Assembly (NCBI RefSeq): GCF_030127105.1
Contig: NZ_CP126162.1
Span: 124,001 to 188,000 of the forward strand
Length of the DNA: 64,000 nt
Direction: 5' to 3'
From: Haloarcula pelagica
GTDB lineage: Archaea; Halobacteriota; Halobacteria; Halobacteriales; Haloarculaceae
A model generated the notes under the pieces. The model was not told the origin of the DNA. It was given only the letters and a program-made list of their open reading frames with translations, and searched no databases. The position numbers and the translations under genes were made by a program. Below, one piece after another: positions 1-64,000 of the stretch (positions are counted from its first letter, which is position 1; each line of letters begins with the position of its first letter).

Positions 1-651
1 ACCGACGGCCAGGCCGCGGCGACCGACGCCATCGAGGTCATGGAGTCGGTCAGCGACGCCGCCGGCGAGATGGGCGCGGACGTGAGCGAACTCCAGGACC
101 GACTGGCCGAGATCGACGACATCGTGGAGGTGATCGACGACATCGCCGAACAGACGAACATGCTTGCGCTGAACGCCTCCATCGAGGCGGCCCGCGCCGG
201 CGAGGCCGGCGAGGGCTTCGGCGTCGTCGCCGACGAGATCAAGGGGCTCGCGACCGACTCACAACGGCAGGCAAAGGAGATCGAGCGGACCATCGACGAG
301 GTCCAGGTGACCGCGGCCAGGACCGTCGAGGGAATCCAGGAGACGAACCGCGAACTCGAAGCCGGCGTCGAGCAGGCCGAATCGGTGATGGAGACGCTCG
401 CGGACATCGTGAGGGCGGTCTCGCGGACGGCCCGCGGGATCAGGGATGTCGCGACAGCGGCCGACGACCAGGCGGCTTCGACCCAGGAGATCGCAAGCAT
501 GGTCGACGAGGCGGCCGACCGAGCCGACGACCTGGCGACGACGGTCGACAGTATCGCCGACGCGAACCGGACACAGCGAGACCTCGTCGAGGACATCGAC
601 GCGTCGATCGAGGACCTCCGAGAGACGATGGCCGAGATCGACACCGGGTAG
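1..651 (+). CDS. Methyl-accepting chemotaxis protein (halobacterial transducer), C-terminal part, cut by window edge
   Basis: The reading frame is open from base 1, so the N-terminal sensor, membrane and HAMP parts lie outside the window. What remains is the cytoplasmic coiled-coil signalling domain. It carries the highly conserved hairpin tip (EQTNMLALNASIEAARAGE, then GFGVVADEIKGLA), which in this family contacts the CheA/CheW complex. The last ~120 residues are long Ala/Glu/Asp-rich heptads, the returning arm of the antiparallel bundle with methylatable Glu/Gln pairs. The input signal cannot be read from this fragment. The family is certain; the specific transducer is unknown. Confidence 0.93.
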   Translation, partial: TDGQAAATDAIEVMESVSDAAGEMGADVSELQDRLAEIDDIVEVIDDIAEQTNMLALNASIEAARAGEAGEGFGVVADEIKGLATDSQRQAKEIERTIDEVQVTAARTVEGIQETNRELEAGVEQAESVMETLADIVRAVSRTARGIRDVATAADDQAASTQEIASMVDEAADRADDLATTVDSIADANRTQRDLVEDIDASIEDLRETMAEIDTG

Positions 652-839
652 CCGTACGGCCCGGATTCCGGTGTCAGGAGGCGGTTTCTCCGGCTGGGGG
701 GCGTGGGCGACGACGTGTCCGATGCACACCAGCAGGGACGGCGACGATCCCCACCGAGGGAGTGCCGGTCGGCGGCTTCGGTACCGCGGAGCGACAGAGT
801 CGCGTCAAGAAGTATGCGTCACGCCGACGAAGAGATCCT

Positions 840-1637
840 ATGAGCGACCGAACCGACAGGATCGAACCACGCTCCGCCCGTCGGCGGGGAACGGTCGACT
901 ACATGCGGGCGGCGGGTCGGCGAAGCAACGTCCACGGGCTCGTCGAGGTCGACGTGACCGAGGCGCGTCGCCGTATCGAGGCCATCGAAGCGGAGACCGG
1001 AACGGCCCCGTCGTTCACCGCGTTTCTCGTGTGCTGTCTCGCACGGGCCATCGAGGATCACCCGGGGGTCAACGCGTACAGGGACTGGCGGGGTCGCGTG
1101 CACGTGTTCCGAGCCGTCGACGTGAACGTGCTCGTCGAGACGACGGTCGACGGAGAGCGGATGGGCGTCCCACACGTCGTCAGACGCGCGAACGAGCGAT
1201 CGCTCCGATCGATCCACGACGAGATTCGGGCCGCACAGGACGCCGAGGACCCGACAGCCCTCTCACGGTGGGCCGAGCTGGGACTTCGACTCCCCGGGTT
1301 CGTCCGGCGTCTCGTCTGGCGGCTCCCGCAGTGGCTGCCCGAGCGGTGGACGGACGTGGCCGGGACGGTCGCCGTGACCTCCGTCGGGATGTTCGGAGCG
1401 GGTGGCGGGTGGGCGATCAGCCCGACGAACTACACGCTACAGTTGACGGTCGGCGGCATCGGCGAGCGACCGGCGTTCGTCGACGGGACGCTCGCCGAGC
1501 GTGAGATTCTCAATCTCACGGTGACCGTCGATCACGACATCGTCGACGGTGGGGCCGCCGCTCGCTTCGTCAACCGGCTGTGCGAACTGATCGAGGACGC
1601 GCACGGGCTGGAACCGCAGGCCGACGGCCATTCCTGA
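840..1637 (+). CDS. Stand-alone 2-oxoacid dehydrogenase acyltransferase (E2) catalytic-domain protein
   Basis: A 265-residue protein made only of the chloramphenicol-acetyltransferase-like E2 catalytic fold. The C-terminal HDIVDG matches the HxxxDG active site of E2 acyltransferases (residues ~230-235), and the GTVAVTSVGMFG and PTNYTLQLTVGGIG segments are typical core strands. There is no lipoyl domain and no peripheral-subunit-binding domain, which true E2 subunits need, and no E1/E3 genes are adjacent. It may therefore be a free acyltransferase (inference). The ATG at 840 is preferred over an upstream in-frame ATG because a TATA-like AAGTATGC lies ~25 bases before it, which fits a leaderless transcript. 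Confidence 0.85.
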   Translation: MSDRTDRIEPRSARRRGTVDYMRAAGRRSNVHGLVEVDVTEARRRIEAIEAETGTAPSFTAFLVCCLARAIEDHPGVNAYRDWRGRVHVFRAVDVNVLVETTVDGERMGVPHVVRRANERSLRSIHDEIRAAQDAEDPTALSRWAELGLRLPGFVRRLVWRLPQWLPERWTDVAGTVAVTSVGMFGAGGGWAISPTNYTLQLTVGGIGERPAFVDGTLAEREILNLTVTVDHDIVDGGAAARFVNRLCELIEDAHGLEPQADGHS

Positions 1638-1697
1638 TCGCGGCGACGGGCTCGCCAGCATCGGTCGGCCGACGGCGACCATCTGTACCGGATTCGA

Positions 1698-2567
1698 TCA
1701 GAGCAGGGCGACTTGCACCAGCGAGAGCACCACCAGTGGAACGTGAAACGACGCGTGAGCCACCATCGCCGCCTCAAGACTCCGGCGCCAGTAGAGCCAG
1801 CCAAAGAGGACGCCCGCGACAGCGTTCAGGAGAACGGTGCGGGCGATCAGTGCCGGGGTGAGGCTGACCGACTGGGCGAGCGCCGGGAGGTGCCCCACGC
1901 CGAACAGCACCGCGGACACCACGATCGCGGCCCACATCACTGCCGGCCGGGGGCCACCGGTCCGCCGACCAGCGACGGACCAGCCGGTAAACGCGAGGGC
2001 CGACATGAGACCGAACCGGAGCACGAGTTCCTCGGTGATCCCCCCGTAGAGGAATCGGACGGGAGCGTACGCGAGCACACCGACGACGGTCGGTCTCGGT
2101 GTGCCGACCGCCGACTGGGGCAGGTCCTGGGCGACGAACGGCACCATCACCGCGTCGAGGACGACGATCAGGAGGCTCCCCAGGAGCCCGACAGCGACTG
2201 CCAGGCCGACCTCGGTCCGGAGGCGCGTTCGGAGTCCGTCACCGGCCGCCGTCCGATCGATGACGGCCGAGCGCAGTCCCACCCGCGGCGCTGTGTACGC
2301 GCCGAGGAGACACGCGACGGCGAGCAACAGTAGCGGGTTGACACCCGAGAGGACGGCAAGCAGCGGGAGCGACAGCCCGGGCGGGACGGCGGCCGGCGGC
2401 GTCGTGGCGTAGATATAGGCGACGAGGGCACCGATTCCGGGCAGCCCCAACAACAGGGACACACCGAATCGCCTGCCGAACGAGGACCCGCTCGGCGGAA
2501 CGGACGCGGGGTCCGCGACTCCCGCTGTCGAGAACTCGGTCGCGGCGGCGTCGTCGTCCGTCTCCAT
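1698..2567 (-). CDS. CPBP family intramembrane metalloprotease (Rce1/Abi-like)
   Basis: A 289-residue polytopic membrane protein with about seven hydrophobic segments. It has the CPBP signatures: an EExxxR motif (EELVLRFG), a later FGVGHLPAL with the second-motif His, and a terminal segment ending in AHASFH. In characterised Rce1 homologues these Glu/His residues form the metal or catalytic site within the membrane; in prokaryotes the family covers prenyl-protein proteases and immunity-type proteins. The substrate is unknown. A TATA-like GATACTTT on the minus strand ~25 bases upstream supports the start. It lies downstream of, and on the same strand as, the DUF389 gene. Confidence 0.85.
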   Translation of the reverse strand: METDDDAAATEFSTAGVADPASVPPSGSSFGRRFGVSLLLGLPGIGALVAYIYATTPPAAVPPGLSLPLLAVLSGVNPLLLLAVACLLGAYTAPRVGLRSAVIDRTAAGDGLRTRLRTEVGLAVAVGLLGSLLIVVLDAVMVPFVAQDLPQSAVGTPRPTVVGVLAYAPVRFLYGGITEELVLRFGLMSALAFTGWSVAGRRTGGPRPAVMWAAIVVSAVLFGVGHLPALAQSVSLTPALIARTVLLNAVAGVLFGWLYWRRSLEAAMVAHASFHVPLVVLSLVQVALL

Positions 2568-2597
2568 ACGGCACGATACTCGGTGGAAAGTATCAAT

Positions 2598-4028
2598 CTA
2601 TGCGATGGTCCCGCTGCCCGAGGCCGTTCGCTGTCCGATCAGGGAGCGCGAGACGGCCGGGGAACGTGGTACGTCGGCCGATTCCGGTGCCCACTCCGCC
2701 GTTCCGGGGAGGGCAAGCCCCGCCCGTGGCTCCGGCGACCGACCGTCGGAGACCTGTGCCTCGATGAACCCGACGCGGACGACGACATCGCGGTCGAACT
2801 CCGCGGTCAGCTCGTCGTCCCAGCGCTGGGCGAGGTCGGGGGGCGCTTCCAGGTCCCGTGGAATAGCGACCAGGACGTTCACGCGTGGCTCGTTTCCGAG
2901 GAGCAGATCGATCGGTTCGTAGTCGACGGTCACCGAGACGAGTTCGACGCCCTCGATGTCCGCCGCCTCGAACCGGTCCTGGAGTTCGGCCTGTGTCTGC
3001 TGCTCGAAGGCCTGGGTCTGGAAGGTCGTCCACGTGACCGCACCGAGGGCGATCGAGAGGACTGCGATGGCGATAGCGATGACGACGATCCGCGAGAGGA
3101 CGGACGCCCGAACGCCCTCGAACTGCCCCGCGTCGAGGGGCTTGAACCCGGCAAGCCAGAACAGGCCCAGCGCGGAGATGTTGATGGCGAGGAGGTTCAC
3201 GACGACGAGGACGGCGCCGGCGATAGCGACGCCCGGCAGCCCGAACGCGATCCCCAGCCCGGATGTCGCGGCGGGTGGCACCAGTGCGACGGCGATGGCC
3301 ACCCCGACGAGCGTCGAGCCGGACCCCCGCATGATGCTGATCGACCCGGCCATCCCCGAGCCCAGTGCGAGAAACAGCGAGAGGAAGTTCGGGCTCGTCC
3401 GTTCTGCGACCTGCGGGACGGTCCGGATGTCCAGCCCTGGCGGGATGAGCACCGTCTGCTTGAGCAGCCAGCCCATGACTGCCGCCGTCGCGATGGCCGC
3501 CAGGAGCCCCGTCACCTGGAGTGTGACCCCTCGTGATGCCATCTCCGGATCGTCGAGGATCGTCCCGACGCTCGCCGAGATAGCCGGTCCCATCAGCGGC
3601 GCGACGACCATCGCGCCGATGATCGTCGCCGCTGAGTCGAGCAACAGCCCCGTCGTCGCGATGACGGTGCTCAAGAAGAGGAAGGCAAAGAACGTAGAGG
3701 TCGCCGGCGCGAGGTCCTGTGCCCGTGCGTACAGCTCTTCGCGGGCGATCCGGAGGCCTGGAAACCGCTCGACGAGCGCGGACAGGCGCTCCGAGACGAC
3801 GGTCTCGGTCGGGAGCACGATGGTGTAGGCGTCCTTCTGAGCGCCAGCCTCGACGAGGTCGTCCATCACCGGTTCGACACCACTCGGCGGGATGGGAAAC
3901 TGGACCATCGCCTCGAACTCCCCGCGGCCGACCTCGTCGAACACTGCGTAGTCGATCCCCTCCTCGTCGAGGGCTTCGAGGATCGCCGACCGGGACCCCT
4001 GCGGGATCAGGATCTGGACGAGTCGCAT
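2598..4028 (-). CDS. DUF389 / TIGR00341 family membrane protein (copy 1)
   Basis: A 476-residue protein. It has a soluble N-terminal ~110 residues (start MRLVQILIPQG, with DEEGIDYAVFDEVGRGEFEA), followed by six or more membrane segments with the family-typical IIGAMVVAPLMGPAISASVG and ALVPPAATSGLGIAFG, and a soluble tail. The start at 4028 matches exactly the start of the second copy (24767-26167). The longer open frame to 4412 lacks family-like sequence and is rejected. The biochemical role of DUF389 is unknown; the name rests on the conserved transmembrane core. The downstream CPBP gene on the same strand may be cotranscribed. Confidence 0.9.
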   Translation of the reverse strand: MRLVQILIPQGSRSAILEALDEEGIDYAVFDEVGRGEFEAMVQFPIPPSGVEPVMDDLVEAGAQKDAYTIVLPTETVVSERLSALVERFPGLRIAREELYARAQDLAPATSTFFAFLFLSTVIATTGLLLDSAATIIGAMVVAPLMGPAISASVGTILDDPEMASRGVTLQVTGLLAAIATAAVMGWLLKQTVLIPPGLDIRTVPQVAERTSPNFLSLFLALGSGMAGSISIMRGSGSTLVGVAIAVALVPPAATSGLGIAFGLPGVAIAGAVLVVVNLLAINISALGLFWLAGFKPLDAGQFEGVRASVLSRIVVIAIAIAVLSIALGAVTWTTFQTQAFEQQTQAELQDRFEAADIEGVELVSVTVDYEPIDLLLGNEPRVNVLVAIPRDLEAPPDLAQRWDDELTAEFDRDVVVRVGFIEAQVSDGRSPEPRAGLALPGTAEWAPESADVPRSPAVSRSLIGQRTASGSGTIA

Positions 4029-4144
4029 GTGACGGTGTGTGGCATCGTGGTGGGTGACTGTCCGGGACCCCGGACAGTCGTTCGCGGTTGCCGCGCGGTG
4101 CTGGAACCGTCGCAGCCGCCGGGACGCGGGACAGACGCCCCCGA

Positions 4145-4642
4145 TCAGCCGGCGACCTCTTCGGCGGCGAACGCCTCCCGGAGGCGCGTCTCGTCCTCGG
4201 GCGAGAGGTTCGTCTCGATGATCTCGAACTCCACGTCGCTGGTCTCCTCGACGATCCGTTCGAGCTGAGCCTCCCGCGTCAGCAGGAACAGCGCGGACGT
4301 TCCGGGCTCGATGGCCTCGCTGACCTCCTTGATGAACGTGTCGTCGATCCCGATGTCGCCGAGCTTGCCCGACACCGCACCGGCAGCCGCGCCAGCGATC
4401 AGTCCGAGCCACGGGGCGAAAAAGAGCAGCCCGATCAGCATGCCCCAGAACGCCCCGCCGAGCGCCCCCGCGCCGACGAGGCTGTGGGCCTGCTTGACCT
4501 TCGCTCGCCCCTTCTCGTTACGGACGACGACCGCCGCGTCTTCGAGCTGGATCAGCTCACGTTTCTGGAAGTCGAACATCTTCTCGCGCATGTCTTTAGC
4601 GCCGTCCATGTCGTCGAACGCCAGTACTACGAGCGAACTCAT
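4145..4642 (-). CDS. DUF1269 domain-containing protein
   Basis: A 165-residue protein beginning MSSLVVLAFDDMDGAKDM. A central Gly/Ala-rich hydrophobic hairpin (GALGGAFWGMLIGLLFFAPW then AGAAAGAVSG) sits between two acidic soluble parts. The ALFLLTREAQLERIVEE segment and the pattern as a whole match DUF1269, a small membrane-associated stress-type family without assigned activity. The start at 4642 is chosen over the longer open frame to 4861 because family similarity begins there and a TATA-like GAATAACTATGA lies ~30 bases upstream on the minus strand. Confidence 0.85.
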   Translation of the reverse strand: MSSLVVLAFDDMDGAKDMREKMFDFQKRELIQLEDAAVVVRNEKGRAKVKQAHSLVGAGALGGAFWGMLIGLLFFAPWLGLIAGAAAGAVSGKLGDIGIDDTFIKEVSEAIEPGTSALFLLTREAQLERIVEETSDVEFEIIETNLSPEDETRLREAFAAEEVAG

Positions 4643-4955
4643 ACCGCAACCGTGCGGGGAGACAGTCATAGTTATTCGCGGACACATGTCGTGAAAGAGA
4701 ATCATACCCGGATGTCTGTCTCGCCGCTGTCGCGGGTAAGCCGACCGAACCCGTCGACGACGGTCGATCCGAGTGGGCCATCGCCCTCCCCAGGGTCCAC
4801 ACAGTGACAGGGCGCCCCCTGGCGGCTCGGTTCGTCGCATCTGTTCGGACACAGCCGACACGCCGATAATACCGTCGTACGTGTTACAAGCGGTCGGCTA
4901 CTCCTGTCAACGATAGATATGTTTTATACCGTCGCTGTGAGCAGTGTCCAAGGTG
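4643..4955. other. Divergent intergenic region
   Basis: This gene-poor stretch separates the DUF1269 gene (leftward) from the 31-residue membrane protein (rightward). It has a leftward TATA-like element around 4665-4676 and a rightward TATA-rich patch at 4915-4930. No other coding sequence with convincing composition was seen. Confidence 0.6.
4917..4930 (+). promoter_or_regulatory. TATA-box region for the 31-residue membrane protein
   Basis: The bases ATATGTTTTATACC form an AT-rich TATA-like element centred about 30 bases before the ATG at 4956. That spacing fits an archaeal promoter with a leader of only a few bases. Confidence 0.55.
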
Positions 4956-5051
4956 ATGAAACGACTACTCATCACCGCCATCGTCGTACTCGTCGGCATC
5001 GCCGTGATCGCCCGCCGCCGCCAGGATCGTGGAGACGTGACCGAGGAGTAG
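4956..5051 (+). CDS. Very small single-span membrane protein (31 residues)
   Basis: A 31-codon frame from ATG 4956 to TAG 5049-5051. The protein starts MKRLL and has one hydrophobic helix (ITAIVVLVGIAVIA, residues ~6-19). A basic stop-transfer RRR follows, then a short acidic tail ending TEE. A Shine-Dalgarno-like AGGTG lies just before the ATG, and a TATA-like element sits about 30 bases upstream. Codon third positions are GC-rich, as in neighbouring real genes. The positive residues on both sides leave the topology open. No function can be assigned; it could be a regulatory micro-protein of a larger membrane complex (inference). Confidence 0.55.
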   Translation: MKRLLITAIVVLVGIAVIARRRQDRGDVTEE

Positions 5052-5105
5052 CCACGCCGCGTGGTTCGCCGACCTGTCGGCTCCACACCCCCGGCGTCGA
5101 CGCGA

Positions 5106-5546
5106 TCAGTCCCCGTCGACTGGGTCGTCGACGTACCGCTCTTCTAACGCGGCCGCTGTGACCGGGCGCTCGACACAGGTCACGTCGACCAGGCCCAGCC
5201 CACCGCCCAGAAGCGCGGCGACGACGCTCACCGCCACGAGTTCGAGCGGGTCGAACCCGGCGAGGGATTCGACCAGGGTGTAATCGACGACACCCACGCC
5301 GAGGTAGGCGACGGAGAGGACGACGACGCCGGCGGCGAGTCCTACAGCGTACTGGCGGCCGGGTTCGGTATCGGTGCCGGCGACCGAGAGCGCGCTCACG
5401 GGGTACATGACCCCGAGTCCGAGCGCCCAGGTCGTCGCGGTCGTCTCGCCGCCGACGAGCAACGAGAGGAGCCCCCAGACGGCGAGAACGCCCAGCAACG
5501 CCACCGCACCGGCCATCCGAGCGACGACCGACGTGCGGTAGGTCAC
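5106..5546 (-). CDS. Hypothetical four-helix membrane protein
   Basis: A protein of 146 residues from a GTG at 5546 (MTYRTSVVARMAGAV...); an internal ATG at 5516 is an alternative start. It has about four hydrophobic segments (AVALLGVLAVWGLLSLLVG; ALGLGVMYPVSALSV; YAVGLAAGVVVLSVAYLGVG; LVAVSVVAALLGGGLGLV) and a charged C-terminus with EERYVDDPVDGD. I do not recognise the family. The open frame runs further upstream, but its first residues are Arg/Pro-rich and look non-coding. It converges with the 31-residue protein gene. Confidence 0.65.
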   Translation of the reverse strand: MTYRTSVVARMAGAVALLGVLAVWGLLSLLVGGETTATTWALGLGVMYPVSALSVAGTDTEPGRQYAVGLAAGVVVLSVAYLGVGVVDYTLVESLAGFDPLELVAVSVVAALLGGGLGLVDVTCVERPVTAAALEERYVDDPVDGD

Positions 5547-5898
5547 GACTCTCCGACCGGGCGCCTCGCCCGGCCTTGACGGGAAGCGTTTTGCCTGACG
5601 CTGCTCGGGTCGGGTCGAACAGGAGAACACTGCGGGTCGGATCCAGTAACGATGCCACTACTACGTGGTCACAGGGGCTTAAACTGTGCTATCGGCAGTC
5701 GTCGGACGGCCGGACCGCCGCGACCAGACCCGCCGAGAGCAACGGCCTAAGCACCCGCGTTCAGAGCAAACCGACACTTACCGGGCGACCGTCCGATAAC
5801 AAACGAGGCCGTGCTCTCGGGCTCTCACACGGATCGGGCGATCCCGATACCACGCCTCCGGGAGCAGCCAAACGGCCTCTCGCCGGCGCCGACCGAGG
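5547..5898. other. Intergenic region, no gene seen
   Basis: Between two leftward membrane-protein genes. It contains a short inverted CCAC/GTGG pair and an AT-rich GGCTTAAACTG around 5660-5690 that could be a leftward promoter for the upstream-read 5106-5546 gene. The open frames crossing it have Arg/Pro-rich, non-haloarchaeal composition. Confidence 0.5.
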
Positions 5899-6291
5899 TC
5901 AGGTAGTCGGCTGGCCGGTCGTGGCGCTCCCTCGCCCGAGGATGCCGCCGATCGCGCCGCCGACGGCGCCCGGGATGCCGTGGGCGGCGACCAGGGTGAG
6001 AAAGACGACGCCGGCGCTGAAACCGATGACGCCGGCCACGATCGTTCCGGTCAACAACAGGACGAGTCCGACCAACAGCCCACCGATGCTCGTCGCGAGG
6101 AACCCGTGGACGATCCCGCTCCCCAGCCCCTCGCGCGCGAAGTATCCGGCGACGCCACCGGCGACGAGTCCGGTCACTCCGGCCCCGACGATGGGGAGCG
6201 TGATACTCGTAAACGGGAGCCCGAGCCCGCTGGCGAGACCGATCGCGAACGCCGTGACGATGCCGTACAGGACAGCGATCCAGTTTACCAT
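5899..6291 (-). CDS. DUF5518 family membrane protein
   Basis: A 130-residue, almost wholly hydrophobic protein with four predicted helices rich in Gly/Ala/Val. It starts MVNWIAVLYGIVTAFAIG and continues with PIVGAGVTGLVAGGVAGYF, FLATSIGGLLVGLVLLL and a Gly-rich end (GAVGGAIGGILGRG). This layout matches DUF5518, a family found mainly in haloarchaea with no known function. An AT-rich TTGATTTAGTAC lies ~30 bases upstream of the start on the minus strand. It is monocistronic as far as visible. Confidence 0.75.
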   Translation of the reverse strand: MVNWIAVLYGIVTAFAIGLASGLGLPFTSITLPIVGAGVTGLVAGGVAGYFAREGLGSGIVHGFLATSIGGLLVGLVLLLTGTIVAGVIGFSAGVVFLTLVAAHGIPGAVGGAIGGILGRGSATTGQPTT

Positions 6292-6548
6292 AGCAGTGAC
6301 CGAGACAGTCGGTGTACTAAATCAAACATACCGTACCGCGGCTGTCTCCATGTGTATTACGTGCCAGGTGGTCGATAGGTGCCCGCGAGAGGGAGGCGTT
6401 TCGAGCGGGGCATCGCCTGTGGGCCAGCAATGACCGACCGTCCCCCTCACGCTGGTGATCGTCGCCGCAGAGTCGAGTGGTCGATCGAGTCGAGTGGTGG
6501 GCAGCGGACCAACTGTGCGGGAGAGCCGACTCTGTGAGTCGGGCCCAC

Positions 6549-7331
6549 TCAGGCCGACAGGTTCGACTCCGCCAGATCGAGAGGGTCGGCGGCGTCCCTG
6601 TACCGGCGATAGAGGTCCCCGGCCCATTGACGTGCCTCGGGGTTGTCGGTGGTGATCGAGGCGACCGGGAGCGCCGTCTCGTCGTCGAAGCCCCCGACGA
6701 TGACGACCTCGTCGATGATCCCCATGGTGAACGGGAGCCCGGGATGAGTGTACAGCGACGGCGCCTCGGCGTTCGCGATGGTGTCGAACGCCTCCTGGGA
6801 CGCGTTCTGATCGGCTTCGAGCGCCAGCGGCGTACAGATGGCCTCGAAGTCGACGCCGTTGCGCGCGTGTTCGAGCCCCTGCTGGGTGACCGCGGGCGGG
6901 CAGCCGGCGACGACCATGTTTCGAGAGCGGTCGAACGACTCGAAGTGGTCGAGCCACGGTTCGATGGGGGCGCTGGGGTGCTGTGGCGTCGCGGTGTGGA
7001 GGTCGGCGTCGGCAAAGAGATGGATGTTTCGCGTGAGTTCCGGTGCCGAAAGCTGCGCGAGCAGGGGTTGTAACCGATCGATCGCCGTCAGCGACCGTTC
7101 GAACCGTTCGGCGGCGTCAACGACGGCCGCGCCGGCACCGGTCGTCCGGTAGCCCGCTGGCGTCCGTTCGAGCAGGCCGTCGTCGGTGAGCGCGGCCGTC
7201 CGACGGTAGGCCGTCGCCCGCGAGATGTCGAGTTCGTCCTGTAAGGCCGGCCGATCGGCCGGCCCCTCGCGGGTCGCCTCGAGCAGCGGCACCCGTGACA
7301 GGATCCGATCTGGCTCGTAACTCCCTTGCAT
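6549..7331 (-). CDS. Winged-helix transcriptional regulator with FilR1-like effector domain
   Basis: A 260-residue protein. Residues ~10-70 form a winged helix-turn-helix (ALQDELDISRATAYRRTAAL, then GLLERTPAGYRTT). The C-terminal ~150 residues resemble the FilR1/methanogenesis-regulator middle domain common in haloarchaeal regulators, with a characteristic GIIDEVVIVGGFDDETALP core. It probably binds DNA as a dimer and senses an unknown small molecule. It is divergent from the giant GLUG surface protein gene, with only 172 bases between their starts. It could therefore control that gene or itself; an inverted repeat around the neighbour's TATA box (7396-7431) is a candidate site. Confidence 0.82.
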   Translation of the reverse strand: MQGSYEPDRILSRVPLLEATREGPADRPALQDELDISRATAYRRTAALTDDGLLERTPAGYRTTGAGAAVVDAAERFERSLTAIDRLQPLLAQLSAPELTRNIHLFADADLHTATPQHPSAPIEPWLDHFESFDRSRNMVVAGCPPAVTQQGLEHARNGVDFEAICTPLALEADQNASQEAFDTIANAEAPSLYTHPGLPFTMGIIDEVVIVGGFDDETALPVASITTDNPEARQWAGDLYRRYRDAADPLDLAESNLSA

Positions 7332-7395
7332 ACGGTCCCATAGAGTGGCTAAACTGTAAGTATTTGGTTACCAATCTCACGGGCTGAAACATCGT

Positions 7396-7431
7396 CTCAG
7401 GCGGTGACTATAATCCGGGCTTGTTCCTGAG
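7396..7431 (+). promoter_or_regulatory. Promoter of the GLUG protein gene, TATA box flanked by inverted repeat
   Basis: A TATAAT-type element at 7409-7414 sits inside an inverted pair, CTCAGG at 7396-7401 and CCTGAG at 7426-7431. The gene's GTG start lies ~90 bases downstream of the TATA, giving a leader of about 65 bases. The symmetry suggests an operator that would occlude the basal promoter, perhaps for the divergent winged-helix regulator (inference). Confidence 0.4.
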
Positions 7432-7503
7432 TACTGCTATGGAGACGACGGCGATGGCTGCCTGTTTCGGCGGGCAGCGGGAACTGGGGAAGAGGGTTGG
7501 TGC

Positions 7504-10500
7504 GTGACCGGACAGAGTTCGGTACGACTGCGCGTGGGTACACTTTCGGCGGTGCTGGCGGTGTCACTGTTCGCGGCCGTGGGCCTGGGCTTCGTCGGGG
7601 TCGCGTCGGCCGACGCACCGACGGCGACGGACTGTTCCGGGTTCTCGTGGACTACACAACAGCTCTCCGGCGAGGCGTACTACGAGGTCGACAGCCTGGA
7701 GAAACTCCAGTGTATCCAGACGAAGGGGCTGAGCAACAACTACGTCCTGACGAGCGACATCGACGCGAGTGAGACGGCGACGTGGAACGGCGGGAAGGGG
7801 TTCGACCCGATCGGTGACCCCAACGGGAAGTTCACGGGCACCTTCCACGGTGACGGGCACACGATCTCGGGACTGAGTATCGACCGGGGCGGAACGAGCG
7901 ACATCGGCCTGTTCGGGACCGTCAGTCCAGGGGGGACGGTCAGGAGCGTCAGACTGGACGGCGGGACGGTCACCGGGGGCGAATATGTCGGAGCGCTGGT
8001 CGGCACCAACAACGGCACCGTCAGTCAGTCCGTAGCGACTGTCGAAATCACTGCTTATGGCGGTCGGGTCGGCGGACTGGTCGGTGACAGCGGGGGGACG
8101 GTCGAGGACTCTCACGCTACAGGAGCCGTTTTCAGCACGGACAATGGTCGGATCGGTGGACTGGTCGGCGAGAACGACGGGACGGTCGAGGCGTCCTACG
8201 CGACCGGTGACGTTACCAGTGAAAGCGCGAACGGCGGTCGGGTCGGCGGATTGGTCGGCCTGGATCGCGGGACGATCAGATATGCCTACGCGACTGGCGA
8301 CGTGACGACAGACATCGTGTATGGCGGCGGATTGGTCGGTGAAACCTACGGCACAATCGAAGACAGCTACGCGACTGGCGACGTGACGGCAGATACCTAC
8401 GATGCCGCCGGATTGGCCGGAAGCAGTACTAGCGTAACCATCAGACGTACCTACGCGACCGGTGCTGTCAGTATAACTAACGGTGGCACCGGTGGGTTGG
8501 TCGGCGACGTTGACAACGGAGGATTCGGGTCGACGATAGCGAACTCCTACTGGGACGCGGGAACGACCGACCAGGGCAGCGCGTTCGGGACGACGTACGG
8601 TGATGTGACGACGAGCGGTCTCACCAGTTTCGGCACGACGGCCGACACCGCCCCCGCCCCCGAGATGCAAGGGTCGAGTGCGAAAGGGAACATGCCCGGC
8701 CTCGACTTCACGAACACGTGGGAGACAGTCGAGAGCGAAGATCCGGACGCGGCGATGGACGGCTATCCGATCCTACGGGCGCTCGACCGGAAGGCGCAGT
8801 TACGGGCACAGGGTATCTACGAGATCGCACCGACAGAATCGGACTGTAACGCCCTCTCGTGGTCGACACGAACCATCTCGGGCGAGACGTACTACGAGGT
8901 CGACAGCCTGGTGAAACTCCAGTGTATCCAGACCAAAGGGCTGGGGGACAACTACGTCCAGACCCAGGATATCGACGCGAGCGAGACGGGCGAGTGGAAC
9001 GACAGGAGTGGGTTCGACCCGATCGGTGACAAGGACAACGAGTTCACCGGAACGTTCGACGGCAACGGCTACACGATCTCGGGACTGATCATCGACCGAG
9101 GTGGAACGTACTCCGTTGGCCTGTTCAGTGAGATCGGTCCGGGGGGAACTGTCAAGACGGTCGGCCTCGAGGGCGGGTCCGTCACCGGCACGAGACGGGT
9201 CGGACAGCTCACCGGGTACAACGACGGGACGGTCGAGGACTCGCACGCTACTGGTGAGATCACTGGGCGGGATCGGGTCGGCGGCCTGGTCGGCCGGAAC
9301 GATGGGACGGTCCGTCGCTCCTACGCGAGTGGGGAACCTACTCGTGGAAGCGATTGGTTTGGCGGCCTGGTCGGTTTCAACCAGGGAATGATCGATCGCT
9401 CCTTCGCCGCAAGGGCCGTCGTCGGAGGCGGGGGCAGCACGTCTGCTGGCGGGCTGGTCGGTGTCTCCACGGGGACGATAGCGGACTCCTACGCCACTGG
9501 CTCGGTTACTTCGAGCTGGTACGCCGGTGGGGTACTCGGGTCGTTCCAGGCGGACCCCGGAGGGGTGGTTCGGCGTTCCTACGCAACTGGTGCCCTCAGT
9601 GTCGACGACGAGACACAGGGGATCGGTGGCCTCGTCGGTGGCTCCGCTGTTTCGCCTACTACGGTGGAGCAGGCCTACTGGGACGTTGGAACGACAAACG
9701 AGGAGAGTGTGAGTACGGGGGATGGATGGGACCCCATAACCTTCACCGCCGTCAGCGGCTTCGGCGCGACGGCCGACACCGCCCCCGCTCCCGAGATACA
9801 AGGGTCGAATGCGAAGGGGAACATGCCCGGCCTCGACTTCACGAACACGTGGGAGACGGTGGCGAGCGAGAATCCGGACGCGGCGATGGACGGCTATCCG
9901 ATCCTACGGGCGCTCGACCGGACCGTGCAGTTGCGAGCGCAGGGCAACACGCCGGACACTACACCGTCGGTAGCCGACTGCGCCGACCTCTCGTGGGCGA
10001 CGCGGGACATCTCGGGCACGACGTACTACGAGATCGACAGCCTGTACAAACTCCAGTGCATCGAGAATCGGGGACTGGGGAACGACTACGTTCTGACCGG
10101 AGACATCGACGCGAGCGAGACGGGCGAGTGGAACGGGGGCGACGGGTTCGACCCGATCGGTGACCCCACCACCAGATTCACCGGAACGTTCGACGGCGAC
10201 GGGTACACGATCTCGGGGCTGACCATCGACAGAGAGAACACGAGATTCATCGGTCTGTTCGGTGTCGTCGGCCCGTCGGGAGCTATCACGAACGTCGACC
10301 TCACGGGGGCTACCGTCACCGGGTGGGAGTCAGTCGGACCGCTGGTGGGTGCCAACGTCGATGGTACGATCACGAACGCCACCGCGGCGGGCACCACAAC
10401 CGCGACCGGTAGCACTGCCGGTGGTCTCGTGGGCTTCCACGGCGGGACGATCAGTCGATCCGCCGCCACTGGGACAAGCACCGCTTCGTCGGAGGCCGGC

Positions 10501-13266
10501 GGACTGGTCGGCTTCAACGAAGGGGTGATCGAGGGTTCCTACGCGACCGGCGCGGCGATCTCCACGGACAGCAGCGGGGGCGACGCCGGTGGGCTGGTCG
10601 GCGAAAACGGCGGGGCCTCCTCGTCGGGGACAGTCCAGCGTTCCTACGCCACCGGAAGCGTCAGTACCAACGGCGGAAACGCCGGGGGGTTGGTCGGTCA
10701 CAACACCGACCAGGGGACGGTCGAACTGTCCTACTGGGACGTGGGAACGACGGGTGTCGACCAGGCGACCGGCTCCGACACGGGCACACTGTCGGCGGTC
10801 GCGGGCCTCGGCTCGACGGGTGCAGGGGGCCCGGCCGTGGCCGCGACTGGTGACACGGTCTACGACACCATGCCCGGGCTGGACTTCGCTTCGACGTGGA
10901 CCGTCACCAGTGAATATCCCCGGCTCAAGTGGGAGCGCGTCGACGGGCTCACCGTCGATTCGCTCGGCGCCACGTCACCGACAGTCGGCGAGGGCGAAGC
11001 GGGGACGATCACGGTGACGGCGACCGACGACCAGGGGAGCCCCGCCGACGGCGTGACCGTCGAGGTGGCGACCGCGGCCGGCCTCTCGGGGCTCGGCGGC
11101 GAGGCAGTCACCGACGCGAACGGTCAAGTAACGTTCTCGTTCACCGAGGACACGGCCGGCGACTACGCCCCCGGATTCGCCTGGAAGTACGACGACGAGG
11201 TCGGTGAAACAGTCACCACACAGTCACTCGTCAGCGTCCGAGACGGGCCGGAAGTAGACGCCATCACGCGAACCGGCGCGAGTCCGACGAACGCGGCCAC
11301 CGTCGAGTTCGACGTGACCTTCTCCGAACGCGTTACCGGGGTCGACACCGGTGATTTCGACACCACACAGGTCAGTGGCGACGTGACGGGATCGGTCGCC
11401 ACCGTCGGTGGCTCCGGTAGCAGCTACACCGTCACCGTCGACTCCGTCACCGGTGAGGGTGCGTTCCGACTCGACCTCGTCGACGACGACAGCATCACTG
11501 CCGCGGACAGCGGGATCGCGCTCGGCGGTGTCGGGACCAGCGGCGGTGGCGACGGGAGTGCGGACGGCGAGCGTTACCGGATCGACACCACCGAGCCGAC
11601 GTTCAGCGCGGGCGCCACGAACACCGTCCCGGTGAACGAGGGGACGACCGGCGTCGTCCTCGACATCGACGCCAACGACAGCGCCGGCAGCGACGATGCT
11701 GCCGTCGACTACTCGCTCGGCGGCGTCGACGCCGGCCCGTTCAGTCTCGACACGGACACCGGTGAGTTGTCCCTCGACGACCCACAGGAGTTCGAGCGTC
11801 CGAGCGACGACGACGGGGACGGCGACTACGACCTGACGGTCACGGCCACCGACGACGCCGGGAACACCGGGACACAGCGCCTCACCGTCTCACTCGCCGA
11901 CGTGGACGAGGCGCCGACGTTCAGTTCGAGCGCGTCCGCCAGAATCGCCGGGGACGCCACGACCGGAGACGGTGTCTTCGATGCCGACGCCACCGTCGGC
12001 GCTGCCGCCGACGACGGTGTGAGTTACGCGATCACCGGCGGCAACGTCGATGTCTCGGGCGACGGTGTCGCCCCGTTCGAGATCGACCGTTCGACCGGGC
12101 AGATCGTCCTCGCTGACGCCGACGACATCGACCGCTCCGTCAGGACTAGGTTCTCGCTCGCCGTCACGGCCAGCGAAGGCACCGCATCCGCGACACAGAC
12201 GGTCACGGTGACCGTCACCGACGCCGCTACACCGACCGTCTCCACGTTCAGCGTCGCGAATCCCGCGGATCGAGACATCGTCGCTTCCGTCGAGTCCGAC
12301 GAGCGACTGGCGACCGTAGCTGTCGCCATCGGCGGTGCGGAGACGGCGACGCTGCCGACGGGTGCGTTCGCCGAGACCGACGACGGCGACGGGACGTACA
12401 CCTACACAGCGACGTACACGGGTGGGACCGACGGTATCTACACTGCCACCCTCGACGCGGCTGTCGACGCCGCCGGCAACGACGGCGCGGGCGGAGAATC
12501 CGACAGCGTGACCGTCGACACGGAGGGGCCAGTCGCCAACGCGTCGTTCGATCGGACGGTCGACGTGGGCCAGCGACTGATCCTCGACGGTAGGGCGTCG
12601 ACCGACGCGGTCGGGATCAGCCGTTACGAGTGGGATGTCGACGGTGACGGCGTCTTCGAGGAGACCGGCCGTACCGCGACCCACGCCTGGCCGACACCCG
12701 GGATCGAGGTGGTGGTCCTCCGGGTGACAGACCTCGAAGGACGGACCGCTACGGAGACACTGACCGTCTCCGTCGAGGCGGTGAAGACGCCGACGCCGTC
12801 GCCACCCCCGACACCGGTCGGGCCGGTGTTCTCGGTCGTCGGTCTGGACGCTCCCGCGACAGTCACTGCCGGAGAGCCTCGGAACCTCTCCGTCACCGTT
12901 CGAAACCAGGGGGACACTGCCGGGACGTACGCTGGGTCTGTTGGGGTCAACGGGACCGCCGTAGCGACGACGAGCATCGAGGTCGACGCCGGGGAGACAG
13001 CCACCGCAGTGGTTTCGGTAGCGTTCGGCGGGGCCGGGCCACGGACGGTTTCGGTCGGCAACGCATCGCGAGAGCTTACGGTCGAGCCTGCAGCGTCCCC
13101 GTCGGCGGCGGCGGTGTATCGCAGTGACGACGGCCGCGTCTCCGTCTCCGAGGCGGCCGAGGCCGTCGAGCGATACGACAGCGGTGTCGAACTACCGGGA
13201 TACGGTCCGCTGTCGGCGGCCGACGTTATGTCGGTCATCGCTGCCGCCAACGAGGACAGCGAGTGA
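7504..13266 (+). CDS. Giant secreted adhesin-like protein with GLUG blocks, Ig/cadherin/PKD/CARDB-like domains and dockerin-like end
   Basis: A 1920-residue protein with a Sec-type signal (hydrophobic residues ~13-33, cleavage after VASADA). Three homologous blocks of roughly 310-400 residues start near residues 37, 442 and 819. Each opens with DC..LSW.T..SG..YYE.DSL.KLQCI and then runs through many GLUG-type repeats (GGLVG.N.GT.. S.A.G). After these come an Ig-like domain (~1147-1245), a second Ig-type segment (~1245-1362), two cadherin-like domains (~1362-1577), another Ig-like stretch, a PKD domain (~1675-1758), a TPTPSPPPTP linker and a CARDB-like domain (~1774-1864). A dockerin-like tail (SDDGRVSVSEAAEAVERYDS) ends it. 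GLUG repeats are known from secreted adhesins and proteases. No PGF-CTERM anchor or transmembrane tail is seen. The start is GTG. Confidence 0.85.
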   Translation: MTGQSSVRLRVGTLSAVLAVSLFAAVGLGFVGVASADAPTATDCSGFSWTTQQLSGEAYYEVDSLEKLQCIQTKGLSNNYVLTSDIDASETATWNGGKGFDPIGDPNGKFTGTFHGDGHTISGLSIDRGGTSDIGLFGTVSPGGTVRSVRLDGGTVTGGEYVGALVGTNNGTVSQSVATVEITAYGGRVGGLVGDSGGTVEDSHATGAVFSTDNGRIGGLVGENDGTVEASYATGDVTSESANGGRVGGLVGLDRGTIRYAYATGDVTTDIVYGGGLVGETYGTIEDSYATGDVTADTYDAAGLAGSSTSVTIRRTYATGAVSITNGGTGGLVGDVDNGGFGSTIANSYWDAGTTDQGSAFGTTYGDVTTSGLTSFGTTADTAPAPEMQGSSAKGNMPGLDFTNTWETVESEDPDAAMDGYPILRALDRKAQLRAQGIYEIAPTESDCNALSWSTRTISGETYYEVDSLVKLQCIQTKGLGDNYVQTQDIDASETGEWNDRSGFDPIGDKDNEFTGTFDGNGYTISGLIIDRGGTYSVGLFSEIGPGGTVKTVGLEGGSVTGTRRVGQLTGYNDGTVEDSHATGEITGRDRVGGLVGRNDGTVRRSYASGEPTRGSDWFGGLVGFNQGMIDRSFAARAVVGGGGSTSAGGLVGVSTGTIADSYATGSVTSSWYAGGVLGSFQADPGGVVRRSYATGALSVDDETQGIGGLVGGSAVSPTTVEQAYWDVGTTNEESVSTGDGWDPITFTAVSGFGATADTAPAPEIQGSNAKGNMPGLDFTNTWETVASENPDAAMDGYPILRALDRTVQLRAQGNTPDTTPSVADCADLSWATRDISGTTYYEIDSLYKLQCIENRGLGNDYVLTGDIDASETGEWNGGDGFDPIGDPTTRFTGTFDGDGYTISGLTIDRENTRFIGLFGVVGPSGAITNVDLTGATVTGWESVGPLVGANVDGTITNATAAGTTTATGSTAGGLVGFHGGTISRSAATGTSTASSEAGGLVGFNEGVIEGSYATGAAISTDSSGGDAGGLVGENGGASSSGTVQRSYATGSVSTNGGNAGGLVGHNTDQGTVELSYWDVGTTGVDQATGSDTGTLSAVAGLGSTGAGGPAVAATGDTVYDTMPGLDFASTWTVTSEYPRLKWERVDGLTVDSLGATSPTVGEGEAGTITVTATDDQGSPADGVTVEVATAAGLSGLGGEAVTDANGQVTFSFTEDTAGDYAPGFAWKYDDEVGETVTTQSLVSVRDGPEVDAITRTGASPTNAATVEFDVTFSERVTGVDTGDFDTTQVSGDVTGSVATVGGSGSSYTVTVDSVTGEGAFRLDLVDDDSITAADSGIALGGVGTSGGGDGSADGERYRIDTTEPTFSAGATNTVPVNEGTTGVVLDIDANDSAGSDDAAVDYSLGGVDAGPFSLDTDTGELSLDDPQEFERPSDDDGDGDYDLTVTATDDAGNTGTQRLTVSLADVDEAPTFSSSASARIAGDATTGDGVFDADATVGAAADDGVSYAITGGNVDVSGDGVAPFEIDRSTGQIVLADADDIDRSVRTRFSLAVTASEGTASATQTVTVTVTDAATPTVSTFSVANPADRDIVASVESDERLATVAVAIGGAETATLPTGAFAETDDGDGTYTYTATYTGGTDGIYTATLDAAVDAAGNDGAGGESDSVTVDTEGPVANASFDRTVDVGQRLILDGRASTDAVGISRYEWDVDGDGVFEETGRTATHAWPTPGIEVVVLRVTDLEGRTATETLTVSVEAVKTPTPSPPPTPVGPVFSVVGLDAPATVTAGEPRNLSVTVRNQGDTAGTYAGSVGVNGTAVATTSIEVDAGETATAVVSVAFGGAGPRTVSVGNASRELTVEPAASPSAAAVYRSDDGRVSVSEAAEAVERYDSGVELPGYGPLSAADVMSVIAAANEDSE
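8637..8790 (+). repeat. Direct repeat 1 within the GLUG gene
   Basis: This 154-base unit encodes the junction at the end of GLUG block 1 (TADTAPAPEMQGSSAKGNM and following). It is nearly identical to bases 9768-9921, exactly 1131 bases (377 codons) downstream, so a duplication or recombination between copies keeps the frame. Confidence 0.85.
9768..9921 (+). repeat. Direct repeat 2 within the GLUG gene
   Basis: Second copy of the 154-base unit, ending GLUG block 2. Only a few bases differ from 8637-8790, far fewer than in the surrounding block sequence, which suggests recent duplication or gene conversion. The third block ends with a diverged version (near 10858-10900). Confidence 0.85.
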
Positions 13267-13340
13267 GGACACGCCCCCCGGGGACGGCGCGGGCGGCGTG
13301 GCTCCGTCGCGTCGCGTTCGATCGAGTCGGTTCGCCACCC

Positions 13341-14198
13341 TCAGGTGACTTCGAGATCACCGGAGACGCGGACGGGGCTCGGGTCCGCTTCGATCCCCGC
13401 CTCGACCAGTCGGTTCAGCACGTTCCGGACGTACGCCGTCCGGAGCCGGTTGAAGTCCGACCGAGAGGGGTGGGACATCCAGACCCGCGCTTTCAGCCCG
13501 ACGTAGGTGTCGCCCAGCTCGGTAATCCGGACGCTCGGCGCCGGTTCGGCCATGATCTCGGGGAACGCGCTGGCTTCCTCCTGGATAATCTCGATCGTGC
13601 GATCGATGTCGCCGGGGCCGACATCGAACTGCACCGAGATGCGGAGTCGGCCGAAGGCCATCGGATTGGTCACGGTCGTGTTCGCCAGCGTCGCGTTAGG
13701 GACGGCCACCTGCTCGTTGTCGAACGTCCGGAGACGCGTGACCCGGAGGTCGATCCGCTCGACGCGGCCGCGCTGGTCCTCCCACTCGATCCAGTCGCCG
13801 ACCTCGAACAGGTCCTCGTTGATGATGTACAGCCCGGCGAGGAGGTTCCCGATGAGGTCGTTCGCGGCCAGGCCGAGCCCGATCGCGACAGCGCCACTGA
13901 CGGCCGACAGCGCCGTCGTGATCGAACCAAACCCCGCGACGGATGTCGAAACGCCGAACGCGAGGACCGCGCTCCCGATCTGTCCGGCGAGTCGTGCCAT
14001 GCTGACGACCGACGGCTCGACGCCCTCCTTGGCCAGCCACCGGACGACCCGCCTGACGACGACGAACCGGGCGACGAAGTACACGACGAGCAGCGCGACG
14101 GCGAATACCGTGATCCCGCGGAGGAACCCGCGCTCCCAGGTGAGGAGTTGGTCGACTATCGGTCCTGTCTGCCCAACCAACGGGGGTCCCGTAAGCAT
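13341..14198 (-). CDS. MscS family mechanosensitive ion channel
   Basis: A 285-residue protein starting MLTGPPLVGQTG. Three membrane segments are followed by the MscS pore helix and beta domain: GAVAIGLGLAANDLIGNLLAG (residues ~105-125), then EVGDWIEWEDQRGRVERID and NATLANTTVTN. The soluble C-terminal alpha/beta domain ends near PVRVSG. It opens under membrane tension to release solutes during osmotic downshock. The ATG at 14198 is chosen because family similarity starts after it; the open frame to 14300 has no hydrophobic or conserved sequence. It converges with the giant surface-protein gene and diverges from the sulfatase cluster. Confidence 0.92.
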   Translation of the reverse strand: MLTGPPLVGQTGPIVDQLLTWERGFLRGITVFAVALLVVYFVARFVVVRRVVRWLAKEGVEPSVVSMARLAGQIGSAVLAFGVSTSVAGFGSITTALSAVSGAVAIGLGLAANDLIGNLLAGLYIINEDLFEVGDWIEWEDQRGRVERIDLRVTRLRTFDNEQVAVPNATLANTTVTNPMAFGRLRISVQFDVGPGDIDRTIEIIQEEASAFPEIMAEPAPSVRITELGDTYVGLKARVWMSHPSRSDFNRLRTAYVRNVLNRLVEAGIEADPSPVRVSGDLEVT

Positions 14199-14344
14199 CG
14201 TGAACACACCACATCTAGGACGGCGAGCACTAAACCGTTGATCCGCTATCCAGTGATACAGTGCCTGGGAGCGAATATATCGCCACTTACTGCGAAACAA
14301 TCCGAGTGTACCGTCCGGTAACGTCTGCTTCGTCCCGTCCTAGC

Positions 14345-14362
14345 GTCGCATAACTATAGTCG
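14345..14362 (+). promoter_or_regulatory. Possible promoter of the sulfatase cluster
   Basis: The AT-rich CGCATAACTATAGTCGGA is the only clear TATA-like element between the divergent MscS gene and the first sulfatase. It lies ~140 bases before the sulfatase ATG and would imply a leader of about 110 bases. The assignment is by position and composition only. Confidence 0.35.
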
Positions 14363-14492
14363 GACACTGACAAGTCCGGCCATCGGCGACAGGCCACTCC
14401 GACATCGGGACGGGTATCCACGGTGCCGAGCGGATCGGCGCTACCGGGCGTCCCGGCGCGGGATGGCAACGCACGCCGGACGGAACGAGACA

Positions 14493-16811
14493 ATGCCAGA
14501 CCGAGAATTCCACGGCCAAATCGGCCGTACGTACGACGAATCGGAACCGTGGTGGCCCGCGGAGACGCGAGCGCCCGAAGACGCACCGAACGTGTTGTTG
14601 ATCACCCTCGACGATGTCGGCTTCGGCCAACTGGGCTGTTTCGGCGGCCTCGTCGACACGCCGAACATCGACCGTCTCGCCGAGAACGGCCTCCGGTACA
14701 ACAACTTCCACACGACCGCCCTGTGCTCGCCCACGCGGTCGTGTCTCATGACCGGCCGAAACCACCATTCGAACGGGATGGCCGGCATTACCGAGATCTC
14801 GACGGGCTTCCCCGGCTACAACGGGAACATTCCCCACGAGAACGGAATGATCCCCGAGATGCTCGTCGAGGAAGGGTTCAGCACGCACCACCTCGGCAAG
14901 TGGCACCTCACGCCCGCCCAATCGACGAGCGCGGCCGGTCCGTACGATCAGTGGCCGTTACAGCGTGGTTTCGAACGGTTCTACGGCTTCCTCGGCGGCG
15001 ACACCGACCAGTACACGCCGACACTCGTCCACGACAACCACCAGACCGAGCCACCGACAACGCCCGAAGAGGGGTATCACCTGACCGAGGACCTCGCTCA
15101 GCGCGCGATCGAGTTCATCGGCGACGCGAAGCAGGTCGACCCGGACAAACCCTTCTTTACGTACTTCTGTCCCGGGGCGTGCCACGCCCCCCACCAGGTC
15201 CCCGAGGAGTGGATCGAGAAGTACGAAGGCGAGTTCGACATGGGCTGGGACGCGGCCCGCGAGCAGATCCTGGAGCAACAGAAGAAAGAAGGCGTCGTGC
15301 CCGAGAACACGGAGCTGTCCCCGCGGAATCCGGACGTTCGCGAGTGGGCGTCGCTCTCGGAGGACGAACAGCGCCTGTACGCCCGGATGATGGAGGTGTT
15401 CGCCGGCTTCCTCGAGCACACCGACGCCCAGATCGGGAGAGTGCTCGACTACCTCGAAGAACTGGGCGAGCTTGAGAACACCCTCGTGATGCTCGTCTCG
15501 GACAACGGCGCTAGCGCCGAAGGGGGCCACACCGGCTCTGTCAACGAGAACCGCTTCTTCAACAACGTCCCCGAGGACCTCGAAGACAACCTCGAAGCGA
15601 TGGACACCCTCGGCGGCCCCGAGCACTTCAACCACTACCCGTGGGGGTGGGCGTGGGCGGGCAACACCCCGTTCCGGCGCTGGAAGCGAGAGACCTACCG
15701 CGGCGGGGCGAGCGATCCGCTCGTCGTCTCCTGGCCCGAGGGCATCGAGGCCGAAGGCGAGGTCCGTGACCAGTTCGTCCACGCCATCGACATCGTGCCC
15801 ACGATACTGGAAGCGACCGGTATCGACGCGCCCGACGAGGTCAAAGGCTACTCGCAGTCGGAGATCGAAGGGACGAGCTTCGCCTACACATTCGACGAAC
15901 CCGACGCGCCCGAACAACACACCACCCAGTACTTCGAGATGCTCGGCACGCGTGCCATCTATCACGACGGCTGGCGGGCGGTCCACCCCTGGCCGTTCGG
16001 CGAGCCGATGACCGCCGAGGACCTCTCTGCGACCACCCTCGAGGACTCGGGCTGGGAGCTCTACCACGTCGAGGAGGACTTCTCGGAGGCCCACGACGTA
16101 GCCAGCGAACACCCGGAGAAGGTGTTGGAGCTCGCCCAGTTGTGGTGGACCGAGGCCGGTCGCCACAACGTCCTCCCCCTGGACGGCCGCGGTACCCAGC
16201 GGCTCGCGGAAGCGCGACCACAGCCGGGCAAACCCCGCGATCGGTACGTCTACTATCCGGGTGGCCAGCACGTCCCCGAGAACGCCGCCGTCAAAGTGTT
16301 CAACCGCGACCACAGCATCACGGCGGACCTGGTAGTGCCGGTGGGCGGCGCGGAGGGCGTCTTGCTCGCTCACGGGAGCCGGTCGGGCGGCTACGCCCTG
16401 TACGTCGACGAGAACAGGCTGAAGTACGTCCACAACTACGTCGGCGTCGAGGAGTATCACGTCGCTGCCGACGAGATGCTCCCTGAGGGCGATGTCTCCG
16501 CCCGGATGGAGTTCGAGGTGACGGGCGAGGCGGACGTGGCCAACGGGAAAGGGGCGCCCGGGACCGTCCGGCTCTACTACGACGATAGACAGGTCGGCGA
16601 AGCCGAGATTCCCGTCACGACTCCCCTCACGACCGGGCTCACCGCCGGACTGAGCTGTGGCTACGACGCGGTCAACGCGACCAGCGACGCCTACCGCGAC
16701 CGTGCGCCGTTCGCGTTCACCGGCGACATCGCCCGGGTGGTCGTGGATGTCAGCGGCGAACCGTTCGTCCACGAGGAAAAAGAGATGGACCGCCTCATGG
16801 CGAGAGAATAA
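14493..16811 (+). CDS. Arylsulfatase, formylglycine-dependent (tandem copy 1)
   Basis: A 772-residue sulfatase of the long arylsulfatase type, without a signal peptide. The N-terminal metal site (NVLLITLDDVGFGQLG) precedes the sulfatase signature CSPTRSCLMTGR, with Cys78 as the residue converted to formylglycine and Arg82. LGKWHL follows (Lys136, His138), and SDNGASAEGG supplies further metal and active-site residues. The last ~170 residues are a beta-rich C-terminal domain. It hydrolyses sulfate esters; the substrate is unknown. ATG 14493 is chosen over 14463 because the paralogue starts at the same MPDREFHG. It is 18 bases from copy 2 and is followed by its maturase gene, so the three genes look like one operon. 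Confidence 0.93.
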   Translation: MPDREFHGQIGRTYDESEPWWPAETRAPEDAPNVLLITLDDVGFGQLGCFGGLVDTPNIDRLAENGLRYNNFHTTALCSPTRSCLMTGRNHHSNGMAGITEISTGFPGYNGNIPHENGMIPEMLVEEGFSTHHLGKWHLTPAQSTSAAGPYDQWPLQRGFERFYGFLGGDTDQYTPTLVHDNHQTEPPTTPEEGYHLTEDLAQRAIEFIGDAKQVDPDKPFFTYFCPGACHAPHQVPEEWIEKYEGEFDMGWDAAREQILEQQKKEGVVPENTELSPRNPDVREWASLSEDEQRLYARMMEVFAGFLEHTDAQIGRVLDYLEELGELENTLVMLVSDNGASAEGGHTGSVNENRFFNNVPEDLEDNLEAMDTLGGPEHFNHYPWGWAWAGNTPFRRWKRETYRGGASDPLVVSWPEGIEAEGEVRDQFVHAIDIVPTILEATGIDAPDEVKGYSQSEIEGTSFAYTFDEPDAPEQHTTQYFEMLGTRAIYHDGWRAVHPWPFGEPMTAEDLSATTLEDSGWELYHVEEDFSEAHDVASEHPEKVLELAQLWWTEAGRHNVLPLDGRGTQRLAEARPQPGKPRDRYVYYPGGQHVPENAAVKVFNRDHSITADLVVPVGGAEGVLLAHGSRSGGYALYVDENRLKYVHNYVGVEEYHVAADEMLPEGDVSARMEFEVTGEADVANGKGAPGTVRLYYDDRQVGEAEIPVTTPLTTGLTAGLSCGYDAVNATSDAYRDRAPFAFTGDIARVVVDVSGEPFVHEEKEMDRLMARE

Positions 16812-16829
16812 CCGAACCAAGAGAACCCG

Positions 16830-19148
16830 ATGCCAGACCGAGAATTCCACGGCCACGTCGGCCGTACGTACGACGAATCCGAGCCCTGGTGGCCCGCGGA
16901 GACGCGAGCACCCGAGGACGCCCCGAACGTGTTGTTGATCACCCTCGACGATGTCGGTTTCGGCCAACTGGGCTGTTTCGGCGGCCTCGTCGACACGCCG
17001 AACATCGACCGTCTCGCCGAGAACGGCCTCCGGTACAACAACTTCCACACGACGGCACTCTGCTCGCCGACGCGGAGCTGTCTGATGACCGGTCGGAACC
17101 ACCACTCGAACGCGATGGCCGGCATCACCGAGGCGTCGACGGGCTTCCCCGGCTACAACGGGCACATCCCCCACGAGAACGGGATGGTCTCGGAGGCCCT
17201 CGTCGAGGAGGGGTTCAGCACCTACCACCTCGGCAAGTGGCACCTCACGCCCGCGGAATCGACGAGCGCGGCCGGCCCGTACGACCAGTGGCCGTTACAG
17301 CGAGGATTCGAACGGTTCTACGGGTTCCTCGGTGGCGACACCGATCAGTACACGCCCGCACTCGTCCACGACAACCACCAGACCGAGCCGCCAGCGACCC
17401 CCGAGGAGGGCTACCACTTCACCGAGGACATCGCTCAGCGCGCGATCGAGTTCATCGGCGACGCGAAGCAGGTCGACCCGGACAAACCCTTCTTCACGTA
17501 CTTCTGTCCCGGGGCGTGCCACGCCCCTCACCAGGTCCCCGAGGAGTGGATCGAGAAGTACGAAGGCGAGTTCGACATGGGCTGGGACGCGGCCCGCGAG
17601 CAGATCCTGGAGCAACAGAAGAAGGAGGGTGTCGTGCCCGAGGATACAGAACTGTCCCCGCGGAATCCGGACGTTCGCGAGTGGGCGTCGCTCTCGGAGG
17701 ACGAACAGCGCCTGTACGCCCGGATGATGGAGGTGTTCGCCGGCTTCCTCGAACACACCGACGCTCAGATCGGGAAGGTGCTCGACTACCTCGAAGAACT
17801 GGGCGAACTCGACGACACCCTCGTGATGCTCGTCTCGGACAACGGCGCCAGCGCCGAGGGCGGTCCCACCGGGTCGGTCGACGAGAACCGCTTCTTCAAC
17901 AACGTCCCCGAGAGTCTGGAGGAGAACCTCGAAGCGATGGACGACCTCGGCGGGCCCGACTACTTCAACCACTACCCGTGGGGGTGGGCGTGGGCGGGCA
18001 ACACCCCGTTCCGGCGCTGGAAGCGAGAGACCTACCGCGGCGGGGCGAGCGATCCGCTCGTCGTCTCCTGGCCCGAAGGCATCGACGCCGCGGGCGAGGT
18101 CCGCGACCAGTTCGTCCACGCCATCGACATCGCGCCGACCATCTACGAAGCGGTCGGCATCGACCCGCCCGAGGAGGTCAAGGGGTACTCGCAGTCGCCC
18201 ATCGAGGGCGAGAGCTTCGCGTACACCTTCGAGAACCCAGACGCACCTGAACAGCACACTACCCAGTACTTCGAGATGATCGCGACGCGCGCCATCTACC
18301 ACGACGGCTGGCGAGCGGTCCACCCGTGGCCGTTCGGGGAACGGATCACCGCCGAGGACCTCTCGGCGACCAGTCTTGAGGATTCGGGTTGGGAACTGTA
18401 CAACCTCGAGGAGGACTTCGCGGAGGCGAACGATGTCTCGGGCGAGCACCCCGAGAAGGTGCTGGAACTCGCACAGCTATGGTGGACCGAGGCCGGCAAG
18501 TACGACGTGCTCCCGCTCGACGGCCGCGGCGTCGAGCGACTGGGCGAGCCCAGGCCACAGCCAGGGAAAGCCCGTGACCAGTACGTCTACCACCCGGGCG
18601 GCCAGCACGTCCCCGAGAACGCCGCCGTGCGCGTACTGAACCGCGACCACAGCATCACCGCGGACCTGACCGTGCCAGTCGGCGGCGCGGAGGGCGTCCT
18701 GCTCGCCCACGGGAGCCGGTCGGGCGGCTACAGCCTGTACGTCGACGACAACCGACTACACTACGTCCACAACTACGTCGGCGTCGAGGAGTATCTGGTC
18801 TCGGCGGACGAGCCCCTCCCGGAGGGCGACATCTCGGTGCGGCTGGAGTTCGAGGCGACCGGCGAACCAGATGTCGCCAACGGGAAGGGCGTTCCTGCGA
18901 CGGTCAGCCTCTACTACGGCGACCAGCAGGTTGGCCAGGGCGACCTCCCGAAGACGGTCCCGAACATGATTGGGATCGTCGCGGGCTTGAGCTGTGGCAA
19001 GGACAGCGTCAGCGCCGTCACCGACGCCTACCGCGACCGTGCGCCGTTCGCGTTCACCGGCGATATCGCGCGGGTGGTCGTGGATGTCAGCGGCGAACCG
19101 TTCGTCCACGAGGAAAAAGAGATGGACCGCCTCATGGCTCAGGAGTGA
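16830..19148 (+). CDS. Arylsulfatase, formylglycine-dependent (tandem copy 2)
   Basis: It has the same length (772 residues) and motif set as copy 1: CSPTRSCLMTGR with Cys78, LGKWHL, SDNGASAEGG and the same C-terminal domain. Long stretches are identical at DNA level, for example around 17979-18070 against 15642-15735 and the last ~90 coding bases. Differences concentrate in parts of the C-terminal half (TVPNMIGIVAGLSCGKDS here, TTPLTTGLTAGLSCGYDA in copy 1). It may differ in substrate or be a dosage duplicate. It starts 18 bases after copy 1 and ends 39 bases before the formylglycine-generating enzyme gene. Confidence 0.93.
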   Translation: MPDREFHGHVGRTYDESEPWWPAETRAPEDAPNVLLITLDDVGFGQLGCFGGLVDTPNIDRLAENGLRYNNFHTTALCSPTRSCLMTGRNHHSNAMAGITEASTGFPGYNGHIPHENGMVSEALVEEGFSTYHLGKWHLTPAESTSAAGPYDQWPLQRGFERFYGFLGGDTDQYTPALVHDNHQTEPPATPEEGYHFTEDIAQRAIEFIGDAKQVDPDKPFFTYFCPGACHAPHQVPEEWIEKYEGEFDMGWDAAREQILEQQKKEGVVPEDTELSPRNPDVREWASLSEDEQRLYARMMEVFAGFLEHTDAQIGKVLDYLEELGELDDTLVMLVSDNGASAEGGPTGSVDENRFFNNVPESLEENLEAMDDLGGPDYFNHYPWGWAWAGNTPFRRWKRETYRGGASDPLVVSWPEGIDAAGEVRDQFVHAIDIAPTIYEAVGIDPPEEVKGYSQSPIEGESFAYTFENPDAPEQHTTQYFEMIATRAIYHDGWRAVHPWPFGERITAEDLSATSLEDSGWELYNLEEDFAEANDVSGEHPEKVLELAQLWWTEAGKYDVLPLDGRGVERLGEPRPQPGKARDQYVYHPGGQHVPENAAVRVLNRDHSITADLTVPVGGAEGVLLAHGSRSGGYSLYVDDNRLHYVHNYVGVEEYLVSADEPLPEGDISVRLEFEATGEPDVANGKGVPATVSLYYGDQQVGQGDLPKTVPNMIGIVAGLSCGKDSVSAVTDAYRDRAPFAFTGDIARVVVDVSGEPFVHEEKEMDRLMAQE

Positions 19149-19187
19149 ACGGTCCGGCCAACAGACACAGTCCCACACCCAGAACCC

Positions 19188-20165
19188 ATGACTTCGCATT
19201 CAGAGACGGCACGCACGAGCCCACCGGGTGACCCGCCGGAACCCGAGATGGAGTGGATACCGGGTGGAACCTTCCGGATGGGCTCCGAGGAGTTCTACCC
19301 CGAAGAAGCGCCCGTCCGGACCGTCACGGTCGACGGCTTCTGGATGGACCGCGCGCCCACGACGAACCGGGAGTTCGCCGCGTTCGTCGCCGACACCGGC
19401 TACACGACGGTCGCCGAACGCGACCCCGACCCCGAGGACTACCCCGGGGTAGCCCCCGAGGACCTGGTCCCGGGATCGGCGGTGTTCCGACAGCCGGACG
19501 GGCCGGTAGACCACCGGGACCCGAACGAGTGGTGGGAGTACGTCCCCGGTGCGGACTGGCGACACCCACGCGGGCCGGACAGTGACCTCGACGGTCGGAT
19601 GGACCACCCAGTCGTCCACGTCGCCCACGAGGACGCGGCGGCGTTCGCCGACTGGGCCGGCAAGCAGTTGCCGACGGAGACCCAGTGGGAGCGCGCCGCC
19701 CGCGGCGGTCTGGAGGGCAAACGGTTCGTCTGGGGTGACGAACACGTCCCCGGCCGGTTGATGGCGAACACGTGGCAGGGCGAGTTTCCCCACGAGAACA
19801 CGGAACTCGACGGCTACGCCCGAACGTCGCCGGTCGGAGCGTTCCCCGAGAACGGGTTCGGACTCGTCGACGCGGCCGGGAACGTCTGGGAGTGGACTCG
19901 CGACTGGTACAGCGACGACCCGACCGCTGGCGCGTCCGACTCGCCCGCCTGCTGTACGCCGACGAACCCACGCGGCGTCTCCGAAGACCAGAGCGTCGAC
20001 CCGCGAGACCCCTCGGAGGTTCCCCGGAAGGTCCTCAAGGGCGGGTCACACCTCTGTGCGCCGAACTACTGCTTCCGGTACCGGCCGGCGGCGCGGTACC
20101 CCGAACCGATCGACACCTCGACGAGCCACGTGGGGTTTCGGTGTGTGGTCGCCGAAACGCCGTGA
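19188..20165 (+). CDS. Formylglycine-generating enzyme (sulfatase-modifying factor family)
   Basis: A 325-residue protein of the FGE-sulfatase (SUMF1) fold. It begins its domain at MEWIPGGTFRMGSEEFYPEE and includes HPVVHVAHEDAAAFADWAGK, LPTETQWERAARGG, GNVWEWTRDWY and GGSHLCAPNYCFRYRPA. Cys290 and Cys295, with four residues between, match the pair that binds copper and carries out aerobic oxidation of the sulfatase Cys to formylglycine. Its place directly behind two Cys-type sulfatases indicates that it activates them. No signal peptide is seen, so maturation is probably cytoplasmic. The ATG is in frame with the N-terminus and sits 39 bases after the sulfatase stop. Confidence 0.93.
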   Translation: MTSHSETARTSPPGDPPEPEMEWIPGGTFRMGSEEFYPEEAPVRTVTVDGFWMDRAPTTNREFAAFVADTGYTTVAERDPDPEDYPGVAPEDLVPGSAVFRQPDGPVDHRDPNEWWEYVPGADWRHPRGPDSDLDGRMDHPVVHVAHEDAAAFADWAGKQLPTETQWERAARGGLEGKRFVWGDEHVPGRLMANTWQGEFPHENTELDGYARTSPVGAFPENGFGLVDAAGNVWEWTRDWYSDDPTAGASDSPACCTPTNPRGVSEDQSVDPRDPSEVPRKVLKGGSHLCAPNYCFRYRPAARYPEPIDTSTSHVGFRCVVAETP

Positions 20166-20231
20166 CGGCGTGAGACGGGGCGGTCGGTCACACCGGGGGG
20201 CGCCGGTGGGCGACACAGGAGGGCACACCGG

Positions 20232-20972
20232 ATGATCGCGGTGCTCGCCGGATCGGCCGACAACTTCCCGGTCGCTGCGGGCCTGTTCACGGTGGCGCTC
20301 GCGCTCGTACATCTCCGTACCGGACGGCTAAAGGTCACCGTGTTCGGCCGGAATCGGCAGTTGCTCTCCGCCGCGGGTGGGGCGACGGTCGCGTACGTCT
20401 TCGTCCTGCTGCTTCCCGAAGTGAGCGAGACTGCCCTGACCGTCGGCGAACTCCGCGGCGAGGCGCTGATCGCCGAGCAGTACGTGTATCTGCTGGCACT
20501 GTTCGGGTTTGTCGCCTTCTACGGGGTGGAAGTCGCCGTCGCGCACCGCTCGGGCAACACCGAGGGGTCGTCGCTGGTCTTCTGGGCGCACGTCGCCGTC
20601 TTCGCGCTCTACAGCGGCGTCATCGGGTACCTGCTGTTCCACCAGGAAGTGCGAGGGCTCTCGAACCTGTTCTTCTACGCGCTGGCGATGGGGCTTCACT
20701 TCGGGATCACGGACTACGGCCTCCGCCGGCACCACGGGGACGAGTTCGATCGAACCGGTCGCTGGGTTCTCGCCGGTGCGACGCTGTTGGGGGGCGGTGT
20801 CGGAGTCGCCGTCGAACTCGGGGACCTCCTCGTCGCGACCCTGTTCGGGTTCCTGGCGGGTGCGATCGTTCTCAACGTCATCAAGGAGGAACTCCCCGAT
20901 CTGAGCGAGAGCCGGTTCGTCGCGTTCGCGGCCGGTGCGGTCCTCTACACGGTCGTCCTGTTGTTCGCGTGA
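20232..20972 (+). CDS. Polytopic membrane protein, weakly ZIP-like
   Basis: A 246-residue protein with about eight hydrophobic helices. A His-containing part (HFGITDYGLRRHHGDE) and a final pair of helices with GFLAGAIVLNVIKEELPD recall the membrane region of ZIP metal transporters. The match is loose and the metal-site residues are incomplete by eye. The start at 20232 is the first ATG of the frame, 66 bases after the FGE gene on the same strand. It could be the distal gene of the sulfatase operon or independent. The function is not assigned. Confidence 0.7.
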   Translation: MIAVLAGSADNFPVAAGLFTVALALVHLRTGRLKVTVFGRNRQLLSAAGGATVAYVFVLLLPEVSETALTVGELRGEALIAEQYVYLLALFGFVAFYGVEVAVAHRSGNTEGSSLVFWAHVAVFALYSGVIGYLLFHQEVRGLSNLFFYALAMGLHFGITDYGLRRHHGDEFDRTGRWVLAGATLLGGGVGVAVELGDLLVATLFGFLAGAIVLNVIKEELPDLSESRFVAFAAGAVLYTVVLLFA

Positions 20973-21033
20973 CAGCCTCGGGCGGCCGGAGTTCGTGACA
21001 AAGTGTTAACTATTATCCGGACGTACAGTCCGC

Positions 21034-22206
21034 ATGGCCGAGGACGCGCAGGGCGAGGGCTCGTTACGCCTGTGGCTCCGGCAGACCCCCCTGACCTGGT
21101 GGCTGCTCGGCGTCGCCCTGTTCGCCGTCCTGGTGTGGGTCGGCGTCAGGTACGTCGGTTGGATCGTCTTCGGGCTGTTCACCTACTACGTCGGCCGTCC
21201 GGTCGCCCGCTGGCTCCAGCGGCGGATCGCCTCCCGGTCGGTGACCGCCGGACTCACGCTCACGTTCGTCATCCTCCCGGTCCTCCTGTTCCTCGTGGTG
21301 TTCCTCTCGGTCGCGCTGGGACAGGCTCTCGAACTCCTCTCGTCGGAGGCGGTGGTGGCACTCGTCGAACGCCTCCCGATCCAGACGGAGAATCTCCCGA
21401 CGGACCCCGTCGAGATCGTGACCCTGCTACTCGACGACCCCGAACTCACCTCGGTACTGGGCCAGTTCGGGGTCGCCGTCGGGGCGGTCACTGGAACGCT
21501 GTTCAACACGTTTCTCGCGCTCCTGTTCGCCTTTTTCCTGCTCGCCGAGGACCGACGGCTCGCGGGGTGGTTCGAGCGCACCGTCCTGGGGCCGGACTCG
21601 CTGACCGCCGACTACCTCCGCAACGTCGACCGGGGCCTGACATCCGTCTACTTCGGGTACACGCTCACTATCTTCGTCGTCATCGTACTGGCGGCCGTCG
21701 TCTACAGCCTCTTCAACCTGATCGTGCCCGAGGGACTCCGTATCCCGTCGCCGCTGCTCCTGGCCGTCGTCACCGGCGTCTTCACGTTGATCCCACTCGT
21801 TGGGCGCTCGATCGTCTACGCGTTCATCGTGGCTGTGCTCTCGCTACAGGCGGTCAGCGTCCGTCCGGCGCTGCTCTGGATCCCGGTCGTCTTCTTCGTC
21901 CTGATGGTGCTCGTGTTCGACAACGTCGTCCGGACGTACATCCGCCCGGCCCTCTCGGGGAAGGCGTACCACATCGGGCTCGTCATGTTCGCGTACCTGC
22001 TGGGACCGGTGCTGTTGGGGTGGTACGGGATCTTCGCCGGCCCGTTACTGATGGTCCTGACGGTCGAGTTCGTCGTCGACGTTCTCCCGCGCCTCGTCGG
22101 GGCCGACCCCGAGCCCGTGCGGTCGGCCGAGGCCGCGCCGGCCGGAAACGGCTCGATGGAGCGCAGTGACTCCGGAGGAGACGACGGGGACGCTCCGTCC
22201 GGGTGA
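21034..22206 (+). CDS. AI-2E family transporter (UPF0118), copy 1
   Basis: A 390-residue membrane protein with about eight helices. It shows the family layout: two or three N-terminal helices, a soluble middle with the repeated-leucine stretch (LLSSEAVVALVERLP), a helical hairpin (FNTFLALLFAFFLLAEDRRL) and a C-terminal core (LLLAVVTGVFTLIPLVG, then LGPVLLGWYGIFAGPLLMV). The family includes putative autoinducer-2 exporters and Na+/H+ antiporters, so the substrate cannot be predicted. An AT-rich GTTAACTATTATC about 20 bases upstream supports the start at 21034. A paralogue lies at 30930-31943. Confidence 0.88.
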   Translation: MAEDAQGEGSLRLWLRQTPLTWWLLGVALFAVLVWVGVRYVGWIVFGLFTYYVGRPVARWLQRRIASRSVTAGLTLTFVILPVLLFLVVFLSVALGQALELLSSEAVVALVERLPIQTENLPTDPVEIVTLLLDDPELTSVLGQFGVAVGAVTGTLFNTFLALLFAFFLLAEDRRLAGWFERTVLGPDSLTADYLRNVDRGLTSVYFGYTLTIFVVIVLAAVVYSLFNLIVPEGLRIPSPLLLAVVTGVFTLIPLVGRSIVYAFIVAVLSLQAVSVRPALLWIPVVFFVLMVLVFDNVVRTYIRPALSGKAYHIGLVMFAYLLGPVLLGWYGIFAGPLLMVLTVEFVVDVLPRLVGADPEPVRSAEAAPAGNGSMERSDSGGDDGDAPSG

Positions 22207-22237
22207 GGCGACGACGGCCAGAGAGAGCCGAAACGGG

Positions 22238-23827
22238 CTACCGCTCGGCCCGGCGTGCGTTCCTGAGGGCGACGAGGAACAGCACCGTCATGACGGTCGC
22301 GATGGTGAACCCGATGGCCCCGAAGATCGGGTTCGTGTCGGTGAGGACCGACGATCCCACGATCCAGGCCGCGGTGATCAGGGCGTAGGCGAGCACTCGC
22401 CCGATGGCGACCAGCGGCGTTTCGAGTTTCAGTCCCTCGATGGCGAGTTCGCCCTGGGCGACCTGATCGAGCACCCGTTCGAGCGCCGACGGGAGCCTGA
22501 CGGCCGAGCGTGCCGACGCGATCACGTCCCCCCGAAGCTCCCGGGGAACGGCTTCGATCCCGCGCCACATGTACCCGTGGGCGACGAGGAACGCCCGCGC
22601 AGCGGCGACGAAGTCGAAGTCCGGGTCGATCTGGCGCAGGACGCCTTCCCCGACGGTCCCGACACGGATGACGAGCATGAGATCGGGCGGGATGCGAAAC
22701 GGGAACGACTGGAGCACGGCCATCGCCTCCGCGATGATCTCGCGCCAGTCGGTGACGCCGCGCCCTTCCAGGTCTTCCACGACGAGGCCGAGGACGTGAG
22801 CGATCGCCGCCCGGTCGACAGTCGGGTCGAGCGTTCCGAGGTCGATCAGGATGTCGATGATCCCGTCCATGTCCCGCCGGGCGACGCCGAGATAGAGGCC
22901 GACGACCGCGTCTTGCATCTCCCGAGTGAACCGGCCGGTCATCCCGAAGTCGTAGAAGACGATCCGGCCCCGGCTGTCGATACCCAGGTTCCCCGGGTGG
23001 GGGTCGCCGTGGAAGAGCCCGTGTTCGATCCCCATTTCGAAGTAGGCGTTCGCCACCTTTCGGGCGACTTCCTCCGGGTCGAACCCCGCGGCCCTGAGCG
23101 CCGGCACGTCGGTGATCTTGATGCTCTCGACGAACGACATCGTGAGGACGCTCTCCGAGGAGACTTCGGGAAACCGCCGCGGTATCAGGACGGAGTCGTC
23201 GCCCGCGAAGTTCGCCCGGATCTCGTCCATCACTCGCCCCTCGCGCTCGAAGTCGAGTTCTTCGAGGATGATGCGCTCGAAGTCCCCCGTCAGGTTCCGC
23301 AGCGAGAACCGGTGTCGCGCGGGAGCGACCATCGCGATCACCGGGATGAGGCGACGGAGGACGCGCAGGTCGGTCTCGACGAGGTCCACGACACCCGGCC
23401 GCCGGACCTTCACTGCGACGCGCTGGCCGCGATACCGCGCCTCGTGCACCTGCGCGAGCGAGCCGCCGGCGATCGGATCGGGGTCGAACTCGTCGAAGGC
23501 GTCCCGGTCCAGGTCACCCGCTGCGGCCGGCTCCATCTCGCCGAGCGGCCCGGACGGGACGGCGTCCTGCAGGACGGCGAACTCCTCGGCGTAGACCGGC
23601 GGAACGACATCCGGGCGGGTCGAGAGGACCTGTCCGATCTTGACGAACGTCGGCCCGAGGGCCAGTAGCGTCTCCCTGAGCTCCCTGGCCCGTGTCCGCT
23701 GCCTGGCCGCCGTGACGGTCCGTGAACTGCCGAACAGGACGAACCGGTTCCGGTCTCGCAACAGCACGAGCGCGAACGGGAGGAAACTGCGAACGATGCG
23801 CAGGAATCTCACGGGGTACCGGGCCAT
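22238..23827 (-). CDS. ABC1/AarF/UbiB family atypical kinase
   Basis: A 529-residue protein. The KxGQ motif is in FVKIGQVLSTRPD, an Ala-rich nucleotide loop is in AGGSLAQVHEA, and the kinase lysine is in VAVKVRRPG. The catalytic loop is FHGDPHPGNLG and the metal-binding DFG-like motif is FYDFGMTG. Two hydrophobic helices end the protein (IGRVLAYALITAAWIVGSSV and a following one). UbiB/ADCK proteins support quinone biosynthesis or lipid homeostasis through ATPase or kinase activity; in haloarchaea a menaquinone-related role is plausible (inference). It converges with the AI-2E gene. Confidence 0.92.
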   Translation of the reverse strand: MARYPVRFLRIVRSFLPFALVLLRDRNRFVLFGSSRTVTAARQRTRARELRETLLALGPTFVKIGQVLSTRPDVVPPVYAEEFAVLQDAVPSGPLGEMEPAAAGDLDRDAFDEFDPDPIAGGSLAQVHEARYRGQRVAVKVRRPGVVDLVETDLRVLRRLIPVIAMVAPARHRFSLRNLTGDFERIILEELDFEREGRVMDEIRANFAGDDSVLIPRRFPEVSSESVLTMSFVESIKITDVPALRAAGFDPEEVARKVANAYFEMGIEHGLFHGDPHPGNLGIDSRGRIVFYDFGMTGRFTREMQDAVVGLYLGVARRDMDGIIDILIDLGTLDPTVDRAAIAHVLGLVVEDLEGRGVTDWREIIAEAMAVLQSFPFRIPPDLMLVIRVGTVGEGVLRQIDPDFDFVAAARAFLVAHGYMWRGIEAVPRELRGDVIASARSAVRLPSALERVLDQVAQGELAIEGLKLETPLVAIGRVLAYALITAAWIVGSSVLTDTNPIFGAIGFTIATVMTVLFLVALRNARRAER

Positions 23828-23976
23828 GCGAACCGTAACGATACCCCGCCGCCGTCGACAAAAAGAAACAGGGGCTTACCGCCCACACCGATCGCGCTGT
23901 TGGCCACGACAGCGGGACAGTCCGCCAGGGGACGACCCCAGTGCCGGACGCCACCCCGCTGTTGCCGTCTTTCCCC

Positions 23977-24339
23977 TCAGTTCGCGCGCTCGAACCCGGG
24001 CGCGGCGGTCCTGATCCCGACACAGGGGCGCTCACCGTGGTTTTCGCTGTGATACCGTTGGCCGGCCTCGATCGATAGCGAATCGCCGGTCGTCAGCTCG
24101 ATCGATTCGTCCTCGGTGTGGAGGCGGAGGTCCCCTTCGAGGACGATGAAGACCTGTTCGTGGTCGTGGGACCGCCGGTCTGATGTCTCCCCAGGGGAGC
24201 GTTCGAACCAGTCGACGGTTACCGCGTCGTCTTCCGCCCCGTGTTCGGTGACCAAATGTCGCAACAGTGCGGTCCGGGCGCCGGCCGTCGACGCGGCGAT
24301 CGGCTGCCACGAACAGTCGGGATGGGAACAGCGTTTCAT
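23977..24339 (-). CDS. Cupin protein with N-terminal C2H2-type zinc-finger-like motif
   Basis: A 120-residue protein. Residues 4-33 hold Cys4-x4-Cys9 and His28-x4-His33, a C2H2-like metal site (CSHPDC ... HLVTEH). Residues ~45-115 are a single cupin barrel (HDHEQVFIVLEGDLRLH, then GDSLSIEAGQRYHSENHG). The cupin part probably binds a metal or small ligand. The combination suggests a regulatory or sensing role rather than a plain enzyme (inference). The Met at 24339 is required to include the zinc motif. Confidence 0.75.
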   Translation of the reverse strand: MKRCSHPDCSWQPIAASTAGARTALLRHLVTEHGAEDDAVTVDWFERSPGETSDRRSHDHEQVFIVLEGDLRLHTEDESIELTTGDSLSIEAGQRYHSENHGERPCVGIRTAAPGFERAN

Positions 24340-24766
24340 CGTCTTGCGCTGTCCTTCCCGGCGGGTAGCTTAACCGTTCCGTTCGACCGATCACCGGTAA
24401 GTTCCGAAAACAGTGGACAGAACAACCGACTGTGGATGGCTCGGGGTATCGTGCCGAAACTCACGACAGCGCCTGGGTCCGTCGACTGGCCGAACCGGGG
24501 GTAGTGGAAGCCAACCGGGAGCGTCCGGGCGACGCGTCGATAGACCAACGACTATACTCAGGCTGGGCCGCTCTGACAAAGGCCCGTAGCGGAGCAGAGC
24601 GTACCGAGACCCGATCGGTTCGGTCCCGGAGCAGATGCCCCAGAGAGCGGGTGACAAACTGCGATGTAGAAGTCGTTAGTTGGCCTGAGATCATGCAAGA
24701 GGTGATGACGAGTCGGTTCGATACCTCTGCACGAGATTCATAACTCGACAGCGTATAGCATCAATT
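24340..24766. other. Intergenic region between cupin and second DUF389 gene
   Basis: No convincing gene was seen; small frames here are Arg/Ser-rich. A TGACAAAGG at 24576-24584 resembles the recurrent TAACAAAG promoter-type octamer elsewhere in the window. AT-rich bases before 24767 could hold the promoter of the DUF389 gene. Confidence 0.5.
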
Positions 24767-26167
24767 ATGCGACTCGTTCACGTGCTCGTCCCCCGAGGGA
24801 AGCGAAACGCTGTCCTCCAGGAGTTAGACGACGAGGGGATCGACTACGCGGTCTCTCGGGAGGTCGGCAGAGACGAGTACGAAGCCCAGGTGTCGTTTCC
24901 ACTGCCGTCGAACGCGGTCGAACCGGTACTGAATCGCTTGCGGGCCGTCGGACTCGAAGAGGACGGCTTCACGGTGATCGTCGCAGCGGAGACGGTCGTC
25001 TCGAAACGGTTCGACGAACTCCGGTCCAACTACGCCGACCCGACACTCTCACGCCCCGAACTCATCGCTCGGGCGGAGGACATGGCGCCCGCGCTGTCGA
25101 CCTTCGTGGTGATGACGATCGTGAGCGCGGTCGTCGCGACGACGGGTCTCCTCTCGAACTCCGCAGCCGTGATCATCGGCGCGATGATCATCGCACCCGT
25201 GATGGGGCCGGCGATCGCTGCGTCCGTCGGGAGCGTGCTGTCGAACCGGACGCTCTTCCGCCGCGGCGTCGGGTTGCAGGTCTTGGGAGTGGGACTCGCC
25301 GTCGTCAGCGCACTGGCGTTCTCGCTACTGTTGAAAGAGACGCTGCTTGTGCCACCCGGCTTCGATCCGTTCGCCGTCCCGCAGGTTCAAGAGCGGCTCA
25401 CGCCGAACGTGCTCTCGCTCGTCATCGCCATCGGTGCCGGTGTCGCAGCCGTGTTCAGCCTCACCAGGGGCGTCTCGTCGGTCCTCGTCGGGGCGATGAT
25501 CGCAGTCGCGTTGGTCCCGCCGGCTGCGACCGTCGGAATCGGCATCGCGTGGAACGACCCGCTCGCGATAGTCGAAGCCGGAACCTTGCTGCTCGTCAAT
25601 CTCCTGGCGGTCAACCTCGTCGCGCTCGGGCTCCTGTGGGTGACGGGGTACCGCCCGGTCGACACGGAACGGACCGGGTCGGCCCGGAGACAAACTGCCC
25701 TTACCCTGAGTGTCATCGTCGTCGCGCTCTTGGTCCTGAGCAGCGTGCTCGTCGCAATCAGTGCCCTCTCGCTCGTCGACGCTCGGTTCGAAACGTCCCT
25801 CCACGAAGAGATCGACGAGGTCCTCAACAAAGCGGAGTACCAGGGCGTTCGCCACGTGGAGACGCATATCGATGTCTCGCCACTCAGACACGTCCTGTTT
25901 GGCGAACAGATCGAGGTAACTGTCCTCGTCGACACGGGAGGTGGTCCCCCACCCGAGGGGTTGGCCGACGATATCCGGACGACGATCGCGGCCGAACAGG
26001 GCTTCGACGCGATCGTTATCGTCGAACCGGTCGACGCCTCTTTCCCAGCAGACGAACCCCGAACGCAACTGCTCTCCCCCCGAACTGTCCCGGTCGAGTC
26101 CGACCGTCGCCGTCTATCGCCGGCGGTCGAACCACGGCCCCGCCCGGCCGTTGCCCGGACTGGGTGA
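24767..26167 (+). CDS. DUF389 / TIGR00341 family membrane protein (copy 2)
   Basis: A 466-residue paralogue of the gene at 2598-4028, alignable from the first residue (MRLVHVLVPRGKRNAVLQEL). It has the same soluble N-terminal domain, the same core helices (IIGAMIIAPVMGPAIAASVG; ALVPPAATVGIGIAWNDP; LLLVNLLAVNLVALGLLWV) and a soluble C-terminus. The last ~40 residues are Pro/Arg-rich and specific to this copy. The molecular role of the family is unknown. It converges with the BrkB-type gene. Confidence 0.9.
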   Translation: MRLVHVLVPRGKRNAVLQELDDEGIDYAVSREVGRDEYEAQVSFPLPSNAVEPVLNRLRAVGLEEDGFTVIVAAETVVSKRFDELRSNYADPTLSRPELIARAEDMAPALSTFVVMTIVSAVVATTGLLSNSAAVIIGAMIIAPVMGPAIAASVGSVLSNRTLFRRGVGLQVLGVGLAVVSALAFSLLLKETLLVPPGFDPFAVPQVQERLTPNVLSLVIAIGAGVAAVFSLTRGVSSVLVGAMIAVALVPPAATVGIGIAWNDPLAIVEAGTLLLVNLLAVNLVALGLLWVTGYRPVDTERTGSARRQTALTLSVIVVALLVLSSVLVAISALSLVDARFETSLHEEIDEVLNKAEYQGVRHVETHIDVSPLRHVLFGEQIEVTVLVDTGGGPPPEGLADDIRTTIAAEQGFDAIVIVEPVDASFPADEPRTQLLSPRTVPVESDRRRLSPAVEPRPRPAVARTG

Positions 26168-26211
26168 CGTGAGCGGTTGGAACGCAGACGGCAGTGCGAC
26201 ACAGGCAACCG

Positions 26212-26994
26212 CTACACGTGCCCGACCAACACCGCGTTCAGGACACAACCGAAGAGGAGGAGGATCCCTGCGATGTAGAACCAGGTCAAGAGCAGGAGAA
26301 CGGATCCGACAACGCCCGCCCCGCTTCCACCCGTGAAGCCAATGTACGAGCCAAACAGTGTGCTGAGCACGCTCCAGCCGGTCGCGGCGAGGACTGCACC
26401 TGGGAGTACCTCACTCGCCGAGAGGTCCGCGTCGGGGAGAAAGTAGTAGATCGGAAAGAAGACGATCACGAGCGTGAAACCGAGGACGAGCGGGCCGAAC
26501 ACGCTTCCCGGATGGTCGAGAAACCCGATGACGGCCGCCGTCCCGGCGGCTGCGAAGAGGGCGAAACCGACCGTGAAGAAGGTGAGAACGGTCTCGCGGA
26601 CGCGCTTGACTACACCCCGTGACGCCGGTTCGTAGAGTCCCGCGAAGGAGCGCTTGATACCCGTAACTGTTCTGAACGCCCCCCAGACCGCGACGGCGAG
26701 ACCAATTACCGTGTGATGGCCCGCCCGAGCGAGCCCTACCAGTTGTTCGAGGAGGATCTCCTCGTTCGCTGGGAGCAAGTACGTCCCCACGAACGCAGTG
26801 ATCATCGTGGCCACGGCCTCCTCGTGGAGGACAGTCGTGACGAACAACAGGAGGGTGAGCAACGGGACCAGCGAGACGAGCGTGTAGTAAGAGATCGCAG
26901 CGGCGTGGTACATCATGTCGCGTTCCCTGAACACTCGGAGGCACAGTCGGCCGACCGAGACCGCGGTCGAAACCTGAGAGGAAACTCGCGTCAT
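26212..26994 (-). CDS. YihY/BrkB family membrane protein
   Basis: A 260-residue protein with six transmembrane helices. The family signature begins near residue 24 (RERDMMYHAAAISYYTLVSL). It continues with FFPIYYFLPDADLSASEVLPG and ends with GSVLLLLTWFYIAGILLLFG. YihY/BrkB proteins were once called ribonuclease BN; they are now seen as inner-membrane proteins of unclear, perhaps transport, function. The start at 26994 gives an N-terminus typical of the family. Confidence 0.9.
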   Translation of the reverse strand: MTRVSSQVSTAVSVGRLCLRVFRERDMMYHAAAISYYTLVSLVPLLTLLLFVTTVLHEEAVATMITAFVGTYLLPANEEILLEQLVGLARAGHHTVIGLAVAVWGAFRTVTGIKRSFAGLYEPASRGVVKRVRETVLTFFTVGFALFAAAGTAAVIGFLDHPGSVFGPLVLGFTLVIVFFPIYYFLPDADLSASEVLPGAVLAATGWSVLSTLFGSYIGFTGGSGAGVVGSVLLLLTWFYIAGILLLFGCVLNAVLVGHV

Positions 26995-27395
26995 GCTCCA
27001 CCACGGTCGTCCGTCAGCGGCTTCAATCTACGCAGCTTTCCGATCGGTGCTCGTAGAGACCGGTCGGTAAGTACAGGACAGTTCGAGCACCGTCGCTGCG
27101 GTCACCGACCCGCAGAAATCGGACTAGTTTGCACAGAGAGGTCGTGTTGTCTGCTCGCGAATTACTCCGAGTTCGTTCGGGTTATTCCTCGGTACCGACG
27201 GCTAATCGCTCCGGTTGCTTCGCGCGATACGTCCGGTGTTGCCCCCTTCGACGGGTCTCGAACCACCGCCGCAACCGCCCCGACGACATCGGGTGACAGA
27301 GATGTCAGATACCGTTTTCTTAGCGAGGTTTGAGCACACGTTTCCCGAAAATTGCGACGGTATAACAAAGATTGGGCTGTGCCACGGGATGCAAC
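26995..27395. other. Divergent intergenic region, BrkB / DUF4397
   Basis: No gene was recognised in this ~400-base gap. It is AT-richer towards the right end. TAACAAAG at 27363-27370 lies ~26 bases before the preferred GTG start of the DUF4397 gene, so it can act as the promoter element of a leaderless transcript. The left half shows nothing beyond Arg-rich spurious frames. Confidence 0.55.
27363..27370 (+). promoter_or_regulatory. TAACAAAG octamer before the DUF4397 gene
   Basis: One of six exact copies of TAACAAAG in intergenic DNA of this window. Here it sits 26 bases before the GTG start at 27396, the normal TATA-box distance for leaderless haloarchaeal genes. Confidence 0.5.
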
Positions 27396-28388
27396 GTGCA
27401 GACATCGAAACCAAACAGCAGCAAGCTGACAGCGGTACTGCTCTCGGTCGTACTCGTCGGGAGTACACTGGCGCTTGGCGGAGTCGCAGCGATCCAAGAA
27501 GAGCCGATGCCGGACGAAAGCGACCAAGACCCACAGCAAACAACGTATCTCAGAGTGGCCCACGCCTCGCCGGACGCACCACCGGTCGACGTACTCGTCG
27601 AGAACGAGACCGTCCTCGCTGAAGTTCCGTTCGGTGTCGTCAGCGACTACCTGACGCTCGAAGCGGGGACGTACAACGTGAGCATCGTGGCGGCCGAGGA
27701 CCCGGACACCGTCGTGTTCGAGGGCGAAGTCACTCTCGACCCCCGGACCGTCACCACGCTGGCCGCGAGCGGCGAGATCAGCGAGGACGCTGAGACGGCC
27801 TTCGAGCCGGTCGCCTTCGGTGACACCGCGTTCACGCCAGCCGAGAACGAGAGCGCCGTTAGTATCGTCCACCTCGCGCCGGACGCGCCCGCGGTCGACG
27901 TGACGACCGCCGACGGTGAGGTCGTCCTCGCCGACAACGTGAGCTTCCAGAACGCGTCCGACTACGTGACCGTGCCGGCGGGTAATTACACCGCCGAGAT
28001 TCGACCGGCGACGGAAGGTAACAACGGGACGGTCGTCACCACTGTCGACCTCTCCCTGGACAACGGGACGGCACACTCCGCACTGGCCGTCGGCTATCTG
28101 GAGCCCGACGAAGCGCCAGCCGACACCCCCTTCGAGGTCATCCTGACGGAGGACGCAACCACTACGGTCCAACTACCGTCCGAGGAGATGCCGCCCGAGG
28201 AACCGACTGAAGAACCAACGGAAGAACCGACCGAGGAGCCAACGGAAGAACCGACCGAGGAGCCGACTGAGGAACCGACCGAACAGCCAACCGAAGAACC
28301 AACCGAGGAGCCGACTGAGGAACCGACCGAACAGCCAACCGAAGAACCGACCGAACAGCCAACCGAAGAACCGACCGAGAACGTATAG
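27396..28388 (+). CDS. Secreted DUF4397 protein with Pro/Thr/Glu stalk
   Basis: A 330-residue protein from GTG 27396; the open frame begins at a TTG at 27372. A signal-type hydrophobic segment (LTAVLLSVVLVGSTLALGGV) is followed by two DUF4397 repeats. These show their hallmark RVAHASPDAPPVDVLV (residues ~50-65) and IVHLAPDAPAVDV (~155-167). The last ~65 residues are a repetitive acidic stalk of PTEEP/PTEQP units. DUF4397 is a beta-sandwich domain of extracellular proteins with unknown ligand. No PGF-CTERM or membrane anchor follows the stalk, so the protein is probably released or held by an unknown means. Confidence 0.85.
   Translation: MQTSKPNSSKLTAVLLSVVLVGSTLALGGVAAIQEEPMPDESDQDPQQTTYLRVAHASPDAPPVDVLVENETVLAEVPFGVVSDYLTLEAGTYNVSIVAAEDPDTVVFEGEVTLDPRTVTTLAASGEISEDAETAFEPVAFGDTAFTPAENESAVSIVHLAPDAPAVDVTTADGEVVLADNVSFQNASDYVTVPAGNYTAEIRPATEGNNGTVVTTVDLSLDNGTAHSALAVGYLEPDEAPADTPFEVILTEDATTTVQLPSEEMPPEEPTEEPTEEPTEEPTEEPTEEPTEEPTEQPTEEPTEEPTEEPTEQPTEEPTEQPTEEPTENV
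28198..28382 (+). repeat. Short tandem repeat coding for the PTEEP/PTEQP stalk
   Basis: About fifteen 12-base units (variants of GAACCGACCGAG) encode four-residue steps. Larger groups of units recur almost exactly, for example GAACAGCCAACCGAAGAACC, so the tract is likely to vary in copy number between strains. Confidence 0.85.
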
Positions 28389-28488
28389 ATAACTACCCGT
28401 ACGGAGACGGCGGATTCGTCCCGTTCGGGCGTCCGAGGCCGCCGACCGTGGTCAGGTCAGCGGGCCTCGTTTTCCCGGCGTTCACCGT

Positions 28489-28503
28489 CTGGCGTAGCGC
28501 CAG
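28489..28503. terminator. Perfect hairpin between convergent genes
   Basis: CTGGCG-TAG-CGCCAG forms a 6-bp stem with a 3-base loop in the gap between the convergent DUF4397 and BASS genes. The position suits a transcript-end structure, but there is no T-tract directly after it, so termination is only a possibility. Confidence 0.3.
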
Positions 28504-28669
28504 CCACGGCCACCTAGAGCGGCGCGGTGGTGCTGCGCTGTGTCGGCGCTCCGACCCAGACCCCGACAGGGTGCTGTTCACTTCTCCGACGACCGATCGG
28601 CACTTCCCCGGGTGACCTGGCCTCACTGCTCGCATTCCCCGGCGGGCACACGGGGACGCACCGGGCTGT

Positions 28670-29602
28670 TCAGCCCGTCACCTCGCCGCCCGATTCAGTC
28701 TCACCGGAGAGCGGATGCCGTCGCCAGTACCAGGTGACGAGCAGTGACACGACGAGCATGACGACGGCGAACGCGACGATGCTTGCGTCCGCCTCGGTGG
28801 CCGGGAACGCGCCGGTCGCGATAAACAGCGCGATGTTGACGTTGCGCCCGGCCGTCCCGAGCGCGAGGATTCGTCGGTTTTCGGCTGTCGGACCGCCCGT
28901 GAACCAGCCGACGAGGATAGTCAGGAGCACGAACAGTGTCATCACGAACAAGGCACCGGTCCCGAACAGCGCCGTGACCACGCGCAGTGCGCCACCGAAG
29001 TCCAGGGCGACGACGGCGACGAGCGCGCCGAGCAACGCCACGTTGGCCAGGCGCGTGAGTCGTCTCGCGGCGGCGTCCGCGAGCGCCGGTCGTCTGTCCC
29101 CGACGACGCCGCCGGCGACCAGCGGGAGCACGAGCACGACGAGCAACGGGACGAGAAACCGCCAGGGCGCGAACCGGGTAGAGAGGTCGAGGAGCGCGAG
29201 CGTGCCAGCGACGAGCACCGGCACGGTCACCGTTGCGACGATGGTCAAGGCGGCGGTCAGCCGGACGGCCTCGTGTGAGTTCACGCCCGTTATGGCGACC
29301 AACTGCGGGATGAAGGGAGCGCCGGGTGCGACTGCGACGAGCAACAGTCCGACGCGGATCGAGTTCGGGAGGGCGAACACGGCCCCGAGCAGGACTGCGA
29401 ACAGCGGGACAGCGAGCAGGTTCGCGAGAACCCACCGCGAGACGAGGTTGTACTCGCGGATCGTCCTGCGGACATCACCCCGCGTCAGTTGGGTCCCCAT
29501 CGCGGCCATCACGGCGACGATGGAGACGGTGGCGAGAAGCCCCTGGAGGCGGCCGAGGACGAAGCCCAGCGCGTCGACCGCGTCGGCGGGGGCTACCGGC
29601 AC
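28670..29602 (-). CDS. BASS-type (bile acid:sodium symporter family) transporter, copy 1
   Basis: A 310-residue protein with about nine to ten helices. The early AAMGTQL motif, the VAVAPGAPFIPQLVAITG crossover and GTAGRNVNIALFIAT match the core of the BASS/SBF fold. The family moves organic anions such as pyruvate or other keto acids with sodium; the substrate is unknown here. The start is a GTG at 29602. It is 57 bases downstream of a second BASS gene on the same strand, so this is a tandem pair. Confidence 0.82.
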   Translation of the reverse strand: MPVAPADAVDALGFVLGRLQGLLATVSIVAVMAAMGTQLTRGDVRRTIREYNLVSRWVLANLLAVPLFAVLLGAVFALPNSIRVGLLLVAVAPGAPFIPQLVAITGVNSHEAVRLTAALTIVATVTVPVLVAGTLALLDLSTRFAPWRFLVPLLVVLVLPLVAGGVVGDRRPALADAAARRLTRLANVALLGALVAVVALDFGGALRVVTALFGTGALFVMTLFVLLTILVGWFTGGPTAENRRILALGTAGRNVNIALFIATGAFPATEADASIVAFAVVMLVVSLLVTWYWRRHPLSGETESGGEVTG

Positions 29603-29659
29603 AGTTATTTACTCGCGATCGAGCGTCGGTCGCGTTCGCCCCCCACGAACCGAGCGGCC

Positions 29660-30541
29660 TCAATCGTCATAGGTCGCCTCCTCCCCCATCGGGGCCGGTT
29701 CGGCCCGCTCGGTGCGCTTGCCGAGTTCGCCGGCGACGACGATGAGCAGGCCCATCAGCGTCGCGCCGACGACGAGCATCACCACCACGTTCGGGTCCTC
29801 GAAGTTCGCGGCACCGACGACGAGGGCGGCGGAGACGTTGCGCTGGGCGGTGCCGAGGCCGACCACCGGTCTGGTGCCCTCGCTCGGTCCGCCCAGCAGC
29901 CACCCGACGCCGAGCGATCCGACGATGAGCACGGCGAACGCGAGCAACGCACCCGTCCCGATCACGCTGATCAGGGTCTGGAAGTTGAGGACCAGCATGA
30001 GCACCACCAGGAAGACGAGCGCGGTCGAAGAAACCTGATTGATGATCGGTTGCCAGCTCGCGGCTGTATCGGCGTAGCGGGCCTTCACGAACAGACCGAC
30101 CGCCAGCGGGAGGAGCATCAGGACGACGAGCGAACTCGCGATCTCGACCGGATCGACCTGCACACCGGGCAGGAGAAAGGGGAGCACGATCGGCACGTAC
30201 GCCACCGTCACCACCATCAACAGCACCATCAGCCCGACGCCGAAGGCCACGTCGGCCTTCGCCATCTCGACGAGTTTCGGCAGGAACGGCGCGCCGGCGG
30301 CCGTCGCCAGCAGGATCAGCCCGATCGACTGGGCGTCGCTGAGCGGGATCACGAGGAGGATCGCGTACGCGAGTAGTGGCACGAGAACGAAGTTGGCCAG
30401 CAGCGCCTTTCCGACCAGCGCGAGGTCCCGCAGCGGGTCGAGAATCTGCCCGACGGTGAGGTTCAGCCCCATCGCGAGCATGCTGGTCACGACGAACACA
30501 AGCACCGACAGCGTGGCGAGTGATTCGAGGATGACGGCCAC
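29660..30541 (-). CDS. BASS-type (bile acid:sodium symporter family) transporter, copy 2
   Basis: A 293-residue paralogue of the neighbouring gene. It has SMLAMGLNLTVGQIL, LATAAGAPFLPKLVEMAK and GLGTAQRNVSAALVVGA, the last matching the conserved crossover of the family. The start is GTG at 30541, six bases after the stop of a 75-residue frame, with a GGTGA Shine-Dalgarno-like stretch overlapping that stop. Copies 1 and 2 differ widely in sequence, so different substrates or a heteromeric carrier are both possible (inference). Confidence 0.85.
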   Translation of the reverse strand: MAVILESLATLSVLVFVVTSMLAMGLNLTVGQILDPLRDLALVGKALLANFVLVPLLAYAILLVIPLSDAQSIGLILLATAAGAPFLPKLVEMAKADVAFGVGLMVLLMVVTVAYVPIVLPFLLPGVQVDPVEIASSLVVLMLLPLAVGLFVKARYADTAASWQPIINQVSSTALVFLVVLMLVLNFQTLISVIGTGALLAFAVLIVGSLGVGWLLGGPSEGTRPVVGLGTAQRNVSAALVVGAANFEDPNVVVMLVVGATLMGLLIVVAGELGKRTERAEPAPMGEEATYDD

Positions 30542-30547
30542 CGTCGG

Positions 30548-30775
30548 TCACCCCCCGGAGACGACACGCGGCACGTCACACGAGCCGTCGATCACCGACC
30601 ACTGCGGCCCGTAGAACCGAGGGCGGCCCCAGCGATCGACGCCGGCGTCGACGTTGCTGTCCGCGTACCGTGTGTCGCTGTGCCGCGTCCCGCGGGAGAG
30701 GATCTGCTGGAACCCGTACAGGGACGCGTCTTCGGCGAGCGCTTCGAGTCGCAGTGTGGTGCTTGTGAGTGCCAT
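30548..30775 (-). CDS. Small hypothetical protein, first gene of the BASS operon
   Basis: A 75-residue frame with GC-rich third codon positions like its neighbours, a good start (MALTSTTLRLEALAEDASLY) and a middle with RWGRPRFYGPQWSVIDG. It is soluble, without a membrane helix, and has no family I recognise. It ends six bases before the GTG of BASS copy 2, so translation could be coupled. A promoter-like palindrome lies ~45 bases upstream. It could be an accessory or regulatory subunit of the carriers. The coding status rests on composition and context only. Confidence 0.5.
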   Translation of the reverse strand: MALTSTTLRLEALAEDASLYGFQQILSRGTRHSDTRYADSNVDAGVDRWGRPRFYGPQWSVIDGSCDVPRVVSGG

Positions 30776-30816
30776 GGTCAGGGCCTCTCGACCGAGATTG
30801 CCACCAGTGGGAGAAA

Positions 30817-30832
30817 TATAGGCATTCCTATA
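30817..30832 (-). promoter_or_regulatory. Palindromic promoter/operator TATAGGcattCCTATA
   Basis: Six-base arms TATAGG and CCTATA around a 4-base spacer form a 16-base inverted repeat about 45 bases before the 75-residue gene and the two BASS genes. It includes a TATA-like element, so a dimeric regulator bound here would block TBP. A TAACAAAG octamer directly abuts it on the upstream side. Confidence 0.5.
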
Positions 30833-30840
30833 CTTTGTTA
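30833..30840 (-). promoter_or_regulatory. TAACAAAG octamer upstream of the BASS operon
   Basis: An exact copy of the recurrent octamer, pointing towards the BASS genes and joined directly to the TATAGG/CCTATA palindrome. Confidence 0.45.
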
Positions 30841-30929
30841 GTCGTCACGTAGCTCCGGTAGGCCACACACGGCTCTCGATACTGTCACATTATTCGGCCC
30901 CGTGACGCACTCGGGCAGCGGACCGGTGG

Positions 30930-31943
30930 TCAGTGCGCCCGTTCCTCGCCTAACAGCTCGACGAGTTCCTTGCAGAGACCGATCAGTACCGGTCCGACGA
31001 AGAGACCGAGGAACCCGAACACTGCGACGCCGCCGAAGATGCCGAGGACGAGCAGCCCCGGGTTGAGGCGCGCGCCACGTTGCATCGCCAGCGGACGGAC
31101 CACGTTGTCGGACCCACTGATGACGACGCTCCCGTACACCAGCAGTCCCACCGCCGCTGGAATACGACCCACGGCGAAGAGATAGCCCATCGCGGGGAGC
31201 CAGACTACGGACGCGCCGATCACCGGAAGCAGCGACAGGGCGAACGTGACCACACCCCAGAAGATGATGTTGTCGAATCCGATGACCAGAAAGCCAAAGA
31301 CGGTCAGTATCGCCTGGACACCGGCGACGACGACGTTGCCCACGACCGCTGCCCACAGGAGATCGTCGATCCGTCCGAGCAGTTCGTCGGCCACCGCCGG
31401 ATCGAGCGGGGCCGCCGCCCGGAGCCAATCGACCAGATCGTCACCGTCCCGCAGCAGATAGAAGAACGAAAACAGGAAGACGACGGACCCGACCAGGAAC
31501 GCCGGGATGGTGCCCAGCGCTCCGGCGAGGTTCCCGATGAGGCCCCGGAACCCCGCCTCGGCGGCTCTGGCGAGCGGCCCGGCCAGCGCCGGAAGGTCGA
31601 CTTCGGGGCCGATCCACCGCCGAAAGAGGGCCTCGACAGCCGCGATGTCCGGAAGCGAAGCGTGCTGGAGCACTGATACGGCCTGTTCGAGAGCGACCAC
31701 GACGATGAGAAAGAGCGGCACGAGAACGACCGCGCCCGTCGCGACCATCGTCAGAAGGGCGGCGACGGTCGACCAGACACGGTTCGAGAGCCGGTCGTGT
31801 ACCGGTTCGACGAGGTACGCGAGCAGCCCCGCCGCCAGCACGAACTGCAGGAACGGGAGTACGAGGGCGATCGACAACACCCCGACACCCAGGAGGAGCA
31901 CTCTGAGGAAGGATATCGAGGCCGAGTCGTCGTCTCCGATCAT
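30930..31943 (-). CDS. AI-2E family transporter (UPF0118), copy 2
   Basis: A 337-residue protein with the same family architecture as 21034-22206: N-terminal helices (LQFVLAAGLLAYLVEPVHDR), a soluble middle and a C-terminal helical core (FFYLLRDGDDL; ALSLLPVIGASVVWLPAMGY; VFGFLGLFVGPVLIGL). The start ATG at 31943 (MIGDDDSAS) is chosen; the frame extends to 31991 without conserved sequence. It may export a small molecule or act in ion exchange. The two copies share family motifs but only moderate similarity. Confidence 0.87.
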   Translation of the reverse strand: MIGDDDSASISFLRVLLLGVGVLSIALVLPFLQFVLAAGLLAYLVEPVHDRLSNRVWSTVAALLTMVATGAVVLVPLFLIVVVALEQAVSVLQHASLPDIAAVEALFRRWIGPEVDLPALAGPLARAAEAGFRGLIGNLAGALGTIPAFLVGSVVFLFSFFYLLRDGDDLVDWLRAAAPLDPAVADELLGRIDDLLWAAVVGNVVVAGVQAILTVFGFLVIGFDNIIFWGVVTFALSLLPVIGASVVWLPAMGYLFAVGRIPAAVGLLVYGSVVISGSDNVVRPLAMQRGARLNPGLLVLGIFGGVAVFGFLGLFVGPVLIGLCKELVELLGEERAH

Positions 31944-32101
31944 CACAGGTGCCCCGTCGTTCTCCCCCGCGTTGCTGGATCGCGTCCACACCGGCCGGTT
32001 CGGTTCATCACTGTCCTACCGACAGCGTGGCGAGCGGGTCGGCCGGTGCTTCCGTGTGGATCGCTGACATCGGTCAGGGGGTCTGAAGTGTCGCTCGCGG
32101 T

Positions 32102-33208
32102 TCACTCCCCGGGGCGGTCCCTCAAGAGCGGTTCGGCCAGCTGCTCGCCCATCTTCCCCATCCAGTGGAAGGTGCCGTGCCTGGCGAACCCGACATCCTC
32201 GTAGGCCGCCCGGACGAGTTCGCGGTCCTCGTCGTCGATCTCGACCAGGTGGACGAGCGGGTGCCCCGGCAGGACGCGCGGGTTCGCCAGGATGCCCGCG
32301 AGGAACCCGTCGAACGGCGCCTCGACGACGTGTTCCTCCGTTCTGAAGTGATCGGAGACGACGCAGATCGTCTCGCCCTCGTCGACGATGGGGAGGGGAC
32401 CCCACTTCATCTCGACGAGGCCGCCGTGGTCGGCCCGAATCCACTTCTTCTGGTCCTCGCTGGTGAGGACCTTCTGTAACTCCGGCCGGCTGGGCTCGGC
32501 CTCGGGGTGCATCTCGTAGGCCGCCAGGACGTTCTCGACGGCCTGGACCCCGAGGTCGATGAGCATCGGCTGGAAGCGGTTAGCCTCGCCCATCTCCACG
32601 GTGACGATGGGTGTGCCCCGTTCTGTCGCGACCCGACGGAGCATCCCGGAGCTCCCGGCGCCCGAGATGACGAGCGGGATCCCCGCGGCGTCGACGAGTC
32701 GCTGGATGCCCGCGTCGTCCATGTCGGCGCGCCCGTGGAAGACGGTCATCCGGTTGCGTGTCGACGTGTGGAAGTCCAGGCCGATGTCGCACTTGCTGAC
32801 GAAACGATCCCAGATGATCCGCGCCATCCGAGACGCGGTCGACCCGCTCTCGCTCCCCGGGAACGACCGGTTGAGGTCCTGATCGTAGATGGGGAGGTAG
32901 CGCTGCTGGGCGATGTAGCCCGGGACGTTCACGACGTGCAAGCAGACGATTGTACCGTGGAGATCGGCCGGCTCGTAGCGGTCGGCGACCTCCTGGAGTA
33001 CTTTCACGCCGTTGACCTCGTCCCCGTGAAGGGCAGCACTCAGGCACAGGCGGGGGCCGGCGTGCTCGCCGTTGATGATCGTCACCGGGATCTCGACCGG
33101 GCGGCCGAGATACGTCTCGCCGACCTCGTACTGGAGGTGTCTGGTCTCGCCGGGATCGACCTCCGCGTCGTAGCGGAACGGACGTGGGGTGTCGTGGTGG
33201 GAACTCAT
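32102..33208 (-). CDS. Succinylglutamate desuccinylase/aspartoacylase family zinc carboxypeptidase-like enzyme
   Basis: A 368-residue M14-type fold. The zinc-binding ALHGDEVNG (residues ~59-67) and a later zinc His in LDFHTSTRNR match the AstE/AspA family, as do the NRSFPGS substrate loop and the catalytic Glu region VTVEMGEANRF. The C-terminal beta domain (DGFLAGILANPRVLPGHPLV) is typical of the prokaryotic subgroup. It would cleave an N-acyl amide from an amino acid-like substrate, which the sequence does not identify. A TAACAAAG octamer lies 59 bases upstream of the ATG. Confidence 0.9.
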   Translation of the reverse strand: MSSHHDTPRPFRYDAEVDPGETRHLQYEVGETYLGRPVEIPVTIINGEHAGPRLCLSAALHGDEVNGVKVLQEVADRYEPADLHGTIVCLHVVNVPGYIAQQRYLPIYDQDLNRSFPGSESGSTASRMARIIWDRFVSKCDIGLDFHTSTRNRMTVFHGRADMDDAGIQRLVDAAGIPLVISGAGSSGMLRRVATERGTPIVTVEMGEANRFQPMLIDLGVQAVENVLAAYEMHPEAEPSRPELQKVLTSEDQKKWIRADHGGLVEMKWGPLPIVDEGETICVVSDHFRTEEHVVEAPFDGFLAGILANPRVLPGHPLVHLVEIDDEDRELVRAAYEDVGFARHGTFHWMGKMGEQLAEPLLRDRPGE

Positions 33209-33266
33209 GTGTATCGCTGGTCCGTCGTCGGACCGGAGCCGTGAGAACTGTATGCGTCCGGCAGCC

Positions 33267-33274
33267 CTTTGTTA
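33267..33274 (-). promoter_or_regulatory. TAACAAAG octamer upstream of the aspartoacylase-like gene
   Basis: An exact copy of the octamer on the minus strand, pointing at the start at 33208, 59 bases away. Confidence 0.45.
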
Positions 33275-33338
33275 TGCCACTGGAACCGGCCGACCGACCG
33301 AGCCAGGCCGGAACAATGTCGACTTACCGGGCGCCGGC

Positions 33339-34379
33339 TCAGTCGCCGTCCGAGCCGCTCCTGGCCCCTGTGCTTCGAGAGTCCCCCTCCCGTTCGGTTC
33401 GTTGATACGAACCGTAGGCGAGCCGTGAGAGCCCGCCGAGCCCGAGGAGGAGGACGACAGCCTCGACGATCTGTCCCAGTATCGGGAGTACCGCCAGGAG
33501 ACCGACCGCGACCGTCCCGACGAGCAGCCCTGCCCACCGGTTCTCGACACGGCGGACCTCGATGTCGAGTGCGGCCAGGAGCCGAGCGCCGACACCGAGC
33601 AGCCACAAGCCGGCCGCGAACCGGCCGTAGACGGCACCGATCCACCAGAGGACGAGGTAGACGGCGGTCCCAGCGAGCGCCAGCGGGATGCCGAACAGGC
33701 TCAGGCCCAACAGTAACAGCACGATCGGGACGACGAGCACGACGGCGAGACCGGCCCCGCCAGTCCTGACCGGATCACCGACACTCAGGTCGGCCACTCG
33801 CCGCGAAAATCGCGGCAGGACACCGACCACCACGAGCCCCAGGAGGAGTGTCGCGAGCTGCCAGTAGGCGTCGATGAAGGAGATCCCTTGCCACCGGAAC
33901 GGGCTGAGCTGTCCCGGGGCGATGGGGACGGCCGCCGCTCGGGCGGGTCCGGCGTCCCGTGGAGTATCGACAGCCCCCGACGACGTTGTCGGTTGGGCGG
34001 CTGGCTCCTCCCCTCTGAGGGTGGTCGCGTTCCCTTCGAAGGCGAAAAGCACGCGGCTCGCGTTGACGGTGCCGACGACCTCGCCACGGTAGGCGAACTC
34101 CCCGAACGGCACGGCGGGACCCACGTCGAAGGTCCCGTCGAGGTCCGACGCGCCGGTACTCGTATCTAGGCGCCCTTCGGCCGTCCCGGTGAGTTGGAAC
34201 CAGCCTGCCACCACGACGAGATCACCTGTGAGGGCCGCCTGGAGGGATAGCTCCGTCGTCATCGGCTCCTGCTGTGCCGGCGCCGTCGTCGTCTCCGCAC
34301 CGATCGGGCCAGCGGTGCTCGCGAGAACGAGCGTCAGGAGGACGAACGCGGTGACGATCCGGGCTATCGCGGTCGTCAT
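33339..34379 (-). CDS. Secreted/anchored multi-span membrane protein with N-terminal extracellular domain
   Basis: A 346-residue protein. A signal-type helix begins at the chosen ATG 34379 (MTTAIARIVTAFVLLTLVLA). A Thr/Gly-rich ~120-residue soluble part follows (LTGDLVVVAGWFQLTGTAEG), then five or so helices and a short charged tail. The soluble part, with GDLVVVAG and DGTFDVG, resembles the exposed bactofilin-like segments found in some haloarchaeal membrane proteins, but I cannot name the family. An upstream in-frame ATG exists at 34409. It is divergent from the patatin gene. Confidence 0.65.
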   Translation of the reverse strand: MTTAIARIVTAFVLLTLVLASTAGPIGAETTTAPAQQEPMTTELSLQAALTGDLVVVAGWFQLTGTAEGRLDTSTGASDLDGTFDVGPAVPFGEFAYRGEVVGTVNASRVLFAFEGNATTLRGEEPAAQPTTSSGAVDTPRDAGPARAAAVPIAPGQLSPFRWQGISFIDAYWQLATLLLGLVVVGVLPRFSRRVADLSVGDPVRTGGAGLAVVLVVPIVLLLLGLSLFGIPLALAGTAVYLVLWWIGAVYGRFAAGLWLLGVGARLLAALDIEVRRVENRWAGLLVGTVAVGLLAVLPILGQIVEAVVLLLGLGGLSRLAYGSYQRTEREGDSRSTGARSGSDGD

Positions 34380-34591
34380 CAGTGCCGGATCGCCTCCGAG
34401 GACAGACATGTTTGCGGCCACCCGAGATTCGTCCCGCCCGCACGGGACTGGGCGTGGCGCCCCGCCTCTCGGTGGCCGTGGGCGTGGTCTCGGACCGAAC
34501 GGGCTGTCTTTCGCTGCGAACTCATAGGTGGACGCTGGGATCGCTCGTGGTCGGTGCCACGGCGAACGGTGAGTGCAACGCCACGGCCGGC

Positions 34592-34599
34592 CTTTGTTA
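34592..34599 (-). promoter_or_regulatory. TAACAAAG octamer, leftward
   Basis: An exact octamer on the minus strand, about 213 bases before the start of the membrane-protein gene at 34379. Confidence 0.4.
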
Positions 34600-34814
34600 T
34601 CGTGCGAGAACCGGCGGGTCGTTCGAGTAACGCCGGCCTATGTGGTCTGGCCACCGAGTCGTAAGCCGCCCTCCCGTCGCCGAGGCCGGCGTCTGTGTCC
34701 CATGAACGAACGGCCAGCAGCCGTCCGGTCCGGTAGCAGATCAGCCAGGCCTGCACTGCGCCGCGTCTGTCGCTCCCGGGAAGTACGCCGTCATTCACCC
34801 GGGTCAGTGCCTGC

Positions 34815-34822
34815 TAACAAAG
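34815..34822 (+). promoter_or_regulatory. TAACAAAG octamer, rightward
   Basis: An exact octamer about 204 bases before the patatin gene start at 35026. If used as a promoter it would give a leader of roughly 180 bases. Confidence 0.4.
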
Positions 34823-35025
34823 GGGCCGGGTACTCGTGTCTCTACGTGGTCCGGCGTCGGGTCCCGACGCCGAGTCACGCGAGAGCGACAGAACCCGAAC
34901 ATGAGAGCCAAGAGAAGCGACTGGCGTCGAGCCCGCCGTCCCAGGAGTGCAGTCGTTTGTGGCCGCTCCGCGCCACATCCGTGCCGGCCGACCGTCTTCG
35001 CCGGCCGGGGTCCGCAGGTGGTTCG

Positions 35026-36987
35026 ATGAGCGACGGAACCGAACGGCCGTCGGTCGCGATCGCTTGTCAGGGGGGCGGCAGCCACACCGCGTTCACCGCG
35101 GGCGTGCTCGACCGCCTGCTCTCGGAGGAGCGCCTGGAGTACGACATCGTCGGGCTCAGCGGTACGTCCGGCGGCGCAATCTGTGCCTTCGCCGCCTGGT
35201 TCGGTCTGGCGAGCGAGGACCGCGAGACGGCACGACGGCTACTGGCAACGATCTGGGACGATCTCGAAGCCGAGGGACTGTTCGACGCGTTGGTGAACGC
35301 CATCGGCGTCGCGACGGTCCGTGCACACGGCCTCGGTCTGCCCTTGCCGAACGTGAGTCCGTACGCCACCCCCGGGTCGGACTGGGGACGGAAGGTCCTC
35401 CGCGAGACGCTGGAAGACGCGATCGATCCGGCCGAGCTCGCCGCAGTGAGAGAGCGGTCGGAACCAGTTCCGCCCCGACTCGAAATCGGGGCCGTGGATG
35501 TCCAGCGCGGATCGTTCAAGAGTTTCACCGAGCGTGAGGTGAGCCACGACGCCGTCCTGGCCTCGGCCGCGGTGCCGAACCTCTTCCAGGCCGCGCCGGT
35601 GAGCCAGCCCGACGGGACGACCCGCTGGTACTGGGACGGCTTGTTCTCACAGAACCCGCCGCTGGGGAACCTCTTTCGTGACTCGCCGAGCCGGCTCGAC
35701 CGTGCCGACGAGCTGTGGATCGTCCAGATCAACCCCCAGCGTGAGGAGTCGATCCCGACCGACCTCGACGGGATCGCCGACCGGCGAAACGAACTCGGCG
35801 GGAACCTCTCGGTGAACCAAGAACTCCGATTCCTCCGATTGCTCAACGAGTGGCACGCCAGGGGTGCACTCCAGGAGGTCTACCGGCCGGTCGAAGTGAA
35901 GACGATCAACCTGGAGGAGTCCGTCGCCTCGCCGGACCGACCGTTCGACTACGCGACCAAGCTCGACCGGGCGCCACGGTTCCTCGAACGGCTCCGGGAG
36001 CACGGCCGCGAGCAGGCCGCCCGGTTTCTCGCGACCGAACGGGACCGGCGGCGGGTTCGCGCGTCCGTAGAGACGGGATGGGCGAGGAAGCGTGAGTTCG
36101 ACCTCGAAGCGTGGACTGTCCCGGAGTTCGAGGCGCACTTGCCCGCCAGCCTGGCGCGACTCGACAGCTCTCTCCGGGGGGAGTCGGAACAGAGACCGGG
36201 CGGGCTGGACATCGAAGCGATCGTCGAGTTCGGCACCCGGTTTCGGGAAGCGATCCCCGACCTCCAGTTCCACGTCGACGAACTCGTCGCCGAACCGGAC
36301 GGGGTCGCCACGCGCTGGACCGCAAGCGGGACCCACACCGAGCCGCTGCTCGACATCGAGCCGACAGGGAGGACCGTCACCCTGTCCGGCATGCGGATGG
36401 ATACGCTCCGGAACGGACGACTCGCCGAAACGTGGCTCCTCACCGAGCAGTGGAGTCTGCTTCGCCAACTCCGGGACACAGAGGCGGCTACGCCGGTGCC
36501 CACGATGGGGCGCATCACCGCGACACCGGTGGTCACGCAACTCTCCGCACCGGCCGAGAACGAGGAACTGGCCCGGGCCGTGGCCGGTTCGGTCTGGACC
36601 GAGGGCGACCGAGCGGTGCTCGACCGGGTCCTCGACCCGGACGCCGTCCTCTATCTCGACGCGACGGCGGACCTGGTCGGCCACGATGCGTTCTGGGCGT
36701 TCGTCTCCCGGTACCGGGACGCGTTCCCAGATCTACGAGTGACCATCGAGGATATCGTCTCCGAAGGGGACAAGATCGCCGTCCGACAGCGGTTGCGCGG
36801 GACTCACGAGGGCCCCATTTTCGGGGTCGGCGCGACCGGGTCGCAGGTCGACGTGGGTCGGATGGTGCTCCACCACATCGACGACGGCCGGATCGTCGAG
36901 ACGGGGATCGTCGAGGACACGCTGGGCCTCCTCCGGCAACTCGGTGTCCGGGACGAGGTCGTCGAACCGTCGGACACCCCTCAATGA
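35026..36987 (+). CDS. Patatin-like phospholipase fused to two SnoaL-like domains
   Basis: A 653-residue protein. The patatin domain (~1-330) has the oxyanion loop CQGGGSHTAF (residues 14-23), the nucleophile elbow GTSGG with Ser48, and the dyad Asp in WDG (Asp204). Two C-terminal alpha+beta-barrel domains of the SnoaL/polyketide-cyclase-like type follow, at ~385-480 and ~520-640. Each contains F..AFPDL or FREAIPDL, a later GTH and a MR/VGRM...L.DGR pattern. The lipase part should hydrolyse acyl lipids; SnoaL-like domains often bind small hydrophobic ligands. The start is the first ATG giving the domain's N-terminus; the longer frame is rejected. The fusion is unusual. Confidence 0.82.
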   Translation: MSDGTERPSVAIACQGGGSHTAFTAGVLDRLLSEERLEYDIVGLSGTSGGAICAFAAWFGLASEDRETARRLLATIWDDLEAEGLFDALVNAIGVATVRAHGLGLPLPNVSPYATPGSDWGRKVLRETLEDAIDPAELAAVRERSEPVPPRLEIGAVDVQRGSFKSFTEREVSHDAVLASAAVPNLFQAAPVSQPDGTTRWYWDGLFSQNPPLGNLFRDSPSRLDRADELWIVQINPQREESIPTDLDGIADRRNELGGNLSVNQELRFLRLLNEWHARGALQEVYRPVEVKTINLEESVASPDRPFDYATKLDRAPRFLERLREHGREQAARFLATERDRRRVRASVETGWARKREFDLEAWTVPEFEAHLPASLARLDSSLRGESEQRPGGLDIEAIVEFGTRFREAIPDLQFHVDELVAEPDGVATRWTASGTHTEPLLDIEPTGRTVTLSGMRMDTLRNGRLAETWLLTEQWSLLRQLRDTEAATPVPTMGRITATPVVTQLSAPAENEELARAVAGSVWTEGDRAVLDRVLDPDAVLYLDATADLVGHDAFWAFVSRYRDAFPDLRVTIEDIVSEGDKIAVRQRLRGTHEGPIFGVGATGSQVDVGRMVLHHIDDGRIVETGIVEDTLGLLRQLGVRDEVVEPSDTPQ

Positions 36988-37131
36988 GCAGTGCGGTCCC
37001 GAGCGCGGGCGGGAACGCCACAGAGATCGCCTGTGGCGGCCAGTCCGGTTCGTCCAGATGGACCGCGACCGCAACGGCAGTCGTGACCGGGAGCCAGTCG
37101 ACAGCCCAGCCGAGAGCGGCCGTCCACGGCG

Positions 37132-37806
37132 TCACGCACCCCGCCACGGCTCGTCGTCGCCACCGTCGACATCGACCAGCGGTTCCCAATCGGCCGTCGT
37201 CGGCCGCTCGCCGAACGGCAGCCAGCCCCGGACCATCGACGGGATGTTGATGCGCCCCTTCGAGAGCCACGTCTTCGTCGTCCGTCGGAGCCGGGTGACG
37301 CGGGCGAGGTCCGCCTGGGTGACGGGCTCGCAGGGGTGGAGAAAGGCGAGCACCCACGCGAGGTGGGTCTGGAAGATCGGGTCCTCGGGGTCGTCGGGGG
37401 CGTAGTACCAGGCGAGTTCGAGGTTCTTCCCGAGACCGTCCCACGTGAGGTTCGCCGACCCGGAGACGAGTGCGGGCTGGTCGCCGGCTCGGAGGTAGAG
37501 CTTCGGGTGGATGAACCCGTCCCGGTAGGTGAGGAGGTGGATGCGGTCGTCGATGTCGAGCTCCCAGAGTGCGGTGGCGACGAGCCGGGAGAACTGGTCG
37601 GCGCCGGTCGCGACGACGACGTACAGCTCGTTGTCGGGCGACCGAGCGAGGAACTCGACGAGTGCCGGGCGGATCGTGAGGAACCCGGACCAGGTGAAAT
37701 AACCGGTGGTGAGGTAGATGGTACCGTCCGCTTCGAACAACCGCAGGACGGCCTCGGCGACGAGCCGACCCGTGATGCGGTTGTCGAACAGCCCTTGTTC
37801 GACCAT
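37132..37806 (-). CDS. Phospholipase D-like (PLDc_2) domain protein, single HKD motif
   Basis: A 224-residue protein. His100-x-Lys102 lies in HPKLYLRAGD, followed by SGSANLTWDG, the HxK...SGSAN half-site of the PLD superfamily. Only one half-site is present, so the active form would be a dimer, as in Nuc-type nucleases. The N-terminal part (LFEADGTIYLTTGYFTWSGF) is common in PLD domains that accompany helicases or restriction systems. None of these partners is adjacent. It converges with the patatin gene. Nuclease or phosphodiesterase activity is likely; the substrate is unknown. Confidence 0.8.
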   Translation of the reverse strand: MVEQGLFDNRITGRLVAEAVLRLFEADGTIYLTTGYFTWSGFLTIRPALVEFLARSPDNELYVVVATGADQFSRLVATALWELDIDDRIHLLTYRDGFIHPKLYLRAGDQPALVSGSANLTWDGLGKNLELAWYYAPDDPEDPIFQTHLAWVLAFLHPCEPVTQADLARVTRLRRTTKTWLSKGRINIPSMVRGWLPFGERPTTADWEPLVDVDGGDDEPWRGA

Positions 37807-37875
37807 CGTGCCAGAGCTACGCCGGCACGGGGCAAAAAGTATGGAGTGCGTTCACCGCCGGACGGAGGTACGTCG

Positions 37876-38652
37876 TCAGCCGAGGCGTTCGTCCGCGCCC
37901 GAATCACGGTATCGGTAGAGTTCGAGGACACCGTCTTCGACCAGGAGGTACGTGTTGTGGACCGGTGCAGTCGACTTCCAGGACCCGGGATTCGCGGCGA
38001 CGTTGTCGTGGTGGACGTACGGACTGTGGGTGTGCCCGTAGACGAGCTTGTGTTCCGCGATCGAGTCGAGAAACGCGTGTGCCCGGCGCTGCCGGCGTGA
38101 GTAGCGGCCCGCGTCGACGCCGGCGAAGGTGCCGACGAGCGGGAGCGCTCGGAGCCCCCGGTGCCCGCGCTTGACCGCTTCTCTGAGTGTCGCGACGAGG
38201 GGGTCTTTGCGCCCGCTCGTCGGATCGATGTCGCCGCGGTCGCCGGGGCCGGACAGGCGCTCGGAGAGCGCGTCGAACTGGAGGCGGTCGAACGCGTTCC
38301 CGTGGACGAACCGGATGGTCGTCTCGGCCTGTTCGAGGACGTAGTCGTCGAGAAACGCGACATCGTACCGCGAGTCGTCGAGGCCGCCGAGGTACGTGTC
38401 GTGGTTCCCGAGCAGGAGACGCACGGGGATGGACTCGGCGATGGTCTGGAGTCGATCGATAGTGTCGGCCGACTCCCAGGCGACGCCGAACGGGTCGCGC
38501 CGGATCATGTCCCAGACATCACCCAGGAGCACCAGCTCCGTCACGGCCTCGTGTTCGGACAGGAGGCTGTCGAGGAATCCGTTGAACGCCTCGGCGTCCG
38601 CGTTCTCGGCCCCCAGGTGGACATCCCCCGCGACGGCGATCGGTCCCGTCAC
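37876..38652 (-). CDS. Metallophosphoesterase (calcineurin-like)
   Basis: A 258-residue enzyme with all the family metal motifs: Asp10-x-His12 (GDVHLG), GDVWD (Asp45, Asp48), GNHD (82-85), a His in FVHGNAFDR and the final GHTHSPYVHH. The spacing resembles UDP-2,3-diacylglucosamine hydrolase-like phosphoesterases, but archaea lack lipid A, so the substrate must be different. A TATA-like AATATTAAC at about 38802-38810 lies ~150 bases upstream, implying a leader or an additional unseen start. Confidence 0.9.
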   Translation of the reverse strand: MTGPIAVAGDVHLGAENADAEAFNGFLDSLLSEHEAVTELVLLGDVWDMIRRDPFGVAWESADTIDRLQTIAESIPVRLLLGNHDTYLGGLDDSRYDVAFLDDYVLEQAETTIRFVHGNAFDRLQFDALSERLSGPGDRGDIDPTSGRKDPLVATLREAVKRGHRGLRALPLVGTFAGVDAGRYSRRQRRAHAFLDSIAEHKLVYGHTHSPYVHHDNVAANPGSWKSTAPVHNTYLLVEDGVLELYRYRDSGADERLG

Positions 38653-38893
38653 TGATCTCGCGACCGGCTCCCTGTGACTGTCGATCGGTCGGTTTCGACG
38701 GCGCTCGTGTCGGGTTCGTGACCCGCTGTCGGCGGCTCGTGTCGGCAGTTCGTGCCGACGCTCTCTCGCATCGTAACGGGATGTAGGGGGTGAGCGTGTT
38801 AATATTCTTCCCCCGCTGGCGCCGGAGACAGGCCAGGCTCACGAGGCGCCTCTCACCGGAACGGTGGGAGCGGTCCGAGACGTGCCGTATCGG

Positions 38894-39556
38894 TCAGTCA
38901 GCACGCCGTGACATGAGCCGGTCGGTCAGTTGGTCGATCAGTCCCGACAGATAGGCCGTCCCGCCCGCCGCGACGAGGACGGCCCCCAGCGTGTTGAACA
39001 CGAGATCGAGCAGCGTGTCCTGGAGGCCGAACTGAGTGAGGACGGGGTCGATGCCGAGCACGATCGAGCCTACCCCGATGCAGTATTCGACGAGTTCCCA
39101 CACGACGCCGGCAGCCATCACGAACAACAACAGGTAGACGAACAGGAACCGCGACGGAAACGTGTTGTACTCGGACTGGGCCTCCATGACGCGGGCTGCC
39201 GTGTACCCCACCGCCGCGACGACGGTCGACGAGAGGGTGTGTGTGAGGTGATCCCACCACCACACGCGGGTGTAGGCGGTCCCACCGAAAAGCCCGAACG
39301 GCACTAGCCCGAGCGCGTGCAGAAACACGGCGGCCGTGACCCACAGCGTGAGGCCGACATCGAGCGTGATCCGGAAGTTCCGTTCGAGGATCGCTGGCAA
39401 CTGCGTTATCAGGAGCGCGAACACGGCGTTGAGCGCGACCCGGACGTTGCGGTCCCAGAGCCCGGCGAGTGCGATCCCGACGAGACACGCCTGCATCAGA
39501 CGAACCAGTCCGGCCTCCTGTCGCTTCGAGAGACCGAGTCGAGTCCGGACGCTCAC
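38894..39556 (-). CDS. Membrane protein, DUF2238/YjdF-like
   Basis: A 220-residue protein with six or so helices, from GTG 39556 (MSVRTRLGLSKRQEAG). WWWDHLTHTLSSTVVAAVGY, VWELVEYCIGVGSIVL and LQDTLLDLVFNTLGAVLVA correspond to the DH..H, WE..E and D...D signature positions of DUF2238/VanZ-like membrane proteins. Their charged residues inside helices suggest transport or lipid-linked chemistry. The GTG overlaps the TGA of the upstream gene by four bases (GTGA), so the two are translationally coupled. The ~175 codons open further upstream are antisense-like Arg-rich sequence and are not used. Confidence 0.75.
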   Translation of the reverse strand: MSVRTRLGLSKRQEAGLVRLMQACLVGIALAGLWDRNVRVALNAVFALLITQLPAILERNFRITLDVGLTLWVTAAVFLHALGLVPFGLFGGTAYTRVWWWDHLTHTLSSTVVAAVGYTAARVMEAQSEYNTFPSRFLFVYLLLFVMAAGVVWELVEYCIGVGSIVLGIDPVLTQFGLQDTLLDLVFNTLGAVLVAAGGTAYLSGLIDQLTDRLMSRRAD

Positions 39557-40140
39557 GGCGAGACGCCTCCCTCGTCGACGACCGGGAGAGTCCGGCGGGC
39601 GAACCACTCGAACCCGAGGCCGATGACCAGCCCAGCGGCGGTTTTCACTGACAGCGAGAGCATCAATTCGTCGCCGGTCTCGACGAATGGGGTTCCAAAG
39701 AGGAGGTGTGCGCCCCACGCAAACACCGCCCAGAAGCCCGCGAACCCCACCGTGGCGACGACGACGAAGAACGCCGAGAAGCCGGTCGACATCCGAACTG
39801 GCGTCACCAGATGGAGGTCGACGACGACCGCCAGTGCGAACGTCGCCAGCGTGACGGCGGCCGCGACATCCGCGAGGGGGGCAGCGCCGACCGCGACGAC
39901 GTGGGCCGGCAGCGTCACGACGAACACCAGCGGCCAGACGAACGTGCGTCGCCAGGTCCCGGGCGGGCGCGAGGGCACCGCCGCAACGAGGACGAGCAGG
40001 CCGATTCCGGCCGCACGGAGCGGGGTGCCGCCCAGGAGTGCGACCAGTCCTGCCGCTGTCGCGAGGCCGAGAAGCGTCCACGTGGCAAACGCGTTGGCCC
40101 GGCGGTCGCGAACGAGCCAGCGCGTCCTGAGTTTCGGCAT
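39553..40140 (-). CDS. Membrane protein of the DUF2238-like pair
   Basis: A 195-residue protein from ATG 40140 (MPKLRTRWLVRD), with another ATG at 40170. It has six hydrophobic helices with HLVTPVRMSTGFSAFFVVV and FAWGAHLLFGTPFVETGDEL. It has a topology like the following gene and ends in a four-base GTGA overlap with it, so the two products probably act together. No enzyme motif is recognised. It is preceded on the same strand by the LOR gene with a 50-base gap. Confidence 0.7.
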   Translation of the reverse strand: MPKLRTRWLVRDRRANAFATWTLLGLATAAGLVALLGGTPLRAAGIGLLVLVAAVPSRPPGTWRRTFVWPLVFVVTLPAHVVAVGAAPLADVAAAVTLATFALAVVVDLHLVTPVRMSTGFSAFFVVVATVGFAGFWAVFAWGAHLLFGTPFVETGDELMLSLSVKTAAGLVIGLGFEWFARRTLPVVDEGGVSP

Positions 40141-40190
40141 ACGTCTCTCACCCGCGGTCGGTCCGGACATCCGGCCGCCCGGCCCTGCCG

Positions 40191-40715
40191 TCAGATCGTG
40201 TCGATAGCGGCCGCGACCGCGAGGAGAAAGGCGTCGTCCTCGCCCGGCATCACCTCGACGCCGTAAGTGTCCCGGATCCGGAACCACCGTTTCGAGACGG
40301 TGGCGACCGGCGTCCCTCGGCGGCTGATCGAGTACTCGTGATCGACGATGTTGCCCCGGACCTGTAACGGCGGTTCCCCGACAACGTCGATATCGAAGCG
40401 GTCTCGGAGCGGTGTCACGAGCGCCTTCTGGATCGTCGCGACCCGTTTCCCGTCCCGCTCGATCACCATCGTGTCCTTGAGCCGGAGGACACGCTGCTGG
40501 ACTCGGTACCTGGTCTGTCCCGCCTGGTCGGTGATCTGGATGGTGTTGCGCAGCCTGAGCGCTTTGCCGTCGACCCGGAACGCCGGTTCGCCCGCCGCCG
40601 TCTCGATGACGAAGTCCTTCCCGAACGTGACGAGTCGCTCCCGCATCTTGTACCGTGTTGCTCCGCCGGCCGCTCTGCGCCGTTCCGCCCGCCGCTGCCG
40701 TCGTCGCGGACTCAC
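40191..40715 (-). CDS. LURP-one-related (LOR/YxjI) family protein
   Basis: A 174-residue protein of the LOR fold, a twelve-stranded tubby-like barrel. Family landmarks are RERLVTFGKDFVIET (residues ~25-39), PAFRVDGKALRLRNTI, DTMVIERDGKRVATIQK and ISRRGTPVATVSKRWFRIRD. Tubby-like folds bind phosphoinositides in eukaryotes; the prokaryotic role is unknown. The start is a GTG at 40715; an internal ATG at 40646 would remove a basic extension. TAACAAAG lies 42 bases upstream of the GTG. Confidence 0.87.
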   Translation of the reverse strand: MSPRRRQRRAERRRAAGGATRYKMRERLVTFGKDFVIETAAGEPAFRVDGKALRLRNTIQITDQAGQTRYRVQQRVLRLKDTMVIERDGKRVATIQKALVTPLRDRFDIDVVGEPPLQVRGNIVDHEYSISRRGTPVATVSKRWFRIRDTYGVEVMPGEDDAFLLAVAAAIDTI

Positions 40716-40756
40716 TGTGGGATCCCTGCCATGCGTCGTCTAGCGAGAGCGACGCT

Positions 40757-40764
40757 CTTTGTTA
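40757..40764 (-). promoter_or_regulatory. TAACAAAG octamer upstream of the LOR gene
   Basis: An exact octamer pointing at the GTG at 40715, 42 bases away. It is consistent with a promoter element and a leader of about 15-20 bases. Confidence 0.5.
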
Positions 40765-40874
40765 CACGCGGCGTGTCACGCGGTCACACTGCCTTACCGG
40801 TCGCAAGCCTCAGACGGTTCGACGCGGAGGACGCACCGCTGAGCCGACGGTAGTGGCCCGGACACGTGGAAGCG

Positions 40875-41051
40875 TCAGGCGGGGAGCGAGATCACGACCT
40901 GGTGGTCGTCGCCCTCCGTCGTCGAATGGCCACAGAAGGGACAGTACTCGTAGGCGTGGACACCTGGCTTGACGTTGTACCCGTCGGTGGTCTCACAGTC
41001 GATTCTGGTCGTGGCACCCGTGCCATCGGCCGCTGTGTTGATCATTACCAT
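40875..41051 (-). CDS. CPxCG-type zinc micro-protein (58 residues)
   Basis: A 58-residue protein from ATG 41051 (MVMINTAADG). Cys19, Cys37 and Cys40 in YCPFCGH with His42 and His50 form a likely zinc site. CPxCG micro-proteins are abundant in haloarchaea and are mostly uncharacterised regulators. A perfect TTTATA box on the minus strand, centred ~22 bases before this ATG, decides the start against the longer open frame to 41213. Confidence 0.72.
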   Translation of the reverse strand: MVMINTAADGTGATTRIDCETTDGYNVKPGVHAYEYCPFCGHSTTEGDDHQVVISLPA

Positions 41052-41066
41052 GGGAAGGACGTTGAC

Positions 41067-41078
41067 GGGTATAAACCT
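41067..41078 (-). promoter_or_regulatory. TATA box for the zinc micro-protein
   Basis: GGTTTATACCC on the minus strand, with the TATA centred near 41073, places the transcript start at about the ATG at 41051. This is a leaderless promoter. Confidence 0.65.
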
Positions 41079-41330
41079 ATCCTTTCTCGCGGTATCGACC
41101 GCCATTCCGTACGGACGGCGTGACTCGATCACGGCCGGTTCGATACGGACCGCGCGCCGCGATCGAGCGCCGGTCACGGGTAAGCCGAGCCTGGCCGCGG
41201 TACGGTTGGCCAACCGACTGCAATCGGGCGATCAGTCGTCACTACGGGGTGAGAGAACCGAACGTATGTGGCGACGGGATCTCGAATACCGTTATTCGGC
41301 CGGCGAATCTACGTCCGAGGTGACAAAACG

Positions 41331-41939
41331 ATGAGCACAGATCCACCGTCGACGACAGCGACCCGTCCGGCCGAACGACAGCGCGATTCACGATACCTCG
41401 TCGGTGCCGGACTCGTAATCGCAGTCCTTGGCATCGTCGCGATACTGGCCCCGCTCGTCACCGGACTCGGGCTCTCGCTCGCCTTCGGGACGCTGCTCGT
41501 CGTGGGCGGACTCGCCCACGTCGCACACGCGTTCAGGGCGCGTGGCTGGGTGGGGTCGTTCTGGCAGGTACTGCTGGCGATCGTCTACACGCTAGCGGGG
41601 GTTGCGCTGCTGGCGAACCCCGTTTTCGGACTGACGACGCTGACCGCACTCCTCATCGTGTACCTCGCCGTTTCGGGCCTCTTCGAACTGGTGATCGGGG
41701 TGAAGATGCGCCCGGACTCCCAGTGGGGCGGGTTCATCGTCAGCGGCGTCGTCACGATGGCCCTGGCGGGGCTGCTCTGGGCCGGGTTCCCCAGCAACGC
41801 CGATTGGGCGGTTGGTCTCCTGTTCGGGATCAGCCTCCTGACGACCGGGCTCGCGCTCGTCTCCGCCGGGTACTTCGGTCGAGACGCTTCAGCGGCGGAG
41901 AGCGGAGAGACAGCCGAACGCAGCCCACGGAGCGGCTAA
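41331..41939 (+). CDS. HdeD family (DUF308) membrane protein
   Basis: A 202-residue protein with three repeated helical hairpins typical of HdeD/DUF308: YLVGAGLVIAVLGIVAILAP; WQVLLAIVYTLAGVALLANP; GGFIVSGVVTMALAGLLW. HdeD is an acid-resistance membrane protein in enterobacteria; in archaea only a stress-related role is inferred. ATG 41331 is chosen over 41268 because the added residues are basic and not conserved. The upstream sequence contains an ATTCG/CGAAT inverted pair (41294-41308). Confidence 0.87.
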   Translation: MSTDPPSTTATRPAERQRDSRYLVGAGLVIAVLGIVAILAPLVTGLGLSLAFGTLLVVGGLAHVAHAFRARGWVGSFWQVLLAIVYTLAGVALLANPVFGLTTLTALLIVYLAVSGLFELVIGVKMRPDSQWGGFIVSGVVTMALAGLLWAGFPSNADWAVGLLFGISLLTTGLALVSAGYFGRDASAAESGETAERSPRSG

Positions 41940-42030
41940 GCGATGGCCGTCCGCGGACCGACGACGACGGACGGTCTCGGACCCGACGGGTACGTCAGTC
42001 TCATCGGTCGAGCGGCAGCGAGAGGCGATG

Positions 42031-42582
42031 TCACGCGACACCCCCGAGGAGGTTGCCGACAGTGTAGGCGACGACAGCGGCGGCCATCCCGACCACGAAC
42101 ATCTCCGCCCCGTTGACGTACCACCGCCGGCTCGTCACGAGACTTCGGCTCGCCCCGACAGCGAAGAACGCGAACGCGGTGAACGCGATCGAGAGTGGAA
42201 ACGTCGGTCGTAGTTCGAAGATGTACGGGATCAGCGGCGCCCAGCCAGCGACGACGAACGCGAGGAACGTGACGAACGCAGTTCGGCGCGGTGACTTGCC
42301 ATCGGTCGGTTCACTCGGCCGGTCCCGGTCGTTCGCGCGGACGGATCGTTGGTAGTCGAGCTCCGACCGACGGCTGAGATAGTTGCTCATCCCCATCGAG
42401 AACCCGTCAGCAAAGAGGTTTGCAGCGCCAAGGACCAGGACGATAGAGGGGTTCAGTGCGGCCCCTGCGACGCCGGAGACGACCGCGAACGTCGTCACGA
42501 TCCCGTCGTTCGCCCCGTAGATCACTTCGGCGAGGTACCGCCCCGAGGATTCGACATCGTCGCCCAGGAGGAGTTCGATCAT
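42031..42582 (-). CDS. VIT1/CCC1 family iron or manganese transporter-like protein
   Basis: A 183-residue protein with five helices. The family start ...EVIYGANDGIVTTFAVVSG gives the conserved YGxxDGxxT metal-path motif in helix 1. ANLFADGFSMGMSNYLSRRSE is the equally conserved helix-2 end, and FFAVGASRSLV closes the core. VIT1/CCC1 proteins move Fe2+ or Mn2+ out of the cytosol, but the insertion between helices 2 and 3 is short here, so the metal-binding domain of plant VIT1 is missing. Confidence 0.87.
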   Translation of the reverse strand: MIELLLGDDVESSGRYLAEVIYGANDGIVTTFAVVSGVAGAALNPSIVLVLGAANLFADGFSMGMSNYLSRRSELDYQRSVRANDRDRPSEPTDGKSPRRTAFVTFLAFVVAGWAPLIPYIFELRPTFPLSIAFTAFAFFAVGASRSLVTSRRWYVNGAEMFVVGMAAAVVAYTVGNLLGGVA

Positions 42583-42608
42583 GCCTACAGGAGTGTTCGT
42601 TCGCCTCG

Positions 42609-42617
42609 ATTATATTT
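42609..42617 (-). promoter_or_regulatory. TATA box of the VIT1-like gene
   Basis: AAATATAAT on the minus strand is centred ~31 bases before the ATG at 42582, indicating a leader of only a few bases. Confidence 0.6.
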
Positions 42618-42775
42618 CTCGCCGACCGTTCGTTGCCCAGCGGGAGACGCATCCCACTCCACTGTAGCGCGGGCCGAACGCACAGCCCCGTCGCGAACAG
42701 GTCCGAGCGGCCACGAGAACTGTAGACTGGAGTTGCGGCGGTAGCGACTTCACGCGCCCGTTCGTACGGACGGTC

Positions 42776-43204
42776 ATGGGAGAACGCGTTCTCGTCCCGT
42801 TCGACGGCTCACCCCTCTCACGGAGCGCGCTCGGGCGAGCCATCACGAGGCACGCGGACGACCGGATCACCGCTCTCTACGTCATCGATCCGATGCACGC
42901 CGTGTACGAAGCGGAGGCAGAGGGGCTGCCCGCGGCACGCGCGTGGTCCGACCGGATGCGAGAACGGGCCGAGGAGATCTGTGCCGACGCGACGGCGGAG
43001 GCCGCCGACCACGGGTGTGAAATCACGACGGCCATCGAGATCGGACGCCCCGCCCGCAGTATTCTGGACTACGCGGACGAACACGACATCGAGCACATAC
43101 TCATGGGAAGTCACGGTCGCGAGGGCGTTTCGCGCCTCGTTCTTGGGAGCGTCGCAGAGCGTGTAGTTCGAGGGGCCCCGATACCGGTGACGATCGTTCG
43201 ATAG
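42776..43204 (+). CDS. Universal stress protein (UspA family)
   Basis: A 142-residue UspA-fold protein. The N-terminal strand is VLVPFDGSPLSRSAL (Asp10 contacts nucleotide in the family). The ATP-binding loop is GSHGREGVSRLVLGSVAERV, matching G-x2-G-x9-G-(S/T). It is therefore of the ATP-binding subclass. It is divergent from the VIT1-like gene and has nothing downstream in the same direction before a convergent carrier gene. Confidence 0.93.
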   Translation: MGERVLVPFDGSPLSRSALGRAITRHADDRITALYVIDPMHAVYEAEAEGLPAARAWSDRMRERAEEICADATAEAADHGCEITTAIEIGRPARSILDYADEHDIEHILMGSHGREGVSRLVLGSVAERVVRGAPIPVTIVR

Positions 43205-43502
43205 GGCAGGCTTTGGGTCCGGGACTAGCGCTCCGCCGAAGAGAGCCAGAGGACGGCCGAGAGTGTTCGACCGCTGTCGTCTCACCTCGGGAAGATGGGG
43301 ATAGATCGAACTAGCGAGTGGAATATCTCCGGTAGGTGTGGCTATATCTGTCTCATATACCCTTCGATAGGGCAGTCCTGTTGCGATCGGTGGTCGAGTC
43401 GGTCCGCTTGTCCGCGGGTTCACGCCGTATCCGAGGACACGCAGTCACCCGGGGAGCGTGGCCCAAACTGTCGGCGACCGTGGAGAGCCGAACTGAACGC
43501 GG

Positions 43503-44456
43503 TCAGAGGACGCTCCCGGACTGGAGAAGCGCGACCAGAACGGTCAGGACCGCGATCCCCGCGACAGTCGTCACGAAGATAGTGGTGCTCAGGTACTCTG
43601 GGGCCGTGAGCCCGTCCACGACGCTGCCGTCGGCGTATTCGATGGTCAGCGCGAGGGGGATGACGGCCGCAGGGGTGGCACACTCCAGGATGAACACGCG
43701 GGCGACGGTGGGGTCCGCAAAGTCCAGCGCGAACGCGATGCCGACCCCGACCACTGGGGCGACCCCGAGTTTCAACACTGACGGAGTAATCGTCCGGGAT
43801 ACCGCAGACACGTCGGTGTCTGCCAACTGGACCCCCAGTATCAGGAGCATGATCGGTATCGAGGAGTCGCCGACGAGAGCCAACGTGTCCATGACGGCGG
43901 TGTTCGTCGCCGGCACCGCTCCCCAGGCGCGCACGAGGACCGCCGCGACGACGGCGTACACCAGCGGCAGTTTGAATATCTCCTTGGCAGCACCCAGGGC
44001 ACTCCTGTCTGTCCCTCGGGACGCGATGTACACGCCGAGCGTGTACACGAGCAGGTTCTGGATCGTGAGATAGAGGACCGCAGTGGTCCGACCGACGGCA
44101 CCGAACGCGAACTCCGAGAGCGGAATGCCGATGAACCCGGAGTTGGGGATGGCCGCAGCGAGCATCAGCGCGCCCAGCAGCGGTCCCGACTCACCCGTCA
44201 GTCGGCCGGCGACCCAGGCGACGCCGATCATGACCAGCGCGTACGCGACGACGCCGACGCCGAGTTTGAGGACGGCAGCGCCACCCAGTTCGGTCGTCGC
44301 GATGCTGTGGAACGCGAGCACCGGGACCAGCACGTAAAGCCCGACCGTGTTCAGCGACGTAACGTCGACATCGGTCGTCCGCGTCAGCAGATAGCCCACG
44401 GCCGAAATCGCGAGGATCGGACCGACAGCACCGGTGAAGGCAGTGGTCAGCGACAT
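43503..44456 (-). CDS. AEC (auxin efflux carrier) family transporter
   Basis: A 317-residue protein with ten helices in the AEC two-half arrangement. The N-terminal half starts GAVGPILAISAVGYLL and carries AIPNSGFIGIPL, the conserved NxGFxGxPL crossover. The C-terminal half has SIPIMLLILGVQLAD and LECATPAAVIPLALT. AEC carriers export organic anions such as malate or malonate. The start codon at 44456 gives a full-length protein. Confidence 0.9.
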   Translation of the reverse strand: MSLTTAFTGAVGPILAISAVGYLLTRTTDVDVTSLNTVGLYVLVPVLAFHSIATTELGGAAVLKLGVGVVAYALVMIGVAWVAGRLTGESGPLLGALMLAAAIPNSGFIGIPLSEFAFGAVGRTTAVLYLTIQNLLVYTLGVYIASRGTDRSALGAAKEIFKLPLVYAVVAAVLVRAWGAVPATNTAVMDTLALVGDSSIPIMLLILGVQLADTDVSAVSRTITPSVLKLGVAPVVGVGIAFALDFADPTVARVFILECATPAAVIPLALTIEYADGSVVDGLTAPEYLSTTIFVTTVAGIAVLTVLVALLQSGSVL

Positions 44457-44617
44457 CCGTGGTTACCACACCCCTGGACGGCCTGCGGGCGCTGAGAGCA
44501 CGTGACACTCCGGACGGAAACTGGGCGACATCTAACTCCTCTCTCACTGTCGTCTCTTATCAAAGTACTCATCGAGTGCGGACGGACAGTTATCGGGGCG
44601 CCTCGAACCACGCTCCG

Positions 44618-45520
44618 TCAGACCGCTCGCGACCGCTTCACCCAGCCGATACGTGTGATCGCCTCCGCGCCGAGCTGAGCGAGGAGTCCAGCGGCTTCGA
44701 GGTCGTGGTCGGCGAAGGCGTCGACCACGACATCACCGGCACTGAGGACGCCGTGTTCGCCGATCGGGACGTACAGCCCCGACTGGAGTTCGCCGCGGTT
44801 GTGGTCGTCCTCGGTCATCTCGTGGTCGGCGTGGAGTTCGGGTTCGCCCGTCCGGAACGTCCGTGCCGCCGGCGTCTCCTCCTCGACGGAGTAGTCGGGA
44901 CGATCACCGGCCCGTTCGAGACACTCCTCGGTCGCGACGACCGTCTCCAACCGCCTGTTGTTGGTGTCGCTCAGGCGGATGGTGGTGTTGACCAGCCCGA
45001 GGATGTTCTTCGCGGCGTCCGCGAGGATCTCCGCAACGTCCTGTCTCGTGCTGACGGAGCGGAGTTCCTGGCTCGTCTGTCGAAGCACCTCGATGCGTTG
45101 CTCCCTGCGTTTTACGTCCGTGATGTCCTGGACAGTTCCGTACAAGAAGGGGTCTCCGTCCGTCGAGCGCCCTGGGGTACAGTGCATACGGACCGAGTGA
45201 CTGATCGTCCCCGCTCCGGCGAGCGTCGCGTCGACCGTGAACCCGTCCGAACCGGCGACCGCTCGATTGAATCGGTCGATAACCGCTGTCTCGTCGGCGT
45301 CCGTATAGTGAGCGACGAGGTCAGCGAACGAGTACCGCCGTTCCGGGTCGACGCCGTGGACTCGCTTGGCCTGGCGACTCCACACCGTCTCCTCGGTCGA
45401 GATATCGTGGAACCAGACGCCGATACCGGTGAGTTGCTCGACGCTGGACAGCAGTTCCTGGCGGTGATCCTCGTGTAACGATTCGATAGCTTGGTCGTCG
45501 GCCTGTGGAGAGTCACGCAT
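44618..45520 (-). CDS. PAS-GAF sensor protein without output domain
   Basis: A 300-residue soluble protein. A PAS domain (~25-135) has IGVWFHDISTEETVWSRQ, HGVDPERRYSFADLV and a PAC-type end (LYGTVQDITDVKRREQRIEV). A GAF domain (~145-290) ends in a GDVVVDAFADHDLEAAGLLA stretch. Bacterio-opsin-activator-type proteins have this order plus a C-terminal HTH, and histidine kinases have a HisKA domain; neither is present. It may act by protein contact or be a truncated regulator. ATG 45520 is preferred over 45550 because a TTTAGTG element is ~30 bases upstream. Confidence 0.75.
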   Translation of the reverse strand: MRDSPQADDQAIESLHEDHRQELLSSVEQLTGIGVWFHDISTEETVWSRQAKRVHGVDPERRYSFADLVAHYTDADETAVIDRFNRAVAGSDGFTVDATLAGAGTISHSVRMHCTPGRSTDGDPFLYGTVQDITDVKRREQRIEVLRQTSQELRSVSTRQDVAEILADAAKNILGLVNTTIRLSDTNNRRLETVVATEECLERAGDRPDYSVEEETPAARTFRTGEPELHADHEMTEDDHNRGELQSGLYVPIGEHGVLSAGDVVVDAFADHDLEAAGLLAQLGAEAITRIGWVKRSRAV

Positions 45521-45816
45521 GCGTATGTGACTCGTTGTCGGAGACATCACTAAATCCTTTCGTCCAGTGAGTCGAGCCCGTGTCCGAACCGCCGAGAGTA
45601 CCGTCGCTCCGTCGGAAACCCAGCGGTGGGCTGTTGATCACCACGTAAGGAAGACCCACTGTCTGCGTCCTCAGCCACGAACACCGGGGTGGATCGGACG
45701 ACGAACCGGACGCCAGTCGCAGTCGGATGAAGTGTCAGACTGCGAATTATATCGGCAGTGACGGTACTCGACCCGCAGGTCGTCGTGCTCGCCCGCTGTC
45801 GAGCCGAGCGACAATC

Positions 45817-45833
45817 ATTCACATAATGTAAAT
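45817..45833 (+). promoter_or_regulatory. Palindrome site A (IclR-type operator candidate)
   Basis: ATTCACATAATGTAAAT reads as its own reverse complement except for the centre and one base pair. It lies 43 bases upstream of the IclR gene's TATA box. Confidence 0.65.
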
Positions 45834-45854
45834 AAAAACGGGGAGCTGCCGCCG

Positions 45855-45871
45855 ATTCGCATTATGAAAAC
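45855..45871 (+). promoter_or_regulatory. Palindrome site B (IclR-type operator candidate)
   Basis: ATTCGCATTATGAAAAC shares the ATTCGCATTATG half with site D. It directly abuts the TATA box at 45872-45879, where a bound regulator would block TFB/TBP. Centre-to-centre distance to site A is 38 bases. Confidence 0.65.
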
Positions 45872-45879
45872 AATTATAC
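45872..45879 (+). promoter_or_regulatory. TATA box of the IclR gene
   Basis: AATTATAC is centred ~27 bases before the ATG at 45903, which fits a leaderless transcript. Confidence 0.65.
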
Positions 45880-45902
45880 GGATCCCCTATCATCTTTGAT
45901 GT

Positions 45903-46679
45903 ATGATTCAGGACATCAACGGTCGAACACTCAAGACGACTGAGCAATCACTGCGGATTCTGTCGCTGATTCTCGAACACGACGGCCTCACGCTCGCAGA
46001 GCTCGACGAGATGGTCGACAGTCCGAAGAGTTCGGTCCTCAGTCACCTCAACACGCTCTTGGAAAGCCGCTATCTGGTCAAGGAGGAGGGAAGATACTTC
46101 GTGAGTTTCAGAGTGGCGCTGCTGGGTGAGAAGGCCCGATACCGGTACCCAGACGAGGGGCACGTCAAAACAGTCATCGACGAGTTGGCGGAGACGACCG
46201 GGGAGGAGGCGAACTTCACGGTCTTCGAACACGGTCGGCTCCTGATGTTCTACGGCACATCCGGTCACGCGGCGACCAGTGAGACCGACTTCGACTACCG
46301 CTCTGAGTACTATCTCCACGATACGGCGGCCGGAAAGGCCATCCTGTCGGAGCTCGACACCGAGAGAGTCGAACGAATCCTCGATACGTGGGGGCTGCCC
46401 CGGGAGTCCGAGGCGACGATCACGGACCGGGACGCGCTGTTCGACGCTCTCGAAGCGACTGCCGACCGCGGTTACGGGGTCGTCGACGAGGAGTTCGCGC
46501 CCGGACTCGTCGCCATCGGAGCGCCGGTCCACGCAGCCGATGGGACCATCCTGGGTGGTATCAGTGTCGGCGGGCCGAAGTACCGGGTCGACAGCGTCCG
46601 CGTCGACCACGAACTGGCGGAGCATCTGCTCGACGCCGTGGGATCGCTGGAGTCGGCCCTCCAGTCGAAGCGCGAGTAG
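45903..46679 (+). CDS. IclR family transcriptional regulator (first of two)
   Basis: A 258-residue protein. The N-terminal winged HTH (~10-75) includes TEQSLRILSLILEHDGLTLA and SPKSSVLSHLNTLLESRYLV. The IclR effector domain (~80-255) has YYLHDTAAGKAILSEL, RGYGVVDEEFAPGLVAIGAP and GGISVGGPKYRV. IclR dimers bind palindromes and respond to small aromatic or sugar-acid type ligands. Two copies of a 17-base palindrome lie in its own promoter and two more downstream before the transporter genes. It is probably an autoregulated local regulator of the Liv/Tm-1 cluster (inference). Confidence 0.92.
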   Translation: MIQDINGRTLKTTEQSLRILSLILEHDGLTLAELDEMVDSPKSSVLSHLNTLLESRYLVKEEGRYFVSFRVALLGEKARYRYPDEGHVKTVIDELAETTGEEANFTVFEHGRLLMFYGTSGHAATSETDFDYRSEYYLHDTAAGKAILSELDTERVERILDTWGLPRESEATITDRDALFDALEATADRGYGVVDEEFAPGLVAIGAPVHAADGTILGGISVGGPKYRVDSVRVDHELAEHLLDAVGSLESALQSKRE

Positions 46680-46830
46680 CATGGACTAACGCTCGTACAG
46701 GTGTTACGGGGACGCTTTCGGTGAGCCGGCCACTGCGGACGAGCGGGTACCGCCCGCATCGTAGCACTAACAGATGTACATATGGTAGTTTACTCGCCGG
46801 AGGGCGCCAGCGATATCCCACATCAGCAGT

Positions 46831-46847
46831 TATCGCATAATGCGAAC
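46831..46847 (+). promoter_or_regulatory. Palindrome site C
   Basis: TATCGCATAATGCGAAC contains a perfect TCGCATAATGCGA core, matching sites A, B and D. It is centred 101 bases before site D. Confidence 0.7.
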
Positions 46848-46931
46848 GCTCCGTCTCTCGGAGTTCGTGACCCGTGTCTGCGGCCCTGAGCGAGAGATAT
46901 GTGAACTGCTCTCGTACCACGATGATCGTCG

Positions 46932-46948
46932 ATTCGCATTATGCGAAT
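46932..46948 (+). promoter_or_regulatory. Palindrome site D (perfect copy)
   Basis: ATTCGCATTATGCGAAT is a perfect 17-base palindrome around a central T, the best copy of the shared element. It lies ~145 bases upstream of the TATA box of the substrate-binding protein gene. Confidence 0.75.
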
Positions 46949-47090
46949 TATTGTCCGTGTCGTGGATTCGATTCGTCGTTCAACGGCCGGCATCTCGGCT
47001 GCCAGCACAGCGCTGTCCATAATGATCGAAAGTAAACAATTACGCGGAACGGCGGCGATAGCACATACAACATGGTTAATTCACCAGAAG

Positions 47091-47100
47091 TTTTAAATAG
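47091..47100 (+). promoter_or_regulatory. TATA box of the substrate-binding protein gene
   Basis: TTTTAAATAG is centred ~40 bases before ATG 47135, predicting a short leader. It is the only strong TATA-like stretch close to the start. Confidence 0.55.
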
Positions 47101-47134
47101 TTTATTCTCGGACATTCTCACGGACGTACCAATC

Positions 47135-48538
47135 ATGACTGAACGCGCAGACCAGACAGACCAGTCCAGGCGAAAGTATCTCAAAACGGTCGGAGCCGCC
47201 GGCGCCCTCGTCGGCCTCGCAGGGTGTGGCGGGGACGGCGGCAGTGGTGGCGGTAGCGGTGGTGGCAGCAGCGGTGACAGCGGCGGCGGCAGCGGTGGTG
47301 GCGAAAACGAGTATGCTGCCATCGGGAACTTCCCGCCGGAAGGTAACACGGTGTCGATCGGGTTCAACGGGCCGACTTCGGGTGCACTGGGTCCAGACGG
47401 GCAGGACCAGGAGAAAGGGTTCGACCTCGCGGTCAAGCATCTCAACGACGGCGGCGGTCTCGTCGATTACTGGGATCGGTTGGAGGGCGGCGGAATACTG
47501 GGATCCCAGGTCGAGCCGACCAAAGCCGACACCGCGGGAAGCGCCGATACCGCGCAGGACAACATCGACCGGATGATCCAGCGCGACAACATCCAGTTCT
47601 GGACCGGTGGCATGTCAAGCACGGTGACCATGGCGATGCAGAACGTCGCCCAGCGCGAGAAAGTGCCGTTCATGGGTGGGAACTCCACCTCGGCGGGTAT
47701 CTCCGGGGAGAACTGTTCGCGGTACTACTTCCACCCGACGTTCCACGCCGAGATCATCGGGATGGCGATGGGCGAGGCCGCCCCCTCCGTCCTCGGGGAG
47801 GACCGGTCGCTGTTCCACATCTACATGGACTACTCCTACGGGCAGTCCAACCGCGACGCCGCCCGCAAGTACCTCACCGAACAGGGTCCGTGGGAGGACG
47901 CTGGCGGCGCCGCCATCGCAGAGGGAGAAACCGACCACAGTTCCCAGATTCAGGCGCTGGAAGACTCCGGCGCCGACACGCTGTACTTCTCCAGTTTCGG
48001 CAACTTCGCGGCCAGCGGGCTCGCACAACTGCGCGACGCCGGACTGACCGACGACATCGATGTCATCATCCCCCACGTCAGCGCGTTCACCCTGGACCCC
48101 CTCGGCGCGGACGCCGAAGGGGTCCTCGGCATGGAGCCGTGGAACCCCAACGCGGACAACGAGGCCAGTCAGGTCTTCGTCGAGTCCTACCAGCAGGAGT
48201 ACGACGAGACGCCCAACCAGAGTTCGTTGCACACCTACGAGTCGATGATGGTGTACGCGGCCGCCGTCGAGGAGGCCGGGACGTTCCATCCGCCGACGGT
48301 CGTCAGGACTCTCGAAGAGTTCGAGTGGAGCCTCGCCTGGGGCGATTCGACCTACCGCGAGTGTGACCACCAGGTCGAGCGACCGTGGTACCTCGTGCAG
48401 GGTGTCGGCGACGACCGGGCCGAGGAACTCGGGATCCGCACCGAGATCGTCGAGACGACGGACCCGCTCGTCTACGAGTGTGACTCGTTCCCGGCGTCGA
48501 ACTGCGCGATGAGCGAGAACGCCTACGGGGACGAGTAA
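47135..48538 (+). CDS. Tat lipoprotein, branched-chain amino acid-type ABC substrate-binding protein
   Basis: A 467-residue protein. The twin-arginine signal is SRRKYLKTVG (Arg12-Arg13) and the lipobox is LAGC with Cys31. A Gly/Ser linker follows, then a type I periplasmic-binding (LivJ/AmiC-like) fold starting NTVSIGFNGPTSGALGPDGQ. It includes WTGGMSSTVTMAMQNVAQRE and IYMDYSYGQSNRDAARKYL. It captures the substrate at the cell surface for the adjacent LivHMGF proteins. The family covers branched-chain amino acids, urea, amides and aromatic acids, so the ligand is open. ATG 47135 is chosen because it begins the Tat signal. Confidence 0.92.
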   Translation: MTERADQTDQSRRKYLKTVGAAGALVGLAGCGGDGGSGGGSGGGSSGDSGGGSGGGENEYAAIGNFPPEGNTVSIGFNGPTSGALGPDGQDQEKGFDLAVKHLNDGGGLVDYWDRLEGGGILGSQVEPTKADTAGSADTAQDNIDRMIQRDNIQFWTGGMSSTVTMAMQNVAQREKVPFMGGNSTSAGISGENCSRYYFHPTFHAEIIGMAMGEAAPSVLGEDRSLFHIYMDYSYGQSNRDAARKYLTEQGPWEDAGGAAIAEGETDHSSQIQALEDSGADTLYFSSFGNFAASGLAQLRDAGLTDDIDVIIPHVSAFTLDPLGADAEGVLGMEPWNPNADNEASQVFVESYQQEYDETPNQSSLHTYESMMVYAAAVEEAGTFHPPTVVRTLEEFEWSLAWGDSTYRECDHQVERPWYLVQGVGDDRAEELGIRTEIVETTDPLVYECDSFPASNCAMSENAYGDE

Positions 48539-48741
48539 GACGAGGCAGTCGGGCTGGGTCGTACGCGACGAGCACGCTATCCCTGAGTCACCCCGTCACC
48601 AGGGACCGCCAGAGCCGACGCATCGGTCCGGTGTCCGCCCCGACGGAACCGGTGTAAGCACAAGATTCAAATATTGGTGTCGTCATTCTTTATCGTGTAC
48701 ATCATGAGACGCGGAATCATAGCTAGAGGACGGTGCCGGCG
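48539..48741 (+). promoter_or_regulatory. Gap with internal promoter before livH
   Basis: The ~200-base gap between the binding-protein and permease genes contains AT-rich TATA-like patches (CAAATATT at 48668-48675 and TTCTTTATCG at 48686-48695). The permease/ATPase genes may therefore have their own promoter as well as read-through. A 13-codon frame with six Arg codons (48704-48745) overlaps the livH start. Confidence 0.5.
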
Positions 48742-49683
48742 ATGAGCATCGACGGGATCGTCGGATTCCTCTTCATCGCGCTGAGCGTGGCATCGCTGTA
48801 CCTGTTGGTGTCGGTCGGGCTGTCGATCGTGTTCGGATCGCTGAAGTACGTGAACATGGCACACGGAGTGCTGTATCTCGGAGGTGCGTACATCGGGCTC
48901 CTCATCGCTTCGAGCGAGCAGTACGGTGGGTTACTGAGCGAGTTCGGGCAGGTCGGCCTCGACTGGGGGTTCGTCCCGGCGCTGGTGCTGACGCCGCTCG
49001 TGATCTTCGCAGTCGGGGTCGTCATGGAGCGGTTCATCGCGAAACCGTTCTACGAGCGGGATCTCCTCGATCAGCTCCTGGTGACGTTCGGTATCCTGAT
49101 CGCCGCCCAAGAGCTCGTCGCGATCGTCTTCGGTCGGACAGGGACGATCTATCCGCGTCCCGACTGGCTCACGGGTGCGATCTCGCTCCCCGTGATCGGG
49201 ACGCCGCCCGGGATGAGCGCGGCGTCGACGATCCGTGTGCTGGTCGTCACGCTCACGTTGGTGCTGATCGTGGCGATCTTCGCGTTCTTCAAGTACACTG
49301 ATTACGGGCTCGCGGTTCGCGCGGGGACCGAGGACTCGGAGATGACACAGATGCTCGGTATCCGTGTCGGCCGGCCGTTCCTGCTGATATTCGCCGTCGG
49401 GTCCGCGTACGCCGGGCTCGCCGGCGTCCTCGGCGGGTCGCTGTTCAACGTCACGTCCGGTATCGGCATGGAGATCATCATTCCGTCGCTCGTCATCGTC
49501 ATCATGGGCGGTGTCGGCAGTCTCAGAGGGACGGTCATTGGGGCACTACTCGCCGGCCTCTTCTTCGCGACGGCGACGGAACTCGTCCCGAGTATGACCC
49601 GTGCGAGCATCTACCTGCTCGCGATCCTCGTACTGACGATCAGACCGAGCGGCATCTTCCCCTCGACGGAGATCGGCCAATGA
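48742..49683 (+). CDS. livH: Branched-chain amino acid-type ABC permease (LivH-like)
   Basis: A 313-residue permease with eight or more helices. The LivH/LivM landmarks are GLSIVFGSLKYVNMAHGVLY near the N-terminus, RAGTEDSEMTQMLGI (the ATPase-contact loop) and IIIPSLVIVIMGGVGSLRGT near the C-terminus. The ATG at 48742 is used; a GTG nine bases upstream is a possible start. It overlaps the next gene by four bases (ATGA), which shows tight translational coupling. Confidence 0.92.
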   Translation: MSIDGIVGFLFIALSVASLYLLVSVGLSIVFGSLKYVNMAHGVLYLGGAYIGLLIASSEQYGGLLSEFGQVGLDWGFVPALVLTPLVIFAVGVVMERFIAKPFYERDLLDQLLVTFGILIAAQELVAIVFGRTGTIYPRPDWLTGAISLPVIGTPPGMSAASTIRVLVVTLTLVLIVAIFAFFKYTDYGLAVRAGTEDSEMTQMLGIRVGRPFLLIFAVGSAYAGLAGVLGGSLFNVTSGIGMEIIIPSLVIVIMGGVGSLRGTVIGALLAGLFFATATELVPSMTRASIYLLAILVLTIRPSGIFPSTEIGQ

Positions 49684-50834
49684 GCACGGACACCATCCAC
49701 GAGAGCACGGACGGTGAGTCGTCGTTGATCAGCTGGGAAACGTGGGACGGGATCAAACACACCGAGTGGTTCGTCTCCCTGTCGGCGGTGCTTTTCGTCC
49801 TCCTGTTCTCGTACGCCTTCGGCCGCGCGCCAGTCGTCTCGGACCTTCTGCGTGGGTACCACGGACTCGCGATAACGGTCCTCATCTGGTCGATCTTCGC
49901 GCTCGGGTTCAACCTCCTCCTGGGCCAGACCGGCCTGCTCTCCTTTGGTCACGCGATGTTCTTCGGGACGGCGAGTTACGCATCGGCGCTGTTCGCGATC
50001 CACGTGTACAACGATCCGCTCGTCGTCATCCTGGTCGGCATGCTGGCCGCGATCGTCCTCGGCGTGATCGCTGCGCTGCTCCTCCTGCGGCTGCACACGG
50101 TGTACTTCTCGATCGTCGCGCTCGCTATCGCACAGTTCCTGTACTTCCTCGCACGGGAGCCACTGGTCGAGATCACCAAAGGGATCAACGGGCTGGACGT
50201 GCCACGGGTCCCGCTGCTTGGTCTCGTCGACCTCGAACACGAGTACGGCGGCCTCCTTGGAATGCTCGTCGTGAACAACCTGTACCTCTTCGTCGGCGTC
50301 TTCTTCGTCGCCGTCGTCGCGTTCATTACACGGGTCCGGAAGTCCCCGTACGGACTGATCTTCAAGGCGATCCGCGAGAACGAGACGCGCACCGCCTTCG
50401 TTGGGCTCAACGTCTGGCGCTACAAGTTCGCGGCGTTCATGCTCTCGGCGGCGATCGTTGGACTCGCCGGAGGGCTGATGGCCGTCAACACGCAGTTCGC
50501 CGGCGTCGAGCGGCTCTACTGGTCCGTCAGCGGCGACATCGTCGTGATGGCTGTCCTCGGCGGACTGGGCACGATCGCCGGACCGGTCATCGGGACGTTC
50601 GTGTTCTTCTACTTCAAGGGGATCGTCAACGGCTTCCCCACGCTCGGGAACTACTGGCTGCTCCTGCTGGCGCTCTCGTTCACGACCGTCGTGTGGGTCT
50701 ATCCCGACGGGATCTGGGGGATGATCACGGACTTCACCGCAGCACTCCGTGACCCGAAGGCGCTACTGGCGAAGACGAAACGGCGACTCGCCGGACTGAG
50801 TCCGCTCGGCGACTCCACGGGAGGTGACCGCTGA
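49680..50834 (+). CDS. livM: Branched-chain amino acid-type ABC permease (LivM-like)
   Basis: A 384-residue permease. It has an N-terminal acidic extension, then LGFNLLLGQTGLLSFGHAMF (the LivM signature), IRENETRTAFVGLNVWRYK (the ATPase-contact loop) and VMAVLGGLGTIAGPVIGTF. It pairs with LivH in the membrane. The start overlaps livH (ATGA), and the stop overlaps livG (TGATG). Confidence 0.93.
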   Translation: MSTDTIHESTDGESSLISWETWDGIKHTEWFVSLSAVLFVLLFSYAFGRAPVVSDLLRGYHGLAITVLIWSIFALGFNLLLGQTGLLSFGHAMFFGTASYASALFAIHVYNDPLVVILVGMLAAIVLGVIAALLLLRLHTVYFSIVALAIAQFLYFLAREPLVEITKGINGLDVPRVPLLGLVDLEHEYGGLLGMLVVNNLYLFVGVFFVAVVAFITRVRKSPYGLIFKAIRENETRTAFVGLNVWRYKFAAFMLSAAIVGLAGGLMAVNTQFAGVERLYWSVSGDIVVMAVLGGLGTIAGPVIGTFVFFYFKGIVNGFPTLGNYWLLLLALSFTTVVWVYPDGIWGMITDFTAALRDPKALLAKTKRRLAGLSPLGDSTGGDR

Positions 50835-51585
50835 TGGCGCTGCTCGAAACCAGGGGACTGACCAAACGGTTCGGCGGGCTCACGGCACTCGACGGCGTCG
50901 ACATCGCCGTCGAGGAGGGTGAACTGGTCTCGCTGATCGGTCCCAACGGCGCCGGCAAGTCGACACTGATCAACACGATAACCGGGCGGCTGGAACCGAC
51001 CGAGGGCGACGTTCACTACGCGGGGACGGACCTCGTCGGGATGGAGCCGTTCGAGATCGCCCAACTCGGCGTCGGGCGGTCGTTCCAGACCGCGTCGATC
51101 CTCCCGGAACTCACGGTCCGGGAGAACATCCAGGTCGCGTCGTTCGCCGCGGAACACGGCTCGTTCAGGGTCAACTTCCTCCGCCGTCGGGACTCGTTCG
51201 AGGACGTGCAGGCGCGGACGAACGACATCCTGGAGACCATCGAACTCGACTCGAAGGCAGGTGTGGAGGCCGGATCGCTGCCCTACGGCGACAAACGGCG
51301 GCTCGAAGTCGCCATCGGGCTCGCGACCGATCCGGACCTCCTGTTCATGGACGAACCGACCGCGGGGATGTCTCCAACGGAGACCGAGATGACGGTGAAC
51401 CTCATCGACGATCTGCTGGAAGAGTGGGGGATGACTGTCTTCCTCGTCGAGCACGACATGGACATCGTCTTCGATATCTCGGACCGCATCTTCACGCTCC
51501 ACCAGGGCGAACTGATCGCGAAGGGAACGCCCGCGGAGATCAGAGAGCACCCGGCCGTTCGAGAGGCCTACCTCGGAGGTGAAGA

Positions 51586-51589
<4 letters not shown>
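50834..51589 (+). CDS. livG: ABC transporter ATP-binding protein (LivG-like)
   Basis: A 251-residue ATPase. Walker A is GPNGAGKST (residues ~36-44), and the signature region LPYGDKRRLEVAIGLATDPD is the LivG variant. Walker B is LLFMDEPTAGM and the switch is VEHDMD. It ends with the typical LivG tail (EIREHPAVREAYLG). It powers the LivHM permeases together with LivF. It overlaps livM at the start and livF at the end. Confidence 0.94.
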
Positions 51590-52329
<740 letters not shown>

Positions 52330-52378
52330 GCCCGCTCGGGGCGACAGGATTATCTTCCTGACGCCGGAACGGTCGTAC

Positions 52379-53638
52379 ATGCCAACGTATCGCAGGCGAC
52401 AGTTTCTCGCTGCGGTTTCGGCCTCCGGACTCGCACTCACAGCAGGGTGCCAGACGCCGTCGGGGTCGGCTTCGGAGAGCCACCCGGTCTCCGAACCGAT
52501 CACCTCGTGGCCGACCTTTCGCGGGGGGCGACACAACACCGGGTACACGGGCGGGGCGTCGATGACCGGATCGAGCCCGTCCATTACCTGGACCTACGAG
52601 GCCGACGGGCCGTTCTGGGGGAGTCCGATCGTCGCCGACGGCACCGTCTACATCGGGGGTACGGACAACTCGCTGTACGCCATCGACGCCGAGACCGGCG
52701 ATGAGGAGTGGTCGTTTCCGGCCCACCACCGGATCGAAGCTACGCCGGCCTACAGCGACGGCACGGTCTACGTCGGATCCTACGACAAGCGGCTGTACGC
52801 CGTCGACGCGGCGTCGGGCGAGGAACAGTGGCGTCGAACGTTCGACGGCCTCATCCGGGGCAGTCCGACGGTGTGGAACGGTTCCGTCTACGTCGGCGTC
52901 GGCTGTCACAACCTCGCCTGTGCGTGGTACGCGGAGGACGAGGGCGTCCCGGAGAACGGCTGGTTCGTCTCGCTCGACGCCGCAAGCGGGGAGACGAACT
53001 GGCGGTACGAGGTCGGGAACGAGGTCGTGAGCAGCCCGGCCGTCACCGACGGCATGGTGTACGTCGGCGCGTCGGACGGGAACCTCTACGCTCTGGGCCC
53101 CTCCTCGGGTGCCGTCGAGTGGACCTACGAGACCCGAGACATGATCTGGTCGAGTCCAGCCGTCGCTTACGGGACGGTGTTTATCACCGACTGGAACGGC
53201 AACGTCCACGCAGTCGACGCAGCTACGGGGGAGCAGGCGTGGCTCGCCGACACGGCCGGTAGATACATCTCGGGCTCCGTAGCAGTCGACGAGGAGTCCG
53301 TCTACGTCGGTCACACGCCGTACAACACCCTCGACGACCCGACGACGAACTACGCGAAGATATTCCGCTTCGACCGCGAGAGCGGCACCGAAAGGTGGGC
53401 CTTCGAGACGCCGGCGCTGGAGGTCGGGAGTAGCCCGGTCGTCACCGACGACCACCTCTACGTCGGCAGTCATCGACAGACAGAGGGCGAGGATGTCGGT
53501 GTGCACGCGCTCACGACGGACGGCGAAGAAGCGTGGTTCCTGGAGATCGGCGGGCGCGGCGTCGGGTCCAGTCCGGCACTGGTCGACGGAGTGCTCTACT
53601 TCGGCGGCACTGACGGAACCGTGTACGCGGTGGAGTAG
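52379..53638 (+). CDS. Tat lipoprotein with PQQ-type beta-propeller
   Basis: A 419-residue protein. The twin-arginine lipoprotein signal is RRRQFLAAVSASGLALTAGC (lipobox Cys24). At least seven PQQ-like blades follow, each with the pattern V.DGTVY.G..D..LYA.DA.TG...W. It is likely a surface-anchored scaffold or a periplasmic-type oxidoreductase relative. Real PQQ enzymes carry extra catalytic Glu/Asp and disulphide motifs that I do not see. It follows livF by 49 bases, so it may belong to the transport operon and help capture or process the substrate (inference). Confidence 0.85.
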   Translation: MPTYRRRQFLAAVSASGLALTAGCQTPSGSASESHPVSEPITSWPTFRGGRHNTGYTGGASMTGSSPSITWTYEADGPFWGSPIVADGTVYIGGTDNSLYAIDAETGDEEWSFPAHHRIEATPAYSDGTVYVGSYDKRLYAVDAASGEEQWRRTFDGLIRGSPTVWNGSVYVGVGCHNLACAWYAEDEGVPENGWFVSLDAASGETNWRYEVGNEVVSSPAVTDGMVYVGASDGNLYALGPSSGAVEWTYETRDMIWSSPAVAYGTVFITDWNGNVHAVDAATGEQAWLADTAGRYISGSVAVDEESVYVGHTPYNTLDDPTTNYAKIFRFDRESGTERWAFETPALEVGSSPVVTDDHLYVGSHRQTEGEDVGVHALTTDGEEAWFLEIGGRGVGSSPALVDGVLYFGGTDGTVYAVE

Positions 53639-53687
53639 CGAGAGGCGGGCGTTTCGATACTGTTCGGGACCAGGCGGTGGTCGACGC

Positions 53688-54098
53688 TTACGGCTCCGGG
53701 AACTCCCCCGGCGGGAACACCGTCGCCTCGTCCAGGTCGCGTATCTCGGCCTCCGGTCCGGGCGGGCCGTACACCGCCATGAACCGGAGTGGTTCCCAGG
53801 ACGTGTTGATCGTGCTGTGTTCAACGCCGCTGGGGATGAACACCATCTCGCCCGCACTGACCGACCGTTCCTCGTCGGCGATCGTCTGTGTGCCCTCCCC
53901 GCTGAGGAAGTAGAGGATCTCCTCGCTGTCGGGGTGAGTGTGGCGCTCGTGGCCCTTGCCCGGTTCGAGCACCACGACACCGGCACTGAACTCCTCTGAC
54001 CCGGTCACGTCGGGGGCGTTCAGCCACTTCAGCGTCCCCCAGTCCAGTCGTATCGTCTCGACATCGTCCGGTTGGACGAACCGCTTGTTGGCTGGCAT
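53688..54098 (-). CDS. Cupin domain protein
   Basis: A 136-residue single-barrel cupin. Motif 1 is HERHTHPDSEEILYFLSG (His, His and Glu metal ligands) and motif 2 is GEMVFIPSGVEHSTIN. It begins with a short extension (MPANKRFVQPDDVETIRLDW) and ends in an acidic tail. Cupins of this size act as isomerases or lyases of sugars and sugar acids or as small-ligand binders. It faces away from the TIM-barrel gene across a 157-base intergenic region, so the two share a divergent promoter area. Confidence 0.87.
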   Translation of the reverse strand: MPANKRFVQPDDVETIRLDWGTLKWLNAPDVTGSEEFSAGVVVLEPGKGHERHTHPDSEEILYFLSGEGTQTIADEERSVSAGEMVFIPSGVEHSTINTSWEPLRFMAVYGPPGPEAEIRDLDEATVFPPGEFPEP

Positions 54099-54255
54099 AG
54101 CGTTTGGTAACGAACAGCAAGATGTATTAAATTTTTTGATCAGAGCGGTAGCCGAGTGCGGGTTCCGATATCCACGGACGCTCTCGGGCCGGGGAACGCT
54201 CCGCGCAATCGACCCAAATCTTGATTAGGCCCGATTCCGACTAGCTCAGTGGAAC

Positions 54256-55092
54256 ATGAAGTTTGCGCGAAGCGAGTCGCTAGAGCGGCTAGAATCGACT
54301 GTGGAAAACGACGAGCCGGTCGTCGGCGCGGGAGCGGGGACGGGAATCTCGGCGAAGTTCGCCGAGCGCGGCGGCGTGGACCTGCTCATCATCTACAACT
54401 CGGGCCGGTACCGGATGAACGGTCGCGGGTCGCTTGCAGGTATCCTCCCCTACGGCGACGCCAACGAGATCGTCCTAGAGATGGGACAGGAGGTGCTCCC
54501 CGTGGTCGAGGACACGCCGGTACTGGCGGGCGTCAACGGGACCGACCCGTTCCGCGAGATGGACGTGTTCATCGAGGACCTCCGTCGCCGCGGGTTCTCG
54601 GGCGTCCAGAACTTCCCCACGGTGGGGCTCATCGACGAGGACAGTTCCTTCCGCAAGAACCTCGAAGAGACCGACATGGGCTACGACAAGGAAGTCGAGA
54701 TGATCCGTGAGGCCAGCGATCAGGGGATGTTGACCTGTCCGTACGTCTTCAACGAGTCCCAGGCTCGGGAGATGGCCGAGGCCGGTGCCGATGTCATCGT
54801 CTCCCACATGGGGCTGACCACATCGGGCGACATCGGCGCCGAGACTGCCTTGAGTCTCGACGAGGCCGCCGAGCGCGTCCAGGCACACCACGACGCGGCC
54901 ACGAGCGTTAACGACGACGTGCTGGTCATCTGCCACGGCGGCCCGATCGCCTGGCCGGAAGACGCACAGTACGTCCTCGACAACACCGAGGGCGTCGTCG
55001 GCTTCTTCGGTGCCTCCAGCATCGAGCGCCTCGCGACCGAGGACGCGATCGAGAACCAGGCGCGCGAGTTCAAGGAGATGGAACTCTCATGA
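54256..55092 (+). CDS. Phosphoenolpyruvate hydrolase-like TIM-barrel protein (Tm-1 C-terminal-domain homologue)
   Basis: A 278-residue alpha/beta barrel. GAGTGISAKFAERGGVDLL and YNSGRYRMNGRGSLAGILPY are diagnostic of the PEP_hydrolase (PF09370-type) family. Further landmarks are GVNGTDPFREMDVFIEDL, EVEMIREASDQGMLTCPYVF and HGGPIAWPEDAQYVLDNT. The named hydrolase activity is weakly supported in the literature. In plant Tm-1 this barrel follows the UPF0261 domain on one chain; here it is a separate gene 28 bases before that partner. The ATG at 54256 follows an intergenic region shared with the cupin. Confidence 0.88.
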   Translation: MKFARSESLERLESTVENDEPVVGAGAGTGISAKFAERGGVDLLIIYNSGRYRMNGRGSLAGILPYGDANEIVLEMGQEVLPVVEDTPVLAGVNGTDPFREMDVFIEDLRRRGFSGVQNFPTVGLIDEDSSFRKNLEETDMGYDKEVEMIREASDQGMLTCPYVFNESQAREMAEAGADVIVSHMGLTTSGDIGAETALSLDEAAERVQAHHDAATSVNDDVLVICHGGPIAWPEDAQYVLDNTEGVVGFFGASSIERLATEDAIENQAREFKEMELS

Positions 55093-55107
55093 GCAGGCCG
55101 ATCGGAT

Positions 55108-55121
55108 GGAGGCGAGTGGGA
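55108..55121 (+). promoter_or_regulatory. Shine-Dalgarno that decides the Tm-1-like start
   Basis: GGAGG at 55108-55112 lies eight bases before ATG 55121 and supports that start over an in-frame ATG at 55106 and a longer open frame overlapping the previous gene. Confidence 0.6.
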
Positions 55122-56338
55122 TGACCGTCGTCGTCGTCGGGACGCTCGATACGAAAGGCGAGGAGATCGGCTTCGCCCGCGACGTTGTGCAGGCACAGGG
55201 TGTCGACACGCATCTCGTCGATGTCAGCGTCATGGGAGAGCCGGAGATCACGCCCGATACCCCCGCCAGTGCGGTCGCGGAGGCCGGCGGGTCGACGCTC
55301 CAGTCGCTCCGCGACGAGGGGGACCGTGGCGTGGCGATGGAAGTGATGGGCAAGGGCGCGGCCTCGATCGTGACCGAGCTCCACGAGGCGGGCGAGCTAG
55401 ACGGCATCCTCGGACTCGGCGGATCGGGAAACACGTCCATCGCGACCACCGCGATGCGGGCGCTCCCCGTCGGTGTGCCCAAACTCATGGTCTCGACGAT
55501 GGCCTCCGGGGACACCGAGCCCTACGTCGGGGCCAGCGACATCGCGATGCTGTACTCCGTCGCGGATATCGAGGGACTGAACCAGCTCTCGCGGACGGTC
55601 ATCTCGAACGCCGCGCTCGCGGTCGTCGGGATGGCCACCAACGATCCGGACGTGGAGGAGTCCGAGAAACCGACCATCGGGCTGACGATGTTCGGCGTCA
55701 CGACGCCGTGCGTGCAGGCGGCCCGCGAGCGACTCGAAGCGAAGGGGTACGAGACGATCGTCTTCCACGCCACCGGCACCGGCGGCCGGGCGATGGAGAA
55801 CCTGATCGAGGAAGGCGTCATCGACGGCGTCCTCGACGTGACGACGACCGAGTGGGCCGACGAACTCGTCGGTGGGGTGCTGTCGGCCGGCCCCGAACGG
55901 CTCGATGCGGCGGCAGAACGGGGAATCCCGCAAGTGGTCGCGCCCGGTGCGCTGGACATGGTCAACTTCGGCCCGCGTGACTCCGTCCCCGAGGAGTTCG
56001 AGGGCCGGACCTTCCACGTCCACAACCCACAGGTCACGCTGATGCGGACGACCCCGGAGGAGAACGCCGAACTCGGGCGGATCATCGCGGGGAAGCTCAA
56101 CGACGCGACCGGGCCGACGGCGCTGGCCCTGCCGCTCGGTGGCGTCTCGATGCTTTCCAAACCGGGTGAAGCGTTCCACGACCCCGACGCCGATCGAGCG
56201 CTGTTCGACGCGCTCCGTGACACCCTCGACGACGGAGTCGAACTGATCGAGTCCGACGCCGCGATAAACGACGAGTCGTTCGCCGAACTCCTGGTGGACA
56301 CGCTCGAGGCCTCCATGGACGGTGCAGGAAGCGATTGA
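55121..56338 (+). CDS. Tm-1-like ATP-binding domain protein (UPF0261)
   Basis: A 405-residue protein beginning MTVVVVGTLDTKGEE, the typical UPF0261/Tm-1 N-terminus. Further landmarks are GLGGSGNTSIATTAMRALP, VGASDIAMLYSVADIEGLN, GLTMFGVTTPCVQAARERLE and FHATGTGGRAMENLIEEG. The C-terminal MVNFGPRDSVPEEFEGR and PLGGVSMLSKPGE complete it. The tomato Tm-1 domain binds ATP and viral replication protein; no prokaryotic reaction is known. With the preceding barrel it reconstitutes the two-domain plant architecture, so a two-subunit enzyme is likely. It may work on the substrate brought in by the Liv system (inference). Confidence 0.9.
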   Translation: MTVVVVGTLDTKGEEIGFARDVVQAQGVDTHLVDVSVMGEPEITPDTPASAVAEAGGSTLQSLRDEGDRGVAMEVMGKGAASIVTELHEAGELDGILGLGGSGNTSIATTAMRALPVGVPKLMVSTMASGDTEPYVGASDIAMLYSVADIEGLNQLSRTVISNAALAVVGMATNDPDVEESEKPTIGLTMFGVTTPCVQAARERLEAKGYETIVFHATGTGGRAMENLIEEGVIDGVLDVTTTEWADELVGGVLSAGPERLDAAAERGIPQVVAPGALDMVNFGPRDSVPEEFEGRTFHVHNPQVTLMRTTPEENAELGRIIAGKLNDATGPTALALPLGGVSMLSKPGEAFHDPDADRALFDALRDTLDDGVELIESDAAINDESFAELLVDTLEASMDGAGSD

Positions 56339-56927
56339 CGACGCCCGGAGAGCGCAACTACGCCGTGGCTCGGCGGTGCCCGCGGTGACGACTAACGCAC
56401 CCGATAGTCGACTCTCGGGACCACGAGTGTCGCTGTGAGTGGCCGGTCGAACCCTTCCGAACCCGGAGCATTCGAGAGTACTCTCTGTGGCCCGAGCGAG
56501 CGGTATCGCTGCGATCGACCCAAGTAACACGACCGACGACAGCGATGTCGACTGGTGTGAAGCGGCCAGCCTAGCGTCATAGAGCCATCGCCGGGTGAAA
56601 GAATGGTACACATGTGAGAACGACACTCGAATGAGACCAACCGAATCTTCCTCCCGACTTAATAGCGGAGTTTGTCACTGTTTCTGCCCGGATATCCGAA
56701 AACAGTGCCACGGGCAGCAGCAAACTGCCGATTTCTAGTTGATGGCGCGCAACATAGGTGTATACCCGCGTATATGTTTGTACATATTCTTTGTAGGTAT
56801 TATATCTTGGTACCCAGTCGGTATTTGAAGGTATCTTTCGGGGTATTGTGCGACTATGTATCGTGAGAACGTTCGAAGGGAGTAGGGTGTCCCCTCAGAA
56901 CCGATGGCGAGAGCCGTAGGTCGCCGA
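56339..56927. other. Convergent AT-rich intergenic region
   Basis: The ~590-base gap between two converging genes has no convincing coding sequence. The right half (about 56650-56870) is much richer in A/T than anything around it and contains repeated GGTAT words. It also has a nested hairpin: CACTGTTT at 56676-56683 pairs with AAACAGTG at 56700-56707, and CTGCCCG at 56684-56690 could alternatively pair with CGGGCAG at 56711-56717. Confidence 0.55.
56676..56717 (+). other. Nested, mutually exclusive hairpins
   Basis: An 8-bp stem, 56676-56683/56700-56707, encloses the perfect palindrome CGGATATCCG. A competing 7-bp stem, 56684-56690/56711-56717, overlaps it. It may be a transcript-end structure or a small RNA; only pairing was checked by eye. 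Confidence 0.35.
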
Positions 56928-57905
56928 TCAGTCGAGATCGACCGGTTGTCCGCGCTGTGCGCTCTCGTAGATGGCGTCGATAGTTCGCATCACGGCGACG
57001 CTCTCCTCGCGGTCGACCCGGGGCGTCTCACCGGCGGCGACACAGTCGGCAAAGTGCTCGATCTCGCGGCGGTAGTGGTCGACCGGCTCGAACCGCTCGG
57101 TCACTTCGCGTTCGCCGACACCGTAAGTCAGCTCCGTGGCGTTGTCGACGCCAACGTCGAAGGTCGGCTCGGCGCGAAGCCAGCCGTCGGTCGTCTCGAC
57201 GCGGTAGTACTGGGTCAGCGGCGTCTCGAAGCCGGACTGGAGGCGAGCGCTCGCGCCGTCGCCGTACTCCATGACACACGCCATCTCCGTCTCGACGCCA
57301 CAGTCCCGTCGGTCGGTGGTCGTCGCGTACACCCGTTCGGGGTCACCGAGGAACAGGCGTGCGGCGCTGACGGCGTAACAGCCAACGTCCATCACACTAC
57401 CGCCGGCCAGGTCCGGATCGAGCCGGATGTCGTCGGCGCCGTCGGGCATTCGGAACGTAAACGTCGACGTGACGTTCCGGACCTCGCCCAGCTCCGACTC
57501 GACGATCTCGACGGCCCGCTCGGTGAGCGGGTGGTAGCGGTACATGAACGCCTCCATGAGAGTGACGCCGCGCTCCTCGCAGTAGTCGAAGACCGCTTCG
57601 GTCTCGGCGGCGCTCGCAGTGAGGGGTTTCTCACAGACGACGTGGAGCCCGGCGTCGGCGGCCGCCCGAACCCACTCCGCGTGGTGGCCGTTGGGCAACG
57701 GGATGTAGACCGCGTCGAGCGAGTCGTCCGCCAGCAGTGTGTCGTACCCCTCGTAGCTCTCGGGGATCCCCAGCCGTTCGGCCACAGCCGCAGCGCGATC
57801 CTCGTCCCGTGAGGAGATGGCCGCGACTTCGTGTTCGCTGTGCTGGATGCCCGGAATGACCGAGTCGATACCGATGTCCGCCGTGCTGAGGACGCCAAAT
57901 CGCAT
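56928..57905 (-). CDS. Gfo/Idh/MocA family oxidoreductase (first copy)
   Basis: A 325-residue NAD(P)-dependent dehydrogenase. The Rossmann start is MRFGVLSTADIGIDSVIPGI, the catalytic EKP is in HVVCEKPLTASAAE, and the C-terminal sheet contains GGSVMDVGCYAVSAARLFLG (the Asp-x3-His/Tyr region typical of sugar dehydrogenases). It probably oxidises a sugar or cyclitol at C1 or C2. The substrate may be a pentose or inositol; the neighbouring Gfo6-like enzyme and IclR regulator suggest sugar catabolism. It is the last gene of the leftward set. Confidence 0.88.
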   Translation of the reverse strand: MRFGVLSTADIGIDSVIPGIQHSEHEVAAISSRDEDRAAAVAERLGIPESYEGYDTLLADDSLDAVYIPLPNGHHAEWVRAAADAGLHVVCEKPLTASAAETEAVFDYCEERGVTLMEAFMYRYHPLTERAVEIVESELGEVRNVTSTFTFRMPDGADDIRLDPDLAGGSVMDVGCYAVSAARLFLGDPERVYATTTDRRDCGVETEMACVMEYGDGASARLQSGFETPLTQYYRVETTDGWLRAEPTFDVGVDNATELTYGVGEREVTERFEPVDHYRREIEHFADCVAAGETPRVDREESVAVMRTIDAIYESAQRGQPVDLD

Positions 57906-57947
57906 ACCACGAACCCCGACCGAGACAGTGATAAGTGTTACCGTCGC

Positions 57948-58712
57948 CTACGAGTGGGTGACGTTGAGTTCGATGACGTTGGCGACCTCCAGCACTTTCC
58001 CGGCGAGTTCCTCGCGGAACCGTTCGCCGCGGAGCCGGTTGGTCGGGCCGGACGCACTGATGGCACCGATGACCTCGTCGCCGTCGTCTCTGATCGGCGC
58101 GGCCACACAGCGCAGGCCGTCGATGCGCTCCTCGTCGTCGAACGCGACCCCCTGCTCGCGGACCTCGGCGAGGGCGTCGTCGAGTTCGCTCCGGGTGCCG
58201 ATCGACTGGTCCGTCGGCGCGTCCAACCCGTGACGGTCGACGATCTCGTCGACCTCCCCGGGCGGCAGAAAAGCGAGGATGGCCTTCCCGAGCGCCGTCG
58301 TGTGCAGCGGGACCCGGGTCCCGACGTGTGCTTTCACGCGGACCGCCTGGTCGCCGTATGCGCGGTAGAGATACGTCCCACGGCCGTGTTCCTCGACGAG
58401 TAAGTTGGCGAGTTCGCCGGTCTCGTCGGCCAGGCGATCCACCTCCGGCTTGGCGATCTCGAACAGTTTCTCCACGTGGCGTGCGTACGCACCGAGTTCG
58501 AGAAACCGGAGTCCGACACGGTACTCGGTGTCCTCTCTGACGACGTACTCCTCCTGTTCGAGCGTGCTGAGGTAGTTGTGGGCGGTGCTCTTTGGCACGT
58601 CGAGATGCTGTGCGAGTTCGGTCACGCCCGCCCCGTCCAGTGTCTTCAAGGCGTCGAGTATCTCGAAGGTCGTCGCGACAGACTGGAGTGGGTTTCGAGC
58701 TGGCGTGGGCAT
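57948..58712 (-). CDS. IclR family transcriptional regulator (second of two)
   Basis: A 254-residue protein from ATG 58712 (MPTPARNPLQSVATTFEIL). The winged HTH is VTELAQHLDVPKSTAHNYL, followed by EEYVVREDTEYRVGLRFLEL. The effector domain has VPLHTTALGKAILAFLPPGE and DGDEVIGAISASGPTNRL. The layout agrees with XacR-like haloarchaeal IclR regulators of pentose catabolism. It lies between two sugar dehydrogenase genes on the same strand, with 37- and 42-base gaps, and is probably the local regulator of this set. No close copy of the CAT(A/T)ATG palindrome was seen here. Confidence 0.9.
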   Translation of the reverse strand: MPTPARNPLQSVATTFEILDALKTLDGAGVTELAQHLDVPKSTAHNYLSTLEQEEYVVREDTEYRVGLRFLELGAYARHVEKLFEIAKPEVDRLADETGELANLLVEEHGRGTYLYRAYGDQAVRVKAHVGTRVPLHTTALGKAILAFLPPGEVDEIVDRHGLDAPTDQSIGTRSELDDALAEVREQGVAFDDEERIDGLRCVAAPIRDDGDEVIGAISASGPTNRLRGERFREELAGKVLEVANVIELNVTHS

Positions 58713-58749
58713 ACCGGGACAACGACACTGGTCTACAAAACTGTTGTCG

Positions 58750-59823
58750 TCACTCCAGCGTGACCACGTCGCCGGTGTCGGCGGCCTCGTGGAGCGCCTG
58801 GATGATCCGCATATCTTGGAGGCCGTGGCGGCCGTCCGGAACGATGTCCCCACCGGTGAGCACGCGGTCGGCGAAGTAGTCGAACTCCTCGCGCATCTCC
58901 CGCTGAGAGTCGACCGCCGCGTTCTCGATAGTCGCCGAGAGGTCACCGCGCGAGAGATGCATGGTACAGGTGCCGTGAAACGCCGGCCGCAGATCGATCT
59001 GGCCCTCGGTGCCGGTGAGCTTGAGCTGGGTGTCCCTGTGGGCGTTCTGGCTGGTCGTCGTGACCATCTTCACGTCGCCCTCAAGTGCGAGCAGCGACCC
59101 CGAGCGCTCGTCGGGCACGTCCGCGAACGCCTCGTGGTGGGAACTCATCCGGGACTGTACCGCGACCGGGTCCCGGTCCAGCAAGAACCGAGCAGTGTTT
59201 ACCGAGTAGATGCCCAGATCGGTGACCGAGGTGCCGTAGCCCGAGACATCGGGGTCGAGCCGCCACTGGTCGTGGTCGGGGATCATCTCCAGCAGCGGCT
59301 GGCTGTTGTTGCCGTACACCGACACCGGTTCGCCGATGAACCCCTCGTCGAGTAGGTCCCGCGCCCGGCGGACGGTCGGGTCGGTGTGCATCCGGTAGGC
59401 GATCATCAGCGGCACGTCCGCCCGCTCGCAGGCGTCGACCATCGCCTCGGCCCGCTCGACGGTCGACTCCATGGGCTTCTCACAGAGGACCGCCTTCCCG
59501 AGATCCGCTGCTGTCTCGACGTACTCCAGATGGTAGGCGTTTGGCGTTCCGAGATACACCGCGTCGTAGGCGTCGGCCGCGGCTCCGTCGTGGAACTCGT
59601 CGTAACTGATCCCGTTGTCGACGCCGTTCTCGTCGGCCAGCCGCTCGGCCTTCTCCGCCGAGGAGCTGACGAGCGTGGTCGCTTCACAGCGGTCCGTGTT
59701 CCCGATCGCGGGCAACGCCTCGTCGATCGTCCACCAGCCAAGCCCCAGCAGGGCGAGGCGGACGGTCCCCTCCGTGGTGGTCTGCCAATCGCGCTCCTCG
59801 TAGCTGTCGAACCAGTCGTACAT
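58750..59823 (-). CDS. gfo6: D-xylose 1-dehydrogenase-like Gfo6/XacA family oxidoreductase
   Basis: A 357-residue Gfo/Idh/MocA protein. Its N-terminus (RDWQTTTEGTVRLALLGLGW) and its sequence throughout match the haloarchaeal Gfo6 type: LGTPNAYHLEYVETAADLG, VLCEKPMESTVERAEAMV and DQWRLDPDVSGYGTSVTDLG. Haloferax XacA oxidises D-xylose with NADP+ to the lactone, the first step of the oxidative pentose pathway. By family, this enzyme should oxidise an aldopentose. An AGCTTTTAGC element ~30 bases upstream looks like its own promoter. Identity as xylose dehydrogenase rather than another aldose dehydrogenase is inference. Confidence 0.82.
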   Translation of the reverse strand: MYDWFDSYEERDWQTTTEGTVRLALLGLGWWTIDEALPAIGNTDRCEATTLVSSSAEKAERLADENGVDNGISYDEFHDGAAADAYDAVYLGTPNAYHLEYVETAADLGKAVLCEKPMESTVERAEAMVDACERADVPLMIAYRMHTDPTVRRARDLLDEGFIGEPVSVYGNNSQPLLEMIPDHDQWRLDPDVSGYGTSVTDLGIYSVNTARFLLDRDPVAVQSRMSSHHEAFADVPDERSGSLLALEGDVKMVTTTSQNAHRDTQLKLTGTEGQIDLRPAFHGTCTMHLSRGDLSATIENAAVDSQREMREEFDYFADRVLTGGDIVPDGRHGLQDMRIIQALHEAADTGDVVTLE

Positions 59824-59887
59824 CGGCCGTCGATACCGGCGGCACGGGCTAAAAGCTTCCCAAAGGAGCGGTCGAACCGTCAGCGCG

Positions 59888-60931
59888 TCAGTCGTAGAGT
59901 TCCGACACGTCGAAGACCGGCTTGCAGGTCTCGCCGCCGACGAACGCTTCGAAGGCCTCGTCGGCGTCTAACAGCGAGAACCGGTCGTCGACGAACGTCT
60001 CGCAGTCGACCGCGCCGCGGTCGATCAGGCGCAGCGAGCGCTCGAAGTCGTCGTACATCGACGCGTAGGAACACTGGAGGTCGATCTCCGAGCGGACCAG
60101 CGGCGAGTACTCCATGGTCGTCTCGCCGGTCTGGCCGACCAGGACGATCTGGCCGCCCTTCCGGACCTCGTCGACGGCGGAGGGGAGCCCCGAGGGGTGG
60201 CCGGTCGTGTCGAACACCACGTCGTAGCCGACGCCGTCGGTGAGTGACTCGCGACGGGCCGCTACGTCGTCCTCGGCGATGTTGAGCGTCTCGAAGCCCA
60301 GGTCCTCGGCCAGGGGAAGCCGGTAGGTGGCGTCCTGCCCGACGCCGGAGACGACGACGGTCGCGCCCTGTGCGCGGGCGATCTGTGCGGTCAGAAGGCC
60401 GATCGGCCCCGGCCCTTCGACGAGGACGCGGTCGCCCGCGGTCACCCGGGAGTTCTCGATGACCGCCCGGGCGCCGATGCTCGTCGGCTCGACCACGGCC
60501 GCGTGTTTCTGGGGGACCGAGTCGGGCACCGGGTGGAGCGCACGCTCCGGGACGGAGACGAACTGCTCGTAGGCCCCGTCGTGGTCGACGCCGGTGATGA
60601 CCGCGTCCTGGCAGACGTTCGACTCGCCGATCTCACACTGGTAGCAGTCGCCACAGCCTCGGATCGGGCGCTCGACGACGCGGTCGCCGACGGAGAACTT
60701 CGACACCGCGTCACCGGTCTCGACGACGCGCCCGGCGTACTCGTGCCCGATGACTGTCGGGAGCTCCATCCGCTCGAAGGCCGATTCGAACTCGTAGATT
60801 CCGGCGTCGCTGCCACAGAGCCCCGCGTAGTCGACTTCCACGAGCGCCTCGTCGGGCGCTGGCTCCGGGCGACTCCGGTCGACGAACTCCATTGCGCCGT
60901 GGCTACGACGCACTTTTGCTAAGCCACGCAT
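59888..60931 (-). CDS. Zinc-dependent medium-chain alcohol dehydrogenase
   Basis: A 347-residue MDR enzyme. The catalytic-zinc region is GLCGSD and GHEYAGRV, and the structural zinc four-Cys loop is CGDCYQCEIGESNVC. The Rossmann loop is VLVEGPGPIGLLTAQIARAQ. It resembles threonine, sorbitol and L-arabinitol dehydrogenases. It probably oxidises a polyol or sugar alcohol related to the neighbouring genes. ATG 60931 with a TATA-like ATTATTAG ~27 bases upstream indicates a leaderless transcript. It shares a divergent promoter region with the SDR gene. Confidence 0.88.
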   Translation of the reverse strand: MRGLAKVRRSHGAMEFVDRSRPEPAPDEALVEVDYAGLCGSDAGIYEFESAFERMELPTVIGHEYAGRVVETGDAVSKFSVGDRVVERPIRGCGDCYQCEIGESNVCQDAVITGVDHDGAYEQFVSVPERALHPVPDSVPQKHAAVVEPTSIGARAVIENSRVTAGDRVLVEGPGPIGLLTAQIARAQGATVVVSGVGQDATYRLPLAEDLGFETLNIAEDDVAARRESLTDGVGYDVVFDTTGHPSGLPSAVDEVRKGGQIVLVGQTGETTMEYSPLVRSEIDLQCSYASMYDDFERSLRLIDRGAVDCETFVDDRFSLLDADEAFEAFVGGETCKPVFDVSELYD

Positions 60932-60952
60932 ACGCGTACGGATTCGACCGAG

Positions 60953-61000
60953 ACTAATAATTCTATGGTTCCGTGGTCGCCGTCCACAAAGGTAAAATAC
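60953..61000. promoter_or_regulatory. Divergent promoter pair, ADH and SDR
   Basis: The leftward TATA-like ATTATTAG (about 60954-60961) and rightward GTAAAATA (60992-60999) lie ~27 bases from their respective ATGs at 60931 and 61022. Both transcripts would be leaderless, and a shared operator between them is possible. Confidence 0.6.
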
Positions 61001-61021
61001 GGCCGCGCCGACCCACTGTCT

Positions 61022-61795
61022 ATGGACTCCTACGACCACACACCAGTCTCTCTCGACGGCAAGCGCGCGGTCGTCGTCGGCGGGACGAGCGGCATCGGAC
61101 AGGCAATCGCCCTCGGGTTCGCAGCCGAGGGGGCAGACGTGATCGCGACCAGTCGCAGCGAGGACGCCGTCAGTGAGACGGCCGACGCCATCGAGGAGTA
61201 CGGCGTCGATACGGCCCGAGTGACCTGTGACGTGACCGAGCGCGAGACGCTCGACGCGCTGCGGGAGACGGCCCAGGCGGAACTGGGCGGTATCGACGCT
61301 GTCGTCGCCTCACAGGGCGCGATCTCCCGGGAGTCGGTGCTGGGTATCGACGACGAGTCCTGGGAGTTCGTCACCGACGTGGCGCTGGACGGCGTCCGTC
61401 GGGTGACCCAGGCGCTCGTCCCCGGGATGGACGGCGACGGAGCGGTCGTCAACATCTCCTCGCTTGCGGCGCGGTTGGCGATGGCGGACCTGCCGGCCTA
61501 CGCGGCGGCCAAAGGCGGCGTTGAGTCGTTCACGCGCGCGTCGGCAAAGGAACTGGCCCCGGAAGTGCGCGTCAACGCGATCGCACCCGGGTTCGTCATC
61601 ACGCCACAGAACGCCGACACGTACGCCGAGGGGACCGAGAAACGGGCCGAGATCGACGACCGGACGCCGCTGGGGCGGGTCGCCGACCGCGAGGAGATCG
61701 TCGGCGCAGCGGTCTTCCTCGCAAGCGACGCCGCGTCGTTCGTCACGGGCGAGGTGCTCACCGTCGACGGTGGATTCGCGGACAGCGCGTTCTGA
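61022..61795 (+). CDS. SDR family oxidoreductase
   Basis: A 257-residue classical short-chain dehydrogenase. The cofactor loop is VVGGTSGIGQAIAL, the Asn-Ala-Gly equivalent is VASQGA, the catalytic Ser is in VNISSLAARLAMADLPAYAA, and Tyr-x3-Lys is in YAAAKGGVESF. The C-terminal segment is APGFVITPQNADTYAEG. It probably oxidises a sugar, sugar acid or polyol with NAD(P). The ATG at 61022 is supported by the TATA spacing; the frame to 60965 is ignored. It is divergent from the ADH gene and in the same catabolic set. Confidence 0.9.
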   Translation: MDSYDHTPVSLDGKRAVVVGGTSGIGQAIALGFAAEGADVIATSRSEDAVSETADAIEEYGVDTARVTCDVTERETLDALRETAQAELGGIDAVVASQGAISRESVLGIDDESWEFVTDVALDGVRRVTQALVPGMDGDGAVVNISSLAARLAMADLPAYAAAKGGVESFTRASAKELAPEVRVNAIAPGFVITPQNADTYAEGTEKRAEIDDRTPLGRVADREEIVGAAVFLASDAASFVTGEVLTVDGGFADSAF

Positions 61796-61916
61796 CCGCA
61801 GTCGACACGCCGGCGACCGGGCGACCCCGGTCAGTCGAGTTCTCTCCTGAGTCGGTGTGGTGAAAAGCAGCAGGTGAGTTCGAGTCGCAGAAACACGCCG
61901 AGAGGGGCCGGCGACC

Positions 61917-63062
61917 TTACAGCCGCAGTTCCTGCTCGGCGAACTCCAGTTGGCGGTTGTGGAGCGCCTCGCCGCTGGCGGCGTCGAAGACGTGGACGGT
62001 CTCCGGGGGAATGTAGACACGGACGGTCTCGCCGGCGTCGACCTGTTTCATCCCCTCGGTAGTCGCGACGAGGTCCTCTGTTCCCTCCGTCTCACCGGGG
62101 AACTCCAGGTGGACGACGTTCTGGTTGCCCATCGGTTCGACGACGGTGGCGGTCATCTCGAACTCGTGGGCGGGGTTGTCGGCGGACTCGCCGATCTCGA
62201 TGTCCTCCGGGCGGATGCCAAAGACGAGATCCGTCGCGTCGCCGACGGCGTCGGCGATGTCCATGGGGAGGGGATACTGGATGCGGTCGGTGACGAACGA
62301 CGACCCCTCGCGCCTGCCGGTGAGGAAATTCATCGACGGCTCGCCGATGAACTGGGCGACAAAGAGGTTCGCCGGCTCGTGGTACAGCTCCAAGGGCCGA
62401 CCGACCTGCTGGAGTTTCCCGTCGTTCATCACGGCGATGCGGTCGGACATCGTCATCGCCTCGGTCTGGTCGTGGGTGACGTAGACGGTCGTCACGCCGA
62501 GTTGCTGCTGGAGTTGCTGGAGTTCGGTGCGCATCTCCGCGCGGAGTTTCGCGTCCAGGTTCGAGAGCGGTTCGTCCATCAGGAACACCTCGGGGTCCCG
62601 GACGATGGCCCGTCCCAGCGCGACCCGCTGTTGCTGGCCGCCCGACAGTTCGCCGGGGAGGCGATCGAGGAGGCCCTCGATGCCCATCATCGAGGCGGCT
62701 TCGGTGACCCGGTCGTCGATCTCGGCGTCCGAGAGGTCGGTCGCCTCCTCCAGCCCGAACGACATGTTCCCGCGGGCGGTCTTGTGCGGGTACAGCGCGT
62801 AGGACTGGAACACCATCGCGATGTCCCGATCCTGGGTCCGCACGTCGTTCTGGACCGAATCGTCGAGGCGGATCTCGCCGTCGGTGATCGTCTCCAGCCC
62901 GGCGATCATCCGCAGGGTGGTGGACTTCCCACAGCCCGACGGGCCGACCAGCACGAGGAACTCGCCGTCGGGAATCTCGACAGAGATGTCGTCGACCGCG
63001 ACGATCTCCTCGTCGCCGTCCTCGAACACCTTCGTCACGTCGTCGAGTATCAGTCGGGACAT
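61917..63062 (-). CDS. Sugar ABC transporter ATP-binding protein, MalK/UgpC type (XacJ/K-like)
   Basis: A 381-residue ATPase. Walker A is GPSGCGKST, the signature is LSGGQQQRVALGRA and Walker B is VFLMDEPLSNLDAK, followed by ELQQLQQQLGVTTVYVTHDQ. The C-terminal OB/TOBE domain has VFGIRPEDIEIGESADN. It drives import of a sugar such as a pentose or glycerol-phosphate type substrate. Its start overlaps the stop of the next ATPase gene by one base (TAATG), so the two are coupled, as in the two-ATPase Xac system of Haloferax (XacJ and XacK). The permeases and binding protein are not in the window. Confidence 0.92.
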   Translation of the reverse strand: MSRLILDDVTKVFEDGDEEIVAVDDISVEIPDGEFLVLVGPSGCGKSTTLRMIAGLETITDGEIRLDDSVQNDVRTQDRDIAMVFQSYALYPHKTARGNMSFGLEEATDLSDAEIDDRVTEAASMMGIEGLLDRLPGELSGGQQQRVALGRAIVRDPEVFLMDEPLSNLDAKLRAEMRTELQQLQQQLGVTTVYVTHDQTEAMTMSDRIAVMNDGKLQQVGRPLELYHEPANLFVAQFIGEPSMNFLTGRREGSSFVTDRIQYPLPMDIADAVGDATDLVFGIRPEDIEIGESADNPAHEFEMTATVVEPMGNQNVVHLEFPGETEGTEDLVATTEGMKQVDAGETVRVYIPPETVHVFDAASGEALHNRQLEFAEQELRL

Positions 63063-64000
63063 TAGACGTTCGTCACCTCCGTGGCCGCGGCCAGTCGGCG
63101 CGTGTGCAACGCCTCGCCGCTTGCGGCGTCGAAGACGTGGATGTCGTCGGGGTCCAGTGTCGCGACGACCGACTGGCCGGACTCGACGATGTCGGTGCCA
63201 CTGGTCAGGGCGTGCACCAGTTCCGTCCCCTCCGTGTCCGCGGTGTGGTGCAGGTGGACGACGTTCTGGTCGCCGTGTGGCTCGACGACGCTCACCTCCA
63301 TCGGGAACTCGTGATCCTGGAGGGGGGTGTCGTACTCCTCGGCCGGGGCGATGGAAACGTCCTCCGGGCGGATACCCAGCACCACCTCGTCGACACCCCC
63401 AACGGCCTCCCGGATATCGCCGTCGAAGGGGTACTCGACGAACTGGCCGTCGAAGGTCCCGCGCCTGACGGTGCCGGTGAGGAAGTTCATCATCGGCTCG
63501 CCGATAAAGCCCGCGACGAAGCGGTTCGCGGGCGCGTGGTACAGTTCGAGGGGTTTGCCCACCTGCTGGAGTTCCCCGTCGTCCATCACGGCGATGCGGT
63601 CGGACATCGTCATCGCCTCGGTCTGGTTGTGGGTGACGTAGACGGTCGTGACGCCGAACTGCTCCTGGAGTTGCTGGAGTTCGGTGCGCATCTCCGCGCG
63701 GAGTTTCGCGTCCAGGTTCGAGAGCGGCTCGTCCATCAGGAACACCTCGGGGTCCCGGACGATCGCCCGTCCCAGCGCGACCCGCTGTTGTTGCCCGCCC
63801 GAAAGCTCCTCGGGCTTGCGTTCGAGCAGGTCCTCGATGCCCAGCATCGCGGCGATCTCCTCGACGCGCTCCTCGCGCTCGGCGTCGGTGTAGCCCGACT
63901 CTTCCTCCAGCCCGAACCGGACGTTCTCCCGGATGGTCATGTGGGGATAGAGCGCGTAGTCCTGGAACACCATGGCGATGTCGCGGTTCTGGGGCACGCG
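63062..64000 (-). CDS. Second sugar ABC transporter ATP-binding protein, MalK/UgpC type, N-terminus cut by window edge
   Basis: About 312 residues of a paralogue of the neighbouring ATPase; the start lies beyond the right edge. It has the Q-loop region (DIAMVFQDYALYPHMTIREN), LSGGQQQRVALGRA, LMDEPLSNLDAKLR and a TOBE-type end (LGIRPEDVSIAPAEEYD). Long DNA stretches match the first copy, for example both encode RDPEVFLMDEPLSNLDAKLR and the residues after it. Two such ATPases in a row suggest a heterodimeric ATPase for one permease. Confidence 0.92.
   Translation of the reverse strand, partial: RVPQNRDIAMVFQDYALYPHMTIRENVRFGLEEESGYTDAEREERVEEIAAMLGIEDLLERKPEELSGGQQQRVALGRAIVRDPEVFLMDEPLSNLDAKLRAEMRTELQQLQEQFGVTTVYVTHNQTEAMTMSDRIAVMDDGELQQVGKPLELYHAPANRFVAGFIGEPMMNFLTGTVRRGTFDGQFVEYPFDGDIREAVGGVDEVVLGIRPEDVSIAPAEEYDTPLQDHEFPMEVSVVEPHGDQNVVHLHHTADTEGTELVHALTSGTDIVESGQSVVATLDPDDIHVFDAASGEALHTRRLAAATEVTNV

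Follow-up and report, generated by a model that had tools for sequence, protein, structure and literature searches.

The best solved relative in sequence of the two sulfatases described here (S1 and S2) is the arylsulfatase of Pseudomonas aeruginosa, AtsA or PAS (E 6.8e-81), which PMC5066984 places in SulfAtlas family S1_4 and in which it names Lys375 as a catalytic residue. The same enzyme provided the best PDB matches in fold (TM 0.82-0.84 by target length), and catalytic residues are common to all three proteins. However, identity to AtsA/PAS is just 31-32% in the Foldseek alignment, and S1 and S2 are about 240 residues longer, with an extra C-terminal beta domain. For formylglycine-generating enzymes (FGE), whose catalytic cysteine pair binds copper, the solved reference is PDB 6s07, which we take to be the enzyme of Thermomonospora curvata. 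A sulfatase of about 780 aa adjoining an FGE gene is presumably also represented by mycobacterial Rv0711/Rv0712. Transporters of the SBF/BASS family, among them bacterial ASBT homologues and NTCP, carry an EVGMQN-type stretch (E-x-x-x-Q-N), which we assume to contain the sodium-binding Glu and Gln, and the metal motif of ZIP proteins is of the HNxPEG type.

Here, a window of 64,000 nucleotides from Haloarcula pelagica (NZ_CP126162.1, positions 124,001 to 188,000) was analysed (Table 1). The module located in it adds a member to the known sulfatase/FGE kind, and its gene context is informative.

Table 1. Features of the sulfatase locus (positions within the window)
Feature	Position	Strand	Remarks
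Sulfatase S1	14493..16811	+	772 aa, Cys-type, PF00884, without visible export signal
S1 Cys78 codon	14724..14726	+	predicted formylglycine site in CSPTR
Sulfatase S2	16830..19148	+	772 aa, 88% identical to S1, PF00884
S2 Cys78 codon	17061..17063	+	predicted formylglycine site in CSPTR
Formylglycine-generating enzyme (FGE)	19188..20165	+	325 aa, PF03781, single place found in the genome
FGE Cys290 to Cys295 codons	20055..20072	+	aligned to both cysteines of solved FGE 6s07
Eight-helix membrane protein, predicted ZIP fold	20232..20972	+	66 bases after FGE
AI-2E-family transporter	21034..22206	+	recurrent island neighbour
DUF389 membrane protein	24767..26167	+	recurrent island neighbour
SBF-family permease, second type	28670..29602	-	PF01758, candidate importer
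SBF-family permease, first type	29660..30541	-	PF01758, candidate importer; relatives adjoin sulfatase in other genomes
LURP-one-related protein	40191..40646	-	recurrent island neighbour
HdeD/DUF308 membrane protein	41331..41939	+	recurrent island neighbour

Results

Sulfatases and their maturase

The initial annotation had described two tandem sulfatases followed by a maturase, and all three genes were recovered as such. PF00884 matched the sulfatases with 233 and 219 bits, far beyond chance (Pfam cut-off 25), and both share the signature CSPTRSCLMTGR, the first residue of which is Cys78 in each. In an alignment of 35 homologues Cys78 is invariant, as are D40, D41, R82, K136, H138, H231, D337 and N338, and K398 is conserved in at least 90%; C[SA]P[ST]R is present in 114 of 114 rows of the family. 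All residues expected to bind the metal and the sulfate (D, D, K, H, H, D, N, K) are present when aligned to the catalytic residues that we assume for the P. aeruginosa arylsulfatase. By motif and binding residues S1 and S2 are thus predicted to be Cys-type formylglycine sulfatases. Their catalytic domain resembles that of the P. aeruginosa enzyme and is followed by the C-terminal beta domain, for which no PDB sequence match was found when it was searched alone (best E 0.68). Matches obtained from PHROGs for the locus were all uninformative.

Protein identity between S1 and S2 is 88.0% and DNA identity 87.0%, the latter unevenly distributed (best 150-base block 98%, worst 75%). A fresh tandem duplication was considered and rejected because S2 groups with the copies of two other genomes (G307 and G234) to the exclusion of S1 (SH-aLRT 99). 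An in-frame ATG at 14463 offers an alternative start for S1, but position 14493 matches the start of S2.

The FGE matched PF03781 with 263 bits (Pfam cut-off 23.3) over profile positions 2-254 of 255 and aligned with 6s07 over nearly its full length, including both catalytic cysteines, and NCBIfam models for proteins other than FGE scored far below their cut-offs. The profile match and the aligned cysteine pair point to a true formylglycine-generating enzyme. It differs from 6s07 in being haloarchaeal and acidic, with 29 more acidic than basic residues, and, unlike that prokaryotic FGE, it has a single sulfatase type available as target in its genome: CxPxR is present in 2 of 14 PF00884 genes of the whole genome, S1 and S2, and was not found in the remaining 12 open frames. 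PF03781 occurs at one place in the genome, and no match to the alternative maturase anSME passes the cut-off of 349 bits, the sole one scoring 28. The locus had been called self-contained, a term which is right for its chemistry since these are the only CxPxR sulfatases and the only FGE of the genome, with anSME below cut-off; it does not hold for the travelling set, which exceeds three genes, SBF permeases and a ZIP-fold protein linked to FGE also belonging to it.

The proposed lack of export signals was borne out for S1, S2 and FGE: no N-terminal hydrophobic stretch was found by Kyte-Doolittle hydropathy and no twin arginine among the first 40 residues. Over windows of 19 residues the highest mean within the first 60 was 1.21, and none of the 103 members of the family with lengths of 760-800 aa exceeded 1.6 in the first 50 residues, the test being simple hydropathy on our own gene calls rather than a signal-peptide predictor. 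Cytoplasmic maturation and catalysis would not be unusual among relatives of S1 and S2, since the nearest solved enzyme, the P. aeruginosa arylsulfatase, is presumably intracellular.

Distribution of the module

The subfamily of S1 and S2, with about 780 residues, has members across many bacterial phyla and some archaea. The haloarchaeal members form one clade, which was detected sporadically, in 14 of the 392 genomes searched. An FGE of the corresponding clade (at least 69% identity, a limit set after the gaps in the lists had been seen) is encoded in 13 of these 14 genomes and in none of the other 378; the exception, G034, carries a 47% identical one, and the FGE gene of G105 contains an in-frame TGA. 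Haloferax marinum is among the carriers of the sulfatase (locus L096). Of 14 control genomes four matched PF03781, and Haloferax volcanii, also a control, was not one of these four. A Mycobacterium riyadhense plasmid encodes a relative with 45.6% identity; the gene table for a 22 kb stretch of this plasmid, itself incomplete, lists neither an SBF-type nor a ZIP-type gene near it.

Relatives from bacteria and Methanosarcina (loci L112, L121, L127, L135 and others) belong to the same sulfatase subfamily and share CxPxR. In these loci, however, a radical-SAM maturase lies near the sulfatase where the window has FGE; in L112 and L121, the two that were scored, this anSME reaches 481 and 508 bits with TIGR03942 (cut-off 349). 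In bacterial loci the same sulfatase type is thus found near either FGE or anSME. The two maturases occur together in 0 of 80 loci, but as chance would yield only about 2 such loci from counts of 10 and 17, the case for strict mutual exclusion is not strong.

SBF-family permeases

The most frequent other companion of the sulfatase is an SBF-family permease, whose gene adjoins that of the sulfatase in the same orientation in several haloarchaeal and bacterial genomes. In the 14 sulfatase genomes 15 of 31 PF01758 genes lie within 12 kb of the sulfatase (0.24 expected), and a linked subgroup (at least 278 bits, a limit likewise chosen after inspection of the gaps in the lists) is present in 10 of them, being absent from G104, G207, G329 and G358, and in 0 of the 378 others. 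In G005 the genes for sulfatase, SBF and FGE follow one another in this order on a single strand, separated by 66 and 77 bases. Among 80 non-haloarchaeal loci 16 contain an SBF gene, with 16 of the 18 genes on the sulfatase strand and distances of 59-319 bases in six loci; no clustered SBF was found in the other 64 (blastp clustering, unequal flanks). The gene lies upstream of the sulfatase in some phyla and downstream in others. The two window permeases (54.0 and 48.2 bits, cut-off 24.3) start 8.5 kb past FGE on the opposite strand and are therefore not co-transcribed with it.

The linked permeases match solved SBF/BASS members by profile (best E 1.4e-27) but lack the EVGMQN-type stretch, which is replaced by GTAQRN and, in the window, by GTAQRN and GTAGRN. 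The Glu and Gln that we take to bind sodium were not found in the two window proteins, and because of the changed stretch the linked permeases may not be sodium symporters. The Arg of this stretch is invariant in an alignment of 20 SBF proteins; it was dropped as a mark of sulfatase linkage because 20 of 20 SBF proteins from sulfatase-free genomes (L196-L215) share it, as TTTxxRN.

ZIP-fold protein

For the protein encoded after FGE, neither a Pfam match (E 0.001) nor an NCBIfam match was found, and searching the PDB with its ZIP-like alignment yielded no sequence hit. Its structural model (pLDDT 79.7) suggests a ZIP fold, with Z 16.7-18.5 for eight ZIP entries, the next row at 7.5, and a Foldseek E of 3.4e-4. 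An HNxPEG-type motif was not found in the family alignment, in which H156, N215 and E220 are invariant. The family as a whole is not unique to the module, as it occurs in 128 of 392 genomes; exclusivity is kept for a subgroup (at least 321 bits, again a limit set with the gaps in view) confined to six genomes among the 392 searched, all of them sulfatase-bearing. A role of this protein in the metal supply of FGE would be speculative.

Discussion

The locus is best explained as a laterally acquired module for cytosolic organosulfate hydrolysis, a reading which we regard as probable on the strength of gene content and context. FGE would oxidise Cys78 of S1 and of S2 to formylglycine, and the activated sulfatases would hydrolyse a small organic sulfate ester in the cytosol. 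Linkage of the permeases suggests transport, from which we infer that the organosulfate would most likely be imported by the co-travelling SBF-family permease, the best candidate importer of the substrate; the ZIP-fold protein might possibly, and speculatively, feed metal to FGE. The sulfatase/FGE set looks like a bacterial kit handed to haloarchaea.

The substrate might instead be made by the cell itself, the sulfatases desulfating its own sulfated sugars, lipids or precursors, in which case an importer would be needless and the SBF protein would handle sulfate or a product. According to PMC11980604, sulfation of the N-glycans of Halobacterium salinarum is carried out by Agl30 and Agl31, two proteins that are sulfatase-like in sequence and predicted structure, one being membrane-associated and the other soluble. 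The 12 PF00884 proteins without CxPxR in the present genome could be enzymes of the Agl30/Agl31 type. Yet the presence of the module in only 14 of 392 genomes, the close sulfatase relatives (56-62%) in many bacterial phyla, which are not known to share haloarchaeal glycans, and the permease linkage make this origin of the substrate unlikely. We consider it just as improbable that the sulfatase serves stress adaptation, for example detoxification, as part of a membrane-stress island (DUF389, DUF1269, HdeD, AI-2E, MscS, BrkB) in which the SBF link reflects a shared passenger history. Such families do recur near the sulfatase in haloarchaea, some bacteria and Methanosarcina, and within 12 kb of it lie 5 of about 65 DUF389 genes (0.51 expected) and 4 of 11 LURP-one-related genes (0.09 expected), the near genes having been hand-picked in both cases; the stress-type neighbours differ between loci, however, and the SBF link is tighter and recurs on either side of the sulfatase across phyla.

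It is very improbable that Cys78 stays unmodified, or that other esters such as phosphates or phosphonates are the main substrates of the two proteins, and that the FGE-like protein has another role. Promiscuity is known for the sulfatase superfamily (PMC5488252), and EgtB and PvdO are among the proteins related to the FGE fold, but the alignment with true FGEs over the full length, both catalytic cysteines included, the low scores of non-FGE models and the unbroken conservation of C[SA]P[ST]R argue for formylglycine sulfatases.

In the open-licence literature no haloarchaeal sulfatase connected with formylglycine or sulfated polysaccharide was found, which does not imply absence in print, nor an arylsulfatase tied to DUF389 or HdeD; the phrase bile acid sodium symporter was not found among the matches listed for sulfatase or formylglycine, and no substrate was found for this intracellular subfamily.

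For the proposed cytosolic organosulfate module, the present analysis distinguishes evident formylglycine sulfatases from the remaining proteins of sulfatase fold in this haloarchaeon, which is timely as certain haloarchaeal sulfatase look-alikes were shown to be sulfotransferases. With a single FGE and two target sulfatases the locus is a clean test system, a testable importer is named for a widespread intracellular sulfatase subfamily, and a single sulfatase type is seen to pair with either of two unrelated maturases, depending on the host. More tentatively, these observations might belong to a cross-domain cytosolic organosulfate pathway with a conserved sulfatase of about 780 residues, for which FGE and anSME have repeatedly replaced each other as maturase, a non-canonical SBF permease dedicated to its supply and, in haloarchaea, a ZIP-fold protein supplying metal to FGE; if so, this would be a sulfate-ester transport route so far unrecognised for this family.

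Composition of the sulfatase module

The initial annotation had described a self-contained cytoplasmic module of two tandem sulfatases and a formylglycine-generating enzyme (FGE). Pfam searches recovered these three genes at 14493-20165, all on the forward strand, with intergenic gaps of 18 bases between the sulfatases S1 and S2 and of 39 bases between S2 and the FGE gene. The signatures were as described as well: Cys78, the predicted formylglycine, lies in CSPTR in both sulfatases, and Cys290 and Cys295 of the FGE align with the two cysteines of the prokaryotic FGE 6s07, which is also its closest solved structure by sequence (E 3e-70). No export signal is recognisable in the module proteins, and the point made about the substrate holds in the form that it has to enter the cell or arise inside. 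The closest solved structure to S1 by sequence was the P. aeruginosa arylsulfatase (E 6.8e-81, query residues 31-552), which was also the top match of the S1 predicted structure (mean pLDDT 82.4; TM 0.82-0.84 by target length). After the catalytic part, the S1 model continues with a region, starting near residue 580, that consists largely of beta strands; no PDB sequence match was found for residues 561-772. Ordinary biochemistry is the likeliest outcome. Identity between S1 and S2 was patchy, from 98% to 75% across 150-base blocks, and gene conversion may have acted in the better-matching stretches.

Features of the sulfatase region and other window genes
Feature	Position	Strand	Remarks
Sulfatase S1	14493-16811	+	772 aa; PF00884, 233 bits
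Sulfatase S2	16830-19148	+	772 aa; PF00884, 219 bits
FGE	19188-20165	+	325 aa; PF03781, 263 bits
ZIP-fold neighbour gene	20232-20972	+	66 bases after FGE; predicted structure
SBF permease	28670-29602	-	PF01758
SBF permease	29660-30541	-	PF01758
Surface-type protein	7504-13266		1920 aa; GLUG, cadherin and PKD domains
Patatin-like phospholipase domain fused to SnoaL-like domains	34573-36987		804 aa
Protein of no assigned family	38894-39496		about 200 aa; without Pfam match
Protein of no assigned family	39553-40140		about 200 aa; without Pfam match

Evident clients of the FGE within the genome

The window belongs to C2, a contig of 478,761 bases; the haloarchaeal assembly totals 4.46 Mb, and the biggest contig seen in it has 3.53 Mb. 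Because CxPxR, the Cys-type sulfatase signature, is present in both window members of the 14 PF00884 places in this genome and absent anywhere in the other 12 open frames, PF03781 has one place, and the search for an anaerobic (radical-SAM) sulfatase maturase (anSME) gave a single match, at 28 bits where the cut-off is 349, the window FGE appears from sequence to have exactly two evident sulfatase clients. Since Agl30 and Agl31 of Halobacterium salinarum are sulfatase-like yet act as N-glycan sulfotransferases (PMC11980604), other haloarchaeal PF00884-like proteins need not be sulfatases. The 12 proteins without CxPxR are encoded on contigs C1 and C2, outside the window; instead of being sulfatases, some of them may be sulfotransferases of the Agl30/Agl31 kind.

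Distribution and descent

Among 392 genomes of the order, the long sulfatase was found at 70% identity or more in 14, and a distant sulfatase of 36-37% identity in three further ones (E <= 1e-60). The FGE at 69% identity or more was present in 13 of the 14 sulfatase genomes and in none of the 378 others; some FGE at E <= 1e-30 was present in 42 of the 392. The matching FGE was located 43 to 6,334 bases from a sulfatase in 12 of the 13 genomes and 315 kb away in G307. The exceptions were G034, without a matching FGE, and G105, where the FGE carries an in-frame TGA that reflects either decay or sequencing error. This gene of the module clade (locus L081, 14928-15845) has a nearby sulfatase without any in-frame TGA.

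Full-length relatives of 56-62% identity, among the best 80 of 481 confirmed and thus a lower bound, came from Cyanobacteria, Chloroflexota, Actinomycetota, Myxococcota, Acidobacteriota, Ignavibacteriota, Pseudomonadota, Methanosarcina, Bathyarchaeota and others. A quick LG+G4 tree with 114 rows and SH-aLRT support only joined the 23 haloarchaeal rows, including two identical pairs, in a single clade (SH-aLRT 100), while the Methanosarcina and Bathyarchaeota rows of this subfamily fell elsewhere. Such a placement fits acquisition from bacteria; the SulfAtlas authors propose such transfer for archaeal formylglycine sulfatases generally (PMC5066984). Because S2 clusters with copies from G307 and G234 (SH-aLRT 99), each of which holds a second copy outside this group, the branching indicates that S1 and S2 are older paralogues.

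The 80 non-haloarchaeal loci comprised 76 from the best 80 of the 481 relatives and 4 plasmid records. An FGE-cluster gene was found in 10 and a radical-SAM-cluster gene in 17, both together in none and neither in 53, although a missing maturase means little, given flanks of uneven and often small length. Two radical-SAM cluster members tested on the anaerobic sulfatase maturase model scored 481 and 508 bits, above its cut-off. On the tree, the maturase label requires a minimum of 8 changes across 54 labelled rows (32 FGE, 22 anSME), several of which may come from one locus.

A permease as frequent companion

In neighbour-gene clustering, SBF-family permeases were the most frequent companion family of the sulfatase, level with the FGE at 29 loci each, a few genomes being included twice in these counts. 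They were present in 11 of 16 haloarchaeal sulfatase loci, the window counted. Of the 31 PF01758 places in the 14 haloarchaeal sulfatase genomes, 15 are no more than 12 kb from a sulfatase, where genome size predicts 0.24, and 7 no more than 1 kb, where it predicts 0.04; the Poisson probability is a guide only, because the loci are related by descent. Among the 15 linked genes, one from G034 belongs to the canonical type. A profile built from linked members, with a limit of 278 bits set after the fact, matched 16 genes at or above this limit in 10 genomes. These all belong to the 14 sulfatase genomes, and the 378 others gave no match at this level; the following one, of 254 bits, came from a sulfatase-free genome. 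Outside the haloarchaea, 16 of the 80 loci contained an SBF gene (raw counts), in six of them 59-319 bases upstream or downstream of the sulfatase match. Sulfatase, SBF and FGE genes follow each other on one strand in G005, separated by 66 and 77 bases, and the sulfatase-SBF gap in Haloferax massiliensis is 18 bases; in the window, the two SBF genes start 8.5 kb past the FGE on the opposite strand.

The linked proteins read GTAQRN or GTAGRN where canonical relatives have EVGMQN, a stretch in the sodium-site region; with this stretch altered, the protein is termed a permease and may not be a sodium symporter. SBFs from sulfatase-free haloarchaea carry this Arg too. A distinct haloarchaeal SBF subgroup (L196-L215), from genomes without the module sulfatase, reads TTTxxRN in all 20 loci inspected; in 18 of the 20 a stop falls within the matched frame and may be the gene's own end.

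Neighbouring genes

The gene following the FGE has no Pfam or NCBIfam match, and its predicted structure (pLDDT 79.7, 7 sequences) resembles PDB ZIP entries (Z 16.7-18.5, next row 7.5). Its family is widespread in haloarchaea (128 of 392 genomes). The subgroup at 321 bits or more, defined by a profile partly made from the same members, occurs in 6 genomes, every one with the sulfatase, and lies less than 1 kb from the FGE in 5 of them, including G307, where both genes are together and far from the sulfatases. That this protein supplies metal to the FGE is a guess.

Recurrent neighbours of these sulfatases also include DUF389, AI-2E, HdeD, DUF1269, LURP-one-related, BrkB and MscS-type proteins. 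Of about 65 DUF389 genes, 5 are no more than 12 kb from a sulfatase (0.51 expected), as are 4 of the 11 LURP-one-related genes (0.09 expected); both families are enriched, the near genes having been selected by hand. Much of the wider island may simply have travelled together as passengers on a mosaic replicon. The surface-type protein gene of the window adjoins the MscS gene flanking the sulfatases, and the patatin-like fusion is encoded further downstream. Relatives of the adjacent pair of no assigned family adjoin near a sulfatase in six other loci (L073, L075, L076, L082, L096, L098), of which L075 and L096 are from the same genome.

Implications

A sulfatase has been proposed for haloarchaeal chondroitin sulfate use in a 2026 report (PMC13260240), and an abstract on Mycobacterium tuberculosis counts nine putative sulfatases encoded there, none then with known function or substrate (PMC3675115). 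Relative to the initial annotation, it is new that no further evident client of the FGE is present in the genome, that the companion seen most often with the sulfatase is a specific permease, and that the sulfatase represents a subfamily which is transferable, spans domains and occurs with either of two maturases.
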